Below, one piece after another: positions 1 through 64,000 of a stretch of 64,000 bases of DNA. The notes below the pieces were generated by a model. That model searched no databases. It was not told the DNA's origin and worked only from the letters and a program-made list of their open reading frames with translations. This stretch comes from Aquamicrobium defluvii (lineage in GTDB: Bacteria; Pseudomonadota; Alphaproteobacteria; Rhizobiales; Rhizobiaceae). Each line of letters starts with the position of its first letter. Position 1 is the stretch's first letter. The stretch is from NCBI RefSeq assembly GCF_004363725.1, contig NZ_SNZF01000009.1, positions 62,001 through 126,000 on the forward strand, given 5' to 3'. The translations under genes and the position numbers were made by a program.

Positions 1-9
1 TTTGCTCAT
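1..9 (-). CDS. start of a gene that continues beyond the left edge
   Basis: Only three codons are visible (ATG AGC AAA, read leftwards). The ATG overlaps the TGA of the DUF2157 gene by four bases (ATGA), the usual sign of translational coupling. DUF2157 genes are often followed by a GDYXXLXY-domain membrane protein, so that is the best guess, but nothing in these nine bases identifies the product. Confidence 0.4.
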
Positions 10-1127
10 GCGTTGCCTCCTTCGGCCTGCGGGGCATCGCTGCCGAGACGGCGCTCAAGCCGGATGATCAGCAGGGCAAGCAGCCCCACCAGAACGGCGG
101 CGAATACGAAGAAGCCCGCCGTTCCCAGCATCGTGCCCATGGTTATCGCATAGATCAGGCAGAGCTCGATGGCGAAGGCCAGATAGGCGATCCAGCGCAA
201 CCCCCGGCTTTCGCGCCCCTGCAGCACGAGCGCGCCCACGATGCCGGCCAGCGTCACCGCCGCGGCAACGGGGAAGCTGCTTTCGCCCTCGACATCGATC
301 TGGATAAGCATCATGGCAACCAGAAAACCGATCAGGGCATGGATCGGCAGGCGTCGGTTGATGCGAACCACGTTGTCCACCTCCGCCGGCAGGATATGCG
401 CAACGGCAAAGAGACACGCCGACACACCCGCCATCATGAATGCAATCTGGAAGGTGTCGCTATCGACTGCATGCCATGTCGCATAGGCTATAAGGGAAAG
501 CAGGATGAGATGGCGCGTCGCCTGGCTGCGCGTCCAGTAGGATATGCCGAACAGGACCGCCGCCACAGGCAAGAACAGCGCCGGAGAATCGACTCTGAAA
601 GAGGCGGTCAGGCCGCCTGTCAGGGCGGCCGCGAGCCAGACATCGGCGATACCCGTCGCCGCGACCGTAAGCGGCCCGGAGCGCAGCACGAGCGCTGCAA
701 GCGCGGTCGCCGCGCACCATGTCAGAATGGCGGCGGATTCGTCTCCGCTCATATGATACATTTGCCCGATCAGGGCGAGAGAGGCACCGAAAGCTGCGGC
801 AGCCACGATCCAGAGCGCTTCACCGATGGCGACGTGCCCCCTGAGCCTGGCGTATGCGCCGCCGACATAACCGCCGAAGATAAGAGCGAACAGCGCCGCG
901 ACGCGGGCCAGTCGCGGGAAAGCTTCCCAGTTCGCGGCAATGAATATGAGAATCCCGGCGCCGAACAGCAGTGCCGCCATCAATGCAAGCACAGCACCCG
1001 GACCAAACGGCTTCCGCTCGCGCCGCTCAGCATCGAGAACCAGCTTTTCCGCCGTGGAACGGTCGATCAGGCCCGATGAAACCCAGCGCTCAACGTCCTG
1101 CCTGAGTTGCACCGCGTAGCGCGCCAT
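6..1127 (-). CDS. DUF2157 domain-containing integral membrane protein
   Basis: A protein of about 373 residues. The first 45 or so residues are soluble and charged, matching the DUF2157 N-terminal region (RQDVERWVSSGLIDRSTAEKL), and are followed by a long run of hydrophobic helices to the C-terminus. It should sit in the inner membrane; no activity is established for the family. The ATG at 1127 is preferred over the ATG two codons upstream (1133) because a TGGA element lies eight bases before it. It is coupled by an ATGA overlap to the gene leaving the window. Family assignment is fairly sure, function unknown. Confidence 0.8.
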   Translation of the reverse strand: MARYAVQLRQDVERWVSSGLIDRSTAEKLVLDAERRERKPFGPGAVLALMAALLFGAGILIFIAANWEAFPRLARVAALFALIFGGYVGGAYARLRGHVAIGEALWIVAAAAFGASLALIGQMYHMSGDESAAILTWCAATALAALVLRSGPLTVAATGIADVWLAAALTGGLTASFRVDSPALFLPVAAVLFGISYWTRSQATRHLILLSLIAYATWHAVDSDTFQIAFMMAGVSACLFAVAHILPAEVDNVVRINRRLPIHALIGFLVAMMLIQIDVEGESSFPVAAAVTLAGIVGALVLQGRESRGLRWIAYLAFAIELCLIYAITMGTMLGTAGFFVFAAVLVGLLALLIIRLERRLGSDAPQAEGGNA

Positions 1128-1363
1128 ATGCATTTTCCATTAAATCAGTAGATTTACCAATCCACATTTCCAAACTGTTGGCAAATCGTCGTTTTTTGAA
1201 TTTGGCCTTTTTATGTCACGGATGTGAAAGGGATGCGATATTGCATTGCACAAAATGCATTGCTGCCATGCGAGTTCTGCTCTTTCAAAGCCCGGCGTGT
1301 CCTCCTATCTAGGCTGCGTACGAAGACGACAGAAACCGCAAGAACAATAAGACGAGCAAGACC

Positions 1364-1504
1364 ATGAACCTGATCCGCAACTATCGCAACTGGCGCCGTT
1401 ACCGGGAAACCGTTTCCGAGTTGAGCCGCCTGAGCAACCGTGAACTGAATGACCTCGGCATCAGCCGCAGCGACATTCATTTCGTAGCCCGCAAGTCGGC
1501 CTGA
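1364..1504 (+). CDS. DUF1127 small protein, copy 1 (46 aa)
   Basis: A 46-residue Arg-rich protein. It opens MNLIRNYRNWRRYRE and carries the DUF1127 core, with SRLSNRELNDLGISRSDI at residues 21-38. DUF1127 proteins in alphaproteobacteria (such as CcaF1 of Rhodobacter) are small stress-related proteins linked to RNA turnover, and their 3' UTRs can carry cuckoo/CcsR RNAs. The same arrangement is seen here. The upstream gap contains CTTTCAA (1282-1288) and CTATCT (1305-1310), which could be a heat-shock or housekeeping sigma promoter, but the match is weak. The stop is followed at once by a short ACCCC-TTC-GGGGT hairpin (1504-1516). Confidence 0.85.
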   Translation: MNLIRNYRNWRRYRETVSELSRLSNRELNDLGISRSDIHFVARKSA

Positions 1505-1552
1505 CCCCTTCGGGGTGGCCATCACCCCGAACAGTTTCGCTGGTAAAAGACG

Positions 1553-1693
1553 ATGAACCTGATCCGCAGCTACCGTAACTGGCGTTCTTACCGGAAGACG
1601 ATGAGCGAACTGGGTCGTTTGTCCAACCGCCAGCTCGATGATGTCGGAATTTCGCGCTTCGAGATCGAACAGATCGTGCGCAAGACATTCTGA
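1553..1693 (+). CDS. DUF1127 small protein, copy 2 (46 aa)
   Basis: A second 46-residue DUF1127 protein, 48 bases after the first and the same length. It begins MNLIRSYRNWRSYRK and has GRLSNRQLDDVGISRFEI in the equivalent position. The upstream sequences are also alike (AAGAC-C or AAGAC-G just before ATG AAC CTG ATC CGC), so the pair is a tandem duplication that has since diverged, mainly in the C-terminal third. The hairpin array with CCTCCTCCC loops begins only eight bases after its stop codon, so this gene and the RNA array probably share a transcript, as in the Rhodobacter ccaF1-CcsR locus. Confidence 0.85.
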   Translation: MNLIRSYRNWRSYRKTMSELGRLSNRQLDDVGISRFEIEQIVRKTF

Positions 1694-1700
1694 CAACGGA

Positions 1701-1818
1701 ATTTCATCGGAGCGACCTCCTCCCCGCTTCGATGAATAAGATCAGCCGCTCCTCCTCCCAATTGGCTGATCACCCTAACGGCGCCCGCCGGAACCTCCTC
1801 CCCCGGCGGGCGCTGTTA
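1701..1818 (+). ncRNA. cuckoo/CcsR-type RNA unit 1 (three hairpins)
   Basis: Three consecutive hairpins each place CCTCCTCCC in the loop. Hairpin 1 is 1701-1737 (inner stem AGCG/CGCT, outer stem CATCG/CGATG). Hairpin 2 is 1740-1771 (8-bp stem GATCAGCC/GGCTGATC). Hairpin 3 is 1776-1818 (about 16 bp, TAACGG... paired with ...GCTGTTA). The loop motif resembles the anti-Shine-Dalgarno end of 16S rRNA. In Rhodobacter, CcsR RNAs with such loops are cleaved from the 3' UTR of a DUF1127 gene and take part in oxidative-stress responses. Position, motif and structure all fit that family. Exact RNA ends are not visible. Confidence 0.8.
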
Positions 1819-1850
1819 AGAAAAATTCAGCTCCCTTTGGAGCAGCCAGT

Positions 1851-1968
1851 TTCGCCGAAGCCGACCTCCTCCCCGGCAACGGCGAACGGTCGATCTCCTC
1901 CTCCTCCCAGGATCGACCACCCTAACGACACCCGCCGGACCTCCTCCCCCGGCGGGTGTTGTCGTTTG
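1851..1968 (+). ncRNA. cuckoo/CcsR-type RNA unit 2 (three hairpins)
   Basis: A second three-hairpin unit with the same order and loop motif. Hairpin 4 is 1851-1886 (TTCGCCG/CGGCGAA outer stem, GCCG/CGGC inner stem). Hairpin 5 is 1888-1918 (GGTCGATC/GATCGACC). Hairpin 6 is 1924-1965 (ACACCCGCCGG/CCGGCGGGTGT). In both units the second and third hairpins are joined by the same linker, ACCCTAACG, and hairpins 3 and 6 are near-identical in the stem core. The stems of the others differ in sequence but keep pairing, which argues for selection on structure and loop. Together with unit 1 it fills the 339-base gap before trmFO. Confidence 0.8.
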
Positions 1969-2032
1969 CGGGAAAGCATGTGGCGTCCGGCCACGCATTG
2001 CATTCCATATCCCGAAGGATTAAGTGCGCGGC

Positions 2033-3442
2033 ATGAGCATCAAGCCCGTTCACATCGTCGGCGGCGGCCTCGCCGGTTCCGAAGCTGCATGGCAGACCGC
2101 GCAGGCCGGTGTCCCCGTCATCCTCCACGAAATGCGCCCCGTGCGCGGCACAGAGGCCCACAAGACCGGAGGGCTGGCCGAACTCGTCTGCTCCAATTCG
2201 TTCCGGTCGGATGATGCCGAAACCAACGCTGTCGGGCTGCTTCACGCCGAAATGCGGCTGGCGGGATCGCTCATCATGCAAGCGGGCGATGCGCATCAGG
2301 TGCCGGCAGGCGGAGCCCTCGCCGTCGATCGCGACGGATTCTCGCAGGCGGTGACGGCAAGGCTGGAGTCGCACCCGCTCATCACCATCGTGCGTGAAGA
2401 GATGGCGTCGCTGCCGCCGGACGAGTGGGATCAGGCAATCATCGCCACCGGTCCGCTGACCGCGCCCGACCTTGCCGCTGCCATTGCCGCAAGGACCGGT
2501 GCCGATGCTCTGGCCTTTTTCGATGCCATCGCGCCAATCGTTCATTTCGATACTATCGATATGAACGTCGCCTGGTTCCAGTCCCGTTACGACAAGGTCG
2601 GCCCCGGAGGAACGGGCAAGGACTACATCAACTGCCCGATGGACAAGGCGCAATACGACGCTTTCATCGAAGCGCTGCTCGCGGGCGACAAAACCGAATT
2701 CAGGGAGTGGGAAGGCACGCCCTATTTCGACGGCTGCCTGCCGATCGAGGTCATGGCCGAACGTGGCCCTGAAACGCTCCGTCATGGGCCGATGAAGCCG
2801 ATGGGGCTTACCAATGCCCACAATCCGACCGTCAAGCCCCATGCCGTGGTGCAGTTGCGGCAGGACAATGCGCTGGGCACGCTCTACAATATGGTCGGCT
2901 TCCAGACGAAACTGAAATATGCCGATCAGGTCCGGATCTTCCGCACCATTCCGGGGCTGGAGAATGCCGATTTTGCACGGCTTGGCGGGTTGCATCGCAA
3001 CACCTACATCAATTCGCCGCAACTGCTGGACGGCACATTGCAGCTCAGGGCGCGCCCCGGACTTCGCTTTGCCGGCCAGATCACCGGCTGCGAGGGATAT
3101 GTCGAAAGCGCCGCCATCGGCCTTCTTGCCGGACGGTTCGCCGCCGCCGCGCGCCTCGGCCGCCCGCTTTCCGCGCCGCCGCTCACCACCGCCTTCGGCG
3201 CGCTGCTCAACCACATCACCGGCGGCCATATCGTTTCGGACGATGAGCCCGGAAAACGCTCCTTCCAGCCGATGAACATCAACTTCGGTCTGTTCCCTCC
3301 GGTGGAAGCGCCCAAAGTGGAAGGCAAGCGGCTGCGCGGCAAGGAAAAGACCCTTGCCAGGAAAAGGGCCATGACGGCGCGCGCCCTTCAGGACTGCTCG
3401 GCATGGCTGGGGGTGGCCGGAGACACCCGGGCAGCCGAATAG
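2033..3442 (+). CDS. trmFO: methylenetetrahydrofolate--tRNA-(uracil-54-C5)-methyltransferase TrmFO
   Basis: A protein of 469 residues. TrmFO uses methylene-tetrahydrofolate and FADH2 to make ribothymidine at position 54 in the T loop of tRNAs. The N-terminal dinucleotide motif [12 protein letters not shown] (residues 7-18) and the conserved [13 protein letters not shown] segment are diagnostic; later parts ([26 protein letters not shown]) also match. The GTG at 2024, nine bases earlier, is possible, since a GAAGGA element lies only four bases before it. The ATG at 2033 is chosen because family members begin close to the GGGLAG motif. It stands alone; the next gene converges. Confidence 0.93.
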
Positions 3443-3445
3443 GCT

Positions 3446-4291
3446 CTACCGCCATCCTCTGGCGGCATGGCGCCACAAAAGCCAGTGGCGGCGAAAATGC
3501 GAAAGCGCAATTTTTCCGCCCAGAACATCCTGCTGCCGGCCCTCCATGCGCCGCAGGGTTTCCGCGGTCAAAGCCAGCGGCAGGAATGCGGGGCGCAACG
3601 AGACCGGCAGTGAGGACGCCCCTTTCTGGAAAGCCAGAAGATGCTCTCTTGCAAGCGCGATCATCGCTGCCACGGCCCGCAAGGCGCCTTCCCTGTCCTG
3701 CCCTTTGACAAAATCCTCCGGCGAGCTGCCCACAGCCTGAAGAAGGTCGGCCGGGATGTAGCATTGCCCCCTTGCCCGGTGCAGCGGCAGGAGAAGCAAC
3801 AGGCCCGTCATTGCCTGCGCGCAGCCGGCATGACCCGCAAGCTCCGAAAACCGCTGTGCAGCCCCTGGATCAAGTACCAGCGCCGCAAGCTGGATGATGG
3901 CGCTGGCTGTTTCGCCGCAATAACCTTCGAGATCGGTACGCGAAGGCATCGGATCGTCATAGAGGTCGAAAATACGGGCTTCCAGATAGTTCCCGAAGGC
4001 CGGAAGCGGCAGATGAAACTGCGCGATGGCCGCGCGCAAGGCGTCGGCGGCGGGCTGCCCCGTTTCCACCGGATCGTAAGGCGCGCTGAGCGTGTCCCGC
4101 CACCACTGCAGCCTCACCTCTCCGGGCAGTGCCTCGCGGATACGGTCGCGCACGCCCGCGATCTCGGCGTTGAACGCATAAAGCGCAAGAAGCGCATCAC
4201 GCTTCTCCGGCGGGGCATAGAGCGCGGCGAGGTAGCGGTCATGATCGGCCTCGCGCACGGCCTGCATGACCAGGGGCGATGCGCTGTCCAT
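3446..4291 (-). CDS. squalene/phytoene synthase family protein, NDUFAF6-like
   Basis: A protein of 281 residues with the squalene/phytoene synthase fold, recognisable from ALYAFNAEIAGVRD near residue 36, QWWRDTL near 62 and the YCGETASA segment near 123. The Asp-rich DxxxD motifs that bind prenyl diphosphate in true synthases are not seen at the expected places. That is typical of the NDUFAF6 subgroup, whose mitochondrial member assists complex I assembly. The gene begins a few bases after an NDUFAF3-like gene, which supports an assembly role rather than isoprenoid synthesis. The complex I function is inferred from these relatives. Confidence 0.8.
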   Translation of the reverse strand: MDSASPLVMQAVREADHDRYLAALYAPPEKRDALLALYAFNAEIAGVRDRIREALPGEVRLQWWRDTLSAPYDPVETGQPAADALRAAIAQFHLPLPAFGNYLEARIFDLYDDPMPSRTDLEGYCGETASAIIQLAALVLDPGAAQRFSELAGHAGCAQAMTGLLLLLPLHRARGQCYIPADLLQAVGSSPEDFVKGQDREGALRAVAAMIALAREHLLAFQKGASSLPVSLRPAFLPLALTAETLRRMEGRQQDVLGGKIALSHFRRHWLLWRHAARGWR

Positions 4292-4295
4292 GAAA

Positions 4296-4685
4296 TCAGT
4301 CGACGGCGATCAGTGCGGCGGCGACGGCGCGATCATCTGCGAGCAGAACGTTGTAGGTGCGCACGGCAGCCCCGGTCGACATGGGATCGGACGCGATTCC
4401 GGCTTCCTTGAGAACTGACCGCAGATCTTTGGGCACGGGTCTCAGGTCGACACCCGTGCCCACCAGAAAGATCTCGATCTCTCCCGCCTCGGCAAGCACG
4501 CGATTGAAGTCGTCGGCGGTCAGCCTCTCCCGATCCGCCGGCTCCCAGCCATATATGCCGGAAGGAAGGCACAGGATCGACCCCTTGTGCGACATTTCCG
4601 CAAAGCGGAACCCGCCGTTTCCATACGCCTCGATGGGCGCACGGCCGGGAAAATGCGCCTCGCGCATGACGATACCCTGTCCCAT
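4296..4685 (-). CDS. Mth938/DUF498 domain protein, NDUFAF3-like
   Basis: About 129 residues forming one Mth938-like (DUF498) domain: REAHFPGRAPIEAYGNGGFRF near the start, GSILCLPSGIYGW, and IEIFLVGTGVDLRPVP in the middle. The mitochondrial relative NDUFAF3 is a complex I assembly factor. It lies between secDF and the NDUFAF6-like gene on the same strand, with 4 and about 39 bases between them. Three starts are possible: GTG at 4721, ATG at 4685, and ATG at 4667, which has a CAGGG element seven bases upstream. 4685 gives the usual family N-terminus, but 4667 cannot be excluded. Confidence 0.82.
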   Translation of the reverse strand: MGQGIVMREAHFPGRAPIEAYGNGGFRFAEMSHKGSILCLPSGIYGWEPADRERLTADDFNRVLAEAGEIEIFLVGTGVDLRPVPKDLRSVLKEAGIASDPMSTGAAVRTYNVLLADDRAVAAALIAVD

Positions 4686-4724
4686 TCGTGAACAGTACCC
4701 GCTCTCTTGCTCCGTCGCCACAGG

Positions 4725-7292
4725 CTAGCTGCCAGAGGCCGGAGCCACCGTGGACGATGCGCCGCTCTTCCTGGCCCCATCCTCCTTTTCGAACGTCTCC
4801 GACCGCAGCTTGAACAGAATAAGCATCGGACCGGCGATGAACACGGAAGAGTAGCTGCCTACGAACACACCGACGATGATCGCGAACACGAAGGAAGAGA
4901 TCACCTCGCCGCCATAGAGGTAGAGAGCGGCCAGAGCCAGAAGCACCGTCAGACCTGTCAGGATCGTGCGCGACAGCGTGTGGTTGAGCGCCAGATTGAT
5001 AATCTCCTCAATCGGCATTTTCTTGTATTTGCGTAACATTTCCCGGATCCGGTCATAGATCACGACCGTATCGTTGATCGAATAGCCGACCACCGTAAGG
5101 ATTGCCGCAATGGAGGACAGATTGAACTCCAGCCCTAAGAATACGTAGATGCCCACGATGATGATGACGTCATGAGCTGTGGAGACGACGGCTCCGATGC
5201 CGAACTGCCATTCGAAGCGGAACCAGATGTACACCAGCAAGGCCAGCATCGAGACGAGGATGCCAATGGTGCCGGTCCATGCCAGTTCGCTTGAAACGGT
5301 CGGGCCCACCGTCTCGACGCGACGGAAATCGTAGTCTTCGGCGAACTCGCCCTTGATCTTCTCCACGGCGGACTGCTCGGCATTGTCGCCCGCATCCTGC
5401 GCCGCGACACGAACCATCAGCTCGCCTTCGGTACCGAACTCCTGAACCTGGACATCGCCGAGATTAAGCTGTTCGAGACGTGAACGTACGTCGGCGGCAT
5501 CCGCCTGATGGGACTTCGCCTGTATCTCGATCATCGACCCGCCCTTGAAGTCGACGCCGTAGTTGAAGTCCTTGACGAACATCATGGCGATGATGGCGAC
5601 GGACAAGATGCCCGAAAGCGCGAATGCCCAGTTGCGGAACTTCATGAAGGGCAGAGACGGCTCCAGCGGCAGATAATGCACGAGCCCCTTGGGGAACTCG
5701 GTCGGCTTGGAACGCTTGATCCAGAACGCAACCATCCAGCGCGTCAGCGTGAAAGCCGTGAAGACGGTGGTGATGATACCGATGCCGAGCGTCACGGCAA
5801 AGCCGCGCACCGGGCCCGTGCCCACATAGAAAAGGATCACCGCAACGATAAAGGTGGTGAGGTTCGCGTCGACAACGGTGGCGAGCGCCTGCTTGAAGCC
5901 CTGATCGAAGGACTGGACGATCGATTTCCCATACGCACGTTCCTCACGTACGCGCTCGAAGATGATGATGTTGGAGTCGACCGCCATGCCCATCGTAAGA
6001 ACGATACCGGCGATACCCGGCAATGTGAGCGTCGACCCCATCAGGGTCAGTATGGCGATCATCATCGCCACGTTGGCCGCAAGCGCCAGGTTGGCGATGA
6101 GGCCGAGCTTTCCATAGACCAGCAGCATGCAGCCGATCACCAGAACGGCGCCGACCATGGAGGCGAATTTTCCGGCGCTGATGGAGTCCGCGCCGAGGCT
6201 CGGGCCGACGGTCCGCTCTTCCACGATCGTCAGCGTGGCGGGCAGCGCGCCAGCGCGCAGCAGCACGGCGAGATCGTTCGCGCTCTGTGGCGTGAAGGAA
6301 CCGGAAATCTGCCCCGAGCCTCCGAGGATCGGCTCGTTGATGCGCGGCGCCGAGATCACCTGATTGTCGAGGATGATGGCGAAGAGCTTGCCGGTATTCT
6401 GCTGGGTCGCCTGACCGAAGCGACCGGCACCTTTCGAATCGAAGCGGAACGAGACGACCGGCTCGTTCGTGCGCTGGTCGAAAGTCGCCTGCGCATCGAT
6501 AAGGTTTTCACCGGAAACGATGACCCTGTTCTCGATCAGGTACGGAACTGGCGGATCGTCGCGCGAGAACATGACGGTCGATCCGGCTGGAGGACGCCCT
6601 TCCATGGCTTCCTGAACCGGCACGGTCTGGTCGACCATCTGGAAGGTCAGCTTCGCGGTCTGGCCAAGGATGTCCTTGAGGCGCTGAGGGTCCTGCAGGC
6701 CCGGCACCTGTACAAGAATGCGGTCGTCGCCCTGACGCTGGACGATCGGCTCGGTGGTGCCGAGTTCGTTGACGCGGCGCCCCACCACCTCGATGGACTG
6801 GTTGAGGGCGGTTGCCGTGCGATAGCTGATGCCTTCGTCGGTCATGGTGAAGCGGAGCAGGCCGGGCTCCGGCTCGTCCATCGCCATTTCCGTAACGCTG
6901 CCCGTGCCGAACAATCCGGAAGAAACCGGCGTGGTCAGCGATTTCAGCGCCTCCTTGGCGGCGGCGATCTGGTTCGCATCGCGGATGCGGACCTGTACGA
7001 CCTTGCCGGTTCCCGAAAGCCCGGTGTAACCGATGCGCGTATCGCGAAGCTGCGTTCTGATCTCGTCGCGCGCGCTTTCGAGCTGTGCCTTGATCAGATC
7101 GTTGGTGTCGATCTTGAGCAGGATGTGCGATCCACCCTGCAGATCGAGCCCCAACGTCATCTGCCGGGTGGGAAACCAGTTCGGCAGAGACGATATCAGC
7201 GACTGCGGATAGATGTTGGGCAGCGAGAACAGCACGCCCAGCAGGACGACGGCCCAGATAGAAAACGTCTTCCAGCGCGAGAAATAAAGCAT
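4725..7292 (-). CDS. secDF: protein translocase subunit SecDF (fused)
   Basis: About 855 residues, joining SecD and SecF in one chain. The SecD half starts with a membrane anchor, then GLDLQGGSHILLKID, a large periplasmic region and an RND-type helix bundle (TMGMAVDSNIIIFERVREE). The SecF half starts near residue 545 with its own anchor, GVDFKGGSMIEIQ and a second bundle (VVGYSINDTVVIYDRIRE). SecDF uses the proton gradient to pull exported proteins through SecYEG. yajC lies just upstream on the same strand. The ATG at 7292 (MLYFSRWK) is chosen as the usual SecD start; an in-frame ATG at 7340 would add 16 residues. Confidence 0.95.
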   Translation of the reverse strand: MLYFSRWKTFSIWAVVLLGVLFSLPNIYPQSLISSLPNWFPTRQMTLGLDLQGGSHILLKIDTNDLIKAQLESARDEIRTQLRDTRIGYTGLSGTGKVVQVRIRDANQIAAAKEALKSLTTPVSSGLFGTGSVTEMAMDEPEPGLLRFTMTDEGISYRTATALNQSIEVVGRRVNELGTTEPIVQRQGDDRILVQVPGLQDPQRLKDILGQTAKLTFQMVDQTVPVQEAMEGRPPAGSTVMFSRDDPPVPYLIENRVIVSGENLIDAQATFDQRTNEPVVSFRFDSKGAGRFGQATQQNTGKLFAIILDNQVISAPRINEPILGGSGQISGSFTPQSANDLAVLLRAGALPATLTIVEERTVGPSLGADSISAGKFASMVGAVLVIGCMLLVYGKLGLIANLALAANVAMMIAILTLMGSTLTLPGIAGIVLTMGMAVDSNIIIFERVREERAYGKSIVQSFDQGFKQALATVVDANLTTFIVAVILFYVGTGPVRGFAVTLGIGIITTVFTAFTLTRWMVAFWIKRSKPTEFPKGLVHYLPLEPSLPFMKFRNWAFALSGILSVAIIAMMFVKDFNYGVDFKGGSMIEIQAKSHQADAADVRSRLEQLNLGDVQVQEFGTEGELMVRVAAQDAGDNAEQSAVEKIKGEFAEDYDFRRVETVGPTVSSELAWTGTIGILVSMLALLVYIWFRFEWQFGIGAVVSTAHDVIIIVGIYVFLGLEFNLSSIAAILTVVGYSINDTVVIYDRIREMLRKYKKMPIEEIINLALNHTLSRTILTGLTVLLALAALYLYGGEVISSFVFAIIVGVFVGSYSSVFIAGPMLILFKLRSETFEKEDGARKSGASSTVAPASGS

Positions 7293-7355
7293 CAGTCGAA
7301 AACCTGTTGGCGTGCCCGTAGGCGATGTAATGAGGGCCATCGGCCCCCAATACGG

Positions 7356-7691
7356 TTATTTCTTGGCGTTCTGGTTCGCTACCGGTTCACCCTTGACGCG
7401 CACATCGGCAATGGTCGAACGAAGCGCAGTCACTTTCATGCCGCCGAGATCGACCTCCAGCTCGTTATCGTCGATCACCTTGGTTACCTTGCCGACAAGA
7501 CCGCCACCCGTGATGACCGTATCGCCACGGCGGATGGCCTGCAGCATCTCGCCACGCTTCTTCATCTGCGCGCGCTGCGGGCGGATGATCAGAAAATACA
7601 TTACCACGAAAATGAGGATGAACGGCAGTATGCTGATGAGCATATCGGGAGCGCCGCCTGCTGCCTGCGCATATGCCGGGGTCACGAACAT
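7356..7691 (-). CDS. yajC: preprotein translocase subunit YajC
   Basis: A protein of 111 residues with one membrane helix (about residues 19-38, ending in the conserved FLIIRPQRAQMKK) and the small YajC cytoplasmic domain containing GDTVITGGGLVGKV. YajC associates with SecDF and SecYEG in the inner membrane. The gene is first in the yajC-secDF-NDUFAF3-like-NDUFAF6-like string and is divergent from the DUF815 ATPase. An AGGAG-type element (reading TTCCAGGAGTAATTC before the ATG) supports the start. Confidence 0.95.
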   Translation of the reverse strand: MFVTPAYAQAAGGAPDMLISILPFILIFVVMYFLIIRPQRAQMKKRGEMLQAIRRGDTVITGGGLVGKVTKVIDDNELEVDLGGMKVTALRSTIADVRVKGEPVANQNAKK

Positions 7692-7867
7692 GAATTACTC
7701 CTGGAATGTAAGGAAAGCCGCAATCCGGCCAGAAAATCCGCCGGAATATAGTCGCTCAAGCGGCCATTGCAACCGCGCTTGGCAGGCCATCCCGCGCTTT
7801 TCGCACCAATCGGCGCATGCTACAGCCTGCCATGTTCCTCAATTGACAGGCATGAAACGTATTTCCC

Positions 7868-8749
7868 ATGACCGACAGCAGCGTTGACATCCTGAACCGA
7901 AAGCTCGACCAGTTGATCGAGGCGATAGCCCGCCTCGCCCCTTCTCAACCTCCCCCCAGCGACCTGGATTGCGCCGACTGCTTCGTATGGCAGGCTGAAA
8001 CGTCGTTTCTGGAGCCGGTGCACAGCATCAACCGCGTCGACATCGACCTCATCAAGGGCGTGGACCGGGTTCGCGACATCCTCATCGACAATACGGAGCG
8101 TTTCGCGGCCGGATTGCCGGCCAACAACGTGCTGCTCTGGGGCGCGCGCGGCATGGGGAAATCCTCGCTCGTCAAGGCTTCGCACGCCGCCATCAATGCA
8201 TCCGGAAAGACGGACAAGCCACTGAAACTGATCGAGATTCATCGTGAGGATATCGACACCCTCCCCCGGTTGATGGCCATCCTCAAGGCGGCGCCCTACA
8301 GCTTCATCCTTTTTTGCGACGACCTTTCGTTCGACCATGACGACACCTCCTACAAGTCCCTGAAAGCGGCGCTCGAAGGCGGCGTCGAGGGGCGGCCGCA
8401 AAACGTCATCTTCTACGCGACCTCCAACCGCCGCCACCTTCTGCCGCGCGATATGATCGACAACGAGCGTTCGACGGCGATCAATCCTTCAGAGGCCGTG
8501 GAAGAAAAGGTGTCGCTGTCGGATCGTTTCGGGCTGTGGCTAGGTTTCCACAAATGTTCGCAGGACGACTATCTGGAGATGGTGAATGCTTATGCCGGCC
8601 ACTATGGGCTGGAACTGGATGAGGAAGACCTTCGCGCAGAGGCGCTTGAATGGGCCACGACGCGCGGAAGCCGCTCCGGTCGCGTCGCATGGCAATTCAT
8701 CCAGGACCTTGCCGGCCGGCTGGGAAAGCCGCTCAAGGCCGCAAACTGA
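7868..8749 (+). CDS. DUF815 family AAA+ ATP-binding protein
   Basis: A protein of 293 residues. The Walker A motif is GARGMGKSS at about residues 94-102, and the Walker B-like FILFCDDLSF is near residue 141. A sensor-type segment (VIFYATSNRRHLLP) follows. These match the DUF815 group of AAA+ ATPases, widely conserved in alphaproteobacteria but without a settled substrate. A conserved C-terminal helical region (SRSGRVAWQFIQDLAGR) is present. It is divergent from yajC and convergent with the NlpD-like gene. The ATPase call is firm; the role is unknown. Confidence 0.85.
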   Translation: MTDSSVDILNRKLDQLIEAIARLAPSQPPPSDLDCADCFVWQAETSFLEPVHSINRVDIDLIKGVDRVRDILIDNTERFAAGLPANNVLLWGARGMGKSSLVKASHAAINASGKTDKPLKLIEIHREDIDTLPRLMAILKAAPYSFILFCDDLSFDHDDTSYKSLKAALEGGVEGRPQNVIFYATSNRRHLLPRDMIDNERSTAINPSEAVEEKVSLSDRFGLWLGFHKCSQDDYLEMVNAYAGHYGLELDEEDLRAEALEWATTRGSRSGRVAWQFIQDLAGRLGKPLKAAN

Positions 8750-8753
8750 AAAA

Positions 8754-8775
8754 CCCGCCCCTTAAGCGGGGCGGG
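8754..8775 (-). terminator. intrinsic terminator for the minus-strand nlpD-side operon
   Basis: CCCGCCCC (8754-8761) pairs with GGGGCGGG (8768-8775) around a 6-base loop. Read on the minus strand the hairpin is followed directly by TTTTT, the classic rho-independent form. It lies between the convergent DUF815 and NlpD-like genes and should end transcription coming from the latter. Confidence 0.7.
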
Positions 8776-8829
8776 CCTGAAAAGCGGGCCGGACTGGAGG
8801 TCAGGCGGCCCGCGACCAGATTTTTCCAT

Positions 8830-10077
8830 TCACTCCAGATAGGTGGACGGGTCGACCGGAGCGGAGTTCTTGCGAATCTCGAAATGCAGCTTCGGAGCCG
8901 ATGCATTGCCGCTCATGCCTGACAGCGCGATCTGGTCGCCCCGCCTGACGGTCTGTCCGCGCTTGACGTTCAGCTCGCTGGCATTGCCGTAGACGGTAAC
9001 CAGCCCGTTGTCGTGGCGCACCAGAACCGTGTTGCCGAATTCCTTGAGACCGTCTCCGGCATAGATGACCACGCCATTCTCGGCCGCCTTGACCGGCGTG
9101 CCCTTCGGAACGGAGATGTCGATGCCATCCCCGCCCTGTCCGAAGCCGGAGATCACCCGGCCCTTCACAGGCCAGCGCATCTTGCCGATTCCGGTGGAGT
9201 TGGGGGCGGCAGCGCCATCGTCATCCACCTGCTCGACCGTTTTGGTCGCCTGCTTGGGAGGTGTATAGGAAGCAAGCTTCTCGCCTGGCGCCTGCTGTGC
9301 CGGAGGCGGCGTCGAGGCTGTCTTGACCGGATCGACATTTGCGGGCTGCGGCTTCGCCACCGCAACAGCGCTCGTGGCCGCCGCAGGCACGCCAGCGCCT
9401 GTGGGAATCTTCAGCGTCTGGCCGATACGGATATTGCCGTCCGCCAGGCCGTTTGCCTGCTGAAGCGAGGCGACGCTGACGCCGGTCCTGCGCGAGATGG
9501 CGGAAAGGGTGTCGCCTTGCTGGACGGTGTAGCTTCCACCTGCGACGGTTTGGGCCGAACCCGCCGAGGGCGCGCTCACCTGCGGCACAGCCGCAACCTG
9601 CCGGGGCTGCTCTGCCGCACTCGCACCACGCTCGGCAATGCGCTTCGCTTCCTCGCCTGCGGACTGGAACGGCTTGCTGGACGGCATGGGCACCGGCTGC
9701 GCCTGCCGGATGGTGCCCGTGGTGGTGTTGTCGAGGGCAGGCGCGGAGGCCACCTGCGTCTGCACCGGCGCCGGCTGAACCTGCGCCACGGAAGGCTGGG
9801 ACGGAGGCGGGAGCGACGAACGCCCGACGGAACCGGAACTGTATCCCCCGCTGTTGTAGACAGGCTGCTGCGCGGCGACATCGCCGGGATACGGCTGCGA
9901 TGCCTGCCCGTAACTGCCGACACTGGCCTGAGGCGTGGACGCTGTCGTGATGCCGTCCAGCCCATCCGTGAAGCGCATGGCACCGGAACTGCACCCCGAT
10001 GCCGCGGCGGCAATGACGAGAACGGCACAGCCTCGCGCCAGATTGCGCCCTCTTGCTTTCAAAACGCTGAACTGCAT
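8830..10077 (-). CDS. NlpD-like lipoprotein with LysM and degenerate LytM/M23 domain
   Basis: A protein of 415 residues. It has a lipoprotein signal with lipobox ASGC (Cys about 29), a long Pro/Gln/Ala-rich linker, one LysM domain at about 183-226 (YTVQQGDTLSAISRRTGV), a second linker, and a C-terminal M23/LytM domain from about 305. The metal-site residues are changed: the usual HxGxD is GGDGIDI, and the usual HLHFE is KLHFE. Such degenerate LytM proteins (NlpD, EnvC, DipM-like) activate cell-wall amidases during division instead of cutting peptidoglycan themselves. Placement downstream of serS-surE-pcm matches the nlpD neighbourhood in many proteobacteria. It is probably anchored to the outer membrane. 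Confidence 0.85.
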   Translation of the reverse strand: MQFSVLKARGRNLARGCAVLVIAAAASGCSSGAMRFTDGLDGITTASTPQASVGSYGQASQPYPGDVAAQQPVYNSGGYSSGSVGRSSLPPPSQPSVAQVQPAPVQTQVASAPALDNTTTGTIRQAQPVPMPSSKPFQSAGEEAKRIAERGASAAEQPRQVAAVPQVSAPSAGSAQTVAGGSYTVQQGDTLSAISRRTGVSVASLQQANGLADGNIRIGQTLKIPTGAGVPAAATSAVAVAKPQPANVDPVKTASTPPPAQQAPGEKLASYTPPKQATKTVEQVDDDGAAAPNSTGIGKMRWPVKGRVISGFGQGGDGIDISVPKGTPVKAAENGVVIYAGDGLKEFGNTVLVRHDNGLVTVYGNASELNVKRGQTVRRGDQIALSGMSGNASAPKLHFEIRKNSAPVDPSTYLE

Positions 10078-10264
10078 GACACTAACCCGCGCTGACCCGG
10101 AACGAACTGGGTACGATTAAAGCGCGTTAATGTTACCGGTCGGTTAAACCGTTAAAATGAGCGGCAATTTATCTTGAAAATCGCATCGATAGCATGTCCT
10201 GCTGCGGCAGGACCGCCGGCGACCGGGACGTAAGGCCCGTACCGGAAAACCGGTTTTGAAGGCT

Positions 10265-10912
10265 TCAGAGAACGGCGGCAACGCCGGGGAGCATGGGTTG
10301 CAGGCGAACGATGCCGATGTCCTCACGCTCGAAACGGCTGCCGACCTTGGTGAGTTTCGCAACCACCTGCTCGCCCTCTTCCGGGCCGATCGGCGCGATC
10401 ACCACGCCACCGCTGGAAAGCTGCTCAAGAAGGAAGCGCGGGATCGATTCGAAAGCCGCCCAGACAACAATACGATCGAACGGACCTTCATTCGGCAGGC
10501 CGCTGGAACCGTCCGCATGACGCACGATGATATTCGTGATGCCGAGCGCCTCGAAGCGCTGGCGCGCCTGCTCCGCAAGGGTCCTGTAGCGCTCGATCGT
10601 GACTACACGGCCAGCAAGCCGGGACATGACGGCCGCAGTGTAGCCCGAACCCGTACCGATTTCCATGATGCGCATGCCCGGTTCCGGCGCCATGGCGGCG
10701 ATGATGGCCGTCTGGATGTCCGCGCCCTCGATCGCTTCGCCGCACTCTATCGGCAGCATGCGTTCCGACCATGCGACGGCGCTGAACTGCGGGGCAAGAA
10801 AGCCGCGGCGCGGTGTGGCCTCGATCGCGGCGATAAGCGCCTTGGGAACGGTCCCCTTGCCGCGCAGACGCAACAGGAAGGCGGCGAATCCCTCGCGATC
10901 GTCTTCCGTCAT
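10265..10912 (-). CDS. pcm: protein-L-isoaspartate O-methyltransferase
   Basis: A protein of 215 residues with the SAM-binding motif [19 protein letters not shown] (about 81-99), followed by [15 protein letters not shown] and the catalytic-region segment [16 protein letters not shown]. It methylates abnormal isoaspartyl residues so that they can revert. The N-terminal VPRRGFLAP-like region is present as [16 protein letters not shown]. The ATG overlaps the surE stop by four bases (ATGA), giving the common surE-pcm pair. A gap of 187 bases separates it from the NlpD-like gene. Confidence 0.92.
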
Positions 10913-11667
10913 GCCAGAGCCTTGACAAGCTGATCGCGGATTTCATACGCAGTGAAATCGAGCTGCAACGGCGTTACCGAAACATAGTCGTTCTCGACGG
11001 CATGGATATCGGTGCCGGTCTTGCCGTTGCTTTCACCACGGCCGAACCGCATCCAGTAGTAAGGCAGTCCGCGCCCGTCCCGGCGCTCGTCGATCCACAG
11101 CCGGTGCACCACCTTGCCCTGCGAGGTCACCTGCGTGCCCTTCACATCCTGCGGCGCGCAGCTCGGGAAATTGATGTTGATGAGGACGCCTTCCTGCTGC
11201 GGCATCGCCAGAAGCTTGCGCAACAGATCGGGCGCAAGGGCCTCGGCCGTGGCATATGGCACGACGCGCTCGTCCCCTTCGCGGGTGTAGGCCTGGCTGA
11301 GCGCTATGGAGCGGATGCCAAGCAGCGTGCCTTCCATCGCACCCGCGACAGTGCCCGAATAGGTCACGTCGTCGGCAATGTTCGAGCCCGAATTGATGCC
11401 CGACAGCACCAGATCGGGCAGGTCGGGCAAAACCTTGCGGGCGCCCATGATCACGCAATCGGTCGGCGTGCCGCGCACGGCATAGCGTTTCTCGCCAATC
11501 TTGCGCAGGCGCAGCGGCTCCGAGATCGACAGCGAGTGCGCATAGCCCGACTGGTCGTTTTCGGGGGCGACCACCCAAACATCGTCTGACAGCGTGCGGG
11601 CGACACGTTCAAGCGATTCAAGGCCCTCGGCGTGGATGCCGTCGTCGTTCGTAAGAAGGATGCGCAT
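10909..11667 (-). CDS. surE: 5'/3'-nucleotidase SurE
   Basis: A protein of 252 residues. It begins [16 protein letters not shown], the metal-binding Asp pair of SurE, and continues with [16 protein letters not shown] and [27 protein letters not shown], all family hallmarks. SurE dephosphorylates nucleoside 5'- and 3'-monophosphates and is linked to stress survival. Its start overlaps the serS stop by one base (TAATG), and its stop overlaps pcm by four, so serS-surE-pcm is one tightly coupled unit. Confidence 0.95.
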
Positions 11668-12971
11668 TATTTCACTTCGATCCTCTCAAGGCCGCCCATA
11701 TAGGGCCGCAGGACATCGGGGACAGTGATCGAGCCATCTTCGTTCTGGTAGTTCTCCATCACCGCGATCAGCGCGCGGCCGACCGCCACGCCGGATCCGT
11801 TCAGCGTGTGGACGAAAAGATTGCCCTTTCCATCCTTGTCCCGGTAGCGGGCATTCATGCGCCGCGCCTGGAAATCGCCGCACACGGAACAGGAGGAAAT
11901 CTCGCGGTAGGTTTTCTGGCCGGGCAGCCAAACCTCGATGTCGTGCGTACGGCGCGCCCCGAAACCCATGTCGCCGGTGCACAGCACCACGGTGCGGAAC
12001 GGCAGGTCGAGACGCTTCAGAACCTCCTCCGCACATGCGGTCATGCGCTCGTGCTCCGCGACCGAGCTGTCGGCATCGGTGATCGACACCATCTCCACCT
12101 TGTAGAACTGGTGCTGGCGCAGCATGCCGCGCGTGTCGCGGCCGGCCGATCCGGCCTCGGAGCGGAAGCACGGCGTCAGCGCAGTGAAGCGCAGAGGCAG
12201 CTTTTCATGCGCCGTGATCTCTTCGCGGACCAGATTGGTGAGCGGAACTTCGGAAGTCGGGATAAGGCCCAGCCTGCTCTCGCCATGGGGCACGAAGAAC
12301 AGGTCCTCCTCAAATTTCGGCAGATTGCCCGTACCGAAAAGTGCATCGTCACGCACAAGAAGCGGCACCTGTACCTCGGTATAGCCATGCTCGGTGGTGT
12401 GCAGGTCGAGCATGAACTGGCCGAGCGCCCGTTCCAGCCGCGCAAGCTGGCCTCTGAGCACGGTGAAGCGCGAGCCGGAAAGGCGCGCCGCGCGCTCGAA
12501 GTCCATCAGGCCGAGCTCCTCGCCGATGTCGAAATGCTCACGCGCCCAGTTTGCGGGCGGTGAGACCTTGCCGACCTTGCGCAGTTCGACATTGTCGTTC
12601 TCGTCCTTGCCGGCCGGCACGTTGTCGAGCGGAAGATTGGGAATCACGGCCAGCGCATCGGTGAACGCCCTGTCGAGGCGGCGCGCCTCCGCCTCGCCAT
12701 CCTGAATGAAGGATTTGATGTCGCCGACCTCGGCCTTGAGCTTTTCGGCCAATGCCATGTCCCTGGCGGCCATGGCCTTGCCGATCTCCTTCGAGGCGGC
12801 GTTGCGGCGCTCCTGCGCATGCTGAAGCTTAAGGACATGAGCGCGGCGCGCCTCGTCCCTGGCGATGAGATCGTCTGTGGTCGACCTCGCCTCGGCCTCC
12901 GACCAGGAACGCTTCTTCAGTGCATCGACAAGAGCGTTGGGGTTCTCGCGAATCCACTTGATGTCCAGCAT
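11667..12971 (-). CDS. serS: serine--tRNA ligase
   Basis: A protein of 434 residues. The N-terminal coiled-coil arm that grips tRNA-Ser is at about 28-105. The class II catalytic core follows, with the motif 2 region [26 protein letters not shown] and the motif 3 region [20 protein letters not shown] near the C-terminus. It charges tRNA-Ser and also the selenocysteine tRNA where present. Length and start ([11 protein letters not shown]) are typical. It is the first gene of the serS-surE-pcm unit. The 203-base gap upstream, before the divergent FAH-family gene, should hold both promoters. Confidence 0.96.
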
Positions 12972-13174
12972 GGCGGGCTCATTCCTCAGTAAAGCGCCAC
13001 CGGCCTAAACCGCATCCGGAAACGTTTCAAGCTTGGCCTTGCTGCCGGGCCAAATTTTCGCGCATTGGGCCGTTTCCCGCCATCGCTTCTTGCCCGCCCC
13101 ACAAATCGGGACGAATGTGCGAGGTACGAAAGCCTGAAAAGAGAATCACGTCACTACAGAAAGCCGAAGAGCCG

Positions 13175-13870
13175 ATGACCGATTTCGTTCTGCCCCCGCC
13201 CCCTGTCGTTTCCGCCGCCATCAGGGACAGCAAGCAGCGGTTTCCTGTGCGGCGCGTTTTCTGCGTCGGCCGCAACTACGGCGCGCATATCCGCGAAATG
13301 GGCAATGACGAGCGCGATCCGCCCTTTTTCTTCACCAAACCGGCGGATGCGCTGGTCGAAACGGGCAGCACCATTCCCTATCCGCTTGCAACGGAAAACC
13401 TCCATCATGAGATCGAACTGGTCGTGGCCATCGGCAAAGGCGGCATCCGTATCGACCGCGATGCGGCGCTTGACCACATCTGGGGCTACGGCGTCGGCAT
13501 CGACCTGACCCGCCGGGACCTTCAGGACGTGGCGAAGAAGGCGGCACGGCCGTGGGACTGGGCCAAGGCATTCGACCAGTCCGCCCCCTGTGGCGCGCTC
13601 GTTCCTGCCGCAACCAGCGGTCATCCGCAAAAAGGCCGCATCCGGCTGGCCGTCAATGGCGAGCTGCGCCAGCAGGGCGACCTTGCCGAAATGATCTGGC
13701 CCGTAGCCGACATCGTCGCAATTTGCAGCGAAGCCGTGGAACTTCAGCCGGGCGACCTGATCTTCACAGGCACGCCCTCGGGTGTCGGACCCGTGAAGGC
13801 CGGCGACCGTTTGAGCGGCGAGGTGGAAGGCATCGGCACGGTCGAGCTGGAAATCGGCCCGGCCAGATAG
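13175..13870 (+). CDS. fumarylacetoacetate hydrolase family protein
   Basis: A protein of 231 residues with the FAH fold: VFCVGRNYGAHIREMG near residue 29, FFFTKPADALVE, the metal-site stretch LHHEIELVVAIG (about 78-89), YGVGIDLTRRDLQ, and the late GDLIFTGTPSGVGPV. The pattern is closest to small FAH enzymes such as fumarylpyruvate hydrolases or acylpyruvases, which cleave C-C bonds in 2,4-dioxo acids. The exact substrate cannot be read from the sequence. An upstream in-frame ATG at 13115 would add 20 residues without similarity to the family, so 13175 is chosen. Confidence 0.85.
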   Translation: MTDFVLPPPPVVSAAIRDSKQRFPVRRVFCVGRNYGAHIREMGNDERDPPFFFTKPADALVETGSTIPYPLATENLHHEIELVVAIGKGGIRIDRDAALDHIWGYGVGIDLTRRDLQDVAKKAARPWDWAKAFDQSAPCGALVPAATSGHPQKGRIRLAVNGELRQQGDLAEMIWPVADIVAICSEAVELQPGDLIFTGTPSGVGPVKAGDRLSGEVEGIGTVELEIGPAR

Positions 13871-13877
13871 CGCCAAA

Positions 13878-14378
13878 TCAGCGGGCCATCGTGCGCCTGG
13901 CCGCCCTTCGACGCCGTTCATAGAACATGACCAGCGTCTCGGCGGTCAGCGCCGGCTGCTCCTCGCCCTTGATGTCGACGGTGTTGAGGAACTTCATCAG
14001 ATACTGGCCGGGGCCCTTCTCGTCGATCGCCAGCAAGGTCGCACGCAAGCGCACGCGCGATCCCACACGCACCGGGGAAAGAAAACGCACCTTGTCGAGC
14101 CCGTAATTGAACGCGGCCTGCGTGTTCTCCGGTATTGCACCGAGCTCATGGCACAGCGCCCCGATGATCGCCAGCGTCAGATAGCCATGAGCGATGGTCA
14201 CGCGCAGCGGGCTTTCCCGCTTCGCCCGCTCGGGATCGGTGTGCAGCCACTGGCGATCGCCCGTGCACTCGGCAAACTGGTCGATCCTCGACTGGTCCAC
14301 CAGCGTCCAGTCCGAGACGCCAAGCTCCTGCCCGATCATGGTTTTCAGTTCGTCGAATGTCGGTGGTGTCTTTCGCAT
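13878..14378 (-). CDS. MaoC family dehydratase (NodN-like)
   Basis: A protein of 166 residues with a single hot-dog fold. The hydratase-type catalytic stretch is QWLHTDPERAKRESPLRVTIAHGYLTL (Asp and His of the D-x4-H type motif), and the N-terminus (MIGQELGVSDWTLVDQSRIDQFAECTGD) matches the NodN-like subgroup. Members hydrate trans-2-enoyl-CoA, but the physiological substrate is not evident. The start at 14378 has a GGAAAGG element a few bases upstream; an extension to 14441 is open but not family-like. It converges on the FAH gene with a seven-base gap. Confidence 0.85.
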   Translation of the reverse strand: MRKTPPTFDELKTMIGQELGVSDWTLVDQSRIDQFAECTGDRQWLHTDPERAKRESPLRVTIAHGYLTLAIIGALCHELGAIPENTQAAFNYGLDKVRFLSPVRVGSRVRLRATLLAIDEKGPGQYLMKFLNTVDIKGEEQPALTAETLVMFYERRRRAARRTMAR

Positions 14379-14512
14379 TCCGCCTTTCCGGTCCGCGCCG
14401 CAGATTTTCAATCTTCCTGGGAAGTGGTTTTCGTTCGCCAATACTATTGGATAACCGGATCAGAAACTTCAACTCATTCAAACGTAGAATCCGACCGATA
14501 TAAATCCCGCCT

Positions 14513-15805
14513 TCACGAAAGAAACGTTCGCTCGAAGATATAGAGCGCGACGCCTGCAATGCCACCCACGATCATGCCGTTGAAGCGGATATATTGCAGG
14601 TCCCTGCCGATGTTGATTTCAATCAGCCTCGTAAGCTGGGCCAGATCCCAGCGCTTCACCTGATCCGCAATAAAGGTGGAAACGCCGCTTTTCTGGCTTT
14701 CCACAAAGGCCGAAAGCGCCACGACGAAGCCTGCATTCATATCCGCCCTGACCTTCGGATCGCGTGCCAGATGGCGTCCGACCTCCACGAACATGCTGGT
14801 CATATGTGTCTGGATCGCCGTATTCCTGCCGGCTGCTCCATCCTCGATGAAGGCACGCAGGCTGTTCCACATGGTGCCGACGAGATCGCGCATTTCGGGC
14901 CGTGCCAGAAGGTCATGCTTCAGCTTCTCGGCACGGCGGGCGTAGTCCTGCGATGTCCGAAGCTCCGCGATGAACCCTTGCACGAAACGGTCGAACTCCT
15001 CGCGCAGCGGATGATCGGCGTCCGCCTCCACATCGTTCAGCAAGGTTGCGGCCGACGCGACGATCTTTTTCAGGAGATAGGCATCGGCGCGGAACATGTT
15101 GAACAGCGACGGCAGTTCGGCGCGTATCTTCTCGCGCATCGCCTCCAGCGCCTTCTCGTCCGCAAGCACGCCCGAAAGCGCCCGTACGATCTCGTCGAAC
15201 AGCTTCTGGTGGCCGCGATCATGGGTGAAGGTGGAAAGAAGATCGGCAGCGAGCGGCGCCACCTTCACCTTTTCAAGCTCGTCCTTCAGACGCTGGCCGA
15301 CGAAATCGCGCAGGCCGGACTGCTCGACCGCGGCCAGCATCTGCGGGACCAGCCGGCCAACGAAGCGTGACAGCCCTGCGGCGCGCTTCTCGTCCACCAG
15401 CCAGTCGGCGACCAGCGCGGCGAAATCCACTTCCTTCAGCTTCTCCCGCACCGGTCCGGGAGCAAGGAAATTCACCTCGATGAAGCGGCCGAGATTGTCG
15501 GCAATGCGGGTCTGGTTGGCGGGAATGATGGCGGTGTGCGGGATAGGCAGGCCGAGAGGCCGCCTGAAAAGGGCGACGACCGCATACCAGTCCGCCAGCC
15601 CGCCGATGGTCGCCGCCTCGGCAAAGGCGGCGACGAAGCCCATGGCGGGCCATGCTGCCTCCAGCGTCTTTGCCACGGCAAAAAGGGCAATGCAGCCCAC
15701 CAGGGCAGTCGCCGCCACGATCTTCGTGCGCCGCAGAGCCGCCACCTTCGCCTGCTCCTGCAGGGCGGCATCCCCCTGCAAAACACCCGCCGTCGATCTT
15801 GCCAT
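14513..15805 (-). CDS. DUF445 family membrane-associated protein
   Basis: About 430 residues. Two hydrophobic stretches near the N-terminus (VAATALVGCIALFAVAK and GFVAAFAEAATIGGLAD) include the DUF445 signature GGLADWYAVVALFRRPLGLPIPHTAIIP. A long helical region follows, and the protein ends in a C-terminal membrane helix (MIVGGIAGVALYIFERTF). The family is conserved in alphaproteobacteria and resembles E. coli YjiN; no function is established. The reading frame is open to a TTG at 15964, but the ATG at 15805 gives the normal N-terminus and leaves room for the divergent speB promoter. Confidence 0.82.
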   Translation of the reverse strand: MARSTAGVLQGDAALQEQAKVAALRRTKIVAATALVGCIALFAVAKTLEAAWPAMGFVAAFAEAATIGGLADWYAVVALFRRPLGLPIPHTAIIPANQTRIADNLGRFIEVNFLAPGPVREKLKEVDFAALVADWLVDEKRAAGLSRFVGRLVPQMLAAVEQSGLRDFVGQRLKDELEKVKVAPLAADLLSTFTHDRGHQKLFDEIVRALSGVLADEKALEAMREKIRAELPSLFNMFRADAYLLKKIVASAATLLNDVEADADHPLREEFDRFVQGFIAELRTSQDYARRAEKLKHDLLARPEMRDLVGTMWNSLRAFIEDGAAGRNTAIQTHMTSMFVEVGRHLARDPKVRADMNAGFVVALSAFVESQKSGVSTFIADQVKRWDLAQLTRLIEINIGRDLQYIRFNGMIVGGIAGVALYIFERTFLS

Positions 15806-15983
15806 TGCATCGTTCCATTCGATTCGTCCGGCCATTATCGGCGCGACCGCCCTGCGCAGCCATGGAGCGGCATGTGTTTTTACCGGCCCCGGCCCGCTTG
15901 CCACTTTAACCGCCGACACGCTGGCAAGTTGCACGGCTCTTCTGTAGTTGTTGCACTGCGACAAAGATGTTCAGGGAGCGATC

Positions 15984-16973
15984 ATGCCTTCGAGGACCAT
16001 CGACCACGCCTTCACCGCCCGCAGCAAGCGCGGTGCCGCCTCCGATCCGACCTATGCCGGGGCGCTTTCGTTCATGCGCCGCCAGTTCACCAAGAATGTC
16101 ACGGGCGCAGATGCCGTGGTCTGGGGCATCCCCTTCGACGCCGCCGTCACCAACCGCCCCGGCGCGCGCTTCGGACCGCAGGCGATTCGCCGTGCCTCGG
16201 CAATCCTCGACAACGATCCGCAATATCCTTTTTCCCGCGACCTGTTCGAGGACCTCGCCGTCGTGGATTATGGCGACTGCCTGCTCGACAGCGGCAACCA
16301 CAACAGGACGCCGGCTACCATCGAGCGCGAGGCGGCCAAAATCCTCAAATCCGGCGCGTTTCTGCTCACGCTCGGCGGCGATCACTTCGTCACCTGGCCG
16401 CTGCTCAAGGCGCATGCCGCCATCCACGGCCCGCTGGCGCTGGTGCAGTTCGACGCCCATCAGGACACATGGCCGGATGACGGCAGGCGCATCGATCATG
16501 GCTCCTTTGTCGGCCGCGCCGTCAGGGAAGGCATCATCGATCCCGACCGCTCGATCCAGATCGGTATCCGGACCCACGCTCCGGAAACGTTCGGAATCAA
16601 GATCCTCCATGGATATGAGGTGGAGGAAATGCGCGCCGCCGAAATCGCCTATGCCATCGTGGAACGCACGGGCGGCCGCAAGACCTACCTCACCTTCGAC
16701 ATAGATTGTCTCGACCCCGCTTTCGCGCCTGGTACCGGCACACCCGTGGCCGGCGGCCCGTCCTCGGCACGCATGCTCTCCACCCTGCGCAAGCTGGGAC
16801 AGGTCGACATCGTCGGCGCCGATGTCGTAGAGGTTGCGCCGGCCTACGACCACGCCGATATTACCTCTATCGCCGCTTCCATGATCGCCATGCACTATCT
16901 GGGATTGCTGGCCGAACGGAAGGCAAAGCAGGACAACGCCGCAAACAACACCCACCACGGTCAGGACATCTAG
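15984..16973 (+). CDS. speB: agmatinase
   Basis: A protein of 329 residues of the ureohydrolase family. The manganese-binding motifs are all visible: LTLGGDHF (about 125-132), FDAHQDTWP (about 148-156) and TFDIDCLDPAFAPGTGTP (about 232-249). The family preference is agmatinase over arginase, hydrolysing agmatine to putrescine and urea. The usual DAHxD position holds Gln here. AGGGAG lies shortly upstream of the ATG at 15984, so this start is preferred over the ATG at 15948. argC follows after 29 bases on the same strand, suggesting co-transcription of arginine-related genes. Confidence 0.88.
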   Translation: MPSRTIDHAFTARSKRGAASDPTYAGALSFMRRQFTKNVTGADAVVWGIPFDAAVTNRPGARFGPQAIRRASAILDNDPQYPFSRDLFEDLAVVDYGDCLLDSGNHNRTPATIEREAAKILKSGAFLLTLGGDHFVTWPLLKAHAAIHGPLALVQFDAHQDTWPDDGRRIDHGSFVGRAVREGIIDPDRSIQIGIRTHAPETFGIKILHGYEVEEMRAAEIAYAIVERTGGRKTYLTFDIDCLDPAFAPGTGTPVAGGPSSARMLSTLRKLGQVDIVGADVVEVAPAYDHADITSIAASMIAMHYLGLLAERKAKQDNAANNTHHGQDI

Positions 16974-17002
16974 TCCTTCCCCGCATTCAGGCAGACACAG
17001 GA

Positions 17003-17935
17003 ATGAAACCGAAAATCTTCATCGACGGCGAACACGGCACCACCGGGCTCCAGATTCGTACGCTGCTGGCCGGCCGCGCCGATCTCGACATCATTTCCGT
17101 GCCTGCCGAACGCCGGAAGGAGAAGGAAGCGCGCGCGGAATATCTCAATGCCGCCGACATCGCCATCCTTTGCCTGCCCGACGATGCCGCGCGTGAAAGC
17201 GTCTCCCTGATCGCCAACGACACCACGCGCGTCATCGACGCCTCCACCGCGCACCGGGTCGCCGAGGGCTGGGATTACGGTTTCGCCGAGATGGACAAGG
17301 ACCAGCCGGCCCGGATAGCCGCCGCCAGACGGGTGGCCAATCCCGGCTGCTGGCCGCAGGGGCCGATCGCCACGCTGCGCCCTCTGGTCGATGCCGGCCT
17401 GCTGCCCGCCGACTTCCCGGTCACGATCAACGGCATCACCGGCTATTCCGGGGGTGGGCGCACCATGATCGAGGACTATGAGGCCAAAGGGGAGAGCGCC
17501 TGCGAATTCTTCCCCTATGGCCTGTCGCTCCAGCACAAGCACATTCCCGAGATCAGGACCTATGGCCGCCTCAGCCGCGATCCGATCCTGCAACCGGCAA
17601 TCGGCAATTTCGCGCAAGGCATGATCACCATCGTGCCGCTGCAACTGGGAACGCTGGACTACATCCCAAGCGGTGCCGAACTGCATGCGGCCATTGCCGA
17701 TCACTATGCCGCCATTGCGGGCAGCGTGGTCGAGGTCGCGCCCTACGAGCAGGTCGAGCGCGTGCCCGACATCGACCCGGAGCGCTACAACGGCACCAAC
17801 CGCATGAAACTCCATGTGTTCGCCAATGACGAGCGGGCGCAGGCGCTGCTGATCGCCGTCTATGACAATCTCGGCAAGGGGGCGTCCGGTGCCGCGGTGC
17901 AGAATCTCGACCTCATGATCGGCAAGGGTGTGTGA
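17003..17935 (+). CDS. argC: N-acetyl-gamma-glutamyl-phosphate reductase (short, type 2)
   Basis: A protein of 310 residues, the length of the short type 2 ArgC. It begins with the NADP-binding segment KIFIDGEHGTTGLQI and carries the catalytic Cys in VANPGCWPQG (about 112-121), followed by ITGYSGGGRTMIEDYE. It reduces N-acetylglutamyl phosphate to the semialdehyde in arginine synthesis. The same frame is open upstream, but the ATG at 17003 is the family start. Its stop overlaps the next gene's GTG by four bases. Confidence 0.93.
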   Translation: MKPKIFIDGEHGTTGLQIRTLLAGRADLDIISVPAERRKEKEARAEYLNAADIAILCLPDDAARESVSLIANDTTRVIDASTAHRVAEGWDYGFAEMDKDQPARIAAARRVANPGCWPQGPIATLRPLVDAGLLPADFPVTINGITGYSGGGRTMIEDYEAKGESACEFFPYGLSLQHKHIPEIRTYGRLSRDPILQPAIGNFAQGMITIVPLQLGTLDYIPSGAELHAAIADHYAAIAGSVVEVAPYEQVERVPDIDPERYNGTNRMKLHVFANDERAQALLIAVYDNLGKGASGAAVQNLDLMIGKGV

Positions 17936-18774
17936 CGGAAACGCCGGCATTTCCTGCGCACTGGAACATTGCGGCGGCGCGGCTGATTGCGGACACGTTC
18001 AGCAGCCGCGTCTGGAAGGTCACGCTTGGCGACGGTTCTGTTGCCGTGGTCAAGGACCTGAAGCCTTTCGACGATATCGAGGACGAGTTGCGCGGCGCCC
18101 ATCTGCTGGCATGGCGGAACGGGCGCGGTCTTGTCCGGCTGATCGGTCAGGACCGGAACCGGATGCTGATCGAGTACGCCGGCGAGCGGCATCTGGCCGA
18201 TGTGCTCCAAACCGGAGGCGATGCGGCGGCAACCGGCATCGCCGCAGAGTTGATGCAGCGGCTCCATGCACCGGGCGACGGCCCTGCGCCATCCGGATTG
18301 CAGCCTCTGGCCGAACGCTATGAGGCATTGTTCAGGAAGGCGAAGCAGGATCGCGCCGCCGGCGTGCTTTCAGCCTATGTCGACGCGGCAGAACTGGCAC
18401 AGCAACTGCTCGACACCGAACGCGACATTCGCCCTTTGCACGGCGATCTCCACCACGAAAACATTCTCGAAGGACCGCGCGGCTGGCTGGCGATAGACCC
18501 CAAGGGCCTGCTTGGCGACATCGGCTTCGATGCTGCCAATCTGTTTTGCAACCCGCTGGACCGGGACGATCTGTGCCTCGACCCCGAACGCATTGCCCGC
18601 ATGGCGGAGCAGCTTGCGCAAGCAATGCGTCAGGACCCGCGCCGTCTTCTCGACCACGCTTTCGCTTATGGCTGTCTGTCGGCTGCATGGCATCACGAAG
18701 ATGACAACGTCGCCGATGAAAACCGCGAACTTGCCGTGGCCGATGCCGTTCGCGAGGTCAGGAAGCGGTTCTGA
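17932..18774 (+). CDS. aminoglycoside/hydroxyurea-type phosphotransferase
   Basis: A protein of 280 residues with a kinase-like fold. The catalytic loop is [13 protein letters not shown] (about 165-177) and the metal-binding segment is [11 protein letters not shown]. These match the APH(6)/hydroxyurea kinase family, which includes streptomycin 6-kinases. Chromosomal members without a resistance context usually act on unknown small molecules, so drug resistance should not be assumed. It starts with GTG inside the argC stop (GTGA), so it is translationally coupled to argC. Its 3' end overlaps the convergent heme A synthase gene by 17 bases. Confidence 0.8.
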
Positions 18775-19852
18775 CCTCGCCGGGCAGCGGATATGCACCC
18801 TTGGTGCCCCGCCAGTGCGCAGCCGCGAACCCCAGAACCACCAGAGCGAAGCCCTGATGTGTAAGGCCCAGATGCAGCGGCACCTGCATCACCAGAGTGG
18901 CGATGCCGATGATCGCCTGCGTCAGCACGAGGATGAACAGAAACACCGCGCGGCGCGCATGCGTCGTTCCCGGAAAGCGCCTGCCGGTGGCAATCATGTG
19001 CCACAACGCCACGACGAACAGGGTGTAAGCGCCGATGCGATGCACGAATTGCACCGTCTTCGGGCTTTCGAAGAAGTTCCGCCATGCAGGTTCGAGCAAA
19101 AGCAGATCGTCGGGAATAACCTTGCCGTCCATCAGCGGCCATGTCGTGTAGCTCAGACCGGCATGAAGCCCCGCGACGAGCCCGCCGAGATAGATCTGCA
19201 CCATGATCAGAAAGGTGAGGATGCCGGCCATGCGCCGGGTGCCGCGATCCGCTGCCTCCTGCGAATGCGGGGCCAGCCCGCGCGCGACGACCATTGTGGC
19301 CATGAAGATCAGCGATGCGAGGGTGAGATGGGTCGCGAGGCGGTACTGGCTGACGCTGACGCGCTCGACCAGCCCCGAGGCCACCATCCACCAGCCAATG
19401 GCGCCCTGCAGGCCGCCGAGAGCCAGTATGCCGATGAGCTTCGGCATCAACCCCTTCTCGATGCGGCGCGTCGCCCAGAAAAATACCAGCGGGATGGCGA
19501 AGATGAAGCCTACGCCGCGGGCCAGAAGCCGGTGCGCCCACTCCCACCAGAAGATGAACTTGAACTCGGACAGGCTCATCCCGTGGTTGATCTTCTCGTA
19601 TTGCGGGATCTGCTGGTACTTCAGGAATTCCTCCTGCCATTCCGCCTCGTTCAGCGGCGGGATGACGCCATGGATCGGCTTCCATTCCGTGATCGACAGG
19701 CCGGAACCGGTCATGCGCGTCGCGCCACCGACGAGAATCAAAGCGAACAGCACCAGAAGAATGCAATAGAGCCAGAAACGCACCTGCGCCCGGTTCCGCA
19801 GGAGACGGTCCCGGTCGGGCATGGACGATGCGTGGTCGGCGTCGAGGGCCAT
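18758..19852 (-). CDS. ctaA: heme A synthase (COX15/CtaA family)
   Basis: About 364 residues and highly hydrophobic, with eight or so membrane helices. The COX15 hallmarks are [21 protein letters not shown] near residue 45, [14 protein letters not shown] with a heme-ligand His, and paired His residues in later helices ([21 protein letters not shown]). The enzyme oxidises the C8 methyl of heme O to make heme A for cytochrome aa3 oxidase. The ATG at 19852 is chosen over 19897 because the extra residues are not family-like. It is divergent from the DUF2842 gene. Confidence 0.92.
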
Positions 19853-20003
19853 TGCGTGTCTCCAGCGGATCGAAGAAGCGCCGGATTGGTGGACCATGGC
19901 GCGGACACTGGCAAGAGCGCATGGCGCGGCACGCCGTCGCGCCGCTTTGGCTTGCGCCGCTTTCGTTCAGGCCCTATGCGAGGGCAACGGAAAGGACGTC
20001 AAG

Positions 20004-20231
20004 ATGCCGGTTCGCCTCAAGAAACTGATCGGAACGATCCTGCTGGTGCTTCTCGTCGTGGTCTATTCCATCCTTGCCACGCTGATTGCGGTGGCGCAGC
20101 TTTCGCAATCCGGGCCGGTCGTCCACCTGCTGTTCTTCCTGATCGGAGGGCTGGTCTGGATCCTGCCGGCCATGCTGATCATCAAATGGATGATCAGGGA
20201 GCCGAAGCCGCGCCGGGCAGGTAACGGCTAG
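20004..20231 (+). CDS. DUF2842 domain-containing small membrane protein
   Basis: A protein of 75 residues with two membrane helices (about 8-30 and 41-62) and a basic tail. It matches the DUF2842 family found across alphaproteobacteria, often beside heme/cytochrome oxidase genes as here. Its function is unknown. AAAGGA lies eight bases before the ATG, which fixes the start within a longer open frame. The stop overlaps the convergent L,D-transpeptidase gene by four bases. Confidence 0.82.
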   Translation: MPVRLKKLIGTILLVLLVVVYSILATLIAVAQLSQSGPVVHLLFFLIGGLVWILPAMLIIKWMIREPKPRRAGNG

Positions 20232-22084
20232 CCCGAAGGCGAGCGCACCGCTTCGGTGGCGGAGATCGCCTGCTTCAGCCGGTCGTCGCGCCCATAGACA
20301 TCGCCGAAATATTCGACCTTCCCCGACATGTTGGGCCAGGCGGTGAAATAGGCCACATAGACCGGAATACGGCGCGTCACCTTTTCCGTGGAATGGCCCT
20401 TTTTAAGCTTCTCGGCAATGTGGTCGACGGAAGTGCCGAGCACGGCCGCAGCCATGCCGCGCGGGTCCTGCAAGCGCACGCAGCCGTGGCTAAGCGCACG
20501 CATGTCGCGCTGGAAATAGGCTTTCTGCGGCGTGTCGTGCATGTAGATGGCATGCTTGTTCGGAAACAGGATTTTCAGTTCCCCGAGTGCATTCGCCTCG
20601 CTGGGGGCCTGGCGCACATTGAACGGCACCTTGCCGCCATATTGCCCCCAGTCGATCGCGGACGAGGGAATGCGTTTGCCTTTGGCATCGGTCACTTCGT
20701 AGCCTGCGCGGTCGAGATAGCCCGGATCGCTGCGCAGTCTGGGCAGCATCTCGTTGACGATGATGGACTGTGGTACGCCCCAATAGGGGTTGTAATCCAC
20801 CTGTTTGATTTCGTCGTAGAAGAAGCTGGTCTGGTTGCTGATGCTGCCGATGACCGTGCGCGTCTTCAGCTTCTCCTCGCCACCCTCGATATAGCTTGCG
20901 GTAAAGGCCGGCTGGTTGATGAACACGCGCGGACTGCCGAGATCGGAAGGCAGCCAGCGTATCTGCTCCATGGCGATGCGCACCTTGTTCAGCCTGTCGG
21001 CCTTCGATTCGCCGGCTATGGCGGCAACCGTGCGTGCGCCGACGATGCCATCCGGCTTGAGACCGGCCTTTTTCTGCACGTCCTCGAACAGCGGTACCAG
21101 TTCGGGCCCGTAAACCTCGCTGGCGGAAAGGCGCGTCAGCACTTCGCCATGGCGCGCGCGCATGTCCTCGTCGAGGTCCCGCTGGATCAGCCTCAGCAGC
21201 TTCGGCAGTTCGGGGCTCGATTGACCCGGCTTCAGAAGCAGTCCGGCGTCGACAACGATGTCGTTCTCCGCACTGGCCTCCAGCGCCTCCAGCTCTACCC
21301 GCAGCGCCTCGTATTCCGGAGTCTGCGGATGGCGCGACTCCAGATAGGCGCGCACTTCCCTTGTGTGGGCCAGAATGTCCAGAACGCCGGAAAGATTTAC
21401 CGGCTTTTCCGGAAAGTCGTAATAGCCCGAAATGCGGTTCGGCTGGATGCGGCCCTGCCGCGCATCGCGCACATAACGAAGCACACGCGCCGAAAGAGCC
21501 ATCTCGAAACGGATCAGGCCGGCACGATCGGTTGCCCGCTCCGCACCCTCCCCCGCATCCGGCACGTCGACCGTGTAATCCGCAGGCGAAAATCCGTGAC
21601 TGGACGCCTCGCCGAGAACGCGGACTGCCTCCCGCGCCTTTTCATCGGGAGCGCCGTTTGCAATCCAGATGAAATCCGGGTTGGCCGAATAATAATCGAC
21701 AAGAGCCCTGGCGATGGACGGTTCGGCCATCAGCTCGAACCCCTCGAGGGCGGAAACGGATTCCGCAAAGCTCCCGTCGGGATCGCCGGGAGAAAAAGAT
21801 GCCTTTTGCGGTGCCGCTGTCAGCGCCGTGAAATCGACCCGTGTCAGCTTGTCCGGCTTGTAGGCATTATAGGTCGGCGCAGCGATTTTCTTGATCGGAG
21901 CGGCCGCTTTCGGTTTTGGCGGCGGCGGAAATTCGCCTTGCAGCGGAGCGGAGCGCCGCTTTGACGGGCCGCCGAAAAGCATGTCCATGAGGGTCTGGGC
22001 GCTTGCGGGCTGCGCCGTCAGCGCGAGAGCGCTCCCAAGCAGGGCTGCGGATGCAAGCCACGCGGCTTTTTTGAGCTGCCTCAT
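20228..22084 (-). CDS. murein L,D-transpeptidase (YcbB/LdtD type)
   Basis: A protein of 618 residues. A Sec signal peptide ends near AQPASA (residue 29). A scaffold domain and a peptidoglycan-binding region (VQKKAGLKPDGIVGARTVAAI, about 337-357) follow, then a YkuD catalytic domain with the active-site segment LSHGCVRLQDPRG (about 528-540). This order is that of YcbB/LdtD enzymes, which form 3-3 cross-links in peptidoglycan and are important in Hyphomicrobiales cell walls. It acts in the periplasm. It is convergent with the DUF2842 gene and has about 180 bases of upstream sequence before the rhodanese gene. Confidence 0.88.
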   Translation of the reverse strand: MRQLKKAAWLASAALLGSALALTAQPASAQTLMDMLFGGPSKRRSAPLQGEFPPPPKPKAAAPIKKIAAPTYNAYKPDKLTRVDFTALTAAPQKASFSPGDPDGSFAESVSALEGFELMAEPSIARALVDYYSANPDFIWIANGAPDEKAREAVRVLGEASSHGFSPADYTVDVPDAGEGAERATDRAGLIRFEMALSARVLRYVRDARQGRIQPNRISGYYDFPEKPVNLSGVLDILAHTREVRAYLESRHPQTPEYEALRVELEALEASAENDIVVDAGLLLKPGQSSPELPKLLRLIQRDLDEDMRARHGEVLTRLSASEVYGPELVPLFEDVQKKAGLKPDGIVGARTVAAIAGESKADRLNKVRIAMEQIRWLPSDLGSPRVFINQPAFTASYIEGGEEKLKTRTVIGSISNQTSFFYDEIKQVDYNPYWGVPQSIIVNEMLPRLRSDPGYLDRAGYEVTDAKGKRIPSSAIDWGQYGGKVPFNVRQAPSEANALGELKILFPNKHAIYMHDTPQKAYFQRDMRALSHGCVRLQDPRGMAAAVLGTSVDHIAEKLKKGHSTEKVTRRIPVYVAYFTAWPNMSGKVEYFGDVYGRDDRLKQAISATEAVRSPSG

Positions 22085-22264
22085 GAGCGATCACCTGTTT
22101 GCGAACACATGGCCGCACCGCAGACAAGAGCGCGGTACGGCATTGTACCTATATTGATTCACTACGATTTGGTTAAATATGTTTGAATTCTCCGGCGCGG
22201 GTGGCCAGCGCGCACGCGCTGTGTCATCCATTCCGGTCAATGCGCACAAGTGGAGGAACGGTGC

Positions 22265-22660
22265 ATGAAGAAGGGTTTCCGGGCGTTGCTGGACGAGGCC
22301 AATGCCGAAGTCGAGACGATTTCTCCGGACGAGGCGGCAAGGCTTCTCGGCAATGAAACCGTCACCTTCGTGGACCTGCGCGACCCGCGTGAATTCGAGC
22401 GGGAAGGCAACATTCCCGGGGCGAAGCACTGCACCCGCGGCATGCTGGAATTCTGGATCGATCCGGAAAGCCCCTACCACAAGCCCTTCTTCGCCACCGG
22501 CAACTCCTTCGTGTTCTTCTGTGCCGGCGGCTGGAGATCGGCGCTGGCGGCAAAGACTGCGCAGGACATGGGCCTTCAGCCCGTCAGGCACATCGAAGGT
22601 GGCTTCGGAGCGTGGAAGAAGGCCGGGCTTCCGGTTGAGCCCGCCAAACCCAGAGCCTGA
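22265..22660 (+). CDS. rhodanese-like domain protein
   Basis: A protein of 131 residues forming one rhodanese domain: VTFVDLRDPREFEREGNIPGA (about 33-53) and the active-site Cys at 86 in FFCAGGWRSALAA. The six-residue active loop is of the single-domain sulfurtransferase type, and the C-terminus GGFGAWKKAGLPVE is typical. It may carry sulfur as a persulfide; the acceptor is unknown. GGAGG lies eight bases before the ATG at 22265, which decides against the in-frame GTG at 22250. It converges on the hydrolase gene with a three-base gap. Confidence 0.88.
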   Translation: MKKGFRALLDEANAEVETISPDEAARLLGNETVTFVDLRDPREFEREGNIPGAKHCTRGMLEFWIDPESPYHKPFFATGNSFVFFCAGGWRSALAAKTAQDMGLQPVRHIEGGFGAWKKAGLPVEPAKPRA

Positions 22661-22663
22661 GCC

Positions 22664-23578
22664 TCAATGCACCGATAAAGGTACGCCCTGCCGGTCCCTG
22701 ACGAAACTCACCGACCGCCCGACCACGGCGGGATCGGCCAGAATGCGCCGATGACCGAGCCCGTCCACCCAGTACAGCTCGACATGCTGCCCCGCTTCGG
22801 CAAAGGCCCTCGCCTGATCGGCCGGAACCTCGCGGTCGTCCGGCGCATGTACGATCAGCGTGGGCAGGCGCAACATGGCAAGCTGGCGGGAGCCCATGAA
22901 CTCATCGAGCCGCCGTCCGCAAAGACGCCGCACGCTTTCCGCCATGCTGGCCTGCGCGCGCGGCCCGACATTGAGCTGACGGCTGTATCCTTCGAACACC
23001 GAGGGAATGGAGTTCGGCGCCGCGATCAGCACCAGCCGCTTCGTCTCCACCGGCAATATTCCTGGCATGGAGCCGGCGGCTGCGTTGAGGGAAACCGCCC
23101 CGCCGAACGAGTGACCGACCACGGCCTCGAACGGCCCGAACCACTGGCTGGCCATCTGTACAGCCTCGACGGCATTCACCAGCGTCAGCCTCCTGCCGCC
23201 GGACTGGCCATGGCCGGGAAGATCGAGCGAAACGACCCGGTAGCCGGCATCGCGATAACCTGCGATGAGGAAACGCATATATTCCGTACGCGAGCGCCAG
23301 CCATGGAGGATAAGCACCGTGCCAGCCCATCGCACAGGTGTCTCCGGCCGAAACTCATATGCCGCGACGCGACCCGTCGGCGTCGTCAGGCAATGCCGGC
23401 GGGCATGCTGCATGAAATCGCCCGCCGCGATCACGGCCATGCGTTCCTTCGGCGTCAGTTTCCGAGGATTGGGCGTACGGCAGAACAGTCCGAATGCAAC
23501 GCGCCCGGTAAGCTGCGGCGCCACCTTTTCCCCGACACCGAACATGCAGCGGATGACCTTCTGCTGAAATGGTGCCAT
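22664..23578 (-). CDS. alpha/beta hydrolase
   Basis: A protein of 304 residues with the hydrolase fold: oxyanion-region VLILHGWRSRTEYMRF (about 88-103), DLPGHGQSGGR, nucleophile Ser in VVGHSFGGAVSLNAA (about 153-167), and late DDREVPADQ and LGHRR supplying the acid and His. A substrate is not evident. It is divergent from a MarR regulator 49 bases away, and two inverted repeats lie in the gap, so the hydrolase is very likely under that regulator. This suggests a role in handling a small lipophilic compound or ester sensed by MarR. Confidence 0.85.
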   Translation of the reverse strand: MAPFQQKVIRCMFGVGEKVAPQLTGRVAFGLFCRTPNPRKLTPKERMAVIAAGDFMQHARRHCLTTPTGRVAAYEFRPETPVRWAGTVLILHGWRSRTEYMRFLIAGYRDAGYRVVSLDLPGHGQSGGRRLTLVNAVEAVQMASQWFGPFEAVVGHSFGGAVSLNAAAGSMPGILPVETKRLVLIAAPNSIPSVFEGYSRQLNVGPRAQASMAESVRRLCGRRLDEFMGSRQLAMLRLPTLIVHAPDDREVPADQARAFAEAGQHVELYWVDGLGHRRILADPAVVGRSVSFVRDRQGVPLSVH

Positions 23579-23597
23579 AGTGCGAAATCCGATACTG

Positions 23598-23611
23598 GTT
23601 CAATAATGAAC
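23598..23611. promoter_or_regulatory. probable MarR operator 1
   Basis: The perfect inverted repeat GTTCA-ATAA-TGAAC lies in the gap between the divergent hydrolase and MarR genes. Its twin at 23620-23633 has the same arms, and the two centres are 22 bp apart (two helical turns), so both sites face the same side of the DNA. This is a typical arrangement for a dimeric MarR repressor controlling both genes. Confidence 0.65.
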
Positions 23612-23619
23612 AATTATTA

Positions 23620-23633
23620 GTTCAAGAATGAAC
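23620..23633. promoter_or_regulatory. probable MarR operator 2 (covers the marR start codon)
   Basis: GTTCA-AGAA-TGAAC has arms identical to operator 1. It overlaps the ATG of the MarR gene (23628-23630), so repressor binding here should directly block its own expression. Confidence 0.65.
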
Positions 23634-24089
23634 AACAAACAAGAGCTTCCCTGGGACAACCCCCGCTTCCGCAACTGGGTGGCGGTGGCACGGGCTTGCC
23701 ATGCGCTCGAACGCACGCTGGCGGCCCGGCTGGCGCCGCTCGACCTCAAGCCCGCCCAGCTCGATGTGCTGATGAACCTTTATCGCCATCCCGGCATGTC
23801 GCAGCATGACCTCGCCCGCAAGCTGCTGGTCGGGCGGTCCAATATCACCATGCTGTTGCCGCAGCTTGAAAAGCGCGGGATCGTTCGCCGTGAAGGCGAT
23901 CCGAAAGACAAGCGCATCCTGCGCCTTGCCCTCACCGATGCCGGAACCACGCTGCTGATGGAAGCGCTGAAAATCTACACGGCCCTCATCGAACTGGCGA
24001 TGGCCGAGTCGAGCCCTGCCCAGTGCGACGTGATGGGGGATCAGATGCGGCGCATCACGGACGTGCTGGATAAGGCGCGCGAATTCTGA
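23628..24089 (+). CDS. MarR family transcriptional regulator
   Basis: A protein of 153 residues with the winged helix of MarR proteins. The recognition region is HPGMSQHDLARKLLVGRSNITMLLPQLEKRGIVRR (about 53-87) and the wing is EGDPKDKRILRLALTDAG. MarR dimers usually repress a divergent gene until a small ligand binds. Two matching inverted repeats lie upstream, one over the start codon, so autorepression and control of the hydrolase are likely. The inducer is unknown. Confidence 0.9.
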   Translation: MNNKQELPWDNPRFRNWVAVARACHALERTLAARLAPLDLKPAQLDVLMNLYRHPGMSQHDLARKLLVGRSNITMLLPQLEKRGIVRREGDPKDKRILRLALTDAGTTLLMEALKIYTALIELAMAESSPAQCDVMGDQMRRITDVLDKAREF

Positions 24090-24146
24090 AGCGCCACATC
24101 CGGAACATCAGGAAAGCCCGACAGGCTATTGGAAATAAACGCCCCG

Positions 24147-24503
24147 TCATCTCCTGTCACGGCTGAGCCCTTTTTCAGCCAATTCGTCGACATAGGCTTG
24201 CCAGCGGGCTTCCTTGTGTTCACCCAGTTCGTTGAGATAGGTCCAGGTGAAAATTCCGGTACCGTGGAAATCGTCGAACGTGATGCGCACCGCGTAGTTT
24301 CCAACCGGATCGATGCGCGTGATCGTGACATCGCGCTTGCCCGGAACGGTAACCCGCTGCTCGGGCGAATGCCCCTGCACTTCGGCCGAAGGTGAAAGAA
24401 CGCGCAGCATCTCCGCCGGCAGTTCGACCGGATCGCGGCCGGGAAACGTTATGGTCAACAGTCTGCGGTCCTTCGACACCCGCAGTTCGCTCGGCGCGGC
24501 CAT
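24147..24503 (-). CDS. DUF971 domain protein (gamma-butyrobetaine hydroxylase N-domain-like)
   Basis: A protein of 118 residues consisting of one DUF971 domain: LRVSKDRRLLTITFPGRDPVELPAEMLRVLSP at the start, and VGNYAVRITFDDFHGTGIFTWTYLNELGEHKEARWQAY near the end. This domain forms the N-terminus of gamma-butyrobetaine hydroxylases and also occurs as a stand-alone protein linked to iron-sulfur or molybdenum cofactor genes. Here it is divergent from moaA, 170 bases away, which fits the latter. Its biochemical role is not established. Confidence 0.85.
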   Translation of the reverse strand: MAAPSELRVSKDRRLLTITFPGRDPVELPAEMLRVLSPSAEVQGHSPEQRVTVPGKRDVTITRIDPVGNYAVRITFDDFHGTGIFTWTYLNELGEHKEARWQAYVDELAEKGLSRDRR

Positions 24504-24673
24504 GACAATCCTTCCGAATGAGTCCGCCTACGATACAGCACCCGTTCGCCCGCTTCCACACGGGAAGGCATGTCGCGAAAGCAGCGCAAATTCGTCTTGA
24601 ACAGTACGGTGCTTCGTATCACATAGGAGCATATAACGATTGGGAAACTGCTGCGGGAAGCCTGGAACGCGCA

Positions 24674-25669
24674 ATGGATATGATCGACCCTTTCGGTCGC
24701 GCCATCACTTATCTCAGGGTTTCGGTAACGGATCGCTGCGATTTCCGTTGTGTGTACTGCATGGCGGAAGACATGGCGTTCCTGCCCCGGAAGGACCTTC
24801 TTTCGCTTGAGGAACTGGACCGGCTCTGCACAGTCTTCATAGAGAAAGGCGTTCGTAAGCTGCGACTTACCGGAGGCGAGCCGCTGGTGCGCAAGAACAT
24901 CATGCACCTCGTGCGCGAGCTTTCCCGTCATCTCCGGAGCGGGGCGCTGGAGGAGCTCACCCTCACCACCAACGGCTCGCAGCTCTGGCGCTTCGCCGGG
25001 GAACTGGCGGATGCGGGCGTGCGACGCATCAATGTTTCCCTCGATACGCTCGACCCGGAAAAATTCCACGCCATCACCCGCTGGGGCCATCTCGACAAGG
25101 TCATGGCCGGCATCGATGCCGCACAGCAGGCTGGACTCGGCATCAAGATCAATGCTGTCGCCCTGCGCGGCTTCAACGATATGGAACTGCCCGATATCCT
25201 GCGCTGGGCTCATGGCCGCGGCATGGACATGACCGTTATCGAGACCATGCCGATGGGCGAGATCGATGCCGACCGCACCGATCAGTACCTGCCGCTTTCC
25301 GTGCTGCGCGCGCAGCTTGAGCGCCGCTTCACGCTGACAGATATTCCCTTCAGGACCGGTGGCCCCGCCCGCTATGTCGAGGTGGCGGAAACCGGGGGGC
25401 GTCTGGGTTTCATAACGCCCATGACCCACAATTTCTGCGAAAGCTGCAATCGCGTGCGCCTCACCTGTACCGGAACGCTTTACATGTGCCTGGGTCAGGA
25501 GGACGCGGCCGACCTCCGCGCTCCTTTGCGGGCCTCCGAAGGCAACGAGCTTCTGTCGGCAGCAATCGATGAAGCCATTGGCCGCAAGCCCAAAGGCCAC
25601 GACTTCATCATAGACAGGCGCACAAATCGTCCATCCGTCTCCCGCCACATGAGCGTGACCGGCGGCTGA
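24674..25669 (+). CDS. moaA: GTP 3',8-cyclase MoaA
   Basis: A protein of 331 residues of the radical SAM family. The N-terminal cluster is CDFRCVYC (Cys 22, 26, 29) and the second 4Fe-4S site is [11 protein letters not shown] near residue 257. The C-terminus ends in the conserved Gly-Gly (SVTGG). MoaA converts GTP to 3',8-cyclo-GTP, the first step in molybdopterin synthesis. The frame is open to 24518, but the ATG at 24674 gives the family start. moeA/moaC are not in the window; mobA and mobB lie 1-2 kb downstream on the same strand, separated by a transporter gene. Confidence 0.95.
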
Positions 25670-25754
25670 CCGCGTCTTTTCGGCCTCATGGTCCATTGCC
25701 GTTTGCGAACCGGCTGGTAGAGCTCTTCCCGAGCCAGTCAAAGGGGACGTTTGT

Positions 25755-26675
25755 TTGAATCTTTCCAGCAATATGCGCGGTGCCGCCTATATGGCCATCG
25801 CCATGGTCAGCTTTGCGACCAATGACGCCATTACCAAGCTGATGGCGGAAGCGATCAGCGTCGCCCAGGTCATGCTGGTCAGGGGCCTTTTCGCCTCCGT
25901 CATCATTGCGCTGATAGGCTGGCAAAGGGGTGCGTTCTTGCAGATGAGCATGATCCGGCAGCCGCTGGTCGCATTGCGCGCGGCAGGCGAAGTCGCGGCG
26001 ACCGTCACTTTCCTGCTGGCTTTGGCCCATCTTCCCATCGCCAATGTCTCCGCCGTTCTGCAAGCCCTCCCGCTTGCGGTGACCATGGGTGCCGCGCTCG
26101 CATTCGGACAAAGCGTCGGCTGGCGCAGATGGCTTGCCATTTGCGCCGGTTTCACCGGCGTCATCATCACCGTGCGGCCCGGATATGAGGGCTTCAGCGT
26201 CTACTCGCTGTTCGCGCTTGCCAGCGTGGGCTTCTGCACGGTGCGCGACCTCGCCACCAGCCGCCTGCCATCGGACATTCCAACCCATCTGGTTTCCACC
26301 ATCACCTCGGTTTCCGTGACGGTCACGGGAGCCATCCTGCTCAAGCCGATGGGGGGATGGAATCCCATGGAAATCTCGGGGGTAGCCCTGCTGGCGCTGA
26401 GCGCCACGCTTCTGCTTCTGGGCTATAATTTCATCATAATGGCGATGCGCATCGGCGAAGTCTCGTTCATCGCTCCCTTCCGCTATACATCGCTTCTGTG
26501 TTCGATCCTGCTCGGCATGATCCTGTTTTCGGAGTTTCCGGACCTGTCCATGATTGCCGGCGCAACGATCATTGTCGCCTCAGGTCTCTATACGCTCTAT
26601 CGTGAGCGTTCCGTCGGCCGGTACAAGACGGCAGCCGAAAGTGCAGGCCCCAGCATGGGCCCCGACGGCATATAG
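25755..26675 (+). CDS. DMT family (EamA) transporter
   Basis: A protein of 306 residues with about ten membrane helices arranged as two EamA repeats, the first containing MVSFATNDAITKLMAEAISVAQVMLVRG. The family exports or imports small metabolites; the substrate here is unknown. A TTG start at 25755 is supported by AAGGGGAC six bases upstream; the ATG at 25773 would remove six residues. It sits between moaA and mobA on the same strand, 11 bases before mobA, so it may be co-transcribed with the molybdenum cofactor genes. Confidence 0.82.
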   Translation: MNLSSNMRGAAYMAIAMVSFATNDAITKLMAEAISVAQVMLVRGLFASVIIALIGWQRGAFLQMSMIRQPLVALRAAGEVAATVTFLLALAHLPIANVSAVLQALPLAVTMGAALAFGQSVGWRRWLAICAGFTGVIITVRPGYEGFSVYSLFALASVGFCTVRDLATSRLPSDIPTHLVSTITSVSVTVTGAILLKPMGGWNPMEISGVALLALSATLLLLGYNFIIMAMRIGEVSFIAPFRYTSLLCSILLGMILFSEFPDLSMIAGATIIVASGLYTLYRERSVGRYKTAAESAGPSMGPDGI

Positions 26676-26686
26676 GAACTGGCGGC

Positions 26687-27307
26687 ATGCATGATGATGC
26701 GATTGCAGGACTCATTCTGGCTGGCGGTTTGTCGAGCCGCATGGGCGGCGGTGACAAATCCCTGCTGGAGCTGAATGGAAAGCCGGTGCTGCACCACATC
26801 ATCGGCCGTATAGGACCGCAGGTTGCCACGCTGGCCCTCAACGCCAACGGCCAGGTCGACCGCTTCGCCGCATTCGGCTTGCCGGTTCTGCCGGATACGG
26901 TGCCCGGATTTCCCGGCCCGCTGGCGGGCGTGCTGGCCGGTCTGGAATGGGTCGAAGCGCAGCCGTCGCATCGAACGCTCATGACCGTGGCCGGCGATAC
27001 GCCCTTCCTGCCATGCGATCTCGCAGCCCGGCTGTCGGACGCGACACGCAACGATCCTCAGGCAATCGCCGTTGCAGGTTCCTGCGGTCGTGAACATCCG
27101 GTCTTTGCGCTCTGGCCGGCAGGAATATCCGCGCCACTGCGCGCCTATCTGCATGAAGGCGGCAGGAAGGTTTTCGATTTCGTCCGCTCGAGGCCGATCG
27201 TCTCCGTGAATTTCGACTGTGCGCGAGGCATTGATCCTTTCTTCAACATCAACACGCCTGAGGATCTGGCAGAAGCACAACGCCTGATGTCGGGGGACCG
27301 GAAATGA
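26687..27307 (+). CDS. mobA: molybdenum cofactor guanylyltransferase MobA
   Basis: A protein of 206 residues. The nucleotide-binding signature GLILAGGLSSRMGGGDKSLLELNGKPVL is at about 8-35, and the metal-binding Asp is in TVAGDTPFLPCDL (about 101-113). MobA attaches GMP to molybdenum-molybdopterin to make the bis-MGD cofactor used by DMSO-reductase family enzymes such as nitrate reductases and formate dehydrogenases. Its stop overlaps mobB by four bases (ATGA). Confidence 0.94.
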   Translation: MHDDAIAGLILAGGLSSRMGGGDKSLLELNGKPVLHHIIGRIGPQVATLALNANGQVDRFAAFGLPVLPDTVPGFPGPLAGVLAGLEWVEAQPSHRTLMTVAGDTPFLPCDLAARLSDATRNDPQAIAVAGSCGREHPVFALWPAGISAPLRAYLHEGGRKVFDFVRSRPIVSVNFDCARGIDPFFNINTPEDLAEAQRLMSGDRK

Positions 27308-27813
27308 GCCGGCGCGTCTTTGGGATCACGGGCTGGAAGAACTCCGGCAAGACAACCCTCACCGAGCGGCTTGTGCGGGAACTGGTTGCGCGTGGGCGGA
27401 CGGTCTCCACCGTCAAGCATGCGCATCACGGCTTCGATATCGACAAGGAAGGTACCGACAGCTTTCGCCACCGCGAAGCGGGAGCAAGGGAAGTCGCCAT
27501 TGTGTCCGGCCGCCGCTGGGCGCTGATGCACGAACTCCATGGCGAGGAGGAGCCCGCGCTTGGCGACATCCTTGCACGTATCGCCCCCTGCGACATCGTT
27601 CTGGTGGAAGGCTACAAGCACGAAACCCACCTCAAGATCGAGGCCCGCCGCCGCGACGCGCGCGAACACGCGCCCCTGTCGCCCAATGACCCGAACATCG
27701 TCGCTGTCGCCGCCGATTGTCCGCAGCCGCGCGAGACCCTTCCGGTATTCGATATCGACGACATCCAGGCGATTGCCGACTTCATCGAGAATGCAACCCG
27801 GCTGGGAGTCTAG
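27304..27813 (+). CDS. mobB: molybdopterin-guanine dinucleotide biosynthesis protein MobB
   Basis: A protein of 169 residues. It begins VFGITGWKNSGKTTLTERL (a P-loop, about 4-22) and continues with STVKHAHHGFDIDKEGTDSFRHREAGA and LVEGYKHE, all MobB hallmarks. This GTP-binding partner of MobA is not essential in E. coli but improves cofactor loading. The ATG lies within the mobA stop, so the two are coupled. Confidence 0.93.
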   Translation: MSRRVFGITGWKNSGKTTLTERLVRELVARGRTVSTVKHAHHGFDIDKEGTDSFRHREAGAREVAIVSGRRWALMHELHGEEEPALGDILARIAPCDIVLVEGYKHETHLKIEARRRDAREHAPLSPNDPNIVAVAADCPQPRETLPVFDIDDIQAIADFIENATRLGV

Positions 27814-27895
27814 GCCGCCCGACACCTCCGGCACAGTCGCCGTGAAGGTTCTGCCGCAACATCGCCGCACACCGTCATACAGCAGGTTTTTGGTG

Positions 27896-27910
27896 TTGCT
27901 TTTCAAGCAA
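27896..27910. promoter_or_regulatory. candidate operator upstream of the amino-acid ABC operon
   Basis: TTGCTT-TTC-AAGCAA is a perfect 6-bp inverted repeat about 90 bases before the substrate-binding protein gene. It lies in the only large gap between mobB and the ABC operon, where a regulator would act. The binding protein is unknown; the Lrp-type regulator encoded downstream is one possibility. Confidence 0.35.
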
Positions 27911-27997
27911 AAACAATGGGAATATCCGTTATCCGGCGGTCGGAAGAACCGTCTGCGGGTATCGTTTCGATATTCGCGATAACCAGAGAGGAACGTC

Positions 27998-28774
27998 ATG
28001 CGATTTGGAAGATACGTGCTTATTGCAACTGCCAGCGCGCTGTTTGCACTTGGTTCGGCCCACGCGCAGGAAGAAGTCGTCCGCATCGGCACGGAAGGCG
28101 CCTACCCGCCGTTCAACAATCTGACTTCCGACGGCAAGCTGGAAGGCTTCGACATCGATATCGCACAGGCGCTTTGCGATGAAATGAAGGTCAGGTGCGA
28201 GTTCGTCGCCCAGGAATGGGACGGCATCATTCCGGCTCTTCAGGCCGGCAAGTTCGACGCCATCATAGCGTCCATGTCCATCACCCCGGAACGGCTGCAA
28301 CAGGTCGATTTCAGCAACAAATATTACAACACGCCGCCCGGTCTTGCAGTCCCGAAGGACAGCGACATCAACGGGGTCGGCAAGGAAGACCTGGCGGGCA
28401 AGACGATCGGCGCGCAGGCATCCACGACCCATTTCAACTATTCGACCGTGACCTACACCGACAGCACGGTAAAACCCTACCCGACAGCGCAGGAATATCA
28501 GCTCGATCTCGCCAATGGCCGTCTCGATGCTGCCAATGACGATATCATCGCCCTCACCCAATGGCTGGATTCGCCTGATGGTGCCTGCTGCAGGCTGGCT
28601 GGAACGATCACGCCTGTCGATGAAATCCACGGCCCCGGTGCCGGCATTGCCATCCGCAAGGGTGAAACCGCGCTGCGCGATCGCTTCAACGCCGCGATCC
28701 AGGCCATCCGGGAGAACGGAAAGTATAAGGAAATCAACGACAAGTACTTCAGCTTTGATGTATATGGCGATTGA
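27998..28774 (+). CDS. amino-acid ABC transporter substrate-binding protein (Lys/Arg/Orn/His type)
   Basis: A protein of 258 residues. A Sec signal peptide ends near GSAHA (residue 23). The mature part is a type II periplasmic binding protein of the LAO/HisJ group: RIGTEGAYPPFNN, GFDIDIAQALC, and VAQEWDGIIPALQAGKFDAIIASMSITPER. It should capture a basic or related amino acid in the periplasm and pass it to the two permeases encoded next. GAGAGG lies before the ATG. The exact ligand is not certain from the sequence. Confidence 0.88.
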   Translation: MRFGRYVLIATASALFALGSAHAQEEVVRIGTEGAYPPFNNLTSDGKLEGFDIDIAQALCDEMKVRCEFVAQEWDGIIPALQAGKFDAIIASMSITPERLQQVDFSNKYYNTPPGLAVPKDSDINGVGKEDLAGKTIGAQASTTHFNYSTVTYTDSTVKPYPTAQEYQLDLANGRLDAANDDIIALTQWLDSPDGACCRLAGTITPVDEIHGPGAGIAIRKGETALRDRFNAAIQAIRENGKYKEINDKYFSFDVYGD

Positions 28775-28782
28775 TTGAATAG

Positions 28783-28811
28783 CTGGGGCGGAGCCGAAAG
28801 CTTTGCCCCGG
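28783..28811 (+). terminator. hairpin between binding-protein and permease genes
   Basis: The GGGGC at 28785-28789 pairs with GCCCC at 28805-28809, with flanking C-G and T-G pairs. It begins nine bases after the binding-protein stop and has no clear T-run. Such hairpins commonly stabilise the upstream message or partly terminate transcription, so that the binding protein is made in excess over the permeases. Confidence 0.45.
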
Positions 28812-28881
28812 CTTTCCTGCCGGCTTTGCACCAGTCGGCAGTTTCGACAACAACGGAAATCACAGGGATACGGGCGGGGTA

Positions 28882-29595
28882 ATGCAGAGCGTTTGGACGC
28901 TGCTGAGCTGGGGGCCGGAGGGATGGCTGGATGAAATTGCCTATGGCGTTTTCATCACCGTCAGCCTGGCTCTCGCAACGCTGCCGCTGGGTCTGCTCAT
29001 CGGCTTCCTGATCGCGGTGGCCAAACAGTCGCAAGAGCGCTCCCTGAAACTGGCGGCCGACATCTATACGACCATCTTCCGCGGCCTGCCGGAGCTTCTG
29101 ACGCTGTTCCTTGTATTCTATGGCGCTCAGATCGGCATCCAGCAGGTGGTGCGGGTCTTCAATCCCACTGCCAGCGTCGAGGTCAACAGCTTCGTTTCCG
29201 GTATGATCGCCCTTGGCGTGGTGTTCTCTTCCTATGCCAGCGAAGTGTTCCTGTCGGCGTTCAGGGCCATTCCACGCGGACAATATGAAGGCGGCTACGC
29301 CATCGGCCTTTCGAAATTCCAGACGATGCGGCTCGTCGTTCTGCCGCAACTCGTACGCATTGCCCTGCCCGGGCTCGCCAATCTGTGGCTCATCCTGCTC
29401 AAGGATACATCGCTCGTTTCCGCCATCGGCCTGACGGACATCTTGCGTCAGGCAGGCGTGGCCGCGCGCGTCACCAAGCAGGCTTTCCTGTTTTTCGGCT
29501 TCGCCACCCTGATCTATCTCGCACTGGCGATCCTTTCCTCCATCGGCATCGGGCTGATTGAACGCCACGTCGGCAAGCAGGAGCTTCAGCGATGA
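28882..29595 (+). CDS. amino-acid ABC transporter permease (HisQ-type)
   Basis: A protein of 237 residues with about five membrane helices. The HisM/HisQ-type EAA loop (AFRAIPRGQYEGGYAIGLSKFQTMRLVVLPQLVRIALPG) at about 128-166 docks to the ATPase. TIFRGLPELLTLFLVFYG is also characteristic. It is the first of two permeases; its stop overlaps the second one's start by four bases. No ATPase gene follows in this operon. Confidence 0.9.
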   Translation: MQSVWTLLSWGPEGWLDEIAYGVFITVSLALATLPLGLLIGFLIAVAKQSQERSLKLAADIYTTIFRGLPELLTLFLVFYGAQIGIQQVVRVFNPTASVEVNSFVSGMIALGVVFSSYASEVFLSAFRAIPRGQYEGGYAIGLSKFQTMRLVVLPQLVRIALPGLANLWLILLKDTSLVSAIGLTDILRQAGVAARVTKQAFLFFGFATLIYLALAILSSIGIGLIERHVGKQELQR

Positions 29596-30425
29596 GCGCT
29601 GTCGACCATCCAGCCGCCACCGAAGTCCTGCGCCCGCCACCGCCCCCGCGCGGCTGGCCGCGCGAACGCGTCATCGGCTACATCCTGGTCTTCCTGTGGG
29701 CGCTGGCGCTCGTTGGCCTCGTTGCCTACCTCGTCTCGGCATGGAAGCCGGATATGTTCTGGAGATACGCTCCGGGATATCTGTCCGGGGTTTGGGTCAC
29801 CATCAAGCTGGTGGCGATTTCCGTGGTCATCGGCGCGCTGTTGTCGGTCCCGATCGCCTACGGGCGCATGTCGCGCAATCCGATAATCGCCAGCTTCGCC
29901 TATGCCTATGTCTATTTCTTCCGCGGCACGCCGCTGCTCGCGCAGGCATTCCTTGTCTATTACGGTTTCGGATCGTTCCGTCCGCAACTCGATGCCATCG
30001 GCCTATGGAGCTTCTTCCGCGACGCCTTCAACTGTGCGCTTTTCGCATTCTCGCTGAACACGGCGGCCTACCAGGCCGAAATCCTGCGCGGCGCCATCCA
30101 GAGCGTGCCGAAAGGCCAGTGGGAAGGTGCCGAATCGCTGGGGCTTCCGCGCCTGCTCACCCTGCGCAAGATCATCTTTCCGCAGGCGCTGATCGTGGCG
30201 CTGAGGCCATATGGCAATGAGCTGATCCTCATGGTCAAGGGATCGGCTATCGTTGCCATCATCACCGTCTACGACCTGATGGGCGTGACCCGCCTTACCT
30301 ATTCCCGCACCTTCGACTTCCAGGCTTACCTGTGGGCCGCGATCATCTACCTGCTGATCGTGGAAACCCTGCGCCACGCGGTCGACTGGGTCGAGGAACG
30401 CATCACGCGCCATCTCAGGCGCTGA
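29592..30425 (+). CDS. amino-acid ABC transporter permease (HisM-type)
   Basis: A protein of 277 residues with a longer N-terminal cytoplasmic stretch (Pro-rich, RPPPPPRGWPRERV), then membrane helices, YFFRGTPLLAQAFLVYYG, and the EAA loop GAIQSVPKGQWEGAESLGLPRLLTLRKIIFPQALIVALRPYGNE. It pairs with the preceding permease to form the membrane channel. The ATG overlaps the upstream stop (ATGA). The missing ATPase must be supplied from another locus, as the only amino-acid ATPase visible nearby belongs to the aap operon on the other strand. Confidence 0.9.
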   Translation: MSAVDHPAATEVLRPPPPPRGWPRERVIGYILVFLWALALVGLVAYLVSAWKPDMFWRYAPGYLSGVWVTIKLVAISVVIGALLSVPIAYGRMSRNPIIASFAYAYVYFFRGTPLLAQAFLVYYGFGSFRPQLDAIGLWSFFRDAFNCALFAFSLNTAAYQAEILRGAIQSVPKGQWEGAESLGLPRLLTLRKIIFPQALIVALRPYGNELILMVKGSAIVAIITVYDLMGVTRLTYSRTFDFQAYLWAAIIYLLIVETLRHAVDWVEERITRHLRR

Positions 30426-30486
30426 CTCCCCTTACCTGCAACAATGCTTTAAGACGCAGGCGTGCTTGCGTGAAAGGACTCCGATA

Positions 30487-31356
30487 ATGGCAACAGTGGC
30501 TTTCCTTGGTCTTGGCGTGATGGGCTATCCGATGGCAGGCCATCTGAAGAACAAGGGCGGCCACGACGTCACCGTTTACAACCGCACCGCCGCCAAAGCC
30601 GAAAAATGGATCGGCGAACATGGCGGCCGTTTCGCCAGCACCCCCGCCGAAGCGGCGGAAGGCAAGGATTTCGTTTTCGCCTGCGTGGGAAACGACGATG
30701 ACCTGCGCTCGGTAACCATCGGCCCCGACGGCGCCTTCGCCACCATGAAGAAAGGCGCGATCTTCATCGACAACACCACCGCGTCGGCCGAGGTTGCGCG
30801 CGAATTGTCCGCCAGGGCCGCCGAAGCCGGCTTCTCGTTCCTCGATGCCCCCGTCTCGGGCGGCCAGGCCGGCGCCGAAAACGGCGTCCTTACAGTCATG
30901 GTTGGCGGAGAAGAGGCGGCATTCGACCGCGCCCGTCCGGTCATCGATTCGTTTGCCCGCATGGTCGGCCTGATGGGGCCTGCCGGCGCCGGCCAGCTCA
31001 CCAAGATGATCAACCAGATCGCCATTGCCGGGCTTGTGCAGGGTCTTGCCGAGGGGATCCATTTCGGCAAGAAGGCCGGGCTGGACATCGAAAAGGTGGT
31101 CGAGGTCATATCGCGGGGCGCTGCGGGCTCGTGGCAGATGGAAAATCGCCACAAGACGATGAACGAAGGCAAATACGATTTCGGCTTTGCAGTCGACTGG
31201 ATGCGCAAGGACCTCGGCATCTGCCTTGCCGAAGCGGACCGCAACGGGGCGATCCTTCCGGTCACGGCGCTGGTCGATCAGTTCTACAAGGACGTCCAGT
31301 CCATGGGCGGCGGGCGCTGGGACACGTCCTCCCTGCTGGCGCGACTCGAGCGCTGA
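30487..31356 (+). CDS. NAD(P)-dependent beta-hydroxyacid dehydrogenase (HIBADH family)
   Basis: A protein of 289 residues. The Rossmann motif is FLGLGVMGYPMAGHL near the start, the substrate-binding signature is DAPVSGGQAGAENGVLTVMVGG (about 117-138), and the catalytic Lys region is GQLTKMINQIAIAG. These define the 3-hydroxyisobutyrate / tartronate semialdehyde / gamma-hydroxybutyrate dehydrogenase family; the exact substrate is not decided. It follows the ABC operon by about 60 bases and could use its import products or branched-chain amino-acid intermediates. Confidence 0.87.
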   Translation: MATVAFLGLGVMGYPMAGHLKNKGGHDVTVYNRTAAKAEKWIGEHGGRFASTPAEAAEGKDFVFACVGNDDDLRSVTIGPDGAFATMKKGAIFIDNTTASAEVARELSARAAEAGFSFLDAPVSGGQAGAENGVLTVMVGGEEAAFDRARPVIDSFARMVGLMGPAGAGQLTKMINQIAIAGLVQGLAEGIHFGKKAGLDIEKVVEVISRGAAGSWQMENRHKTMNEGKYDFGFAVDWMRKDLGICLAEADRNGAILPVTALVDQFYKDVQSMGGGRWDTSSLLARLER

Positions 31357-31429
31357 GCACGGGAATTATCCGTTTAAAAGCAGCATTCTTGCTTGCTGAC
31401 ACCGTTCAATCCCATAATGATTGCAGATC

Positions 31430-31933
31430 ATGGCAAGCGCTTCGCAGGAACCACGCAAAACGATACTCGACCGCATCGATATCGCCATACTCGATACGTT
31501 GCAGAAGGACGGTCGCATTCCCAACGCCGCGCTGGCCGAAAAGGTGGGCCTGTCGCAATCGGCCTGCTCGCGCCGGCTCGACAACCTCGAACGGTCCGGT
31601 GTCATCCGGGGCTATCACGCCCGGCTGTCGAACGCCGCGCTGGGTCACCATACGACCGTGATCGTCCATATCTCGCTGTCGGGCCAGTTCGAGAAGACCC
31701 TGTCCGACTTCGAAGCGGCGATAAAGCGCTGCCCGAACGTATTGTCCTGCCACCTCATGTCCGGTGAATACGACTACATATTGCGCATCGCCGCGCGCGA
31801 TCTCGCGGACTACGAACGCATCCACAAGGAATGGCTGTCGGCCATGCCCCATGTGACGCGCATCAACTCGTCCTTCGCGCTGCGCGAGGTGGTGGACCGC
31901 ACAGCGCTCGGCATGAAGCCGGAAATGGCGTAA
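31430..31933 (+). CDS. Lrp/AsnC family transcriptional regulator
   Basis: A protein of 167 residues. The N-terminal helix-turn-helix is LDRIDIAILDTLQKDGRIPNAALAEKVGLSQSACSRRLDNLERSGVIRGY (in two stretches, about 13-62), followed by the RAM ligand-binding domain (NVLSCHLMSGEYDYILRI). Such proteins sense amino acids and often regulate neighbouring transport or catabolic genes. The ABC import operon and dehydrogenase just upstream are natural targets. The ATG at 31430 is preferred to an in-frame TTG at 31421. Confidence 0.9.
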   Translation: MASASQEPRKTILDRIDIAILDTLQKDGRIPNAALAEKVGLSQSACSRRLDNLERSGVIRGYHARLSNAALGHHTTVIVHISLSGQFEKTLSDFEAAIKRCPNVLSCHLMSGEYDYILRIAARDLADYERIHKEWLSAMPHVTRINSSFALREVVDRTALGMKPEMA

Positions 31934-31966
31934 TTCACCCCCTCCCAGGACAGGCGTTCCGCCGCT

Positions 31967-33505
31967 CTATCTGGCGGCAGAACCGGCCTGCCGCCCTTCG
32001 ACCGCCAAGGCCATGCGGCGTCCGAGCACCTTGCCCAGTTGCGTCACCCGCGCCGCGGGCCGCTCGCCATAGAGGGCGGCAAGGTTGGAAGGCAGCACGA
32101 TCTCCAGCGTGCCGTCCTCCCGTCTGTTCCACGTCAGTTGCGGGATGACACCCGGCATCGCCGCCGACAGAAGATACACCACCCGCATCGTACCGGCCAG
32201 AATACGTGCCCGCTCCAGATAGCGCGGCGTTGCCAGCAACCGGATTTCGGCGGCCGATTCGCTGAACACCCCTTCGTGACGAAAGAGATTCGTCAGCGCC
32301 AGATAGGCCCGGCCGGGATGATCCACGCCCAGGAACGCGGCATGAGAGATGATGTTGAGCGATTGCGTGCCCCGGTACTCGGGATGCGCACGCCAGCCGA
32401 TGTCTGCCAGCAGACAGGCCGCCTTGCGATAGCGTGCCTCATCCTCCGTTTCCTCGACACCGAACATTTCGAAAGCCTGTCCGGTCCAGTCGGCAAGCTC
32501 CTGCGCATGGGTGAAGGAGCGGGAGCGCAGTCGCGCAAGCTCCTCACAGGCCGAAAGCAGCGGGTCCGCCTGCTGCTCGGCCGGCGTCAGCAGCGAATGC
32601 AGATATCCCTCGCGCACCCCCACGGCCGAGACCACGATACGGGCCGGCTTCATGGCGCCGATGATTTCCTTCTGCACGATGGCGCCATAGGGCAGCAGGG
32701 CGCGACGCGCCTTGGACACGCCCTCGATGCCCTTCATGCGCTCCAGATTTCCCTTTGCCACCTGCTTCAGGAACGGCATCGCACTTTCGGTGCCGATCTC
32801 ATAATGATGCATGACATCCAGCGGATAGCCGGTCTTTTCCATGTGGAGGCGGGCGAGATTTCGCCAGGTGCCGCCCACGGCATAGAAAGTACGCCCCTGC
32901 CCCGCCTTGAGCAGCTTGGCCCTGGCCACCTCCGCGCGCGCGATCTTCGCCGCCTGCTCCAGTGAATTTCCGGCCATGTCCTGAAGGCGCAGGCCCCCGA
33001 GCGGCAAGGTTATGCCGTCCCCGATATTTTCGCCATCTATATCGACAAGCTCGAGACTGCCGCCCCCCAGATCGCCGGCAATGCCGTTCGCCGGCCGGAA
33101 GCCGGAGATCACCCCGAGCGCCGAGTAGTAGGCTTCCTGCCGGCCGCTCAGAACATGGATTTCGGTGCCCAGCACCTCTTCGGCACGATGGATGAAGTCC
33201 GGGCCGTTTTCGGCCTCGCGCGCTGCGGCCGTTGCCACGACGTGCATGTGGACGGCGCCGGCCTGATCGGAAAGTGCGCGGAAGCGGCGGAATTCCTCCA
33301 TCGCCCGCGTTACCGCCTCGGGATCGAGCCTGCCCGTGGAAACGATGCCGCGGCCGAGGCCGGCAAGCATCTTTTCGTTGAACAGCATCGTAGGAGAACG
33401 CGCCAGCCCTTCGTAGACGACAAGCCGGATGGAGTTCGAGCCGATGTCGATGATCGAAACCGGACGCCGGTCCTGAAGCCGGCCCTGGGAAGCTGCCATC
33501 ATCAA
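31967..33505 (-). CDS. ppx: Ppx/GppA family exopolyphosphatase
   Basis: A protein of 512 residues of the actin-like ASKHA fold. The phosphate-binding motif is [17 protein letters not shown] (about 18-34), and the second motif is [16 protein letters not shown] near residue 141. An HD-like C-terminal region is present, as in long Ppx proteins. It removes terminal phosphates from polyphosphate or pppGpp. The ATG overlaps the ppk stop by four bases, so synthesis and breakdown enzymes are made from one message. Confidence 0.9.
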
Positions 33506-35703
33506 CCGGTCGTCGGGACAGTTTTCTTGCGGCGCTTGAACTGGGCGATCCGCTTCGGCGCATGCGACTTCAAGGCGTCACCCCGTCCCGAAAGGCTGGG
33601 ATTGGTCATGAAATATTCCTGCGCATTGAATGGCTCCTCGCCCTCTTCAAGCACCACCCGGCGCGACGTTCCGTCGGGCAATACTTCGAAACTTTGCTGG
33701 TTGTCCACCAGATTGCCGAGCATGATCTGCCCCAGGATCTGCTCATGCACGGTCGGGTTGGCGATTGGCACCATGGTTTCAACCCGCCGATCCAGATTTC
33801 GCGGCATCATGTCGGCCGAGCTGATGTAGATGATCGCCTCGTCGGACGGCAGGCCATGGCCATTTCCGAAGCAATAGATGCGGCTGTGTTCCAGAAAACG
33901 CCCGACGATGGATTTGACGCGGATGTTTTCCGACAGGCCCGGCACCTGCGGCCGCAGGCAGCAGATGCCGCGCACGACCAGATCGATTTCCACACCTGCC
34001 CGGCTCGCATCGTAAAGCGCGTCGATGACCTGCGGATCGACGAGCGAGTTCATCTTCATCCAGATGCGCGCCGGCCGTCCTTCCCGCGCATGGCGAATCT
34101 CGCCCTCGATATGCGACAGGATCCGGCTGCGCAGGGTGAAGGGAGACATGGCGATGGTCATCTCCTCCGCCGGTTCCGCATAGCCGGTGATGAAATTGAA
34201 TATCTGCGACACGTCGCTGGCGATCTGCGGGGCCGTCGTGAAGAATGACAGGTCGGTATAGATGCGCGCCGTGATCGGATGGTAGTTGCCCGTACCCAGA
34301 TGGACGTAGTTGCGCAGCTTGCCGTCTTCACGCCGCACCACCAGCGACATCTTGGCGTGTGTTTTCAGTTCAAGAAACCCGAAGACCACCTGAACGCCCG
34401 CGCGCTCGAGATCTCGCGCCCAGCGGATATTTGCCTCCTCGTCGAAGCGTGCCTTGAGCTCGACCAGCGCCGTAACCGATTTTCCCGCTTCAGCCGCATC
34501 GATGAGCGCACGCACGATCGGGCTGTCGTTCGATGTGCGGTAGAGCGTCTGCTTGATTGCCACCACCTCAGGATCGAGCGCGGCCTGGCGGAGGAACTGC
34601 ACGACCACATCGAACGATTCGTAAGGGTGATGGACAACGATGTCCTTCTCGCGAATGGCGGCGAAGCAGTCGCCGCCATGCTCGCGAATACGCTCCGGGA
34701 AGCGGGGATTGTAGGGCGTGAATTTCAGATCATCGCGCGCCACGCTGACGATCTCGGAAATCTGGCTGAGCGCCAGCGGTCCGTCGATAACGCTGATGCG
34801 GTTTCCGGCCACACCCAGCTCGCCCGCCACGAATTCCCGAAGGCTTTCCGGCATGCGGCTGTCGAATTCTATGCGGATCACCGAGCCGCGCCGGCGGCGC
34901 TTGAGTGCGGTTTCGAACAGCCGCACCAGATCCTCCGATTCTTCCTCGACTTCGATATCGCTGTCGCGGATGATCTGGAATGTACCGGAGCCCTTGACTT
35001 CATAGCCGGGGAACAGGCGCCCGATGTAAAGGCCCACCACATCTTCCAGCTGCACGAAGCGCACGCGGCCCTTTCGGTCCGGCAGGCGAATGTAGCGCTT
35101 GAGAGCCGGCGGCAGGCGCAGAAGCGCGCTCATGTCTTCCCCTTCCCGCAAATGACGCAATTGAAGCGCCATCGAGAACCCGAGATTGGGAATGAAGGGG
35201 AACGGATGTGCAGGGTCGATCGACAACGGCGTCAGAACCGGAAACACCTGTTCCCGGAAATATTCTTCCAGCCAGACCTTTTCATCCTTGGTGAGGGCTG
35301 AAACGTCGACCGTCTCGATACCCTCCTTTTCGAGAAGCGACATCAGTTCAGCGAGAATTTTCTGCTGGTCCGACTGAAGCCGCTCCACCTCGCGCAGCAC
35401 CTGTTCGAGCTGTTGTTCCGGCGTACGCCCGTCCGGGCTCTTCAACGTGATGCGCTGGCGGACCTGCCCGGCAAGGCCGGCCACACGCACCATGAAGAAT
35501 TCGTCGAGATTTCCAGCGGAAATCGACAGAAAGCGAACCCGTTCGAGAAGCGGGTGGCGTTCATTGCGCGCTTCTTCGAGAACGCGCCTGTTGAATTGCA
35601 GCCATGAAAACTCGCGGTTGACGAAACGGTCCGGATTGCCGCTCTCGTCCGCGGTCACGTCCAGGGTGGTGAACTCTGCCTGCTTCGGCCTCAACTCTGT
35701 CAT
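33502..35703 (-). CDS. ppk1: polyphosphate kinase 1
   Basis: A protein of 733 residues with the four PPK1 domains. The N-terminal region contains [17 protein letters not shown] (about 28-44), and the phosphorylated His lies in [15 protein letters not shown] (about 470-484). Paired Arg/His residues of the second catalytic lobe follow ([22 protein letters not shown]). It polymerises ATP gamma-phosphates into polyphosphate. It is first in the ppk1-ppx unit and divergent from the zinc-finger protein gene. Confidence 0.96.
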
Positions 35704-35866
35704 ATCCCCGCTTTCCTCGCCCCTTGCTGGCCGGTGCCCCGGCCAGCCAGCCGGCTACACTTTTCACATTATCCTCTGGCAGGGTTTTGCGACAGTTTCA
35801 TTTCATATGCTTGCAAAGAACCGACTTATGCTCCAAACGCTGGATAACAGCTCGAAGGAGATGATC

Positions 35867-36112
35867 ATGGCTGGCGGTACCATTCCCCACTTCCAGAACG
35901 ATCAGGGTCACGCGGCAATCGAGATCGGCGTCAGGGAGTTCATGTGCGTCGGCGCCAATCCGCCGTTCGATCACCCCCATGTGTTTCTGGACATGGGCGC
36001 GGATGACGAGAAGATCTGCCCCTATTGCTCGACCCTCTATCGCCACAACGCAAAGCTCGGTCCCTCACAGACCGTCCCTGCCGGTTGCGCTTACATCGAG
36101 CGCGCTGCCTGA
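35867..36112 (+). CDS. zinc-finger domain protein, NDUFS6-like (zf-CHCC)
   Basis: An 81-residue protein with a CHCC-type zinc site: FMCVGANPPFDHPHVFLDMG (about 25-44) and ICPYCSTLYR (about 50-59). This domain is that of NDUFS6, the zinc-binding accessory subunit of complex I, and bacterial forms are found throughout alphaproteobacteria. AAGGAG lies six bases before the ATG at 35867, which decides the start within a much longer open frame (an ATG at 35861 has no spacing). The monooxygenase gene follows after 24 bases. Confidence 0.88.
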   Translation: MAGGTIPHFQNDQGHAAIEIGVREFMCVGANPPFDHPHVFLDMGADDEKICPYCSTLYRHNAKLGPSQTVPAGCAYIERAA

Positions 36113-36136
36113 TCGCAAGACAGGCGCCAGACATCG

Positions 36137-37360
36137 ATGACAACCGCGGACACACGGCCGGTTCTGATCTCAGGGGCCGGAATCGCCGGCCTTACGCTGG
36201 CGATTGCCCTGGCGCGCCGGGGTGTGGCCAGCAGGCTGTATGAACAGGCTGCGCAACTGGAAGCCTTCGGCGCCGGGCTCCAGCTTTCGCCGAATGCGGC
36301 ACATATCCTGCTCGAACTCGACGTTCTGTCGCGCTTGCGGCCGCAAGCCGTCCAGCCGGAAACCGTGCAGCTGAGGGATGCAGGGACGCTGCGCATGCTG
36401 ACCAGCATACCGCTGGGGCAGGAAGCCGAACGACGCTGGAAAGCCCCCTATCTGGTCGCGCACCGCGCCGATTTGCAGCAGGCTCTGCTTGCAGAGGCAG
36501 CCACACGGCCGGAAATCGCTCTGACGACCGGAATGCGCCTGTCCGACGTGTCGGCCGATGCGGAAGGCAATGTCACGGCCCGCTTCGAAAATGAGGATGG
36601 CCGCGCCGAAGTCGCGCAGAGCAGCCTGCTGGTTGGCGCCGATGGCGTCTGGTCCAGAACGCGCCAGCTTATGGACGGATCGGCCGACAGCCGGTTCAGC
36701 GGACAGATAGCGTGGCGCACCACCATCATGATCGACAGCGAGGCCGGTCAGGCTTTCCGCGCGATTGCCGAAACGGGCAGTGTCACAACCTTCCTGCATG
36801 GCCGGTTCCATCTCGTTGCCTATCCCCTGCGTGCCGGCAGAGAGATCAATCTGGTTGCGTTCACGCCGGCCGACAGAATTGCGGATGGATGGGCAGCGGA
36901 TGCCGATCCCGCAATCCTGATGCGCGCCCTGGCCCTCGGTTCCTCGCAGCTCCTGACCCTTGCCGAACTCGCCGCCCCCTGGACCGCATGGCCGCTCAAT
37001 ACGGTCGACCCTGCCGCGAGGTGGAGCGCTCCCGGCATGGTGCTGATCGGGGATGCAGCCCACGCCGTAACGCCATTCGCCGCGCAGGGCGCGGCCATGG
37101 CGATAGAAGATGCCGCCCTGCTCGCACATGCGCTGGCAAGCACTGCGGGCTCAAGGCAAGCCGCAATCTCCGCATGGGAAGAGCAGCGCAAGGCGCGCGT
37201 AATCAAGGTGGCGCGACGCGGAGCCCTGAACAAGCTGGCGTGGAATGCCACCGGCCCCGTCGCTCTGGCGCGCAATCTCGTTTTCAGCTTCCGATCGCCC
37301 GAAAGCCTCGCCGCCGATCTCGACTGGCTCTATGGCTGGCGGCTGCCGCGGGCAGGCTGA
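36137..37360 (+). CDS. FAD-dependent monooxygenase (aromatic hydroxylase family)
   Basis: A protein of 407 residues. The FAD motifs are LISGAGIAGLTLAIALARRG (about 10-29), the DG motif LLVGADGVWSRTR (about 164-176), and the GD motif GMVLIGDAAHAVTPFAAQGAAMAIEDAALLA (about 300-330). These mark the salicylate hydroxylase/UbiH-like class, which uses NAD(P)H and oxygen to hydroxylate aromatic or quinone-like substrates. The precise substrate is not clear. It is likely co-transcribed with the zinc-finger gene. Confidence 0.87.
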   Translation: MTTADTRPVLISGAGIAGLTLAIALARRGVASRLYEQAAQLEAFGAGLQLSPNAAHILLELDVLSRLRPQAVQPETVQLRDAGTLRMLTSIPLGQEAERRWKAPYLVAHRADLQQALLAEAATRPEIALTTGMRLSDVSADAEGNVTARFENEDGRAEVAQSSLLVGADGVWSRTRQLMDGSADSRFSGQIAWRTTIMIDSEAGQAFRAIAETGSVTTFLHGRFHLVAYPLRAGREINLVAFTPADRIADGWAADADPAILMRALALGSSQLLTLAELAAPWTAWPLNTVDPAARWSAPGMVLIGDAAHAVTPFAAQGAAMAIEDAALLAHALASTAGSRQAAISAWEEQRKARVIKVARRGALNKLAWNATGPVALARNLVFSFRSPESLAADLDWLYGWRLPRAG

Positions 37361-37411
37361 GGGCAGCCGTCCCGGAACAGACCTTCCGTTTCCCTGAAAG
37401 CGAATCTTCCG

Positions 37412-37447
37412 CTGCTTTCGGCTTCTGAACGGAGATGCCGAAAGCAG
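37412..37447. terminator. hairpin between convergent monooxygenase and aap genes
   Basis: CTGCTTTCGGC (37412-37422) pairs with GCCGAAAGCAG (37437-37447), an 11-bp perfect stem with a 14-base loop. It lies between two converging genes and could stop transcription from either side, though no strong T-run follows on either strand. Confidence 0.5.
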
Positions 37448-37466
37448 GCTTACGCGCAGAAACCGT

Positions 37467-38270
37467 TCAGTGCAGGATCTGGCTGAGGAACAGCTTCGTG
37501 CGCTCGTGCTGGGGATTGTCGAAGAACTCGGCCGGGGTGTTCTGCTCGACGATCTGGCCCTGATCCATGAAGATAACCCGGTTCGCAACCTTGCGCGCGA
37601 AGCCCATTTCGTGGGTCACGCACAGCATGGTCATGCCCTCTTCGGCAAGGCCGACCATCGTTTCCAGAACCTCCTTGACCATTTCGGGGTCGAGCGCCGA
37701 GGTCGGCTCGTCGAACAGCATGATCTTCGGCTTCATGCACAATGAGCGCGCGATGGCGACGCGCTGTTGCTGGCCGCCGGAAAGCTGACCCGGATATTTG
37801 TGCGCCTGTTCGGGAATCTTGACCCTTTCCAGATAGTGCATGGCCGTGGCCTCGGCCTCCTTCTTGGGAACCTTGCGCACCCAGATCGGCGCCAGCGTGC
37901 AGTTCTCCAGAATGGTCAGGTGCGGGAACAGGTTGAAGTGCTGGAACACCATGCCGACCTCGCGGCGCACCTCATCGATCTTCTTGAGGTCGTTGGTCAA
38001 TTCCTTGCCATCGACGATGATCTTGCCCTTCTGGTGTTCCTCCAGCCGGTTGATGCAGCGGATCATGGTCGACTTGCCCGAGCCGGAAGGCCCGCAGACG
38101 ACGATGCGCTCGCCGCGCATGACCTTCAGGTTGATGTCTTTCAGGACATGGAACTCGCCATACCACTTGTGCATGCCGATGATCTCGATGGCGACATCGG
38201 TCTTCGAGACCTGCATCTTGCCGGTATCGACCTCAATTTCCTGCGCGCTGACTGCGTTCTCGGTGGCCAT
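37467..38270 (-). CDS. aapP: general L-amino acid ABC transporter ATP-binding protein AapP
   Basis: A protein of 267 residues. The Walker A is GPSGSGKST (about 60-68), the signature is [19 protein letters not shown] (about 163-181), and the Walker B is [14 protein letters not shown]. It powers the Aap broad-range amino-acid importer characterised in Rhizobium. It is last in aapJQMP, 15 bases after aapM. The orphan permease pair at 28.9-30.4 kb lacks an ATPase and might share this one, though that is speculation. Confidence 0.94.
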
Positions 38271-38285
38271 GTGCCATTCCCCTGT

Positions 38286-39446
38286 CTAGCGTTTGTGGCC
38301 GGTATCGAGCCGGCGTTCCATATATTGAGAATAGCGCGACATCCCGAAGCAGAATACCCAGAAGATCGCGGCCGCAAATATGTAGCCGGTCTTCGCGGTT
38401 TGCGGCGTTGCCCATGTCGGGTCGCCCGAGATGTTCTGCTTCACGACGCCGAGCAGGTCGAACATCGAGATGATGAGCACCAGCGTCGTATCCTTGAACA
38501 TGCCGATGAAGGTGTTGACAATGCCGGGGATCACCAGCTTCAGCGCCTGTGGCATGATGATGAGGCCCATCTTCGGCCAGTAGCCCAGGCCGAGCGAATC
38601 CGCCCCCTCATATTGCCCCTTGGGTATCGCCTGCAATCCGCCGCGCACGACCTCCGCCATATAGGCCGAGGCGAAAAGCGCCACGCCGATCAAGGCACGC
38701 AACAGCTTGTCGAAGCTCGTGCCGGGCGGCACGAACAGCGGCAGCATGAAGCTGGCCATGAACAGCACCGTCACCAGCGGAACGCCGCGCACGGTTTCGA
38801 TGAAAATCACCGATAGAAGCTTGACGATGGGCATGTGCGAGCGCCGCCCGAGCGCCAGAATGATACCAAGCGGCAGCGAAACCACGATGCCGACATAGGA
38901 AATCACCAGGGTGACCATGAGACCGCCCCAGAGCGGCGTCTCGACATAGCGCAGCCCAAACGCACCGCCGACCAGAAGCAGGAAGGCGACGAACGGGAAG
39001 ACCCCGAAGAACAGGATCGCGTTGAGCTTCTTGAAGGGAGCGCGCGGGATGAGCAGCGGCGCCAGCAGCAAGATGAAGAGGATGCCGGTCAGGACCACGC
39101 GCCACCGCTCGTCCATCGGATAGCGCCCGAACATGAACTGGCCGAAACGGCCGCTGACGAACGGCCAGCAGGCACCGGACCATCCGGCCGGCAGCTGGCC
39201 GCCCTGCTCCGTCGTCAGGCATGCCGTGCGGTCGGTGCCGGTCCACACCGCGCTGAAAAACAGCCAGTCCAGTATCCGCGGCAAGAACGAGGCGACCGCG
39301 AGAAGCGCGATTATCGTCAGCACCGAGTCGAAAGGCGTCGCGAACAGGTTCTTGCGCACCCATGCGCCGAGACCGGTCTGTGACCGCGGAGCCGTCTCGG
39401 CCAGGGCCATTTCCGTACGCACCCAGGAGATGTCATGTTCCTGCAT
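38286..39446 (-). CDS. aapM: general L-amino acid ABC transporter permease AapM
   Basis: A protein of 386 residues, the long permease form typical of Aap systems (HisM family proteins are nearer 240). Extra N-terminal helices precede the conserved permease core, with [22 protein letters not shown] and the EAA loop [28 protein letters not shown] lies within the end of aapQ, nine bases before the ATG at 39446, which supports that start and coupling to aapQ. Confidence 0.93.
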
Positions 39447-39449
39447 GGC

Positions 39450-40634
39450 TCATCTCTCCTTCAGCGCCATTTTGGTATTGAACCAGTTCATGAACAACGA
39501 GGTGAGAATGCTGATGCTGAGATAGACGGTCATGAAGATGACCACCACCTCGATCGCCTGCCCTGTCTGGTTGAGGATCGTGCCTCCGATGGCATAGAGA
39601 TCCGGGTATCCGATCGCCACCGCCAGGGACGAGTTCTTCGTCAGGTTCAGGTACTGGCTGGTAAGAGGCGGAATGATGATGCGCATGGCCTGCGGGATCA
39701 CCACAAGGCGCAATCCGTCATTCGAGCTCATTCCAAGCGCTGAATAGGCTTCCGTCTGCCCCTTCGGCACCCCCATGATGCCTGCACGCACGATCTCGGC
39801 GATGAACGAGGCGGTGTAGAAGGAAAGCGCCAGATAAAGCGACAGGAATTCCGGCTTGATGTTGGTGCCTCCGGTCAGGTTGAAGGTGCCCTTCTGCGGA
39901 TAGTCCACCGACACCGGCATGCCGGAGACGAGGTAGGCCAGCAGCGGCAGGCCGATGATGAGGCCGGCGCTCGTCAGGAATACCGGGAACCTCTCGCCGG
40001 TTGCCATCTGCCTGGCCCGGGCGCGCCGCGCGACGTACCAGCTCAGGATGACGGCAGCGACAAAACCGGCCAGGATAAGCCCCGAACCGGGTTCCCACAC
40101 CAGTTTCGGGAAATAGAAACCCCGATTGTTGAGATAGGAGCCTAACGGAAGCGACAGGCTGTCGCGTACATTGGGCAGCACCGCCAGAACGCCCTGATAC
40201 CAGAACAGGATGACCAGCAGCGGCGGTATGTTGCGGAACACCTCGACGTAGATCATCGCCAGCTTGCGTATCAGCCAGTTCTGGGAAAGCCGGCCGATGC
40301 CGACGAGAAAGCCCAGTATGGTTGCCGTCACGATGCCCGCCGCCGCCACAGCCAGCGTGTTGGCGATGCCGACCAGAAGCGCGCGCCCATAGGACGAATC
40401 GGAGGTGTAGTCGATCAGGCGGTCGGAAATATCGAAGCCGGCGCGGCCGCGCAGAAACGCAAAGCCGGTGGAAATGTTGGAGCGCCGCAGATTTTCGATC
40501 GTGTTGTCGACAATCCACCAGATTCCCAGCGCCAGCAGCGCGACGAGAAGCAGCTGGAAGAAGATGCTGCGCACCCTCGGATCGTAGATCAGCGGGACCC
40601 GTACGGATTCTTCTCTGATGACATGTTCTGACAC
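39450..40634 (-). CDS. aapQ: general L-amino acid ABC transporter permease AapQ
   Basis: A protein of 394 residues, again the long Aap permease type. It has a periplasmic insert after the second helix region and the core segments YVEVFRNIPPLLVILFWYQG and AGIMGVPKGQTEAYSALGMSSNDGLRLVVIPQAMRI. The start is GTG at 40634 (V-S-E-H-V-I), with AAGGGGA five bases upstream; a nearby ATG is out of frame. It is separated from aapJ by about 98 bases containing a strong hairpin. Confidence 0.92.
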   Translation of the reverse strand: MSEHVIREESVRVPLIYDPRVRSIFFQLLLVALLALGIWWIVDNTIENLRRSNISTGFAFLRGRAGFDISDRLIDYTSDSSYGRALLVGIANTLAVAAAGIVTATILGFLVGIGRLSQNWLIRKLAMIYVEVFRNIPPLLVILFWYQGVLAVLPNVRDSLSLPLGSYLNNRGFYFPKLVWEPGSGLILAGFVAAVILSWYVARRARARQMATGERFPVFLTSAGLIIGLPLLAYLVSGMPVSVDYPQKGTFNLTGGTNIKPEFLSLYLALSFYTASFIAEIVRAGIMGVPKGQTEAYSALGMSSNDGLRLVVIPQAMRIIIPPLTSQYLNLTKNSSLAVAIGYPDLYAIGGTILNQTGQAIEVVVIFMTVYLSISILTSLFMNWFNTKMALKER

Positions 40635-40699
40635 ATGGTTCCCCTTAACCTGGTGTCTGTCCCTGCCGGCCTTTGTTTTGTTGTTCCGGCAAGAAAGAA

Positions 40700-40725
40700 G
40701 ACCGGGGAGCACATGCTCCCCGGTC
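40700..40725 (-). terminator. strong hairpin between aapJ and aapQ
   Basis: GACCGGGGAGC pairs with GCTCCCCGGTC around ACAT, an 11-bp perfect stem just after the aapJ stop. On the minus strand it is followed by CTTCTTTCTTG, a moderately T-rich run. It is likely a partial terminator or 3'-end stabiliser that lets the periplasmic AapJ be made in excess over AapQMP. Confidence 0.65.
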
Positions 40726-40732
40726 ATTCCGC

Positions 40733-41761
40733 TTAGCGGATCGGCATGCCGTATTGCAGGCCGCCCTTGGTCCACAGCGCATTGATGCCGCGCGAGATCT
40801 TGAGCGGGCTGCCGGAGCCGACGTTACGCTCGAAGATTTCGCCGTAATTGCCTGTAGCCTTGATGATATTCACCACCCAGTCGTTGCTGAGTCCAAGATC
40901 GGTGCCGATCTTGGTCTCCGCCTCGGTGCCGAGCAGACGGCGAATGTCGGGATTCGAGCTGTTCTTCATCTCGTCGACATTGGCCTGCGTGATGCCGGCT
41001 TCCTCGGCGTTCAGCAGCGCGAAATAGGTCCACTTGGCGATATCGAACCACTTGTCGTCGCCCTGGCGCACCGAAGGCCCGAGCGGCTCCTTGGAGATGA
41101 TCTCCGGCAGAACGACGTGATCGTCCGGCGCCGACATCTGCAGGCGCACCGCATAGAGACCCGACTGGTCGGTCGTATAGGCGTCGCAACGGCCGGCGTC
41201 ATACGCTGCGTTGGCTTCCTCGAACTTCTCGAACACCACAGGATTGTATTCCATCTTGTTGGCGCTGAAGTAGTCGGCGAGGTTGAGTTCCGTCGTGGTG
41301 CCGGCCTGCACGCATACGGAAGCGCCGGAAAGCTGCAGTGCGGAATTCACGCCCGGCAGCTTCTTGGCGTTGATCATGAAGCCCTGGCCGTCATAGTAGG
41401 TGACGCCCGCGAAATTGAGGCCGAGCGCCGTATCGCGGTTGACCGTCCAGGTCGTGTTGCGCGAGAGAATATCCACCTCGCCCGACTGGAGCGCCGTGAA
41501 GCGGTCCTTGGCGCTGAGACCGGTGAACTTCACCTTGGTTCCGTCGCCGAAGACAGCGGCGGCGACGGCGCGGCAGTAGTCGACGTCCAGGCCAGTCCAT
41601 TCACCCTTGTCGTTGGGGGCGGAGAACCCGGCGAGCGCGGTGTTGACGCCGCACTGGACGAAACCCTTCTTCTTGACGTCGTCAAGCGTATCGGCGCTTG
41701 CTGCGGTGGCTACAACGCCGATCGCGGCTGCGCTCAAAAGACCGATTGCCAACTTTTTCAT
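40733..41761 (-). CDS. aapJ: general L-amino acid ABC transporter substrate-binding protein AapJ
   Basis: A protein of 342 residues, the longer binding-protein class specific to Aap/Bra-type general importers. The signal peptide ends near TAASA (residue 23). The mature N-terminus is DTLDDVKKKGFVQCGVNTALAGFSAPNDKGEW, and AVAAAVFGDGTKVKFTGLSAKDRFTALQSGEVDILSRNTTWT follows. It binds a wide range of L-amino acids in the periplasm. It is the first gene of aapJQMP; a 443-base upstream region holds its promoter. Confidence 0.94.
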   Translation of the reverse strand: MKKLAIGLLSAAAIGVVATAASADTLDDVKKKGFVQCGVNTALAGFSAPNDKGEWTGLDVDYCRAVAAAVFGDGTKVKFTGLSAKDRFTALQSGEVDILSRNTTWTVNRDTALGLNFAGVTYYDGQGFMINAKKLPGVNSALQLSGASVCVQAGTTTELNLADYFSANKMEYNPVVFEKFEEANAAYDAGRCDAYTTDQSGLYAVRLQMSAPDDHVVLPEIISKEPLGPSVRQGDDKWFDIAKWTYFALLNAEEAGITQANVDEMKNSSNPDIRRLLGTEAETKIGTDLGLSNDWVVNIIKATGNYGEIFERNVGSGSPLKISRGINALWTKGGLQYGMPIR

Positions 41762-42204
41762 AACCCACAGACCCTTTTCTGTTATCCGGGATCCGACCCG
41801 GCTTCGTCGTGCCTAGGCGACCTTGCCGGCCGCTTTCTCCCGGGATGTAAAGTCGTTGCAGACCCGTAACCCGCTCCCATTCACGCACATCATCGAAGGC
41901 GATAATCTTCGTGAGGTCAAGAAAAATGAATGATTGGGCCAGCCTTTGCGCCCCCTGCGAAAGAAGGGGTTGATTTTCCGGGATGATTTGCCCGGAATCC
42001 GGCAGGAATCTTCCCTTGCGGAACCGTCCGGAATGTCCTCCATGCGACAAAAAATGTCGCTTGATTGCCTCAAAAATCATGCCTGACGACCCGTTTCCAA
42101 CAGGCTGGATCAACAGAGCGGGTGCCTCTGAGCGACCGCCCGAGGTTGCGCCACGCCGGGCGCGGGCCTAAGACTCCGGCACTTTTCATTGGGATGATCG
42201 GGAT
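41762..42204. other. intergenic regulatory region between aapJ and metC
   Basis: This is a 443-base non-coding stretch between two divergent genes. It contains a 7-bp hairpin TTCCGGG/CCCGGAA (41976-41997), which would lie in the aapJ leader, and the palindrome at 42044-42060. No riboswitch of the SAM type is recognised before metC, and no convincing small gene is seen. Both promoters should be here, but they are not clear enough to place. Confidence 0.6.
42044..42060. promoter_or_regulatory. palindrome GCGACA-N5-TGTCGC upstream of aapJ/metC
   Basis: A perfect inverted repeat with six-base arms around AAAAA lies in the shared promoter region of aapJ and metC. It has the form of a dimeric regulator site, for example of a nitrogen or amino-acid regulator. 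No known consensus is claimed. Confidence 0.4.
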
Positions 42205-43374
42205 ATGGACAAGAACAGCCTGGAACTGGGTGTGAACACGCGACTTGCGCATTGCGGAAACGACCCGCGCGAATTTCACGGCTTCGTGAATCCTCCCGTC
42301 GTTCACGCCTCGACGGTTCTCTTTCCCGATTCGGCAACGCTTGTCAGCCGCTCGCAAAAATACACCTACGGCACACGCGGCACCCCGACCACCGATGCGC
42401 TGGCCTCGGCGATCGATGAACTCGAAGGCTCCGCAGGCACGATTATCGTTCCGTCCGGGCTTGCCGCAGTCACCATACCGCTGCTGACCTTCGCCGAAGC
42501 CGGCAGCCATGTGCTGATCGTCGATTCGGTCTACAACCCCACCCGCCACTTCGCCGACACCATGCTCAGCCGGCTTGGGGTGGACGTGGAGTATTACGAC
42601 CCGCACATCGGCGCCGGCATCGAGGCCCTGATCCGCCCGAATACGAAGGTGGTGTTCACCGAATCTCCTGCCTCGAACACGTTCGAGGTGCAGGATATCC
42701 CGGCCATTTCCGCAGTAGCCGGAAAGGCCGGCGCCGTGGTGATGATGGACAACACCTGGGCCACCCCGCTTTACTTCAGGCCGCTGCATCACGGCGTGGA
42801 CATCTCGATCCACGCCGCCACCAAATATCCCGCAGGGCATTCCGATGTCCTGCTCGGAACGGTGTCGGCCAACAGGGAACACTGGCAGCGTCTGCACGAC
42901 GGGCTCATCACGCTGGGTTGCTGCGCTGCACCCGACGATGTCTATCAGGTGCTGCGCGGCCTGCGCACCATGGGCATCAGGCTGGAGCATCATCGCAAGA
43001 GCGCGCTGGACATCGCCGGCTGGCTGGAGACCCGCCCCGGCGTCTCGCGCGTGCTCCATCCTGCCCTGCCCAGCCATCCCGATCATGCCATCTGGCAGCG
43101 TGACTTCTCCGGCTCCAGCGGCATTTTCTCGATCGTTCTGGCCGGCGGCGGCCAGAGGCAGGCGCATGCATTCCTGGACGCGCTGCGAATTTTCGGGCTG
43201 GGCTATTCGTGGGGCGGATATGAAAGCCTCGCGGTACCGGTCTCGCTGGCCGACCGCACGATCGCCAAAGGACCTTATGAAGGCCCGGTCATACGTCTCC
43301 AGATCGGGCTGGAAGACGTGGAGGATTTGAAGGCCGACATCCAGCGTGGACTCGAAGCGGCCGCAGCGGTCTGA
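42205..43374 (+). CDS. metC: cystathionine beta-lyase
   Basis: A protein of 389 residues of the Cys/Met PLP-enzyme family. The PLP lysine lies in SIHAATKYPAGHSDVLLG (about 197-214), preceded by MMDNTWATPLYFRPLHHGVDI, and the N-terminal YGTRGTPTTDALASAIDELE is conserved. The sequence is of the MetC type found in Hyphomicrobiales, cleaving cystathionine to homocysteine in methionine synthesis. Related lyases cannot be strictly excluded. It is divergent from aapJ. Confidence 0.9.
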   Translation: MDKNSLELGVNTRLAHCGNDPREFHGFVNPPVVHASTVLFPDSATLVSRSQKYTYGTRGTPTTDALASAIDELEGSAGTIIVPSGLAAVTIPLLTFAEAGSHVLIVDSVYNPTRHFADTMLSRLGVDVEYYDPHIGAGIEALIRPNTKVVFTESPASNTFEVQDIPAISAVAGKAGAVVMMDNTWATPLYFRPLHHGVDISIHAATKYPAGHSDVLLGTVSANREHWQRLHDGLITLGCCAAPDDVYQVLRGLRTMGIRLEHHRKSALDIAGWLETRPGVSRVLHPALPSHPDHAIWQRDFSGSSGIFSIVLAGGGQRQAHAFLDALRIFGLGYSWGGYESLAVPVSLADRTIAKGPYEGPVIRLQIGLEDVEDLKADIQRGLEAAAAV

Positions 43375-43614
43375 AATCGTCCCTGCCTTGACGCGCGCGA
43401 CAATATCGCGGGCATTTTTGCAGGCTACAGGAACCCTCTCACCTGAACGGCGAGGGTTCTGCCTTTCAGCATTCTCTTCAAGGTCCGGATCTCCAAAAAA
43501 TCATTCTCACAACGCCTCGTTCGAGGGCAGCGCATTCCTTTATCCGATGCGCCTGCATCGGCAGACTTCGGCCTTGCAACAACAGGCCCGGTTTGTCGGC
43601 GAGGACGCACCAAC

Positions 43615-44142
43615 ATGAGTTTCAGATTCAAGACCGCATTCGACAGCACGAACGCAGCGCTCTCCGCAGAGCCGGGGAACGCCCGGGCGAAGTTCGCCGC
43701 CCGTTCCCGTCTCGGCGAAGGCGTGAACAGCAACGTTGCCATCCGGCAGTTCAATGTCGCTGTCGATGAACCGGAAGTGCTTGGAGGAACCGACACCGCG
43801 CCCAATCCTGTCGAATACATCCTCGCCGCTCTCGGCTCGTGTCAGGAGATCACCTACCGGCTTTATGCGGATGCTCTGGGCATTCCGGTAAACGGCGTGT
43901 CGGTACGGATAGAAGGCGACATCGATCTGCGGGGCCTGTTCAACGTCGACAAATCCGTTCGCCCCGGTTTTCAGGGGATCGTTGCCGAAGTAACCATCGA
44001 CAGCACGGCGCCCGAGCAGGATCTGCTTCGGCTCAAGAGCATAGTCGACCGTCACTGCCCCGTTCTGGACATTCTTCGCAATCCGACGCCGGTGGAACTC
44101 GATCTCCGTCACAACAAGGTTTCCGAACTCGAAGCCGTATAG
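43615..44142 (+). CDS. OsmC family protein
   Basis: A protein of 175 residues with the OsmC/Ohr fold. The two conserved Cys are in ALGSCQEITYRLYADALGIPVNGV (about 75-98) and IVDRHCPVLDILRNPTPV (near 143-160). Such proteins reduce organic hydroperoxides through these thiols. A GAGGA element lies about nine bases before the ATG. It is a single gene followed by the tRNA-Pro. Confidence 0.87.
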   Translation: MSFRFKTAFDSTNAALSAEPGNARAKFAARSRLGEGVNSNVAIRQFNVAVDEPEVLGGTDTAPNPVEYILAALGSCQEITYRLYADALGIPVNGVSVRIEGDIDLRGLFNVDKSVRPGFQGIVAEVTIDSTAPEQDLLRLKSIVDRHCPVLDILRNPTPVELDLRHNKVSELEAV

Positions 44143-44292
44143 GCTGCAAGCCTCAGCTGCATCAGCCGAAATCAGATGCTTTCCGATCGGTAAGTTTCAA
44201 AAGCGGGCTTGCGTACGGGCAATCGTGCTGATACGGCATCCGTCATCTTCTGAGGTCGGCACTCGGCCTGCTGCCTTTCAGGAGACGGTCAT

Positions 44293-44369
44293 CGGAGTGT
44301 AGCGCAGCCTGGTAGCGCACCTGATTTGGGATCAGGGGGTCGCGTGTTCGAATCACGCCACTCCGACCA
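44293..44369 (+). tRNA. tRNA-Pro (anticodon TGG)
   Basis: A complete cloverleaf. The acceptor CGGAGTG (44293-44299) pairs with CACTCCG (44359-44365), the anticodon stem-loop is CTGAT-TTGGGAT... with TGG, and the T arm is CGCGTG-TTCGAAT-CACGCC. The discriminator A and an encoded CCA (44367-44369) complete the gene. Confidence 0.97.
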
Positions 44370-44478
44370 CTTTTCACCGTTGGAAAACCATGCTGCGGCG
44401 TTTGCGATCTTGCCGCCGCGCTCTTTGCGCAGTAAGCAGTCGGCAACGGCTGAATGGCCGAACAGCAATGAGGTTTCC

Positions 44479-44784
44479 ATGTCCGCGCGCATTTTCAGTC
44501 CCGCCAAGACTGCCATGCAATCCGGCACCGCAAAGACCGGCTACTGGGTTCTGGAGTTCGAACCCGAACAGCCGCGCAAGATCGACCCCCTTATGGGCTA
44601 CACGACCTCCGGCGACATGAAGAGCCAGATCAGGCTTCGTTTCCAGACGAAGGAAGAGGCGATCGCCTATGCCGAGCGTGAAGGTCTGGCTTATCGCCTC
44701 CAGGAACGCAATCTGCCGAAGCGGCGCCAGATTTCATATGCCGACAACTTCCGCTATGACCGCCGCACACCCTGGACGCATTGA
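44479..44784 (+). CDS. ETC complex I subunit-like protein, NDUFS4-like
   Basis: A protein of 101 residues. ARIFSPAKTAMQSGTAKTGYWVLEFEPE opens it, and the conserved DPLMGYTTSGDMKSQIRLRFQTKEEAIAYAEREG follows at about 37-70, with a C-terminal NLPKRRQISYADNFRYDRR. This is the family of the complex I accessory subunit NDUFS4 (AQDQ). It most likely joins NADH dehydrogenase, as bacterial orthologues do. GAGG lies before the ATG at 44479; the longer open frame upstream is the tRNA-Pro region. Confidence 0.9.
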   Translation: MSARIFSPAKTAMQSGTAKTGYWVLEFEPEQPRKIDPLMGYTTSGDMKSQIRLRFQTKEEAIAYAEREGLAYRLQERNLPKRRQISYADNFRYDRRTPWTH

Positions 44785-44829
44785 ACAACATATCCGCCAC
44801 GCAGGATGAAACGCCTGCGGCGGACGTAC

Positions 44830-44906
44830 GGTCCCGTAGCTCAGCCGGATAGAGCACCGGCCTTCTAAGCCGATGGTCGCAGGTTCGAATCCTGCCGGGA
44901 TCGCCA
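44830..44906 (+). tRNA. tRNA-Arg (anticodon TCT), integration target
   Basis: The acceptor GGTCCCG (44830-44836) pairs with CGGGATC, with one G-T pair. The anticodon loop is CTTCTAA with TCT, the T arm is GCAGG-TTCGAAT-CCTGC, and the discriminator G is followed by encoded CCA (44904-44906). Its last 19 bases are repeated exactly at 55899-55917, showing that the neighbouring element integrated here and restored the tRNA. Confidence 0.97.
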
Positions 44907-46022
44907 TTCTCTTATTTCTCCGTTGTTTTCCAAGGTGTTATCCTCGGTATTCTGACTAACAGGATTGCCGTTAGTCAATTCAGTGTCGAAGGCCTTGGCC
45001 GATTTGTCCATAGCAGATCGCGCCAGAAGCTTGCGTTGAGCCTCACGGCAGTAGCGCTCGACCTCTCGGATGTCGGTGTGGCCGGTGATCGACATGATCT
45101 CCAGGGCGGAGCATCCGGCTTCCGCCAGACGGCGGCAGGCGGCCTTGCGAAGACCATGAGGAGATGATCCCTCCGGAAGTCCTGCCTTCGCTGCCGCGCC
45201 CGAGATATAGGCCGAGAAGGCCTTCTCCGACCGTGCCTTCTCATTGCCTTTCGAGATGAAGGTCGCGGCCGATCGAGGGCACTTCTGGATGAAGCGCCGC
45301 AGGTCTGCATGGACCGGGATATGAAGCTCAGCACCGGTCTTCTTCGCCTTCACGACGATCAGATCGTCATGCAGGTTCGCCCAGCCGATTCGAACCGCGT
45401 CCGACCGTCGGAGGCCGGTGTGGAGAAGAATCTCCATCGCGACTCGCTGCGGCGTGTCCTCAGGCCACCGAGCCCGATAGGCAGCGATGTCGTGCTCCGT
45501 CCATGTGCGATGCCCATCGGTCTTGATCTTCGGCTTCTTGGCCGCCCTGACCGGATTGTCCGTTCGGAGCCCTGCTCCCACAGCATAGTCGAAGACCCCG
45601 ATCAGCCGCTTGCGGAAGTTGCTTGCCGCTGCCGGCGTGTCCGCCATCTCGTCGATCAGGTTGTTCACATGGTGCGTCTTGATGGTCGCAATCGGACCAT
45701 CACCATGCTTCTCCCGAAACCGCTCAAGGATGCCGCGATAGACCGCCTGCGTCGATGAGGCCAAGGCCCTGAACTCGGTCGATGCATAGTAACCGACTAT
45801 GGCCGCGCCGATCGTGCCGGGCGCGTTCCTCGTGGTCTTCTCCGCCTGCTCGGTAGCGTCCATCGCAGCATGATAGGCCTTCCAGAAGGCCTCCGATTTA
45901 TACGGGCCAGGTAGAGCAATACGGGGATGACCGGGGCGGCGAAGATAGATCCGCCGCTTCCCGGTCCTGTCCGTATACACGTTGACGTATTTCAACCGCT
46001 TCTCGCGCACGCCTTGTCCCAA
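44865..46022 (-). CDS. int: tyrosine-type site-specific integrase
   Basis: Up to 385 residues. The N-terminal arm- and core-binding region is followed by the catalytic domain with Arg in LHTGLRRSDAVRIGW (about 208-222), His-x-x-Arg in SPHGLRKAACRRLAEAG (about 287-303), His in ITGHTDIREVERYC and the Tyr just after. It would join the circular element to tRNA-Arg. The last residues (EWRSRQDSNLRPSA) are encoded by the tRNA-Arg gene itself, so the C-terminus comes from the attachment site. The start is uncertain: TTG at 46022, GTG at 46010 or a slightly later codon. It overlaps the HTH gene by about 31 bases. Confidence 0.92.
   Translation of the reverse strand: MGQGVREKRLKYVNVYTDRTGKRRIYLRRPGHPRIALPGPYKSEAFWKAYHAAMDATEQAEKTTRNAPGTIGAAIVGYYASTEFRALASSTQAVYRGILERFREKHGDGPIATIKTHHVNNLIDEMADTPAAASNFRKRLIGVFDYAVGAGLRTDNPVRAAKKPKIKTDGHRTWTEHDIAAYRARWPEDTPQRVAMEILLHTGLRRSDAVRIGWANLHDDLIVVKAKKTGAELHIPVHADLRRFIQKCPRSAATFISKGNEKARSEKAFSAYISGAAAKAGLPEGSSPHGLRKAACRRLAEAGCSALEIMSITGHTDIREVERYCREAQRKLLARSAMDKSAKAFDTELTNGNPVSQNTEDNTLENNGEIREWRSRQDSNLRPSA
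44888..44906. repeat. attL core of the satellite (19 bp)
   Basis: AATCCTGCCGGGATCGCCA forms the 3' end of tRNA-Arg, from the T arm through CCA. It is identical to 55899-55917. The integrase gene lies directly inside it and its last codons run into the tRNA. Confidence 0.9.
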
Positions 46023-46234
46023 TAGTTGTCGTTGCAGGCCACCATGGCCTTGCCGTCGAAAAGCAAATCTAGGTCGTGTCTATCATAAAGCTCAACTCCG
46101 AATAGCTGGCGCGGGGCCGGGATTGCCCCGGCCTGCCGCTGCTTGTCGAAATGACTGGGGCTGATCCCGAGATACGCCGCCGCCTGTGCCCTACGAAGGC
46201 CACGAGGAAGGATGTCACAGGCCGGCACGGTCAC
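45992..46234 (-). CDS. AlpA/excisionase-like helix-turn-helix protein
   Basis: About 80 residues. The core LRRAQAAAYLGISPSHFDKQRQAGAIPAPRQLFG (in pieces, about 13-46) is a MerR/AlpA-type HTH, followed by VELYDRHDLDLLFD. Small AlpA-like proteins act as excisionases or activators of satellite and prophage integrases, and this one directly precedes int. The start is a GTG at 46234 or at 46228; GGAGG sits three or nine bases upstream respectively, inside the end of the previous gene. It was partly hidden in a longer open frame. Confidence 0.78.
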   Translation of the reverse strand: MTVPACDILPRGLRRAQAAAYLGISPSHFDKQRQAGAIPAPRQLFGVELYDRHDLDLLFDGKAMVACNDNYWDKACARSG

Positions 46235-46754
46235 ATGCCTCCGACACCGCAGGATCAATACCCAGCGTCCGGTGCAGCCCGTCGACAGCCTCGTCGTCAT
46301 CGGCCTCGGGCTCGGGTCGGGTCCAGATTTCTGTGAAGCATTCGACTCCGCGCTTGCGGGCCTCGATCTCCAGCGCATCCTCGACCCGCTCCTCCAGCGG
46401 CACGCCCTCATCAGGCGACAGCTCCAGCTCGTGGAGCGGTATGAACTGGCGCAGCGGTTTCGGCTCGGGCGGCATCTTGCCCCCCATGGCCTCGTACTGC
46501 CGCACAGCCTTCTCTGCCACGATCTTGGCGAGAGGGGAATTGATCGCCCACTGCACCCCCGATCCCCGCGCGGTCGGTTTCGGGGAATGGGCGAGGTACT
46601 TCCCCTTCTGGTGCGCCAGAAGCGCACCGTTCACCTCCATCTGAAGCTCCGGGATGGTGATGTCGATGAACGCCATGGGCGTCCACTTCCGCGAGAAATC
46701 TGGCGAGCGCGGCGTCATCTTCACGCCCATCACGTTGACGGTCAGGTCGGTCAT
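46215..46754 (-). CDS. unknown satellite protein (179 aa)
   Basis: A protein of 179 residues that I do not recognise with confidence. The N-terminal half (about 25-100) looks like a compact beta-rich domain, with FIDITIPELQMEVNGALLAH followed by KGKYLAHSPKP. The C-terminal part is acidic and Glu-rich (PLEERVEDALEIEARKRG). It starts with ATGA overlapping the head-closure stop and ends inside the HTH gene start, so it belongs to the same operon. It may be structural or regulatory; no function should be assumed. Confidence 0.72.
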   Translation of the reverse strand: MTDLTVNVMGVKMTPRSPDFSRKWTPMAFIDITIPELQMEVNGALLAHQKGKYLAHSPKPTARGSGVQWAINSPLAKIVAEKAVRQYEAMGGKMPPEPKPLRQFIPLHELELSPDEGVPLEERVEDALEIEARKRGVECFTEIWTRPEPEADDDEAVDGLHRTLGIDPAVSEACDRAGL

Positions 46755-47098
46755 GCCGGAACTCCCGATTCCACGAGCAGGTTCACCCAAGCGCGCCGCT
46801 CATCAGGCTCGACGCTGCGGATATTGTACATTGTGCCGGTGCGGCCGTTCTTCGCCCTCCATGCAGGCGTCACATCGGCCATGGCAGGTTGCCAGCGCAT
46901 CGTGATCGCGATGGTCTGCGTCCCGGCGAGGCGGGCGGCCATCACCGTCTCGGTGCCGCGCAGGATCTGGATGCGGGCCGGCGCGGTGAAGGCGGTCTGC
47001 CATTCCTGAATGACGCCTCCATAGCCGTCATCGACTTCCACATAGTTCTGGATGTCGATCACCTCGCGAAGATCGCCAGCGGTGGTCAGTGCAGCCAT
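46751..47098 (-). CDS. phage head closure (head-tail joining) protein
   Basis: A protein of 115 residues. It has the pattern of the SPP1 gp16 / HK97-type head closure family: VIDIQNYVEVDDGYGGVIQEWQTAFTAPARIQILRGTET near the N-terminus, and YNIRSVEPDERRAWVNLLVE at the end. It would sit below the connector and form the docking surface for a tail. This is the last morphogenetic gene; no tail genes follow. It overlaps both neighbours by a few bases. Confidence 0.85.
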   Translation of the reverse strand: MAALTTAGDLREVIDIQNYVEVDDGYGGVIQEWQTAFTAPARIQILRGTETVMAARLAGTQTIAITMRWQPAMADVTPAWRAKNGRTGTMYNIRSVEPDERRAWVNLLVESGVPA

Positions 47099-47283
47099 TG
47101 GTTCGGCTCCTCTTCCTCGAAGAGTTTGTCGCGCAGGTTTCGGTACTGGCGCATGAACCGCGGATGCTCATCGTCGCGCATGTATCGCATCCAGCCGCAG
47201 CCTTCATCCTCAAGCCCGACCATTGCCCAGCCGGCCTCATCCATCGCGGCAAGCTGGCGTCTGATTTCAATGGCGCTCGTCAT
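47086..47283 (-). CDS. small satellite protein (65 aa), unknown
   Basis: A 65-residue acidic protein beginning MTSAIEIRRQLAAMDEAGWAMVGLEDEGCGW. It is not recognised. Its ATG overlaps the portal stop by four bases and its end overlaps the head-closure start by 13, so it is very likely translated as part of the head operon. A scaffolding-like or head-decoration role is possible but unsupported. Confidence 0.65.
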   Translation of the reverse strand: MTSAIEIRRQLAAMDEAGWAMVGLEDEGCGWMRYMRDDEHPRFMRQYRNLRDKLFEEEEPNQWLH

Positions 47284-48491
47284 GCCGCGTCCTCCAGCCT
47301 GCCTCGGTTATCGTTCGCCCCGACCAATCCCATGTTGAGGGGCTGGATGTACTGATCACCGTCCGCGCCGATCGATGACAGGTTTTCAAAGGCCCTGATC
47401 TCGTTGACGTTGAGCCATCCCCCCTCGCGGCCGACGCGGTAAGCCGCGTATCTGGTCGACAGGTCACCACGAAGCAGGCCCGCCAGATCATGTTCGATGA
47501 AGAACGCCTTCCGGCTTTCCGGGGTCAGCAAGGCAACGTTTAGCGACTGCTCGATGCGCTTCGCCATGGGCGCGAGGCATCGCGACACCAGCGCCCGGCT
47601 CTCTTCCGAGATGCTGGAGTAGTTCTGCCCGTCCACAATGCCGGCGACTGACGGCGGAACGCCGTAGACCCTTGCCACGTCCAGATTGGAAAGCTTGCGT
47701 GACTCAAGGAACTCGGCATCCCTGCTGCTCATGGCGATAGGCGACCATGTAGCGCCTCCGTCCAACACGATTGGATCATTTGCCTTCAACTGGCCAATGA
47801 ACCGAGCCCGGAACTTTTCGAGCGCATCGTCCTTACCCGGAGCGCCGAGCTTGTTCGGGAAGGTTAGGACACCGGAGGGGCGGAAGGCGTTCTCCGCAGC
47901 GCTCCCGGCTTGATCCTGTTGCGCCAGCGCCAGACCGAAGGCCGCCGCGGCGATCTGGATCGGGCTCATCCCGAGGATGCCGTCCTTGGTCCGATAACGC
48001 AGGTGAAGTACTTCCTCCTGAAGCAGCACATCGGTCCCGCCGTCTGGCAGAGCGTGCTTGTAGCGCAATCGGCCGTTCTTCAGAAGCTCGACCGTCACCG
48101 ATCCGGCCATGAGGGGATGCAGGGCGACAACCTGTCCGCGACCGTTCCGCTCAATCTTCGCGAAGCCGTTGCCGTAGGTCAGGACCGACGCCAGCAGCCA
48201 TTCGCGCGCCTCGAATGCGGTAAGCGTCGGCGCGGTCTGGTCATGCAGGACGGCATAGAGCGGATGGTCCGTCGCAGCCTCGCGGCCGCCGTTTTCGGTG
48301 CGCCGATAAAGCTTCAGCGGGACGCTGGCGAGGTTCTCCGCAATGACGCTGATGCACCGATGGGCGACGGCGTGGCCGCTGGCCTTCTCGATGTCGGCCC
48401 GCGCCTGCCAGCGCGCACCAAGGAACTCGCCAAGGAACGGGTCGTCTGACGCTATGCGCTGCTCTGCCTTTCCGAAGGGCCACCACTTCAT
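47280..48491 (-). CDS. phage portal protein (HK97 family)
   Basis: A protein of 403 residues. The HK97-type portal signature appears as AVAHRCISVIAENLASVPLKLYRRTENGGREAATDHPLYAVLHDQ (about 41-85), and later FRPSGVLTFPNK and GQNYSSISEESRALVSRCLAPMAKRIEQSLN. It would form the ring through which DNA enters the head. It is preceded by the protease gene with an ATGA overlap and followed by the 65-residue gene. Intact and of normal length. Confidence 0.93.
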   Translation of the reverse strand: MKWWPFGKAEQRIASDDPFLGEFLGARWQARADIEKASGHAVAHRCISVIAENLASVPLKLYRRTENGGREAATDHPLYAVLHDQTAPTLTAFEAREWLLASVLTYGNGFAKIERNGRGQVVALHPLMAGSVTVELLKNGRLRYKHALPDGGTDVLLQEEVLHLRYRTKDGILGMSPIQIAAAAFGLALAQQDQAGSAAENAFRPSGVLTFPNKLGAPGKDDALEKFRARFIGQLKANDPIVLDGGATWSPIAMSSRDAEFLESRKLSNLDVARVYGVPPSVAGIVDGQNYSSISEESRALVSRCLAPMAKRIEQSLNVALLTPESRKAFFIEHDLAGLLRGDLSTRYAAYRVGREGGWLNVNEIRAFENLSSIGADGDQYIQPLNMGLVGANDNRGRLEDAA

Positions 48492-49015
48492 TGCGCGGCC
48501 TCCAGTTCGAGTAGGGCAATGCGGCGATCAGCGTCCGTACGCTGCTGACGCGACCGGGCCTGCACGGTCGTTCCGCCATATGCCGGGAAGGACTGGACGA
48601 CACTGATCTCATGCAGGACGACGCTGCGCAGTTCGCGCTTGTCACCGCTCCACGCCTCGCCGCCGTCAGGCACGGTGAATGCGAAGCTGGCCCCGCCCAG
48701 ATCGCCACGAGAGGCAAGGGCGAGTATGTCCCGGCCGAGCGTGGTCTCTGGCAGATCGATTTCGAAGCGCAGGCCGCGCTCATCCTCATGGAGACGGAGG
48801 GTGCCGCTCTTGGTCCGGGCCAGCACCTTACCGGAATCATGGTCGACCAGCGCGAGCTTGTCTTTGCCGTCCGCCAGCGAGCCGGAGAACGCGCCCCTGC
48901 GGATCACCTCGTGGAAGTCCGCAATGCGGGTTTCTTGGTCGAAGACCGCGGCATAGCCGATCAGCTTTCGACCTTCTGCGCGGGTCTCGGTCGCCGCGCG
49001 TTTTTCGATGGTCAT
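48488..49015 (-). CDS. HK97 family prohead protease
   Basis: A protein of 175 residues. EGRKLIGYAAVFDQETRIADFHEVIRRGAF is the family N-terminus; the probable catalytic His is in LALVDHDSGKVLART (about 55-69) and the Ser in LGGASFAFTVPDGG (about 107-120). It would cleave the capsid scaffolding region during maturation. It overlaps both the connector and portal genes by four bases. In most HK97-type phages it precedes the capsid gene; here it follows it. Confidence 0.92.
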   Translation of the reverse strand: MTIEKRAATETRAEGRKLIGYAAVFDQETRIADFHEVIRRGAFSGSLADGKDKLALVDHDSGKVLARTKSGTLRLHEDERGLRFEIDLPETTLGRDILALASRGDLGGASFAFTVPDGGEAWSGDKRELRSVVLHEISVVQSFPAYGGTTVQARSRQQRTDADRRIALLELEAAQ

Positions 49016-49287
49016 AGATGGATCTCCCGATAGGGCGCTAAAAGGGCGTCAACGCCGAATTGAACGGCATGGCTCGGCTTCTCGCCGGCCGCATCGCGCG
49101 CGCTATACCAATGGCTGATTAGAAGCTTGACGGCATGGACCACGGCGGGTTGGGGCGGGCTATCAAAGCCCACCCCGATCGCACTCACATAGTCCATCGC
49201 CGCGTCGATGAGGCTTTCAATGTACGCATCGTCCGAGTCGAAAGTGACCCGGAGATGCGCCTTGGCCTCCGCAAGCGAAAGCGCCAT
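49012..49287 (-). CDS. head-tail connector protein (gp6-like)
   Basis: A protein of 91 residues. LAEAKAHLRVTFDSDDAYIESLIDAAMDYVSAIG (about 5-38) and VVHAVKLLISHWYSARDAAG are typical of the DNA-packaging/connector family of HK97 gp6. It forms a ring under the portal. It follows the capsid gene by three bases and overlaps the protease gene by four. Confidence 0.88.
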   Translation of the reverse strand: MALSLAEAKAHLRVTFDSDDAYIESLIDAAMDYVSAIGVGFDSPPQPAVVHAVKLLISHWYSARDAAGEKPSHAVQFGVDALLAPYREIHL

Positions 49288-49290
49288 GCG

Positions 49291-50451
49291 TTAGATAGCT
49301 TTCCACGCAAACGCTTCGTCGTGGCGCACCGCGACATCAGCGTCGAGGAACGCATGCAGCCAAAGCCCGCCCTTCGACGCGTCCTTGTAAGGGTTGGTCA
49401 AAATGTCGATGCCGCTCCAATACCCGACGAGAAGGTTCGACCACGCGCCGAAAATGAGCGGATGCGCGGCCGGCGATCCGGAGCCCGGAACCTGATTCGT
49501 AGAAACCACACGCTCGCCGTGGAACGTCTCCGCGATCGAAAGCGGCCGATTGCTATCGGCGTCGAACTTGATCTTCCGCGCGGCGTTGGTAACGGCCGGG
49601 TTCGTCAGGAAGCCCGTGGTGCCGGTCACGTCGTCGAGCGCGAGCGCGCCGATCAGGTCGGCCGCGATGTCCGAAAGCTCGGACTCTGACGTACCGTGCT
49701 CTGAGATCGCTTCGATGATGCCCTCGGGCTCATTAGCGCCGCCGCCCTGAATCGCGGCCGCGTCAAGCGCCTGCGCCAGAACGAATGCCAGGTCGTTCCG
49801 AAGGACGTTTTCGATCGCAACCGAGTTCTGCAGCACAAGACGGCGCGACATATACATCTCGCCGGAAACGGTTTTGGGCGACAGCGAAACCTTGTCGAAC
49901 GTCGAATCCGACGCCGTGGTCGCGCCGTCTTCGGCCACCCAATAGGCAGTCGGGCCAGCCGTCAGCTTCGGCAGGTCAAGGTTCCCGGTGAGTCCGGAGA
50001 TGATCGTGGCGCCAAGCTGCTGGATCGCCATCGTAGGACGAAGGCGATCGATCATGCCGCCCAAGTTCGTTGCGACGGTATTGCCGGCGGAGCCGCCCGT
50101 GGTCATTGCGCGCTGTTCGCCGAAGATCACGCTGGTCGGGATCATCACGCCGCGCACTTCCCGGCCCTTCGAAAGCTCCTGGTGAACTTCGCGCTCACGG
50201 CCGGTCAGGCCATCCGCGCCTTCGCGAAGTGCCTTGGTAACGCTGAACTCGCGGGTCTCCGCCTCGAAGCGCTGGTCAGGTTCGGCCTGCTCGGCGCGCT
50301 CAAATTCAGCCAGCGTTGCGGCGCGCTTGATGTCCCGGTCGAGCTTGCGGACTTCGGCCTCAAGGGCGTCGAAGGTTTCGGGGTTGTTGACAGCGGCCTT
50401 CATCTCTGCGATTTTGCCGGCGCGCTGCTCTTGAAGCTGATGAACGTTCAT
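49291..50451 (-). CDS. phage major capsid protein (HK97 family)
   Basis: A protein of 386 residues. Residues 1-110 are a charged coiled-coil scaffolding or delta region (LQEQRAGKIAEMKAAVNNPETFDALEAEVRKLDRDI in two stretches), to be removed by the prohead protease. The HK97 fold follows, with PTSVIFGEQRAM, LTAGPTAYWVAEDG, VSGEMYMSRRLVLQNS and a C-terminal VAVRHDEAFAWKAI. AAAGGAC lies seven bases before the ATG at 50451; the frame is open further upstream but is not coding-like. It is the first gene of the head operon after a terminator. Confidence 0.93.
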   Translation of the reverse strand: MNVHQLQEQRAGKIAEMKAAVNNPETFDALEAEVRKLDRDIKRAATLAEFERAEQAEPDQRFEAETREFSVTKALREGADGLTGREREVHQELSKGREVRGVMIPTSVIFGEQRAMTTGGSAGNTVATNLGGMIDRLRPTMAIQQLGATIISGLTGNLDLPKLTAGPTAYWVAEDGATTASDSTFDKVSLSPKTVSGEMYMSRRLVLQNSVAIENVLRNDLAFVLAQALDAAAIQGGGANEPEGIIEAISEHGTSESELSDIAADLIGALALDDVTGTTGFLTNPAVTNAARKIKFDADSNRPLSIAETFHGERVVSTNQVPGSGSPAAHPLIFGAWSNLLVGYWSGIDILTNPYKDASKGGLWLHAFLDADVAVRHDEAFAWKAI

Positions 50452-50904
50452 GTTTGTCCTTTCGAGACAGGTGGTAAAATTGGAGCCGGTTGCTTTCCAG
50501 GGCGATGCCGGCCCGTTGCTTTCCGCAGCTATTGCTGCGGGCTTCCTTCCGCACATGGCAGAAGAAACACGAATAGCCCGCACGGCAGATGCCGGCAGGC
50601 TGAAAACTCTAGCTATGTGGTGCGCCTCCCGTTGAAGCGCGGCCATGAAGGCCTTGATGCATTCCGGCTCCCCGTGCTGCCGGTTATTGTCCCGCAAATC
50701 TGCGGTGTTCTTCTGGCGGCCAATGCCGCGAATCAGTCGGAAAACCCGATCTGACAATAGGATCGCACAGCTTTGTGTCTATTTTATGGAAATCGCTTGA
50801 CTTTTCCATAAAAACATGAAGCTGCACCCCTCTTATATAGGGTGAGCAGCTTCAATATCGTCAAGTCCGGATATAAAAAATTTCAGGCAAGCTGCATTGC
50901 AACC
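50452..50904 (-). other. non-coding gap upstream of the capsid gene
   Basis: About 450 bases lie between the 85-residue gene and the capsid start. The part near 50905 contains a strong terminator, and the middle is G+C-rich with no convincing gene on either strand. The sequence near 50780-50880 is A+T-rich (including TTGAC at 50798-50802 and TATATA at 50834-50839). A promoter for the head operon should lie in this gap, but I cannot place it. Confidence 0.6.
50805..50853 (-). terminator. intrinsic terminator between early and head genes
   Basis: GAAGCTGC-ACCC (50818-50829) pairs with GGGT-GA-GCAGCTTC (50840-50853), giving 12 pairs with a two-base bulge. Read on the minus strand it is followed by ATGTTTTTATGG, a T-run. 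It should separate the replication/terminase transcript from the capsid-to-integrase transcript. Confidence 0.75.
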
Positions 50905-51162
50905 TTAGTCTGTGTCGTACCTTTCCCATTCACGCTTCAGGGTCTCGACCAGCGCCTTGACACGATACGCCTGCTCGGCAGCCAGATCCTCGAAGGTTTC
51001 GCAGAAGCCGTAAGGCGCGGCCTTCTTGACCACCGCGACATTTTTCTCGACCTCCTCTGAAAGCCAGCACAGGATGCGGACTGACTTTTCCAGCGAAGCA
51101 ATCGTGCCCTCTATCTCAAGCCATGAGGTCTTGTTGCTCGAACTCTGCGTCGTTTTTGCCAC
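50905..51162 (-). CDS. small satellite protein (85 aa), unknown
   Basis: An 85-residue protein starting with GTG (GTG GCA AAA ACG), preceded by GGGGAA six bases upstream. It is largely helical and charged (LEIEGTIASLEKSVRILCWLSEEVEKNVAVVKKA; EDLAAEQAYRVKALVETLKREWERYDTD) and may form a coiled coil. It lies between the terminase and capsid genes and ends about 50 bases before the terminator. A role as a small-terminase replacement or packaging regulator is imaginable, but there is no sequence match to support it. Confidence 0.6.
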   Translation of the reverse strand: MAKTTQSSSNKTSWLEIEGTIASLEKSVRILCWLSEEVEKNVAVVKKAAPYGFCETFEDLAAEQAYRVKALVETLKREWERYDTD

Positions 51163-51220
51163 CTTGTATTCCCCATATTGAGGTCGAGCACCATGCTCGA
51201 CCGAAAATCTCGATCGCCAT
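51116..51220 (-). CDS. possible 34-residue protein with a strong ribosome binding site
   Basis: ATG at 51220 is preceded by GAGGAG six bases upstream, the best ribosome binding site in this stretch. The frame encodes 34 residues (MAIEIFGRAWCSTSIWGIQG at the start) and stops at 51116. It overlaps the start of the 85-residue gene in another frame, so it may be a leader peptide coupled to it. It also contains the inverted repeat GGTCGAGCA/TGCTCGACC (51182-51202). Short and unsupported by homology. Confidence 0.3.
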   Translation of the reverse strand: MAIEIFGRAWCSTSIWGIQGGKNDAEFEQQDLMA

Positions 51221-51355
51221 GTGTTTCTCCTCAATGTGGTAGTGGCTGCGCGTGCTCGCGGATGGTGCGGCCGCGACGCAGTTGGCAACATACTTGATCG
51301 AGCCGAATCCGAAGTCAAGACCACGAGGAAGTTGAAACCTCCTCGTGGGTCTATT

Positions 51356-51571
51356 TTACCTACGGCGATCAGCCTCTTCCCTGAGCGCCGCAATCGCCAT
51401 CTGCACATTCGCGAGTTCAGCGGTTATCTGGTGCAATCTTGCCGGTTCCTTTTCCTTGACGCTCCGACCAGTCTGCACTCGAGATTCGTAGATCAGTTCG
51501 TCCACGAGATTTTCTCGACTAGCCTCCATCTTCGGGATGAACTCTAATATGTCGGTCTTGCTCGCTTCCAT
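51356..51571 (-). CDS. small satellite protein (71 aa), unknown
   Basis: A 71-residue charged, helical protein (MEASKTDILEFIPKMEASRE...; C-terminal HQITAELANVQMAIAALREEADRRR) that looks like a coiled coil. It begins 14 bases after the terminase stop, with AAGGGGG upstream in the terminase 3' end. It is not recognised. Its place right after the large terminase and before the capsid makes a packaging or scaffolding accessory role conceivable. Confidence 0.6.
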   Translation of the reverse strand: MEASKTDILEFIPKMEASRENLVDELIYESRVQTGRSVKEKEPARLHQITAELANVQMAIAALREEADRRR

Positions 51572-51585
51572 TTCTCAAGCCCCCT

Positions 51586-53211
51586 TCACGCCGCCAGCAA
51601 ACACGCCGGCAGTTCCTCCGGCTCATGTCGAGCCGCGATTGATTGAGCCATAGCAAGCGCGACAAGTCCATCTATACGACCCGCCGCCTTCGCCTTGTCG
51701 AGCTTGCGCGCGCCGGCCGCGTCTTTCGTGATCACTGCATTGGCGGCGCACATGGTCAGAACCGGGTTGCCTCCATGGCGCAGTTTCGCCTCCGCGACGG
51801 CCCGCTCCAGCGTGTCCACGGCGGGAGACATGTCCTTAAAGCCTTGGCCATGAGGAACAAGTTCCATAGCTGCGCCGATCCGGTCCAGTTCCCGGCGAAG
51901 GTCTTCGATGCGCCAGCGGTCATAGGCGACGGCCTGAATGTCGAACTGGGCTGCATCCTCGGCCATCTGCTCCGCCACGAAGCCGGGATCGATCGTGCTG
52001 CCCGGTATCAGGGTTATATGCCCCATCTGCGCCCACACGTCATAGGGAACTCGATCGGCCTCGGATTTCTCCATGATGCCGTTTTCCGGGAGGAAGAACC
52101 GCGGCAAGACGTGGATCGTCCCGTCGTCCATGGGGAAGACCAGAACCCATGCGGTCAGGTCGCGCGCTGCGCTCAGGTCCAGCCCGCCGAAGCATGGTCG
52201 ACCCTTCAGCACCTCTATGTCGAACTCGCCGCCGCAGGCCTCCCATTCGGCCTTCGCGATGAACCTGACGTGAGCGGCAACACGCTGGTTGAGAATCTTA
52301 TTGCGAAAGTCCTGCATCTTCGACGGAATCCGCTCGGCCTGCGCCGCCTGCCGGGCCACGTCTTCCTCCGATCGGAAGTCGCCCAATGCCGGATTCGCCT
52401 TCAGCCAGGTTTCGCGGTCCATCGGATCGTCGGTCTCCGGCGCTGTATATAATGTCAGGTGGAACGACGGATCGTCCACCTCGCCGGCCTGGACCTTCAG
52501 GCCATAATCGATCAGCGTCGAAAACACGTGGTTGTCGTCAGGCGCCTGCGTGCTGATCGCCACGAGAAGGGGATTATCCCGCGCGCCCATGGCGGAGTCC
52601 AAGGCGTCATATAGATCGCGTTTCGGCGCATAACCAAGCTCGTCCACGACCGTAAAGCTCGGGCTCAAGCCCAGCTTCGTCGTGGCGTCTGACGACAGGG
52701 CCGCGAAGATCGAGCCCTTGCCCTGTCCTTCCAGCACCTCGATCTCCTTGCGAAACCGGATGATATTGCACCGGGCATCAAGTTCGGGGTGCTGGCCGAT
52801 GATGGCGACCATCTCCGCGAACATCTTTCCTGCCTGGAAACGGTCATTCGCCGCCGCATAGCATTCCCCGCGCGGCTCGGCCTCCGGGCCGGCCAGATGG
52901 CATAGAGCCAGCCCAGCCGCGATTCCGGTCTTGCCGTTCTTCCGGGCCATCGACAGAACTGCTGTCCGGACGGGGCGGTTTCCATGCTCGTCTTCTCTAT
53001 ATACCGCCTCCAGAAACTCGCGCTGCCAATCCCGCACGATCATCTTCGTCCCGGCCATCTTTCCGGCCGTGACCGGAAGGTCTTCAAGGAAGGCTATGAC
53101 GCGCTCGACGCGAGACAGGCCCTCCGCTTCCCACGGCAAGGTTTCGCGCAGCTTTGGCGACAGGATGCCGCCCTTTCCCTTAGGCTTCGCGCCTGGTCCT
53201 CTCAGGCCCAT
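51586..53211 (-). CDS. phage terminase large subunit
   Basis: A protein of 541 residues. The ATPase Walker A is LSMARKNGKTGIAAGLALCHLAG (about 86-108), and Walker B is FTVVDELGYAPKRDLYDAL (about 186-204). The C-terminal nuclease lobe contains FGGLDLSAARDLTAWVLVFP (about 343-362). These define the Terminase_1 family, the motor that packs DNA into heads. The ATG directly abuts the HNH stop (TGAATG). No small-terminase gene is recognisable on either side, which is unusual. Confidence 0.93.
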   Translation of the reverse strand: MGLRGPGAKPKGKGGILSPKLRETLPWEAEGLSRVERVIAFLEDLPVTAGKMAGTKMIVRDWQREFLEAVYREDEHGNRPVRTAVLSMARKNGKTGIAAGLALCHLAGPEAEPRGECYAAANDRFQAGKMFAEMVAIIGQHPELDARCNIIRFRKEIEVLEGQGKGSIFAALSSDATTKLGLSPSFTVVDELGYAPKRDLYDALDSAMGARDNPLLVAISTQAPDDNHVFSTLIDYGLKVQAGEVDDPSFHLTLYTAPETDDPMDRETWLKANPALGDFRSEEDVARQAAQAERIPSKMQDFRNKILNQRVAAHVRFIAKAEWEACGGEFDIEVLKGRPCFGGLDLSAARDLTAWVLVFPMDDGTIHVLPRFFLPENGIMEKSEADRVPYDVWAQMGHITLIPGSTIDPGFVAEQMAEDAAQFDIQAVAYDRWRIEDLRRELDRIGAAMELVPHGQGFKDMSPAVDTLERAVAEAKLRHGGNPVLTMCAANAVITKDAAGARKLDKAKAAGRIDGLVALAMAQSIAARHEPEELPACLLAA

Positions 53212-53667
53212 TCAAGCCTCCCGATCTCTAGTTGCGAATGAGTCGCAAGAAACTAAGTCAATTCGCGACTCCCGCGCCGGTCCAGCGCCCGTCGATCCCA
53301 GTCCTGCGAAGGCCCCGGCCTCGTCGTCGCCACACAGCGCCACAGCGCGGCCCGCTGGCGCGTCCCAGCCTTCCGGGTCGATAGGGTTCCCATTCACATC
53401 AAAGCCCTTCAGTGCCCGCCTGAAGCCCGATGCATTGGGATGGTCGACCGCATTGGTCTTGATGTTGTGGCAGGCCGCGCACATGCTCATGAGCTGGTCG
53501 AGCGGCGGGAACGGATCCCCGCCTTTCTCGATCGCCACGATATGGTCGACGGTATCCGCCGGCTCCACGATCTCCCGGCGCAGGCAGGCCTCGCATAGCG
53601 GCTGGTCGACCAGCTTCGCTTTCCGCAGGCGCCGCCATGTGCTGGTGTTATAGGGCCACTTGCTCAT
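53212..53667 (-). CDS. HNH endonuclease
   Basis: A protein of 151 residues. The zinc-binding HNH core is LCEACLRREIVEPADTVDHIVAIEKGG (about 24-50) and MCAACHNIKT (about 59-68), followed by the conserved GFDVNGNPIDPEGWD tail. HNH proteins next to terminases assist packaging in HK97-type phages. The extra C-terminal 60 residues are low-complexity. Its ATG overlaps the primase stop by four bases. Confidence 0.9.
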   Translation of the reverse strand: MSKWPYNTSTWRRLRKAKLVDQPLCEACLRREIVEPADTVDHIVAIEKGGDPFPPLDQLMSMCAACHNIKTNAVDHPNASGFRRALKGFDVNGNPIDPEGWDAPAGRAVALCGDDEAGAFAGLGSTGAGPARESRIDLVSCDSFATRDREA

Positions 53668-55691
53668 GCTGACCTCCGCTGAAGAAAGGTCAGCTTGGCA
53701 GGGTCGAAGTCGTCGTGGGGGCCATGAGGGGAAGACGGCTCCGGCACCGGCTCCAACATTGTGCATGTCGATGAAGAACCGTGCTCGGAATACATGTTCC
53801 CCGACGACACGGCCTCACCATCCTTTGCCGCAGCATAGGCGTTGCCAACCGTTACCGGCTCGACATTCCGGGGGGCGGTAACACTGGTAACAGTGGTAAC
53901 ACTTCCCTCCTCCCGCTCTTCATCCTCATGGCCCTCATTCAAACTGTTACCAGTGTTACCACTGTTACCGGTGGTAGTGGTATCAGTGCCGGTAACAGTC
54001 AGATCTGGGTGAATATACTTGCCATAGCCCGATTTCTGCACTTCTCCGGCCGCTGCCATGGTGAAAAGCAGCTTCCGAACGTTACCGTCCTTCATGCCGG
54101 TAACAGTTGCGATAACACTTGGCGACATGGCCTCGCCCGCCTCCAACAGCGCCTGCAAGATGTTACCGCGTTCATCCGAACGGCGGACTTCGGTAACACT
54201 TCCCTGCACGATCCACTTCGCCGTGGTCTTGTCGAACGTCACCGCGCTCTCGATCTCCTCGATGTCGCGGCCTCGGCCGTACAAGGTGCAGCCCTGACTA
54301 TTGCGGTCGAGGACCAGCGTCGTATCGGCAGCACCGGACAGCCCGAGCGAGCCCGAGACGGTCTCGAACGGATCGCCGGACTCCGACTGCGACTTGCGGG
54401 TGTGGTGGACGATGACGATCGCCACGTTGCGCTTCGACGCGATCTCTTGCAGGTCTTTGATCGCGCGGTAGTCGCCATCGTATAGCTGCTCCTTCCCGCT
54501 GCGGACGGGTCGGAACTGCGCCAGCACGTCCACGATGACGAGACGGGCGCGCGGATGATCGTCCAGCCACTCCTCGATGTACCGGAGTCCACCATCATTC
54601 GCTCGGGGCCACTCGGTCGCATAGTGGAAGGCCTCGGGCCAGTCCTTCGTCACGAGGGCCGGCATCAGCTTCTTGATGCGGCTATGCAGGCGGCGCTGAT
54701 TGTCTTCGAGTGCCAGCATCAGGACATCACCCTGCTCGCACTCGATCCCGCCAAGGCAGGTTCCGCCACGGGCAACGGCAAGCGCCATTTCCATTACCAT
54801 CCAGCTTTTCCCGAGCTTGGGGCGGCCGGCGAGAAGCGTACAGCCTTCGGCGATATAGCCGGGGACCACATACTTGATCGGCGCGAAGGTCATGTTCCTG
54901 AGCGCAGCGGCTGTGCCAATGACCGGACGTTTCGGATCGGCCTTACTGGTCGCTCCGGCGACGTACGCGAGCAGATCGTCTTTGCCGTGGCCGAGATCCA
55001 GATAGTCGGACACGTCGCCCTTTTCAGGCAGCATCGGGAAGTGGACCGATCGCACCGAAGCGGCCGTGCCCTTCAGCGCGGCGTGGACCTGATCGGCATG
55101 TTTCCGGCCGGGCTCGTCGTTGTCCGCAAGGATGATGACGTTCTTGCCGTTGAACCAATGGTTCAGTTCCGGACGCCATTTTCCCGCTCCCTCTGGCGCG
55201 CTCGTGGCCACGAGACCGAGACCAGCGAGGCGATCTGCATCCTTCTCACCCTCAACGATGTAGACTGTATCGGCCGCGATCACTTCGGGCAGGCGGTAGG
55301 GAATGCGAAGCTGTTGTGCGCCCTTCACCCATGCGGAGCCGTTCCATGAGTGCTGATAGAACGACTTGCCTACGGGCCGGTGGACCTTGGTCACGCGCAA
55401 GTAGGGCTCGCCGTGCTCGTCACGATAGACGAACTGCGGATCGGCAGGACGTTCCACCCTCCCGGGCTTCCATGCCGGGAGACCCGCGGCCTGGCGCACA
55501 TAGTCACGGCAGGCAGCCGGATCGTCCTCAGCGAAGCTGTTGACCACGAAGCCTTCCGGGTTGCTGGGATCGTTCTTTACGGACAGCGAGCGGTCGTCTT
55601 TCCCGTGGCCGGGGCCGGGCACGAGGCAAGCATTGCCGCCGACCAGCATGTCACCATGCAGGGCGTGGCAGACAGTCTGTGCGATGTTCAT
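53664..55691 (-). CDS. TOPRIM primase / RepA-like helicase fusion
   Basis: A protein of 675 residues. The N-terminal PGPGHGKDDRSLSVKN suits a primase-type entry domain. A TOPRIM domain follows, with EGEKDADRLAGLG (Glu 148) and IILADNDEPG (Asp 190 and 192). Then comes a RecA-like helicase domain with the P-loop LLAGRPKLGKSW (about 286-297) and VIVHHTRKSQ. A winged-helix-like region (near 530-575) and a Thr/Gly/Asn-rich tail end the protein. It would start replication of the excised element. The tail is encoded by a dense set of GGTAACA-type repeats. It is coupled by ATGA overlaps to the genes on both sides. Confidence 0.9.
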   Translation of the reverse strand: MNIAQTVCHALHGDMLVGGNACLVPGPGHGKDDRSLSVKNDPSNPEGFVVNSFAEDDPAACRDYVRQAAGLPAWKPGRVERPADPQFVYRDEHGEPYLRVTKVHRPVGKSFYQHSWNGSAWVKGAQQLRIPYRLPEVIAADTVYIVEGEKDADRLAGLGLVATSAPEGAGKWRPELNHWFNGKNVIILADNDEPGRKHADQVHAALKGTAASVRSVHFPMLPEKGDVSDYLDLGHGKDDLLAYVAGATSKADPKRPVIGTAAALRNMTFAPIKYVVPGYIAEGCTLLAGRPKLGKSWMVMEMALAVARGGTCLGGIECEQGDVLMLALEDNQRRLHSRIKKLMPALVTKDWPEAFHYATEWPRANDGGLRYIEEWLDDHPRARLVIVDVLAQFRPVRSGKEQLYDGDYRAIKDLQEIASKRNVAIVIVHHTRKSQSESGDPFETVSGSLGLSGAADTTLVLDRNSQGCTLYGRGRDIEEIESAVTFDKTTAKWIVQGSVTEVRRSDERGNILQALLEAGEAMSPSVIATVTGMKDGNVRKLLFTMAAAGEVQKSGYGKYIHPDLTVTGTDTTTTGNSGNTGNSLNEGHEDEEREEGSVTTVTSVTAPRNVEPVTVGNAYAAAKDGEAVSSGNMYSEHGSSSTCTMLEPVPEPSSPHGPHDDFDPAKLTFLQRRSA
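53851..54200. repeat. GGTAACA-type repeat cluster, candidate iteron origin
   Basis: Three tandem 9-mers GGTAACA(C/G)T occupy 53877-53903, and three inverted copies A(C/G)TGTTACC lie at 53943-53969. Further copies or near-copies are at 53851-53856, 53991-53999, 54081-54086, 54099-54107, 54111-54119, 54161-54167 and 54192-54200. They lie in the 3' end of the primase gene, where satellite origins with iterons recognised by the replication protein are often found. All copies share one codon phase, so part of the signal could come from Val-Thr and Gly-Asn codon pairs. The GTT and GGT codons used are not the ones favoured around it. Confidence 0.5.
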
Positions 55692-55918
55692 GCTGCCACC
55701 TCTTGAGCCGAGGCAGCCGCTGCGCTATATGAAGCTGTGAAGACCTTCCCGAAGCCGTTCGCGATGCCAGTCGCGGCGGCTTTTCCTTTTGGTGATTCGC
55801 CACTGCGGTTAGCCGACAGGCGAAAAACGCTAAGCGATTCAATAGGACGGTTTGGGCAAATTAGTCGGTGTAACGAATTGATTTTGAAAGGATTATTCAA
55901 TCCTGCCGGGATCGCCAC
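55688..55918 (-). CDS. possible first gene of the satellite (up to 76 aa)
   Basis: An open frame ends in TGA overlapping the primase ATG (ATGA), which suggests coupled translation. Its last third (ESPKGKAAATGIANGFGKVF... to QEVAA) looks protein-like. The only early starts are a GTG within the attR repeat (55918) or a TTG a few codons later, so the gene would read out of the attachment site. It is not recognised and may be a leader peptide. Confidence 0.35.
   Translation of the reverse strand: MAIPAGLNNPFKINSLHRLICPNRPIESLSVFRLSANRSGESPKGKAAATGIANGFGKVFTASYSAAAASAQEVAA
55899..55917. repeat. attR core of the satellite (19 bp)
   Basis: AATCCTGCCGGGATCGCCA, identical to the end of tRNA-Arg at 44888-44906. 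There is no tRNA structure around it, so this is the displaced copy marking the right end of the element. Confidence 0.9.
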
Positions 55919-55958
55919 AGATCAAACATTTACATCGAGTTTCCGATAATTCTCATTA

Positions 55959-56007
55959 GAGCATTGGACCGAAAAGTGTATTCGGTTTTCGGATTATTCC
56001 GATGCTC
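55959..56007. repeat. palindromic intergenic repeat 1 (CCGAAAAGTG type)
   Basis: GAGCAT (55959-55964) pairs with ATGCTC (56002-56007), with ACCGAAAAGTG and CGGTTTTCGG between them forming an inner stem. This form (a GCAT arm, CCGAAAAGTG, then CGGTTTTCGG) is a common dispersed palindrome in Hyphomicrobiales genomes. It lies just outside attR. Confidence 0.6.
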
Positions 56008-56019
56008 AAACAAAATGTC

Positions 56020-56059
56020 AGAGCGTCCTTTGTGCGTCCGAAATGACGCACGGCGCTCT
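56020..56059. repeat. palindromic intergenic repeat 2 (AGAGCGTCC type)
   Basis: AGAGCG (56020-56025) pairs with CGCTCT (56054-56059), with an inner stem GTGCGT/ACGCAC. It resembles another dispersed rhizobial palindrome. The two repeats lie side by side in the gap between attR and the Cys-rich gene. Nothing else is seen in 55919-56146. Confidence 0.6.
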
Positions 56060-56146
56060 AACAGCCGCGCCGCGGTTTCGCATGCCTTGTCCGGACGCCT
56101 TTTCTCGCATAAGTAGCAGGAGGGGATTTATGGGGGGAGCCGCACC

Positions 56147-56344
56147 ATGCCGGTGTGCGGGACATGCGCCGGGCTTGGGCGCGTATTTCATTGCATTCGA
56201 TGGCCAGCCTGCGGCTGCCCGGACGGTACTGTTATAGAGGATTGCCCGGGAAAAACGGTCGTCTGCTCCGAATGCAATGGAACGGGAGAGGCCCGTTCCG
56301 CATTTCAATCTGATGAAGACCGGCAAAGGAAAGCGCAATGTTGA
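56147..56344 (+). CDS. Cys-rich small protein with DnaJ-type zinc motifs
   Basis: A 65-residue protein. CGTCAGLGR (about 4-12), CGCPDG and CSECNGTGEA (about 40-49) are CxxC-type repeats resembling the DnaJ zinc-binding modules. A GGGGGGAG element seven bases before the ATG supports translation. The function is unknown; it could bind zinc. It lies in the accessory patch right of attR and precedes the glycosyltransferases. Confidence 0.6.
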   Translation: MPVCGTCAGLGRVFHCIRWPACGCPDGTVIEDCPGKTVVCSECNGTGEARSAFQSDEDRQRKAQC

Positions 56345-56404
56345 CTGGGCATGGTCAGGTAGACTAGCAAAACACTTCTGCCGATACAGAAGCGGAGTGG
56401 AGTG

Positions 56405-57358
56405 ATGACGGCTAGGCGTAAGGTGCTTTTTATCGGCCCCGGGGTTAAGGCGACTGACCAAGTCTGGGGCGGCTCCGTTGCGACTTCTTACAATTTCCTT
56501 CGAAGCATGGCGCTTTCCAAGCGATATGAGGTACAACACATTGATCGAAGGCACATAAAAGGCCCTCGGGAATTGTACAGCGCATTGAGATCGACGGACT
56601 ACGATTTGCTGCACGTGGACGATGCCGGCAGCGGACTCCAGACATGTTATTCAGCTGGCGTTCTTCCCGATGTCATCGGCCCCATCTCCCGCGCTCCCAA
56701 CGGCGTGAAGGAATATAAGATCGGAGGTGAGGTCTGGCAATCGATCTATACTCCGGAATGGTTTTATCAGGCTGTTGTGATTCGCCTGAACGCCAACGAG
56801 GAGCGTGCGCCCGGCTATAAAGATAAATATCTTGGAATTTCACAAGGCGTTGACACGGAAAAATTACGGCCGGAGACCGACCCTAGGGAGAGGCGCTATA
56901 TTCTATGGGCGGGTGACGCCAATCGACCTGCCAAAAACTATCCGCTTATAGAAGAAATCATATCTATAACGGAACTACCCGAGCCTTATGAATTCAAAGT
57001 CATGTCAGGGTATTATGTTAAAGATTACTGGAATACTCTTGATGAGACAGCAATACTTATAAACACCAGCAAATATGAGAGTTTTTGCGCAGCCATATTC
57101 GAGGCGAAATCCAAAGGCGTAGCAACAATATACCGGGAAAAACTTCATAACGACCGTTTCCCGGATGGTCGCATACAAGTTCCCTATACCGCTGAAGCTT
57201 ATCGCGATGAAATCCTCAAGCTCCTGAGCGATCCTGAACTTCTCGAACAGGAAGGGCGCATGAGTCGCGGCTACTGCGTCGACAATGCTTCGTTCGAGGT
57301 CATGAAGAACTCATATGAGGCAGCATACGATATCGCCTTTGCGCGCAAATCGTCCTGA
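56405..57358 (+). CDS. glycosyltransferase-like protein (GT-B type)
   Basis: A protein of 317 residues. The N-terminus KVLFIGPGVKATDQVWGGSVATSYNFLRSMA resembles the acceptor side of GT4-like enzymes. The C-terminal half has GISQGVDTEKLRPETDPRERRYILWAGDANRPAKNYPL and ILINTSKYESFCAAIFEAKSKGV, the donor-binding Glu region of GT4 proteins. It may act on a surface polysaccharide. Base composition is visibly richer in A and T than in neighbouring core genes, suggesting transfer. A GTG three bases earlier is an alternative start. Confidence 0.75.
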   Translation: MTARRKVLFIGPGVKATDQVWGGSVATSYNFLRSMALSKRYEVQHIDRRHIKGPRELYSALRSTDYDLLHVDDAGSGLQTCYSAGVLPDVIGPISRAPNGVKEYKIGGEVWQSIYTPEWFYQAVVIRLNANEERAPGYKDKYLGISQGVDTEKLRPETDPRERRYILWAGDANRPAKNYPLIEEIISITELPEPYEFKVMSGYYVKDYWNTLDETAILINTSKYESFCAAIFEAKSKGVATIYREKLHNDRFPDGRIQVPYTAEAYRDEILKLLSDPELLEQEGRMSRGYCVDNASFEVMKNSYEAAYDIAFARKSS

Positions 57359-57501
57359 TTCCACCATTTTATTGCGTCGTGTTGTCCCCTTTCAATCTTG
57401 TTAGGGAAGTCAGAACGGGCACAGTCGCAAGGCTGGTTGCCCTGAATTTCCCATTCTTAGACAACCATAATATTCAGAAGTTGGCCAAGCGCGGTAGCAA
57501 G

Positions 57502-59040
57502 TTACTCTTGCGCCTCGCCTGCCGCGACAAAAAACTGGCCGGCAGCGTGGCGCGCACGGTACATTGTGCGGTACTTGCAGCGCGCTGCAGCCATAGTTCC
57601 TCCGTCCGTTATGCCGGTTCGCAGAGAACCGGTTAACGATGATTTTGACCAGTCGGCGAACAGAAGTGGTTTCGATATTCTCACGACCGAATCGCCGGCT
57701 ACCGCCCGCAATCTTGAAAGGAATTCTGAATCGGCTCCGAACGGGACCGTCTCGTAGAATCCCAGATTCTGCACCACCCAATCCTTCCTGTAGCAGAGGG
57801 AGGACTGATCCTCCTGAACATAGCCTCGCTGCCGCGGCCTGATGCCGATATCCTCATTGATACGGAGAAGATTGCCGATCGTCGCTATCGAATCCCCATT
57901 TTCCATCAAGGGCGTGACCAACTCCTCGATCTTGACGGGATGGGCCCAGTCGTCGGAATCGTTGCAGGTGAAGAACTTGCCCTTTGCTTCATGCAGGGCC
58001 CTGTTTCTGGCCCGATAGGTGCCGCCATTCTGCGGTTGGCGGAAAACCCGCACGCGAGGGTCGCGCCGTGCAATCAGCGTTGCAATTTCTACCGTGGTAT
58101 CACCGCTGCAGTCGTCAACTACCAAGATTTCGATGTTCTTGTAGGTTTGACGCAGAAGACTCTCGATTACCGGCCCGAGCGTCGCCGCCGAATTGAAGGT
58201 CGACATGGCTATGCTCACCAGCGGGCCGGTCGGGAACCGTTTGTCGGCGGCAGAGGTCAGGTTCGTAACAGATAAGGCCCTGTCCTCGCTTTTCAGACCT
58301 ATCTCCGACAACCCGAGCATTGCCAGAGCCCTGTTGAAATCTGCCAGTTGCCCAGCGAAATCTCCGCGCCGCAATCTCAGATTCGACCAGAAGAAGAACA
58401 AGTCCGGCGACACCGAGGAACCTCGTGATTTCAGGCCATGCCTCAGACATGCCTCCGCCCCCAGATAATTCAACGCCGTATTGTTGGCGAATATCTCTTC
58501 CTTCAGGGTCATCTTGAATTTTGTTTCGCCGGCAATGTGATCGAGGATCGATCCAAGCAGGTGTTTGTTGTCGAGAAGATATGCCTCGCCCAGCATCCTT
58601 AAGAGGGAGCGCTGATCAAATGCACCCAGAATCAGGGTATCCTGAGCGAACTCCCTCGCTTCCTTGAATTTTCCGACCAGAAGCAGCGCTATGAAATAGT
58701 CCAGCCGGAAGGTGGGATGCAGCCAAAGGCGCGTTGGGATTTGCGACGATGCGGCAAGGAGCGCCTCGGGCTCACCGGTTTCCAGGCACTCCTTGGCAAA
58801 TCGACGGTATTGCAGGATTTCGGACGGCTCTGTCTTCCTCGTCGGGGGCGCATATGCGGGATGTGGGTCCGCATAACCCGCGCTGTCGCCACCCGGCCGT
58901 TCGCCGAACCGACGGATGTAATACTCGTCATATGTGGCGAAGCCTGAAACCGTAGTGTGATTGACGCTTTTCCGAAGCGAATACGACAGGCGTGGCGGCA
59001 GATTTGCGTTGATACGTTGCCAGAGGGATAGCTTCGCCAA
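57502..59040 (-). CDS. family 2 glycosyltransferase with a long N-terminal region
   Basis: A protein of 512 residues. Residues 1-270 are helical and repeat-like, with no clear match. The GT2 (GT-A) domain begins about 272 with PLVSIAMSTFNSAATLGPVIESLLRQTY, then EILVVDDCSGDTT (Asp 309/310) and FTCNDSDDWAHPVK (the DxD-like site, about 362-375). GT2 enzymes build polysaccharides or glycosylate surface structures. It is convergent with the GT-B gene, forming a small two-gene cluster between the satellite and the hdaA block. Confidence 0.85.
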   Translation of the reverse strand: MAKLSLWQRINANLPPRLSYSLRKSVNHTTVSGFATYDEYYIRRFGERPGGDSAGYADPHPAYAPPTRKTEPSEILQYRRFAKECLETGEPEALLAASSQIPTRLWLHPTFRLDYFIALLLVGKFKEAREFAQDTLILGAFDQRSLLRMLGEAYLLDNKHLLGSILDHIAGETKFKMTLKEEIFANNTALNYLGAEACLRHGLKSRGSSVSPDLFFFWSNLRLRRGDFAGQLADFNRALAMLGLSEIGLKSEDRALSVTNLTSAADKRFPTGPLVSIAMSTFNSAATLGPVIESLLRQTYKNIEILVVDDCSGDTTVEIATLIARRDPRVRVFRQPQNGGTYRARNRALHEAKGKFFTCNDSDDWAHPVKIEELVTPLMENGDSIATIGNLLRINEDIGIRPRQRGYVQEDQSSLCYRKDWVVQNLGFYETVPFGADSEFLSRLRAVAGDSVVRISKPLLFADWSKSSLTGSLRTGITDGGTMAAARCKYRTMYRARHAAGQFFVAAGEAQE

Positions 59041-59290
59041 TTCGATGCCCTTTCATTCCACCCCCCTCCGCGTGTTTAGAATAGCCATTCGTCAATTTTC
59101 AAGCCGAACAACCACAAAAATCGGATCATTCTTCGGCTTGTACGTGAAGTGTCTGTCTCTTTGCGGCATACAAACATGTAATGGTTCGCCCGATCGCGGT
59201 CCCATTTTCTCACGCTTCGGAAAAGCCGGTCCGGTCATCATGGACAGCCCAGCATCTCAGGGATTTCCAGTCATTCGCAGCGGAGGCGGC

Positions 59291-59980
59291 TCAGAATCCC
59301 AGTTCGCCCTGCCCCTCGTCCATCGCGTCGACGGCTTCTGCCGCCAGCGCACGGGTGATGCGGCTATGTTCCTCAAGGGCCATGCGGTCGAGCCGGTCCA
59401 CGACCCGTATCGCCGTGGCAAGCGAACGCTCGATGCGGCGTACGAGATACTGGACCACCGACAGGTCCACCTCCACCTGCCGGTCCGCAAACAGCTTGGT
59501 GATCACGCCGGCGAGCAGCATGTCGTCAGGCTCGTGGATTTCCACGGTCGGCGCCGTCCTGAGGCGCGAGACGAGATCGGGCAGGCGCACGCCCCAGGCC
59601 AGGGGAAACCGCCTGGCGGTCATCAGAAGATGGCTGCCATTGGCGCGGACGTGATTGATCAGGTGGAAAAGCCCGTTTTCGTCGATGGCCGCTCCATCGG
59701 CATCGTCGATCAGAACCGGCCGAGGATCGAGCGTTCCGATCGCCTGCGAGAGCCTCGCCGGATGAAGCGCGACAGCCCCGGAAATGGAGCGCCAGATTTC
59801 GGCGAGATGCGTCTTGCCCGCCCCGGTCGGGCCTGACAGCACCATGACCGGCGCAGGCCAGTTCGGCCAGCGGTCGATCAGCGACACGGCCTCCTCATTC
59901 GCAGGCGAAACCACCAGTTCGTCACGCGAATAGCCGGGGGCATGGCTGAAATCCAGCGGCAACTGTCGGGGTCTGTTCAT
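59291..59980 (-). CDS. hdaA: DnaA regulatory inactivator HdaA
   Basis: A protein of about 229 residues of DnaA-like AAA+ type. The N-terminal clamp-binding motif is RQLPLDF (about 4-10), the Walker A is VMVLSGPTGAGKTHLAEIW, and the Walker B is RPVLIDDADGAAIDENGLFHLINHV. In Caulobacter, HdaA with the beta clamp promotes ATP hydrolysis by DnaA to prevent re-initiation. The ATG at 59980 places the clamp motif near the N-terminus; an ATG at 59992 is also possible. It follows the permease gene by about 20 bases. Confidence 0.9.
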   Translation of the reverse strand: MNRPRQLPLDFSHAPGYSRDELVVSPANEEAVSLIDRWPNWPAPVMVLSGPTGAGKTHLAEIWRSISGAVALHPARLSQAIGTLDPRPVLIDDADGAAIDENGLFHLINHVRANGSHLLMTARRFPLAWGVRLPDLVSRLRTAPTVEIHEPDDMLLAGVITKLFADRQVEVDLSVVQYLVRRIERSLATAIRVVDRLDRMALEEHSRITRALAAEAVDAMDEGQGELGF

Positions 59981-60001
59981 CTCCTGCACCATGCCGGGGC
60001 G

Positions 60002-61171
60002 TCAGTCGCCGGCACCCGGAGCGTCGGCGCGCGCGACCGCCGGCGCCTCCTCGTCCCCTGTCCCCTTGTAGAAAGGGGATTCCAGATAGCGCGACAAGGC
60101 GAACCGCACCAGAACCGCGATTGCGGCCGCAGCCGGAACCGCAATCAGCAGGCCGACGAAGCCGAACAATGCACCGAACGCAAACAGCGCGAACATCAGC
60201 CATACCGGATGCAGGCCGACGCTCTTTCCGACCAGCTTGGGCTGGAGGATGTTGCCTTCAATGAACTGGCCCGCAAAAAACACGAAAGCCACGACAACGA
60301 CCATGATCCAGTCCGGCCAGAACTGCACGAAGGCGACACCTACGGCCAGCACAAGCCCGGTGAGTGAGCCGACATAGGGAATGAAGCTGATCAGGCCGGC
60401 AAACAGTCCGATCAGGATGCCGAAATTGAGGCCGGTCAGGGTGAGGCCGACGGCGTACATGCATCCCAGAACCAGACACAGCGTGCCCTGTCCCCGCACG
60501 AATCCCGCCGTTGCGGTGTTGATGTCGGAAAAGATCGCCCGCACCGTTTCAACATGGTCGCGCGGCACCCAGCTGTCGACCACCGCGATCATGCGATCCC
60601 AGTCGAGCAGCATGTAGAAGGCGACGACCGGCGTCACCACCAGCAGGCTGACCACGGAGACCAGCGCCATGCCGGAACTCCAGATCGACTGGAACAGGGT
60701 CGTCAGCAGACCGAAACCGGAGGTCAGCAGCGAGTTGAGTCCCTCCTTCAATCCGGCGGCGTCGACGCCAAACCGGCGCTCCAGCCATTGCGGATCGAAA
60801 TTCGTCACCAGCGACTGAAGCCGCGTCACGTACTCGGGAAGCTTGGCTGCAAAATCCGCCATCTGCGAGGCCAGCACCGGCACCAGAACCACGATCGCCA
60901 GCACCAGAACGATGATGAAGGCGAAGAGGATGACGATGGTGGCCATCAGTCGCGACAGGCCAAGGCGTTGCAGACGGTCCGCCACGGGATCGAGGAAGTA
61001 GGCCAGCGCCATGCCGGCCACGAACGGCAGCAAGATACCGGAAAAGACATAGAGGAAGATGATCAGCGCCACGGTCGCCGCGCCCCAGAACAGCGCTTGC
61101 CGCCGCAATGTCACGGACATGTCCGGGCGGGCGGGGCCGCCATCAGTTCTGGATCGTGCTGCCTTTGCCAT
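60002..61171 (-). CDS. AI-2E/PerM family transporter
   Basis: A protein of 389 residues with several membrane helices. GILLPFVAGMALAYFLDPVADRLQRLG (near 46-72) is typical of this family, as is the later NFGILIGLFAGLISFIPYVGSLTGLVLAVGVAFVQF region and the EGNILQPKLVGKSVGLHPVWLMFALFAFGALFGFVGLLIAVP segment. Members include putative AI-2 exporters and Na+/H+ antiporters; the substrate here is unknown. It is transcribed toward hdaA, as in many alphaproteobacteria. A later start at 61120 (M-S-V-T-L) is possible. Confidence 0.87.
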   Translation of the reverse strand: MAKAARSRTDGGPARPDMSVTLRRQALFWGAATVALIIFLYVFSGILLPFVAGMALAYFLDPVADRLQRLGLSRLMATIVILFAFIIVLVLAIVVLVPVLASQMADFAAKLPEYVTRLQSLVTNFDPQWLERRFGVDAAGLKEGLNSLLTSGFGLLTTLFQSIWSSGMALVSVVSLLVVTPVVAFYMLLDWDRMIAVVDSWVPRDHVETVRAIFSDINTATAGFVRGQGTLCLVLGCMYAVGLTLTGLNFGILIGLFAGLISFIPYVGSLTGLVLAVGVAFVQFWPDWIMVVVVAFVFFAGQFIEGNILQPKLVGKSVGLHPVWLMFALFAFGALFGFVGLLIAVPAAAAIAVLVRFALSRYLESPFYKGTGDEEAPAVARADAPGAGD

Positions 61172-61529
61172 TGCCGTTCATGTGCCTCAGCCAGCAGACG
61201 AGATAGGATGCTGCCGAAGCCACGGTCAAGAGGCCCCGCAGGATTATCGGCAACTGGTGCAACGAGCCGAAGCGACGCGCAACGAAACCATGGACGCCAG
61301 CAAAGGCGCCTGCCATCTTGAAGCCGGCGAGAAAAGCCGGTCCCGGCTCGCCTGAACAGACAAGATAAAAGATCGGCGACCGGAAGCGGCCGCTTGGGTC
61401 CGGCAGGGAAAAGACCGCACATGCGCCCTGCCCGGCAGGCTTTCCCCAATTCCCTGCTCCCCTGCATCTGCGCTACCTTGCGGGATGGGGCGGTTCATGC
61501 GAAGAGCCCGCCATAGCAAGGGGAAAGCG

Positions 61530-62594
61530 ATGGCCGAGCGCAAGACCGGGCTGACTTATGCCGAAGCTGGCGTCGATATCGATGCCGGCAATCTGATGGT
61601 GGAAAAGATCAAGCCGCTGGTGCGCGCCACCCGCCGGCCCGGTGCCGATGGTGAAATCGGCGGGTTCGGCGGGCTGTTCGACCTCAGGGCGGCTGGCTTC
61701 ACCGACCCTGTTCTGGTGGCTGCCAATGACGGCGTCGGCACCAAGCTCAAGATCGCCATCGATGCCGGAAAGCACGACACGATCGGAATCGATCTCGTCG
61801 CCATGTGCGTCAACGACCTCGTCGTGCAGGGCGCCGAACCTCTGTTCTTCCTCGACTATCTCGCCACCGGCAAGCTCGACCCCGAGCAGGGTGCGGCCAT
61901 CGTCGGTGGCATCGCGAAGGGATGCCGCGAGGCGGGATGCGCGCTGATCGGCGGCGAGACGGCCGAAATGCCGGGCATGTATCATGGCGACGATTACGAC
62001 CTCGCCGGCTTTGCAGTGGGCGCGGCTGAACGCGGCCAGTTGCTGCCGAGCGACGACATCGTCGAAGGCGACGTGATTCTCGGCCTCGCCTCTTCCGGCG
62101 TGCACTCCAATGGCTATTCGCTCGTGCGCCGCATCGTGGCCGCTTTGGGCCTCGGCTGGAGCGATCCTGCGCCATTCGACAAGGGCCAGTCGCTTGCCGA
62201 AGCCTTGCTGGAGCCGACCAGAATCTACGTGAAGCCCGTGCTCAGGGCGATCCGTGAAACCCATGGCATCAAGGCGCTGGCGCATATCACCGGCGGCGGC
62301 TTTCCGGAGAACATTCCGCGCGTGCTGTCGGGGGATTTTTCGGCCGAGCTCGACCTCGACGCCATTCAGGCACCACCGGTGTTTTCGTGGCTGGCAAGGA
62401 CCGGCGGCGTTGAGGCCAACGAAATGATGCGCACCTTCAACTGCGGCATCGGCATGGTTGTCGTGGTGGCCTCGGGACAGGCAGCACAGATCGCGGCGGT
62501 GCTTCAGGGTGCGGGCGAGACGGTTACATCAATCGGCCGCATCGTGCCGCGCCGCGACACCGGCGTGATTTATCGGGGGAGCATCGGCCTATGA
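61530..62594 (+). CDS. purM: phosphoribosylformylglycinamidine cyclo-ligase
   Basis: A protein of 354 residues. [21 protein letters not shown] opens the family, and [45 protein letters not shown], and [16 protein letters not shown] complete the ATP and substrate-binding motifs. It makes aminoimidazole ribotide in purine synthesis. AAGGGGA lies six bases before the ATG at 61530, which decides against 61485. It is coupled to purN by an ATGA overlap and is divergent from the permease gene. Confidence 0.96.
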
Positions 62595-63304
62595 CAGTTC
62601 AGCGCAAACGCACGGTGGTGCTGATTTCCGGGCGCGGCTCCAACATGAGCGCGCTCATCGAAGCGGCATCCGACCCGGCCTATCCCGCAGAGATTGTCGG
62701 CGTCATATCCGACAAGGCGGATGCCCACGGCCTGCGTGTCGCTGCCGCGCGCGGCATTCCCACCCGCACCGTGCTGCGCAGCGACTATGCCAGCAAGGCA
62801 CATCACGATGCCGCCATCGACGCCGCACTGGCGGGATTCAGGGCGGAGATCGTCGCGCTTGCGGGATATATGCGCCTGCTGACAGCTTCTTTCGTGGAGA
62901 AGTGGCTCGGCCGGATGATCAACATCCACCCTTCCCTGCTGCCGGCCTTCAAGGGGCTCGAACCGCACAGGCGCGCACTAGAGGCCGGCGTGAAGGTTCA
63001 CGGCTGCACCGTGCATTTCGTGACCGCGGAAATGGATGACGGCCCCATCATCGCCCAGGCGGCGGTCCCGGTTCTCGCAGACGACACCGAGGCTTCGCTT
63101 GTCGCGCGCGTGCTCAGAGCCGAACATCCCCTTTATGTCCTGGCGCTCAGGATGCTCGCAGAGGGCAAGGTCGCCATGGCGGACGGCAAGGTTCGCTTTA
63201 CCGCGGCGATGGGTCTGGTCGAAAATCCGGATCACGTGCTGATGTCTCCCGCCGATCTTCGCGATGAAGTCGACCTCGAAGCGCTGGCGCGTTTCACGCC
63301 CTGA
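62591..63304 (+). CDS. purN: phosphoribosylglycinamide formyltransferase
   Basis: A protein of 237 residues. [20 protein letters not shown] starts it, and the catalytic Asn/His region [15 protein letters not shown] (about 111-125) with [21 protein letters not shown] is present. It transfers a formyl group from 10-formyl-tetrahydrofolate to glycinamide ribotide. The ATG overlaps the purM stop (ATGA). Confidence 0.96.
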
Positions 63305-63310
63305 CCGGCG

Positions 63311-63826
63311 ATGCGCCGCCTTTTTCTCCTGAGACACGCAAAGTCGGCCTGGGACGATCCCGCGCTTTCCGATTTTGAGAGACCGCTGGCACCGCGCGGC
63401 AAAAAAGCCGCACCGCTGATGGGGCGGGAAATGACCCGGCGCGGCTGGCTGCCCGATCTTGCCGTGGTTTCATCGGCGGTCCGCACGCGCGAGACCTGGG
63501 AGCTTGCCGGCGCGCTACTGCCTGCACCTTGCCGCACGCATTTCACCGAAGCGATCTATGAAGCCGCGCCGTGGCACATACTGGCCGAAATCAACAGCGT
63601 TCCCGACGAGGTGGGGAACCTGCTTGTTGTCGGACACAATCCGGGACTGGAACTTCTTGCAAGGATGCTGGCCGGCCCCGGTTCCGCCGCCTCCGCGCTC
63701 AATCGGCTGAACGCCAGGTTTCCGACTGCCGCGATTGCAAGCCTCGAAGTGGAATCGGACTGGGCGGAGCTTGGCGCCGCCTCGGCCCGTCTGACGGATA
63801 TCATCACGCCGAGGGAACTCGGCTGA
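63311..63826 (+). CDS. SixA-type histidine phosphatase family protein
   Basis: A protein of 171 residues. The phosphatase RHG-type motif is LFLLRHAKSAWDD (His and Arg near the start), followed by ERPLAPRGKKAAPLMG and the second His in LLVVGHNPGLELLARML (about 112-128). SixA-like enzymes remove phosphate from histidine of phosphotransfer proteins, but other targets exist in this family. It follows purN by six bases and may be read through with purMN. Confidence 0.87.
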   Translation: MRRLFLLRHAKSAWDDPALSDFERPLAPRGKKAAPLMGREMTRRGWLPDLAVVSSAVRTRETWELAGALLPAPCRTHFTEAIYEAAPWHILAEINSVPDEVGNLLVVGHNPGLELLARMLAGPGSAASALNRLNARFPTAAIASLEVESDWAELGAASARLTDIITPRELG

Positions 63827-63830
63827 TTCT

Positions 63831-63878
63831 GGAGCGGCGGACGCCCGGACAGATCCGGTCTGCCGCTCCATCTGTTTG
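63831..63878. terminator. terminator between purN-side genes and the ABC-F gene
   Basis: GGAGCGGC (63831-63838) pairs with GCCGCTCC (63862-63869), with a nested CCGGA/TCCGG stem. On the plus strand it is followed by ATCTGTTTGTTTT. It begins just after the SixA-like stop and probably serves the convergent gene pair. Confidence 0.65.
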
Positions 63879-63930
63879 TTTTCGCCGTATTTGTGCGACG
63901 TCGGGTGATTCAACCTGACTGCAAAATGCT

Positions 63931-64000
63931 CTATTCCGCTATGCCTTCCTCATATTCGGCGGACATTTCCAGCCAGCGTTCTTCGTGACCGCCCAGCTGC
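63931..64000 (-). CDS. 3' end of a probable ABC-F family ATPase
   Basis: Only the last 22 codons are visible, ending in the TAG at 63931. The residues QLGGHEERWLEMSAEYEEG resemble the C-terminal coiled coil of ABC-F translation factors (Uup/EttA-like). The rest lies beyond the right edge, so the assignment rests on this short stretch. Confidence 0.5.
   Translation of the reverse strand, partial: QLGGHEERWLEMSAEYEEGIAE

Follow-up and report, generated by a model that had tools for sequence, protein, structure and literature searches.

The closest described systems are the capsid-forming phage-inducible chromosomal islands (cf-PICIs). They occur mainly in Enterobacteriaceae, Pasteurella, Morganellaceae, and several Firmicute groups (PMC10803314, available sections), and their gene set includes a separate small terminase (PMC10690885, available sections). 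Like the element described here appears to do, PICIs integrate, are transcribed one way in Gram-negatives, and use paired iteron sets as an origin 3' of the replication gene, whereas the PICIs characterized in that source are packaged in particles of helper phage proteins (PMC6092414, available sections). Mulch and Flayer, satellites of Streptomyces phages, are also helper-dependent and carry their own capsid and packaging genes, but they have no primase, use virulent helpers, and present direct terminal repeats (PMC10690885, available sections). Among phages, HK97, the 16-3 group, and Mesorhizobium phage vB_MseS-P1 (P1) have homologous large terminase (TerL), portal, protease, and neck proteins; unlike our element, HK97-type phages and rhizobial siphophages carry tail genes. 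Within titles and the first lines of abstracts, a search that left the original cf-PICI survey unread, no work describing elements of this kind in rhizobia or Rhodobacterales came up; the only paper with both "capsid-forming" and "Alphaproteobacteria" had the latter term just in the reference list of its available text.

We analyzed a window of 64,000 nucleotides from Aquamicrobium defluvii, this being the whole stretch of DNA under study. It contains an element of 11,030 bp (44888-55917) integrated at the 3' end of a tRNA-Arg gene between perfect 19-bp repeats (Table 1), as the original prediction had stated, and a same-genus genome (G013) displayed the empty integration site. Since the flanks aligned at 96% across this site, the insertion is a clean one. 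The tRNA was the sole match of the Rfam scan, and the integrase stop codon lies inside this host gene, past the att repeat. Pfam and PHROGs agreed with the predicted integrase, primase/helicase, HNH, TerL, HK97 capsid, protease, portal, connector, and head completion genes. All identified genes were on one strand, also as anticipated, which is the minus strand, but the four-base overlaps thought to join most of them were limited to four junctions (portal/protease, protease/connector, orf65/portal, and leader ORF/primase); the remaining neighbors are contiguous, separated by spacers, or overlap to a different extent, with a TerL-capsid gap of ~1.1 kb. The head set is complete: HK97-type capsid, protease, portal, adaptor, and head closure. 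The capsid ORF is open to 50757, and its conserved part begins at the ATG at 50451.

Table 1. Features of the element and its insertion site (positions in the window).
Feature	Position	Strand	Evidence and remarks
Host tRNA-Arg(TCT)	44830-44906		att repeat 44888-44906 is its 3' end
Tyrosine integrase	44865..46022	-	PF00589 E 4.6e-22; phrog_1
att repeat 1	44888..44906	.	Perfect 19-bp direct repeat inside 3' end of tRNA-Arg(TCT)
AlpA/excisionase-like HTH (weak match)	45992..46222	-	phrog_25900 E 1.9e-7; PF12728 below cut-off
SpoVG-like protein orf191	46215..46790	-	AlphaFold pLDDT 79; Foldseek vs PDB
Head closure protein (Hc1)	46751..47098	-	PF05521 E 5e-21; candidate tail-docking protein
Small protein orf65	47086..47283	-	Found in 6/49 elements
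Portal	47280..48491	-	PF04860 E 2e-96
Prohead protease S78	48488..49015	-	PF04586 E 6e-40
Head-tail adaptor Ad1 (gp6-like)	49012..49287	-	PF05135 E 9e-12; phrog_40
Major capsid protein, HK97 fold	49291..50451	-	PF05065, phrog_617; alignment
Variable slot between TerL and capsid	50452..51585	-	orf71 (51356-51571), 85-aa ORF (50905-51162), ~450 bp without convincing gene
Large terminase	51586..53211	-	PF20441, PF03354; ATPase and nuclease
HNH endonuclease	53212..53766	-	PF01844 E 1e-7; directly before TerL; later ATG ~53670 possible
Primase-helicase (Toprim-like and AAA_25)	53664..55691	-	PF13481 E 5e-29; phrog_239
Origin-like iterons	53877..53969	.	Two facing sets, GGTAAC and GTTACC, each of three copies at 9-bp steps
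att repeat 2	55899..55917	.	Second copy of the perfect 19-bp direct repeat

For replication, the inverted 9-bp iterons within the primase 3' end are likely the origin, as in PICIs. The GC content of their spacer, 54%, does not make it clearly AT-rich. A 9-mer repeated at least four times in 300 bp was present in 21 elements, within 1.3 kb before the HNH gene in 20 of them, and none of 147 shuffled controls reached four copies. On the regulatory side, the AlpA-like HTH that had been proposed stands just as a weak match, with a homologue in 13 of the 49 related elements. The absence of a lysogeny repressor holds for the window element, where no such family matched, but 16/49 relatives present an opposite-strand XRE-like HTH ORF. 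The protein orf191 had no Pfam or PHROG match; the top five PDB matches of its model were all SpoVG (Foldseek probability 0.97-1.00, E 0.03-0.09), none with E < 0.001.

For packaging, no separate small terminase gene was recognized in the window element with Pfam or PHROGs, in line with the original prediction. The sole match labeled as "terminase small subunit" (phrog_4581, E 5e-10) came from the HNH protein and covers its HNH region; thus, the HNH protein may be an unusual small terminase. The HNH-TerL spacing had a median of -1 and, in 44 of 47 elements, was < 240 bp. TerL presented 45% identity to that of HK97 and 30% to that of the E. coli EDL933 cf-PICI.

Neither Pfam, PHROGs, nor the tail probes recognized a tail or lysis gene in the window element, as predicted, and the same probes matched all four control prophages. 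Among the 49 related elements, the slot between TerL and capsid is occupied by ORFs resembling regulators or, for at least four elements (L066, L085, L091, and L112), by tail genes: each of these four carries one lone gene, tail-tube in three and tape measure in one. Those of L085 and L091 came from the probe search, which covered genome loci and not IMG/VR elements, and four is a minimum. Unassigned ORFs were chosen by codon usage (96 of 212, plus two window ORFs, were scanned), a choice that dropped the window HNH and AlpA genes. A wHTH profile for the slot gene did not grow past its 6 seeds.

We compared the window element with the EDL933 element (NZ_CP008957, 1680329-1694760), which we take to be EcCIEDL933, the capsid-forming PICI of E. 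coli O157. This identification fits the gene content and the PerC gene reported in the available sections of PMC11773190. Both elements contain integrase, HTH, primase, HNH, TerL, capsid, protease, portal, head closure, and adaptor genes on one strand, with the capsid-protease-portal order and no annotated tail or lysis gene. They differ in that EDL933 extends over 14.4 kb between its outermost CDSs, has a P27 small terminase, and places the packaging genes last, whereas the window element is 11.0 kb long with HNH-TerL ahead of the head block. Apart from TerL, identities were 34% for portal and 39% for protease, and the capsid matched over 97 residues only.

The window element has, in common with cf-PICIs, the integrase and att site, its own head and connectors, HNH with TerL, no tail or lysis gene, and a replication gene with a candidate iteron origin at its 3' side. 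As to an AlpA-type regulator, the window element has the weak HTH match. A separate small terminase was not recognized, and the capsid did not group with that of EDL933, the one cf-PICI compared. We consider it very probable that the element is a capsid-forming phage satellite of Alphaproteobacteria. As far as its genes tell, it would work like a cf-PICI.

In the comparison of gene order asked for in the original prediction, HNH-TerL-capsid-(adaptor)-protease-portal-(closure) was kept in 46 of the 49 related elements, from many genera. The 49 comprise 46 distinct elements, L058/L083, L063/L089, and L065/L088 being the same ones from two collections. The host genera, by name, include legume symbionts and marine bacteria; Rhizobium herbae DSM 26427 (L085) and Gellertiella hungarica DSM 29853 (L084) are two of the strains with a relative. 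Together with the window element, 29 relatives were bounded by repeats, and these 30 elements measured 9.5-11.5 kb. A tRNA gene was at the site in 24 of the 29, and six rest on repeats of 14-15 bp (L087, L089, L091, L094, L103, and L111). In most Rhodobacterales members, the search gave no head closure. The circular contig L124, the only one with identical ends among 40 contigs checked, was rejected as an excised form: it appears plasmid-like, with ParA and no recognized TerL.

In the capsid tree, 67 satellites formed one clade (SH-aLRT 98), apart from 15 phages and the EDL933 cf-PICI. On this marker, the satellites constitute a single lineage, distinct from the only E. coli cf-PICI compared. 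The original prediction of a satellite-like element that makes its own head but lacks a tail, lives in a Hyphomicrobiales host, and belongs to a separate family is supported. The TerL tree placed 56 of 60 satellites in one clade (support 97), and the other four (three distinct) grouped with phages; so did one satellite portal (L112) in the portal tree. The trees exclude proteins covering < 60% of the window gene, with 67 of 68 satellites kept in the capsid tree (L105 dropped) and 65 of 66 in the portal tree (L056 dropped), and they include the duplicates L116/L159, L119/L161, and L120/L162.

A decaying prophage remnant, with tail and lysis genes lost, would explain why the head genes are of ordinary HK97 type and why TerL is that similar to HK97 TerL. 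We reject it as very improbable because the order is conserved, the size is compact, and the head genes are under purifying selection, with median dN/dS of 0.08-0.16 over TerL, capsid, protease, portal, adaptor, and head closure. Besides, the capsid precedes protease and portal, unlike the TerL-portal-protease-capsid order of HK97 and P1, and group-specific iterons are kept. Relatives continuing into tail or lysis operons, or with disrupted head-gene frames, had been named as signs of such a remnant; the repeat-bounded relatives do not continue in this way, and the head genes of relatives are open. A true member of the cf-PICI family of Enterobacteria and Firmicutes, present in Alphaproteobacteria, is the less improbable alternative, although still an unlikely one. 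The iterons at the 3' end of the primase gene, an arrangement reported for PICIs (PMC6092414, available sections), the parts and capsid-protease-portal order shared with EDL933, and the similar size class all favor it. Against it, TerL is closer to HK97 than to EDL933, and the capsid clade excludes EDL933, with one cf-PICI compared, long branches, and an unsure deep placement. Strict membership, as originally predicted, is not supported because no separate small terminase was found and neither capsid nor TerL is close kin of EDL933.

Gene transfer agents (GTAs) sit at a fixed locus of the host and have neither an integrase nor a replication module. A cluster elsewhere in the host genome (contig C5) is, we presume, GTA-like, and it raises two further readings. 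That the element itself is a GTA-like or domesticated head module serving the host is the least credible of all, and we reject it because integrase, att repeats, and primase are present, next to the origin-like array and the empty site in the relative; against the C5 cluster, protease and head closure were the sole matches, both weak. That the satellite heads take their tails from this cluster rather than from a phage gains from C5 being, besides the satellite, the only PF05521 locus in the genome, and from several rhizobial and Rhodobacter phages with tail genes annotated as GTA-like. We regard it as highly doubtful, since, in the head-closure tree, the GTA protein groups with HK97 on a long branch that lies apart from the satellites.

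Returning to a satellite that borrows phage tails, 14 of the 18 phage records matched by head closure were phages of Alphaproteobacteria, which suggests whose tails are borrowed. Head closure was also the most similar protein to Mesorhizobium phage P1 (37%, vs. 30% for portal and 26% for TerL); as a yardstick, EDL933 compared to HK97 gave 47% for head closure, 27% for TerL, and 26% for portal, with capsid unmatched. The docking argument is soft because the best head-closure E-value belonged to a Nostoc phage (3e-16), many forks of the head-closure tree are weakly supported, and prophage TerLs within the same order reach ~50% identity to the satellite TerL, so that TerL likewise resembles that of phages infecting related hosts. 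The original prediction proposed looking for a tailed helper prophage in the same genome. The one on contig C31 was rejected since it has no head or neck similarity to the satellite, and the genome gave no prophage whose neck matches, with PF05521 present only in the satellite and the GTA-like cluster; the host genome had no sheath (PF04984) and no PF10145 tail protein. This result weighs against the satellite reading, as do the lone tail genes, the TerLs and the L112 portal that grouped with phages, the lack of a recognized small terminase gene, and the head closure missing from most Rhodobacterales members.

We propose that a tailed helper phage would trigger excision, with the AlpA-like protein as switch or excisionase, and that the excised circle would replicate from the iteron origin. 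The satellite TerL and HNH would then cut the DNA and package it into the satellite's own small heads, with the packaging site recognized by the HNH protein, an unrecognized protein, or the helper. The head closure would dock tails from a siphophage that infects related hosts, with cell lysis left to the helper.

At the family level, we put forward, as a tentative scenario that falls somewhat short of probable, an independently evolved lineage of capsid-forming satellites across Hyphomicrobiales and Rhodobacterales, with head genes from an HK97-type phage, no conventional small terminase, and adaptation to helpers by neck change, in which the lone tail-tube or tape-measure gene of some members may rebuild or sabotage the borrowed tail. 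If this alphaproteobacterial lineage is a separate one, keeping the head and borrowing the tail would have evolved more than once, and its comparison would allow testing which neck protein sets tail compatibility and what takes the place of the small terminase. Given the lone tail genes, one may ask whether satellites reshape the tails they borrow.

The candidate satellite has the same GC content as the window (61.4%) and is bounded by a perfect 19-bp repeat; both copies of this repeat, originally described as lying in tRNA-Arg, were found, and the left one is the 3' end of tRNA-Arg(TCT). A same-genus genome with an empty site (G013) aligns at 96% directly over the joined flanks. Thus, the element is a clean insertion. 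At the right flank, G013 lacks a 104-bp repeat (window 55957-56060) that occurs several times in the A. defluvii genome. Adjoining the att site, window 56000-59000 drops to 53-54% GC and holds a glycosyltransferase-like ORF (judged by eye); it is possibly a second island.

Pfam and PHROGs assigned the integrase, head closure, portal, S78 protease, gp6-like adaptor, HK97 capsid, TerL, HNH, and primase-helicase, with a weak match for the AlpA-like HTH. Neither database matched a tail or lysis family, in line with the earlier claim that the element carries no such genes. For orf191, located before AlpA, the best five PDB matches of the predicted fold were all SpoVG (E 0.03-0.09).

The window capsid retrieved 37 IMG/VR loci: 28, including the element itself, presented 60-100% identity over most of the length, L074 presented 97% over half of it, and the other eight (31-35%) were phage-like. 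The contigs of the first 29 span 4.1-12.4 kb, with one exception of 17 kb. The genome scan gave 48 loci, 46 of them satellites or satellite pieces, whose hosts were titled Alphaproteobacteria, mostly Hyphomicrobiales and Rhodobacterales, and in one case only 'Proteobacteria bacterium'. Nine of 397 genomes of the order, the own genome counted, harbor a TerL with at least 58% identity to that of the window, and this is a minimum because some satellites also have TerLs as low as 44-48%. The four of these nine readable through to the capsid are satellites (L159-L162). Three further TerLs (L165-L167, 44-48% by tblastn) belong to phages, with the portal adjoining TerL.

Among the window element and its relatives (49 elements, 46 distinct), the order HNH-TerL-capsid-(adaptor)-protease-portal-(head closure) is kept in 46 of the 49; L112 and L124 have no recognized TerL, and L085 has its HNH elsewhere. 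The 30 repeat-bounded elements, window element included, measure 9,526-11,541 bp (median 10,735), and a recognized tRNA gene (Arg, Ser, Lys, Thr, Glu, Phe, Val, Gly, or Leu) was found at 24 of the 29 relatives in this set. Rhodobacterales members mostly lack a recognized head closure, and the repeat-bounded ones are the smallest (9.5-9.9 kb), except L121 (11.2 kb). An opposite-strand XRE-like HTH ORF, a candidate repressor, lies between TerL and capsid in 16 of the 49 (e.g., L108 8234-8698, minus strand) and is absent from the window element. L124 (1-10255), from Methylorubrum suomiense, is a contig whose ends are identical over 111 bp (a ~10.1-kb circle); it carries capsid, protease, portal, and ParA and is a plasmid-like relative. 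GTA-type head-closure genes lie a few kb outside two satellites (L092 19437-20800, together with tail genes, and L128 21066-21245).

The genes are maintained, and their median dN/dS values of 0.08-0.19 do not fit decay: TerL 0.08 (112 pairs), portal 0.09 (44), capsid 0.10 (17), protease 0.11 (49), head closure 0.13 (6), primase 0.14 (7), adaptor 0.16 (13), and HNH 0.19 (19), all rough values with many pairs close to synonymous saturation.

The window element contains two facing iteron sets that likely mark a replication origin. The arrangement recurs, with one step of 8 bp, in L084 and L086, which have primases about 80% identical to that of the window. More broadly, in 21 of the 49 elements (19 distinct), some 9-mer occurs four or more times within 300 bp, a count reached by none of 147 block-shuffled elements; 20 of these 21 arrays fall in the 1.3 kb preceding HNH, where position alone would put 2.8. 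The motif varies from one element group to another. PICI origins are described as an AT-rich stretch between two iteron sets, just 3' of the replication gene (PMC6092414, section 6), whereas the spacer here is 54% GC.

Coordinates of the window element, its iterons, and lone tail genes in relatives
Feature	Locus	Coordinates	Remarks
Candidate satellite	Window	44888-55917	11,030 bp
GGTAAC x3, 9-bp steps	Window	53877, 53886, 53895	Within primase gene 3' end
GTTACC x3, 9-bp steps	Window	53946, 53955, 53964	Within primase gene 3' end, facing the GGTAAC set
Tail tube	L085	9231-9677	Between TerL and capsid
Tail tube	L091	9277-9729	Between TerL and capsid
Tail tube	L066	7854-8300	Between TerL and capsid
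Tape measure	L112 (Rhizobium sp. Root274)	6554-9034	After two small overlapping ORFs, upstream of capsid

At least four of the 49 elements carry a lone tail gene. Three neighbors in the capsid tree have a tail-tube gene (PF06199, best E 4e-16; major-tail PHROGs), and the L112 tape measure (PF06791, E 2e-15) is 52% identical to that of phage P1 across 126 residues. Such genes might serve to reconstruct the tail taken from the helper, or else to hinder the helper; blocking of tail assembly is described for other satellite and prophage systems (excerpts of PMC11364771).

A satellite that borrows tails would be expected to have a neck that fits its helpers. Among the recognized head proteins, head closure varied most across the 27 nearest elements, with a median pairwise identity of 0.50 (vs. 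0.55 for adaptor, 0.67 for capsid, and 0.72 for portal). Of 18 phage records matched by the window head closure, 14 came from alphaproteobacterial phages, the lowest E-value being a Nostoc phage. Among the matches listed, the best phage records were HK97-type coliphages for TerL and mostly gut and Firmicute phages for portal, a contrast limited by prophage TerLs of the order, which reach ~50% identity to the window TerL. HK106 and HK446 are HK97-like phages. As a reference case, the cf-PICI (capsid-forming PICI) of E. coli O157 EDL933, hereafter EDL933, is 47% identical to HK97 in head closure, vs. 27% in TerL and 26% in portal, with the capsid unmatched. In the head-closure tree, where many forks are weak, EDL933 groups with HK97 (91), unlike the satellites. 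HK106 and HK446 are the reported helpers of EDL933 (excerpts of PMC11389934). We predict siphophages of 16-3, RHph_Y3_1, or vB_MseS-P1 type as helpers here. No prophage carrying a neck of this type turned up in the A. defluvii genome; the helpers of EcCIEDL933, the EDL933 element, are likewise not native to its strain (same excerpts). Contig C31 of this genome (45 kb; L143, L144) holds a tailed prophage with a phrog_15 TerL, a capsid-protease fusion, and tail proteins. Contig C5 (~43.7-57 kb; L136, L137) holds a cluster with head closure, protease, portal, and a large tail protein, which we take to be GTA-like.

Regarding packaging, HNH and TerL lie directly next to each other, with a median distance of -1 bp across 47 elements (<240 bp in 44). 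Pfam and PHROGs recognized no separate small terminase, and the sole such label, phrog_4581, was matched by the window HNH protein across its HNH region. In many relatives, the capsid gene directly follows a divergent DNA-binding ORF (of 98 ORFs, seven matched MerR_1). Late regulation is one candidate role for this ORF, taking over site recognition another; the window element showed no such ORF.

In the capsid tree, the 67 satellites all fell into a single group (SH-aLRT 98) that excluded 15 phages and EDL933, in line with the suggested new family. In the TerL tree, 56 of 60 grouped together (97) inside a set also holding HK97 and rhizobial prophages; the remaining four rows (three distinct) were closer to prophages, so TerL has been exchanged. 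The portal tree placed one satellite among phages, L112 judging from its long branch. The EDL933 branch is long in all three trees, and direct comparison gave the window TerL 45% identity to HK97 vs. 30% to EDL933.

Judged from its sequence, the window element very probably works like a capsid-forming satellite, and that part of the original cf-PICI assignment stands. Strict membership does not: the element departs from the cf-PICI family in having no recognized separate small terminase and in capsid kinship, for which EDL933 was the one member tested. The family may still be related to the remaining published cf-PICI clades, EDL933 being the sole published member compared. The simplest reading of this comparison would be that the family arose by separate capture of phage head genes, and the most fitting label for it is a new lineage of capsid-forming satellites, probably an independent one.
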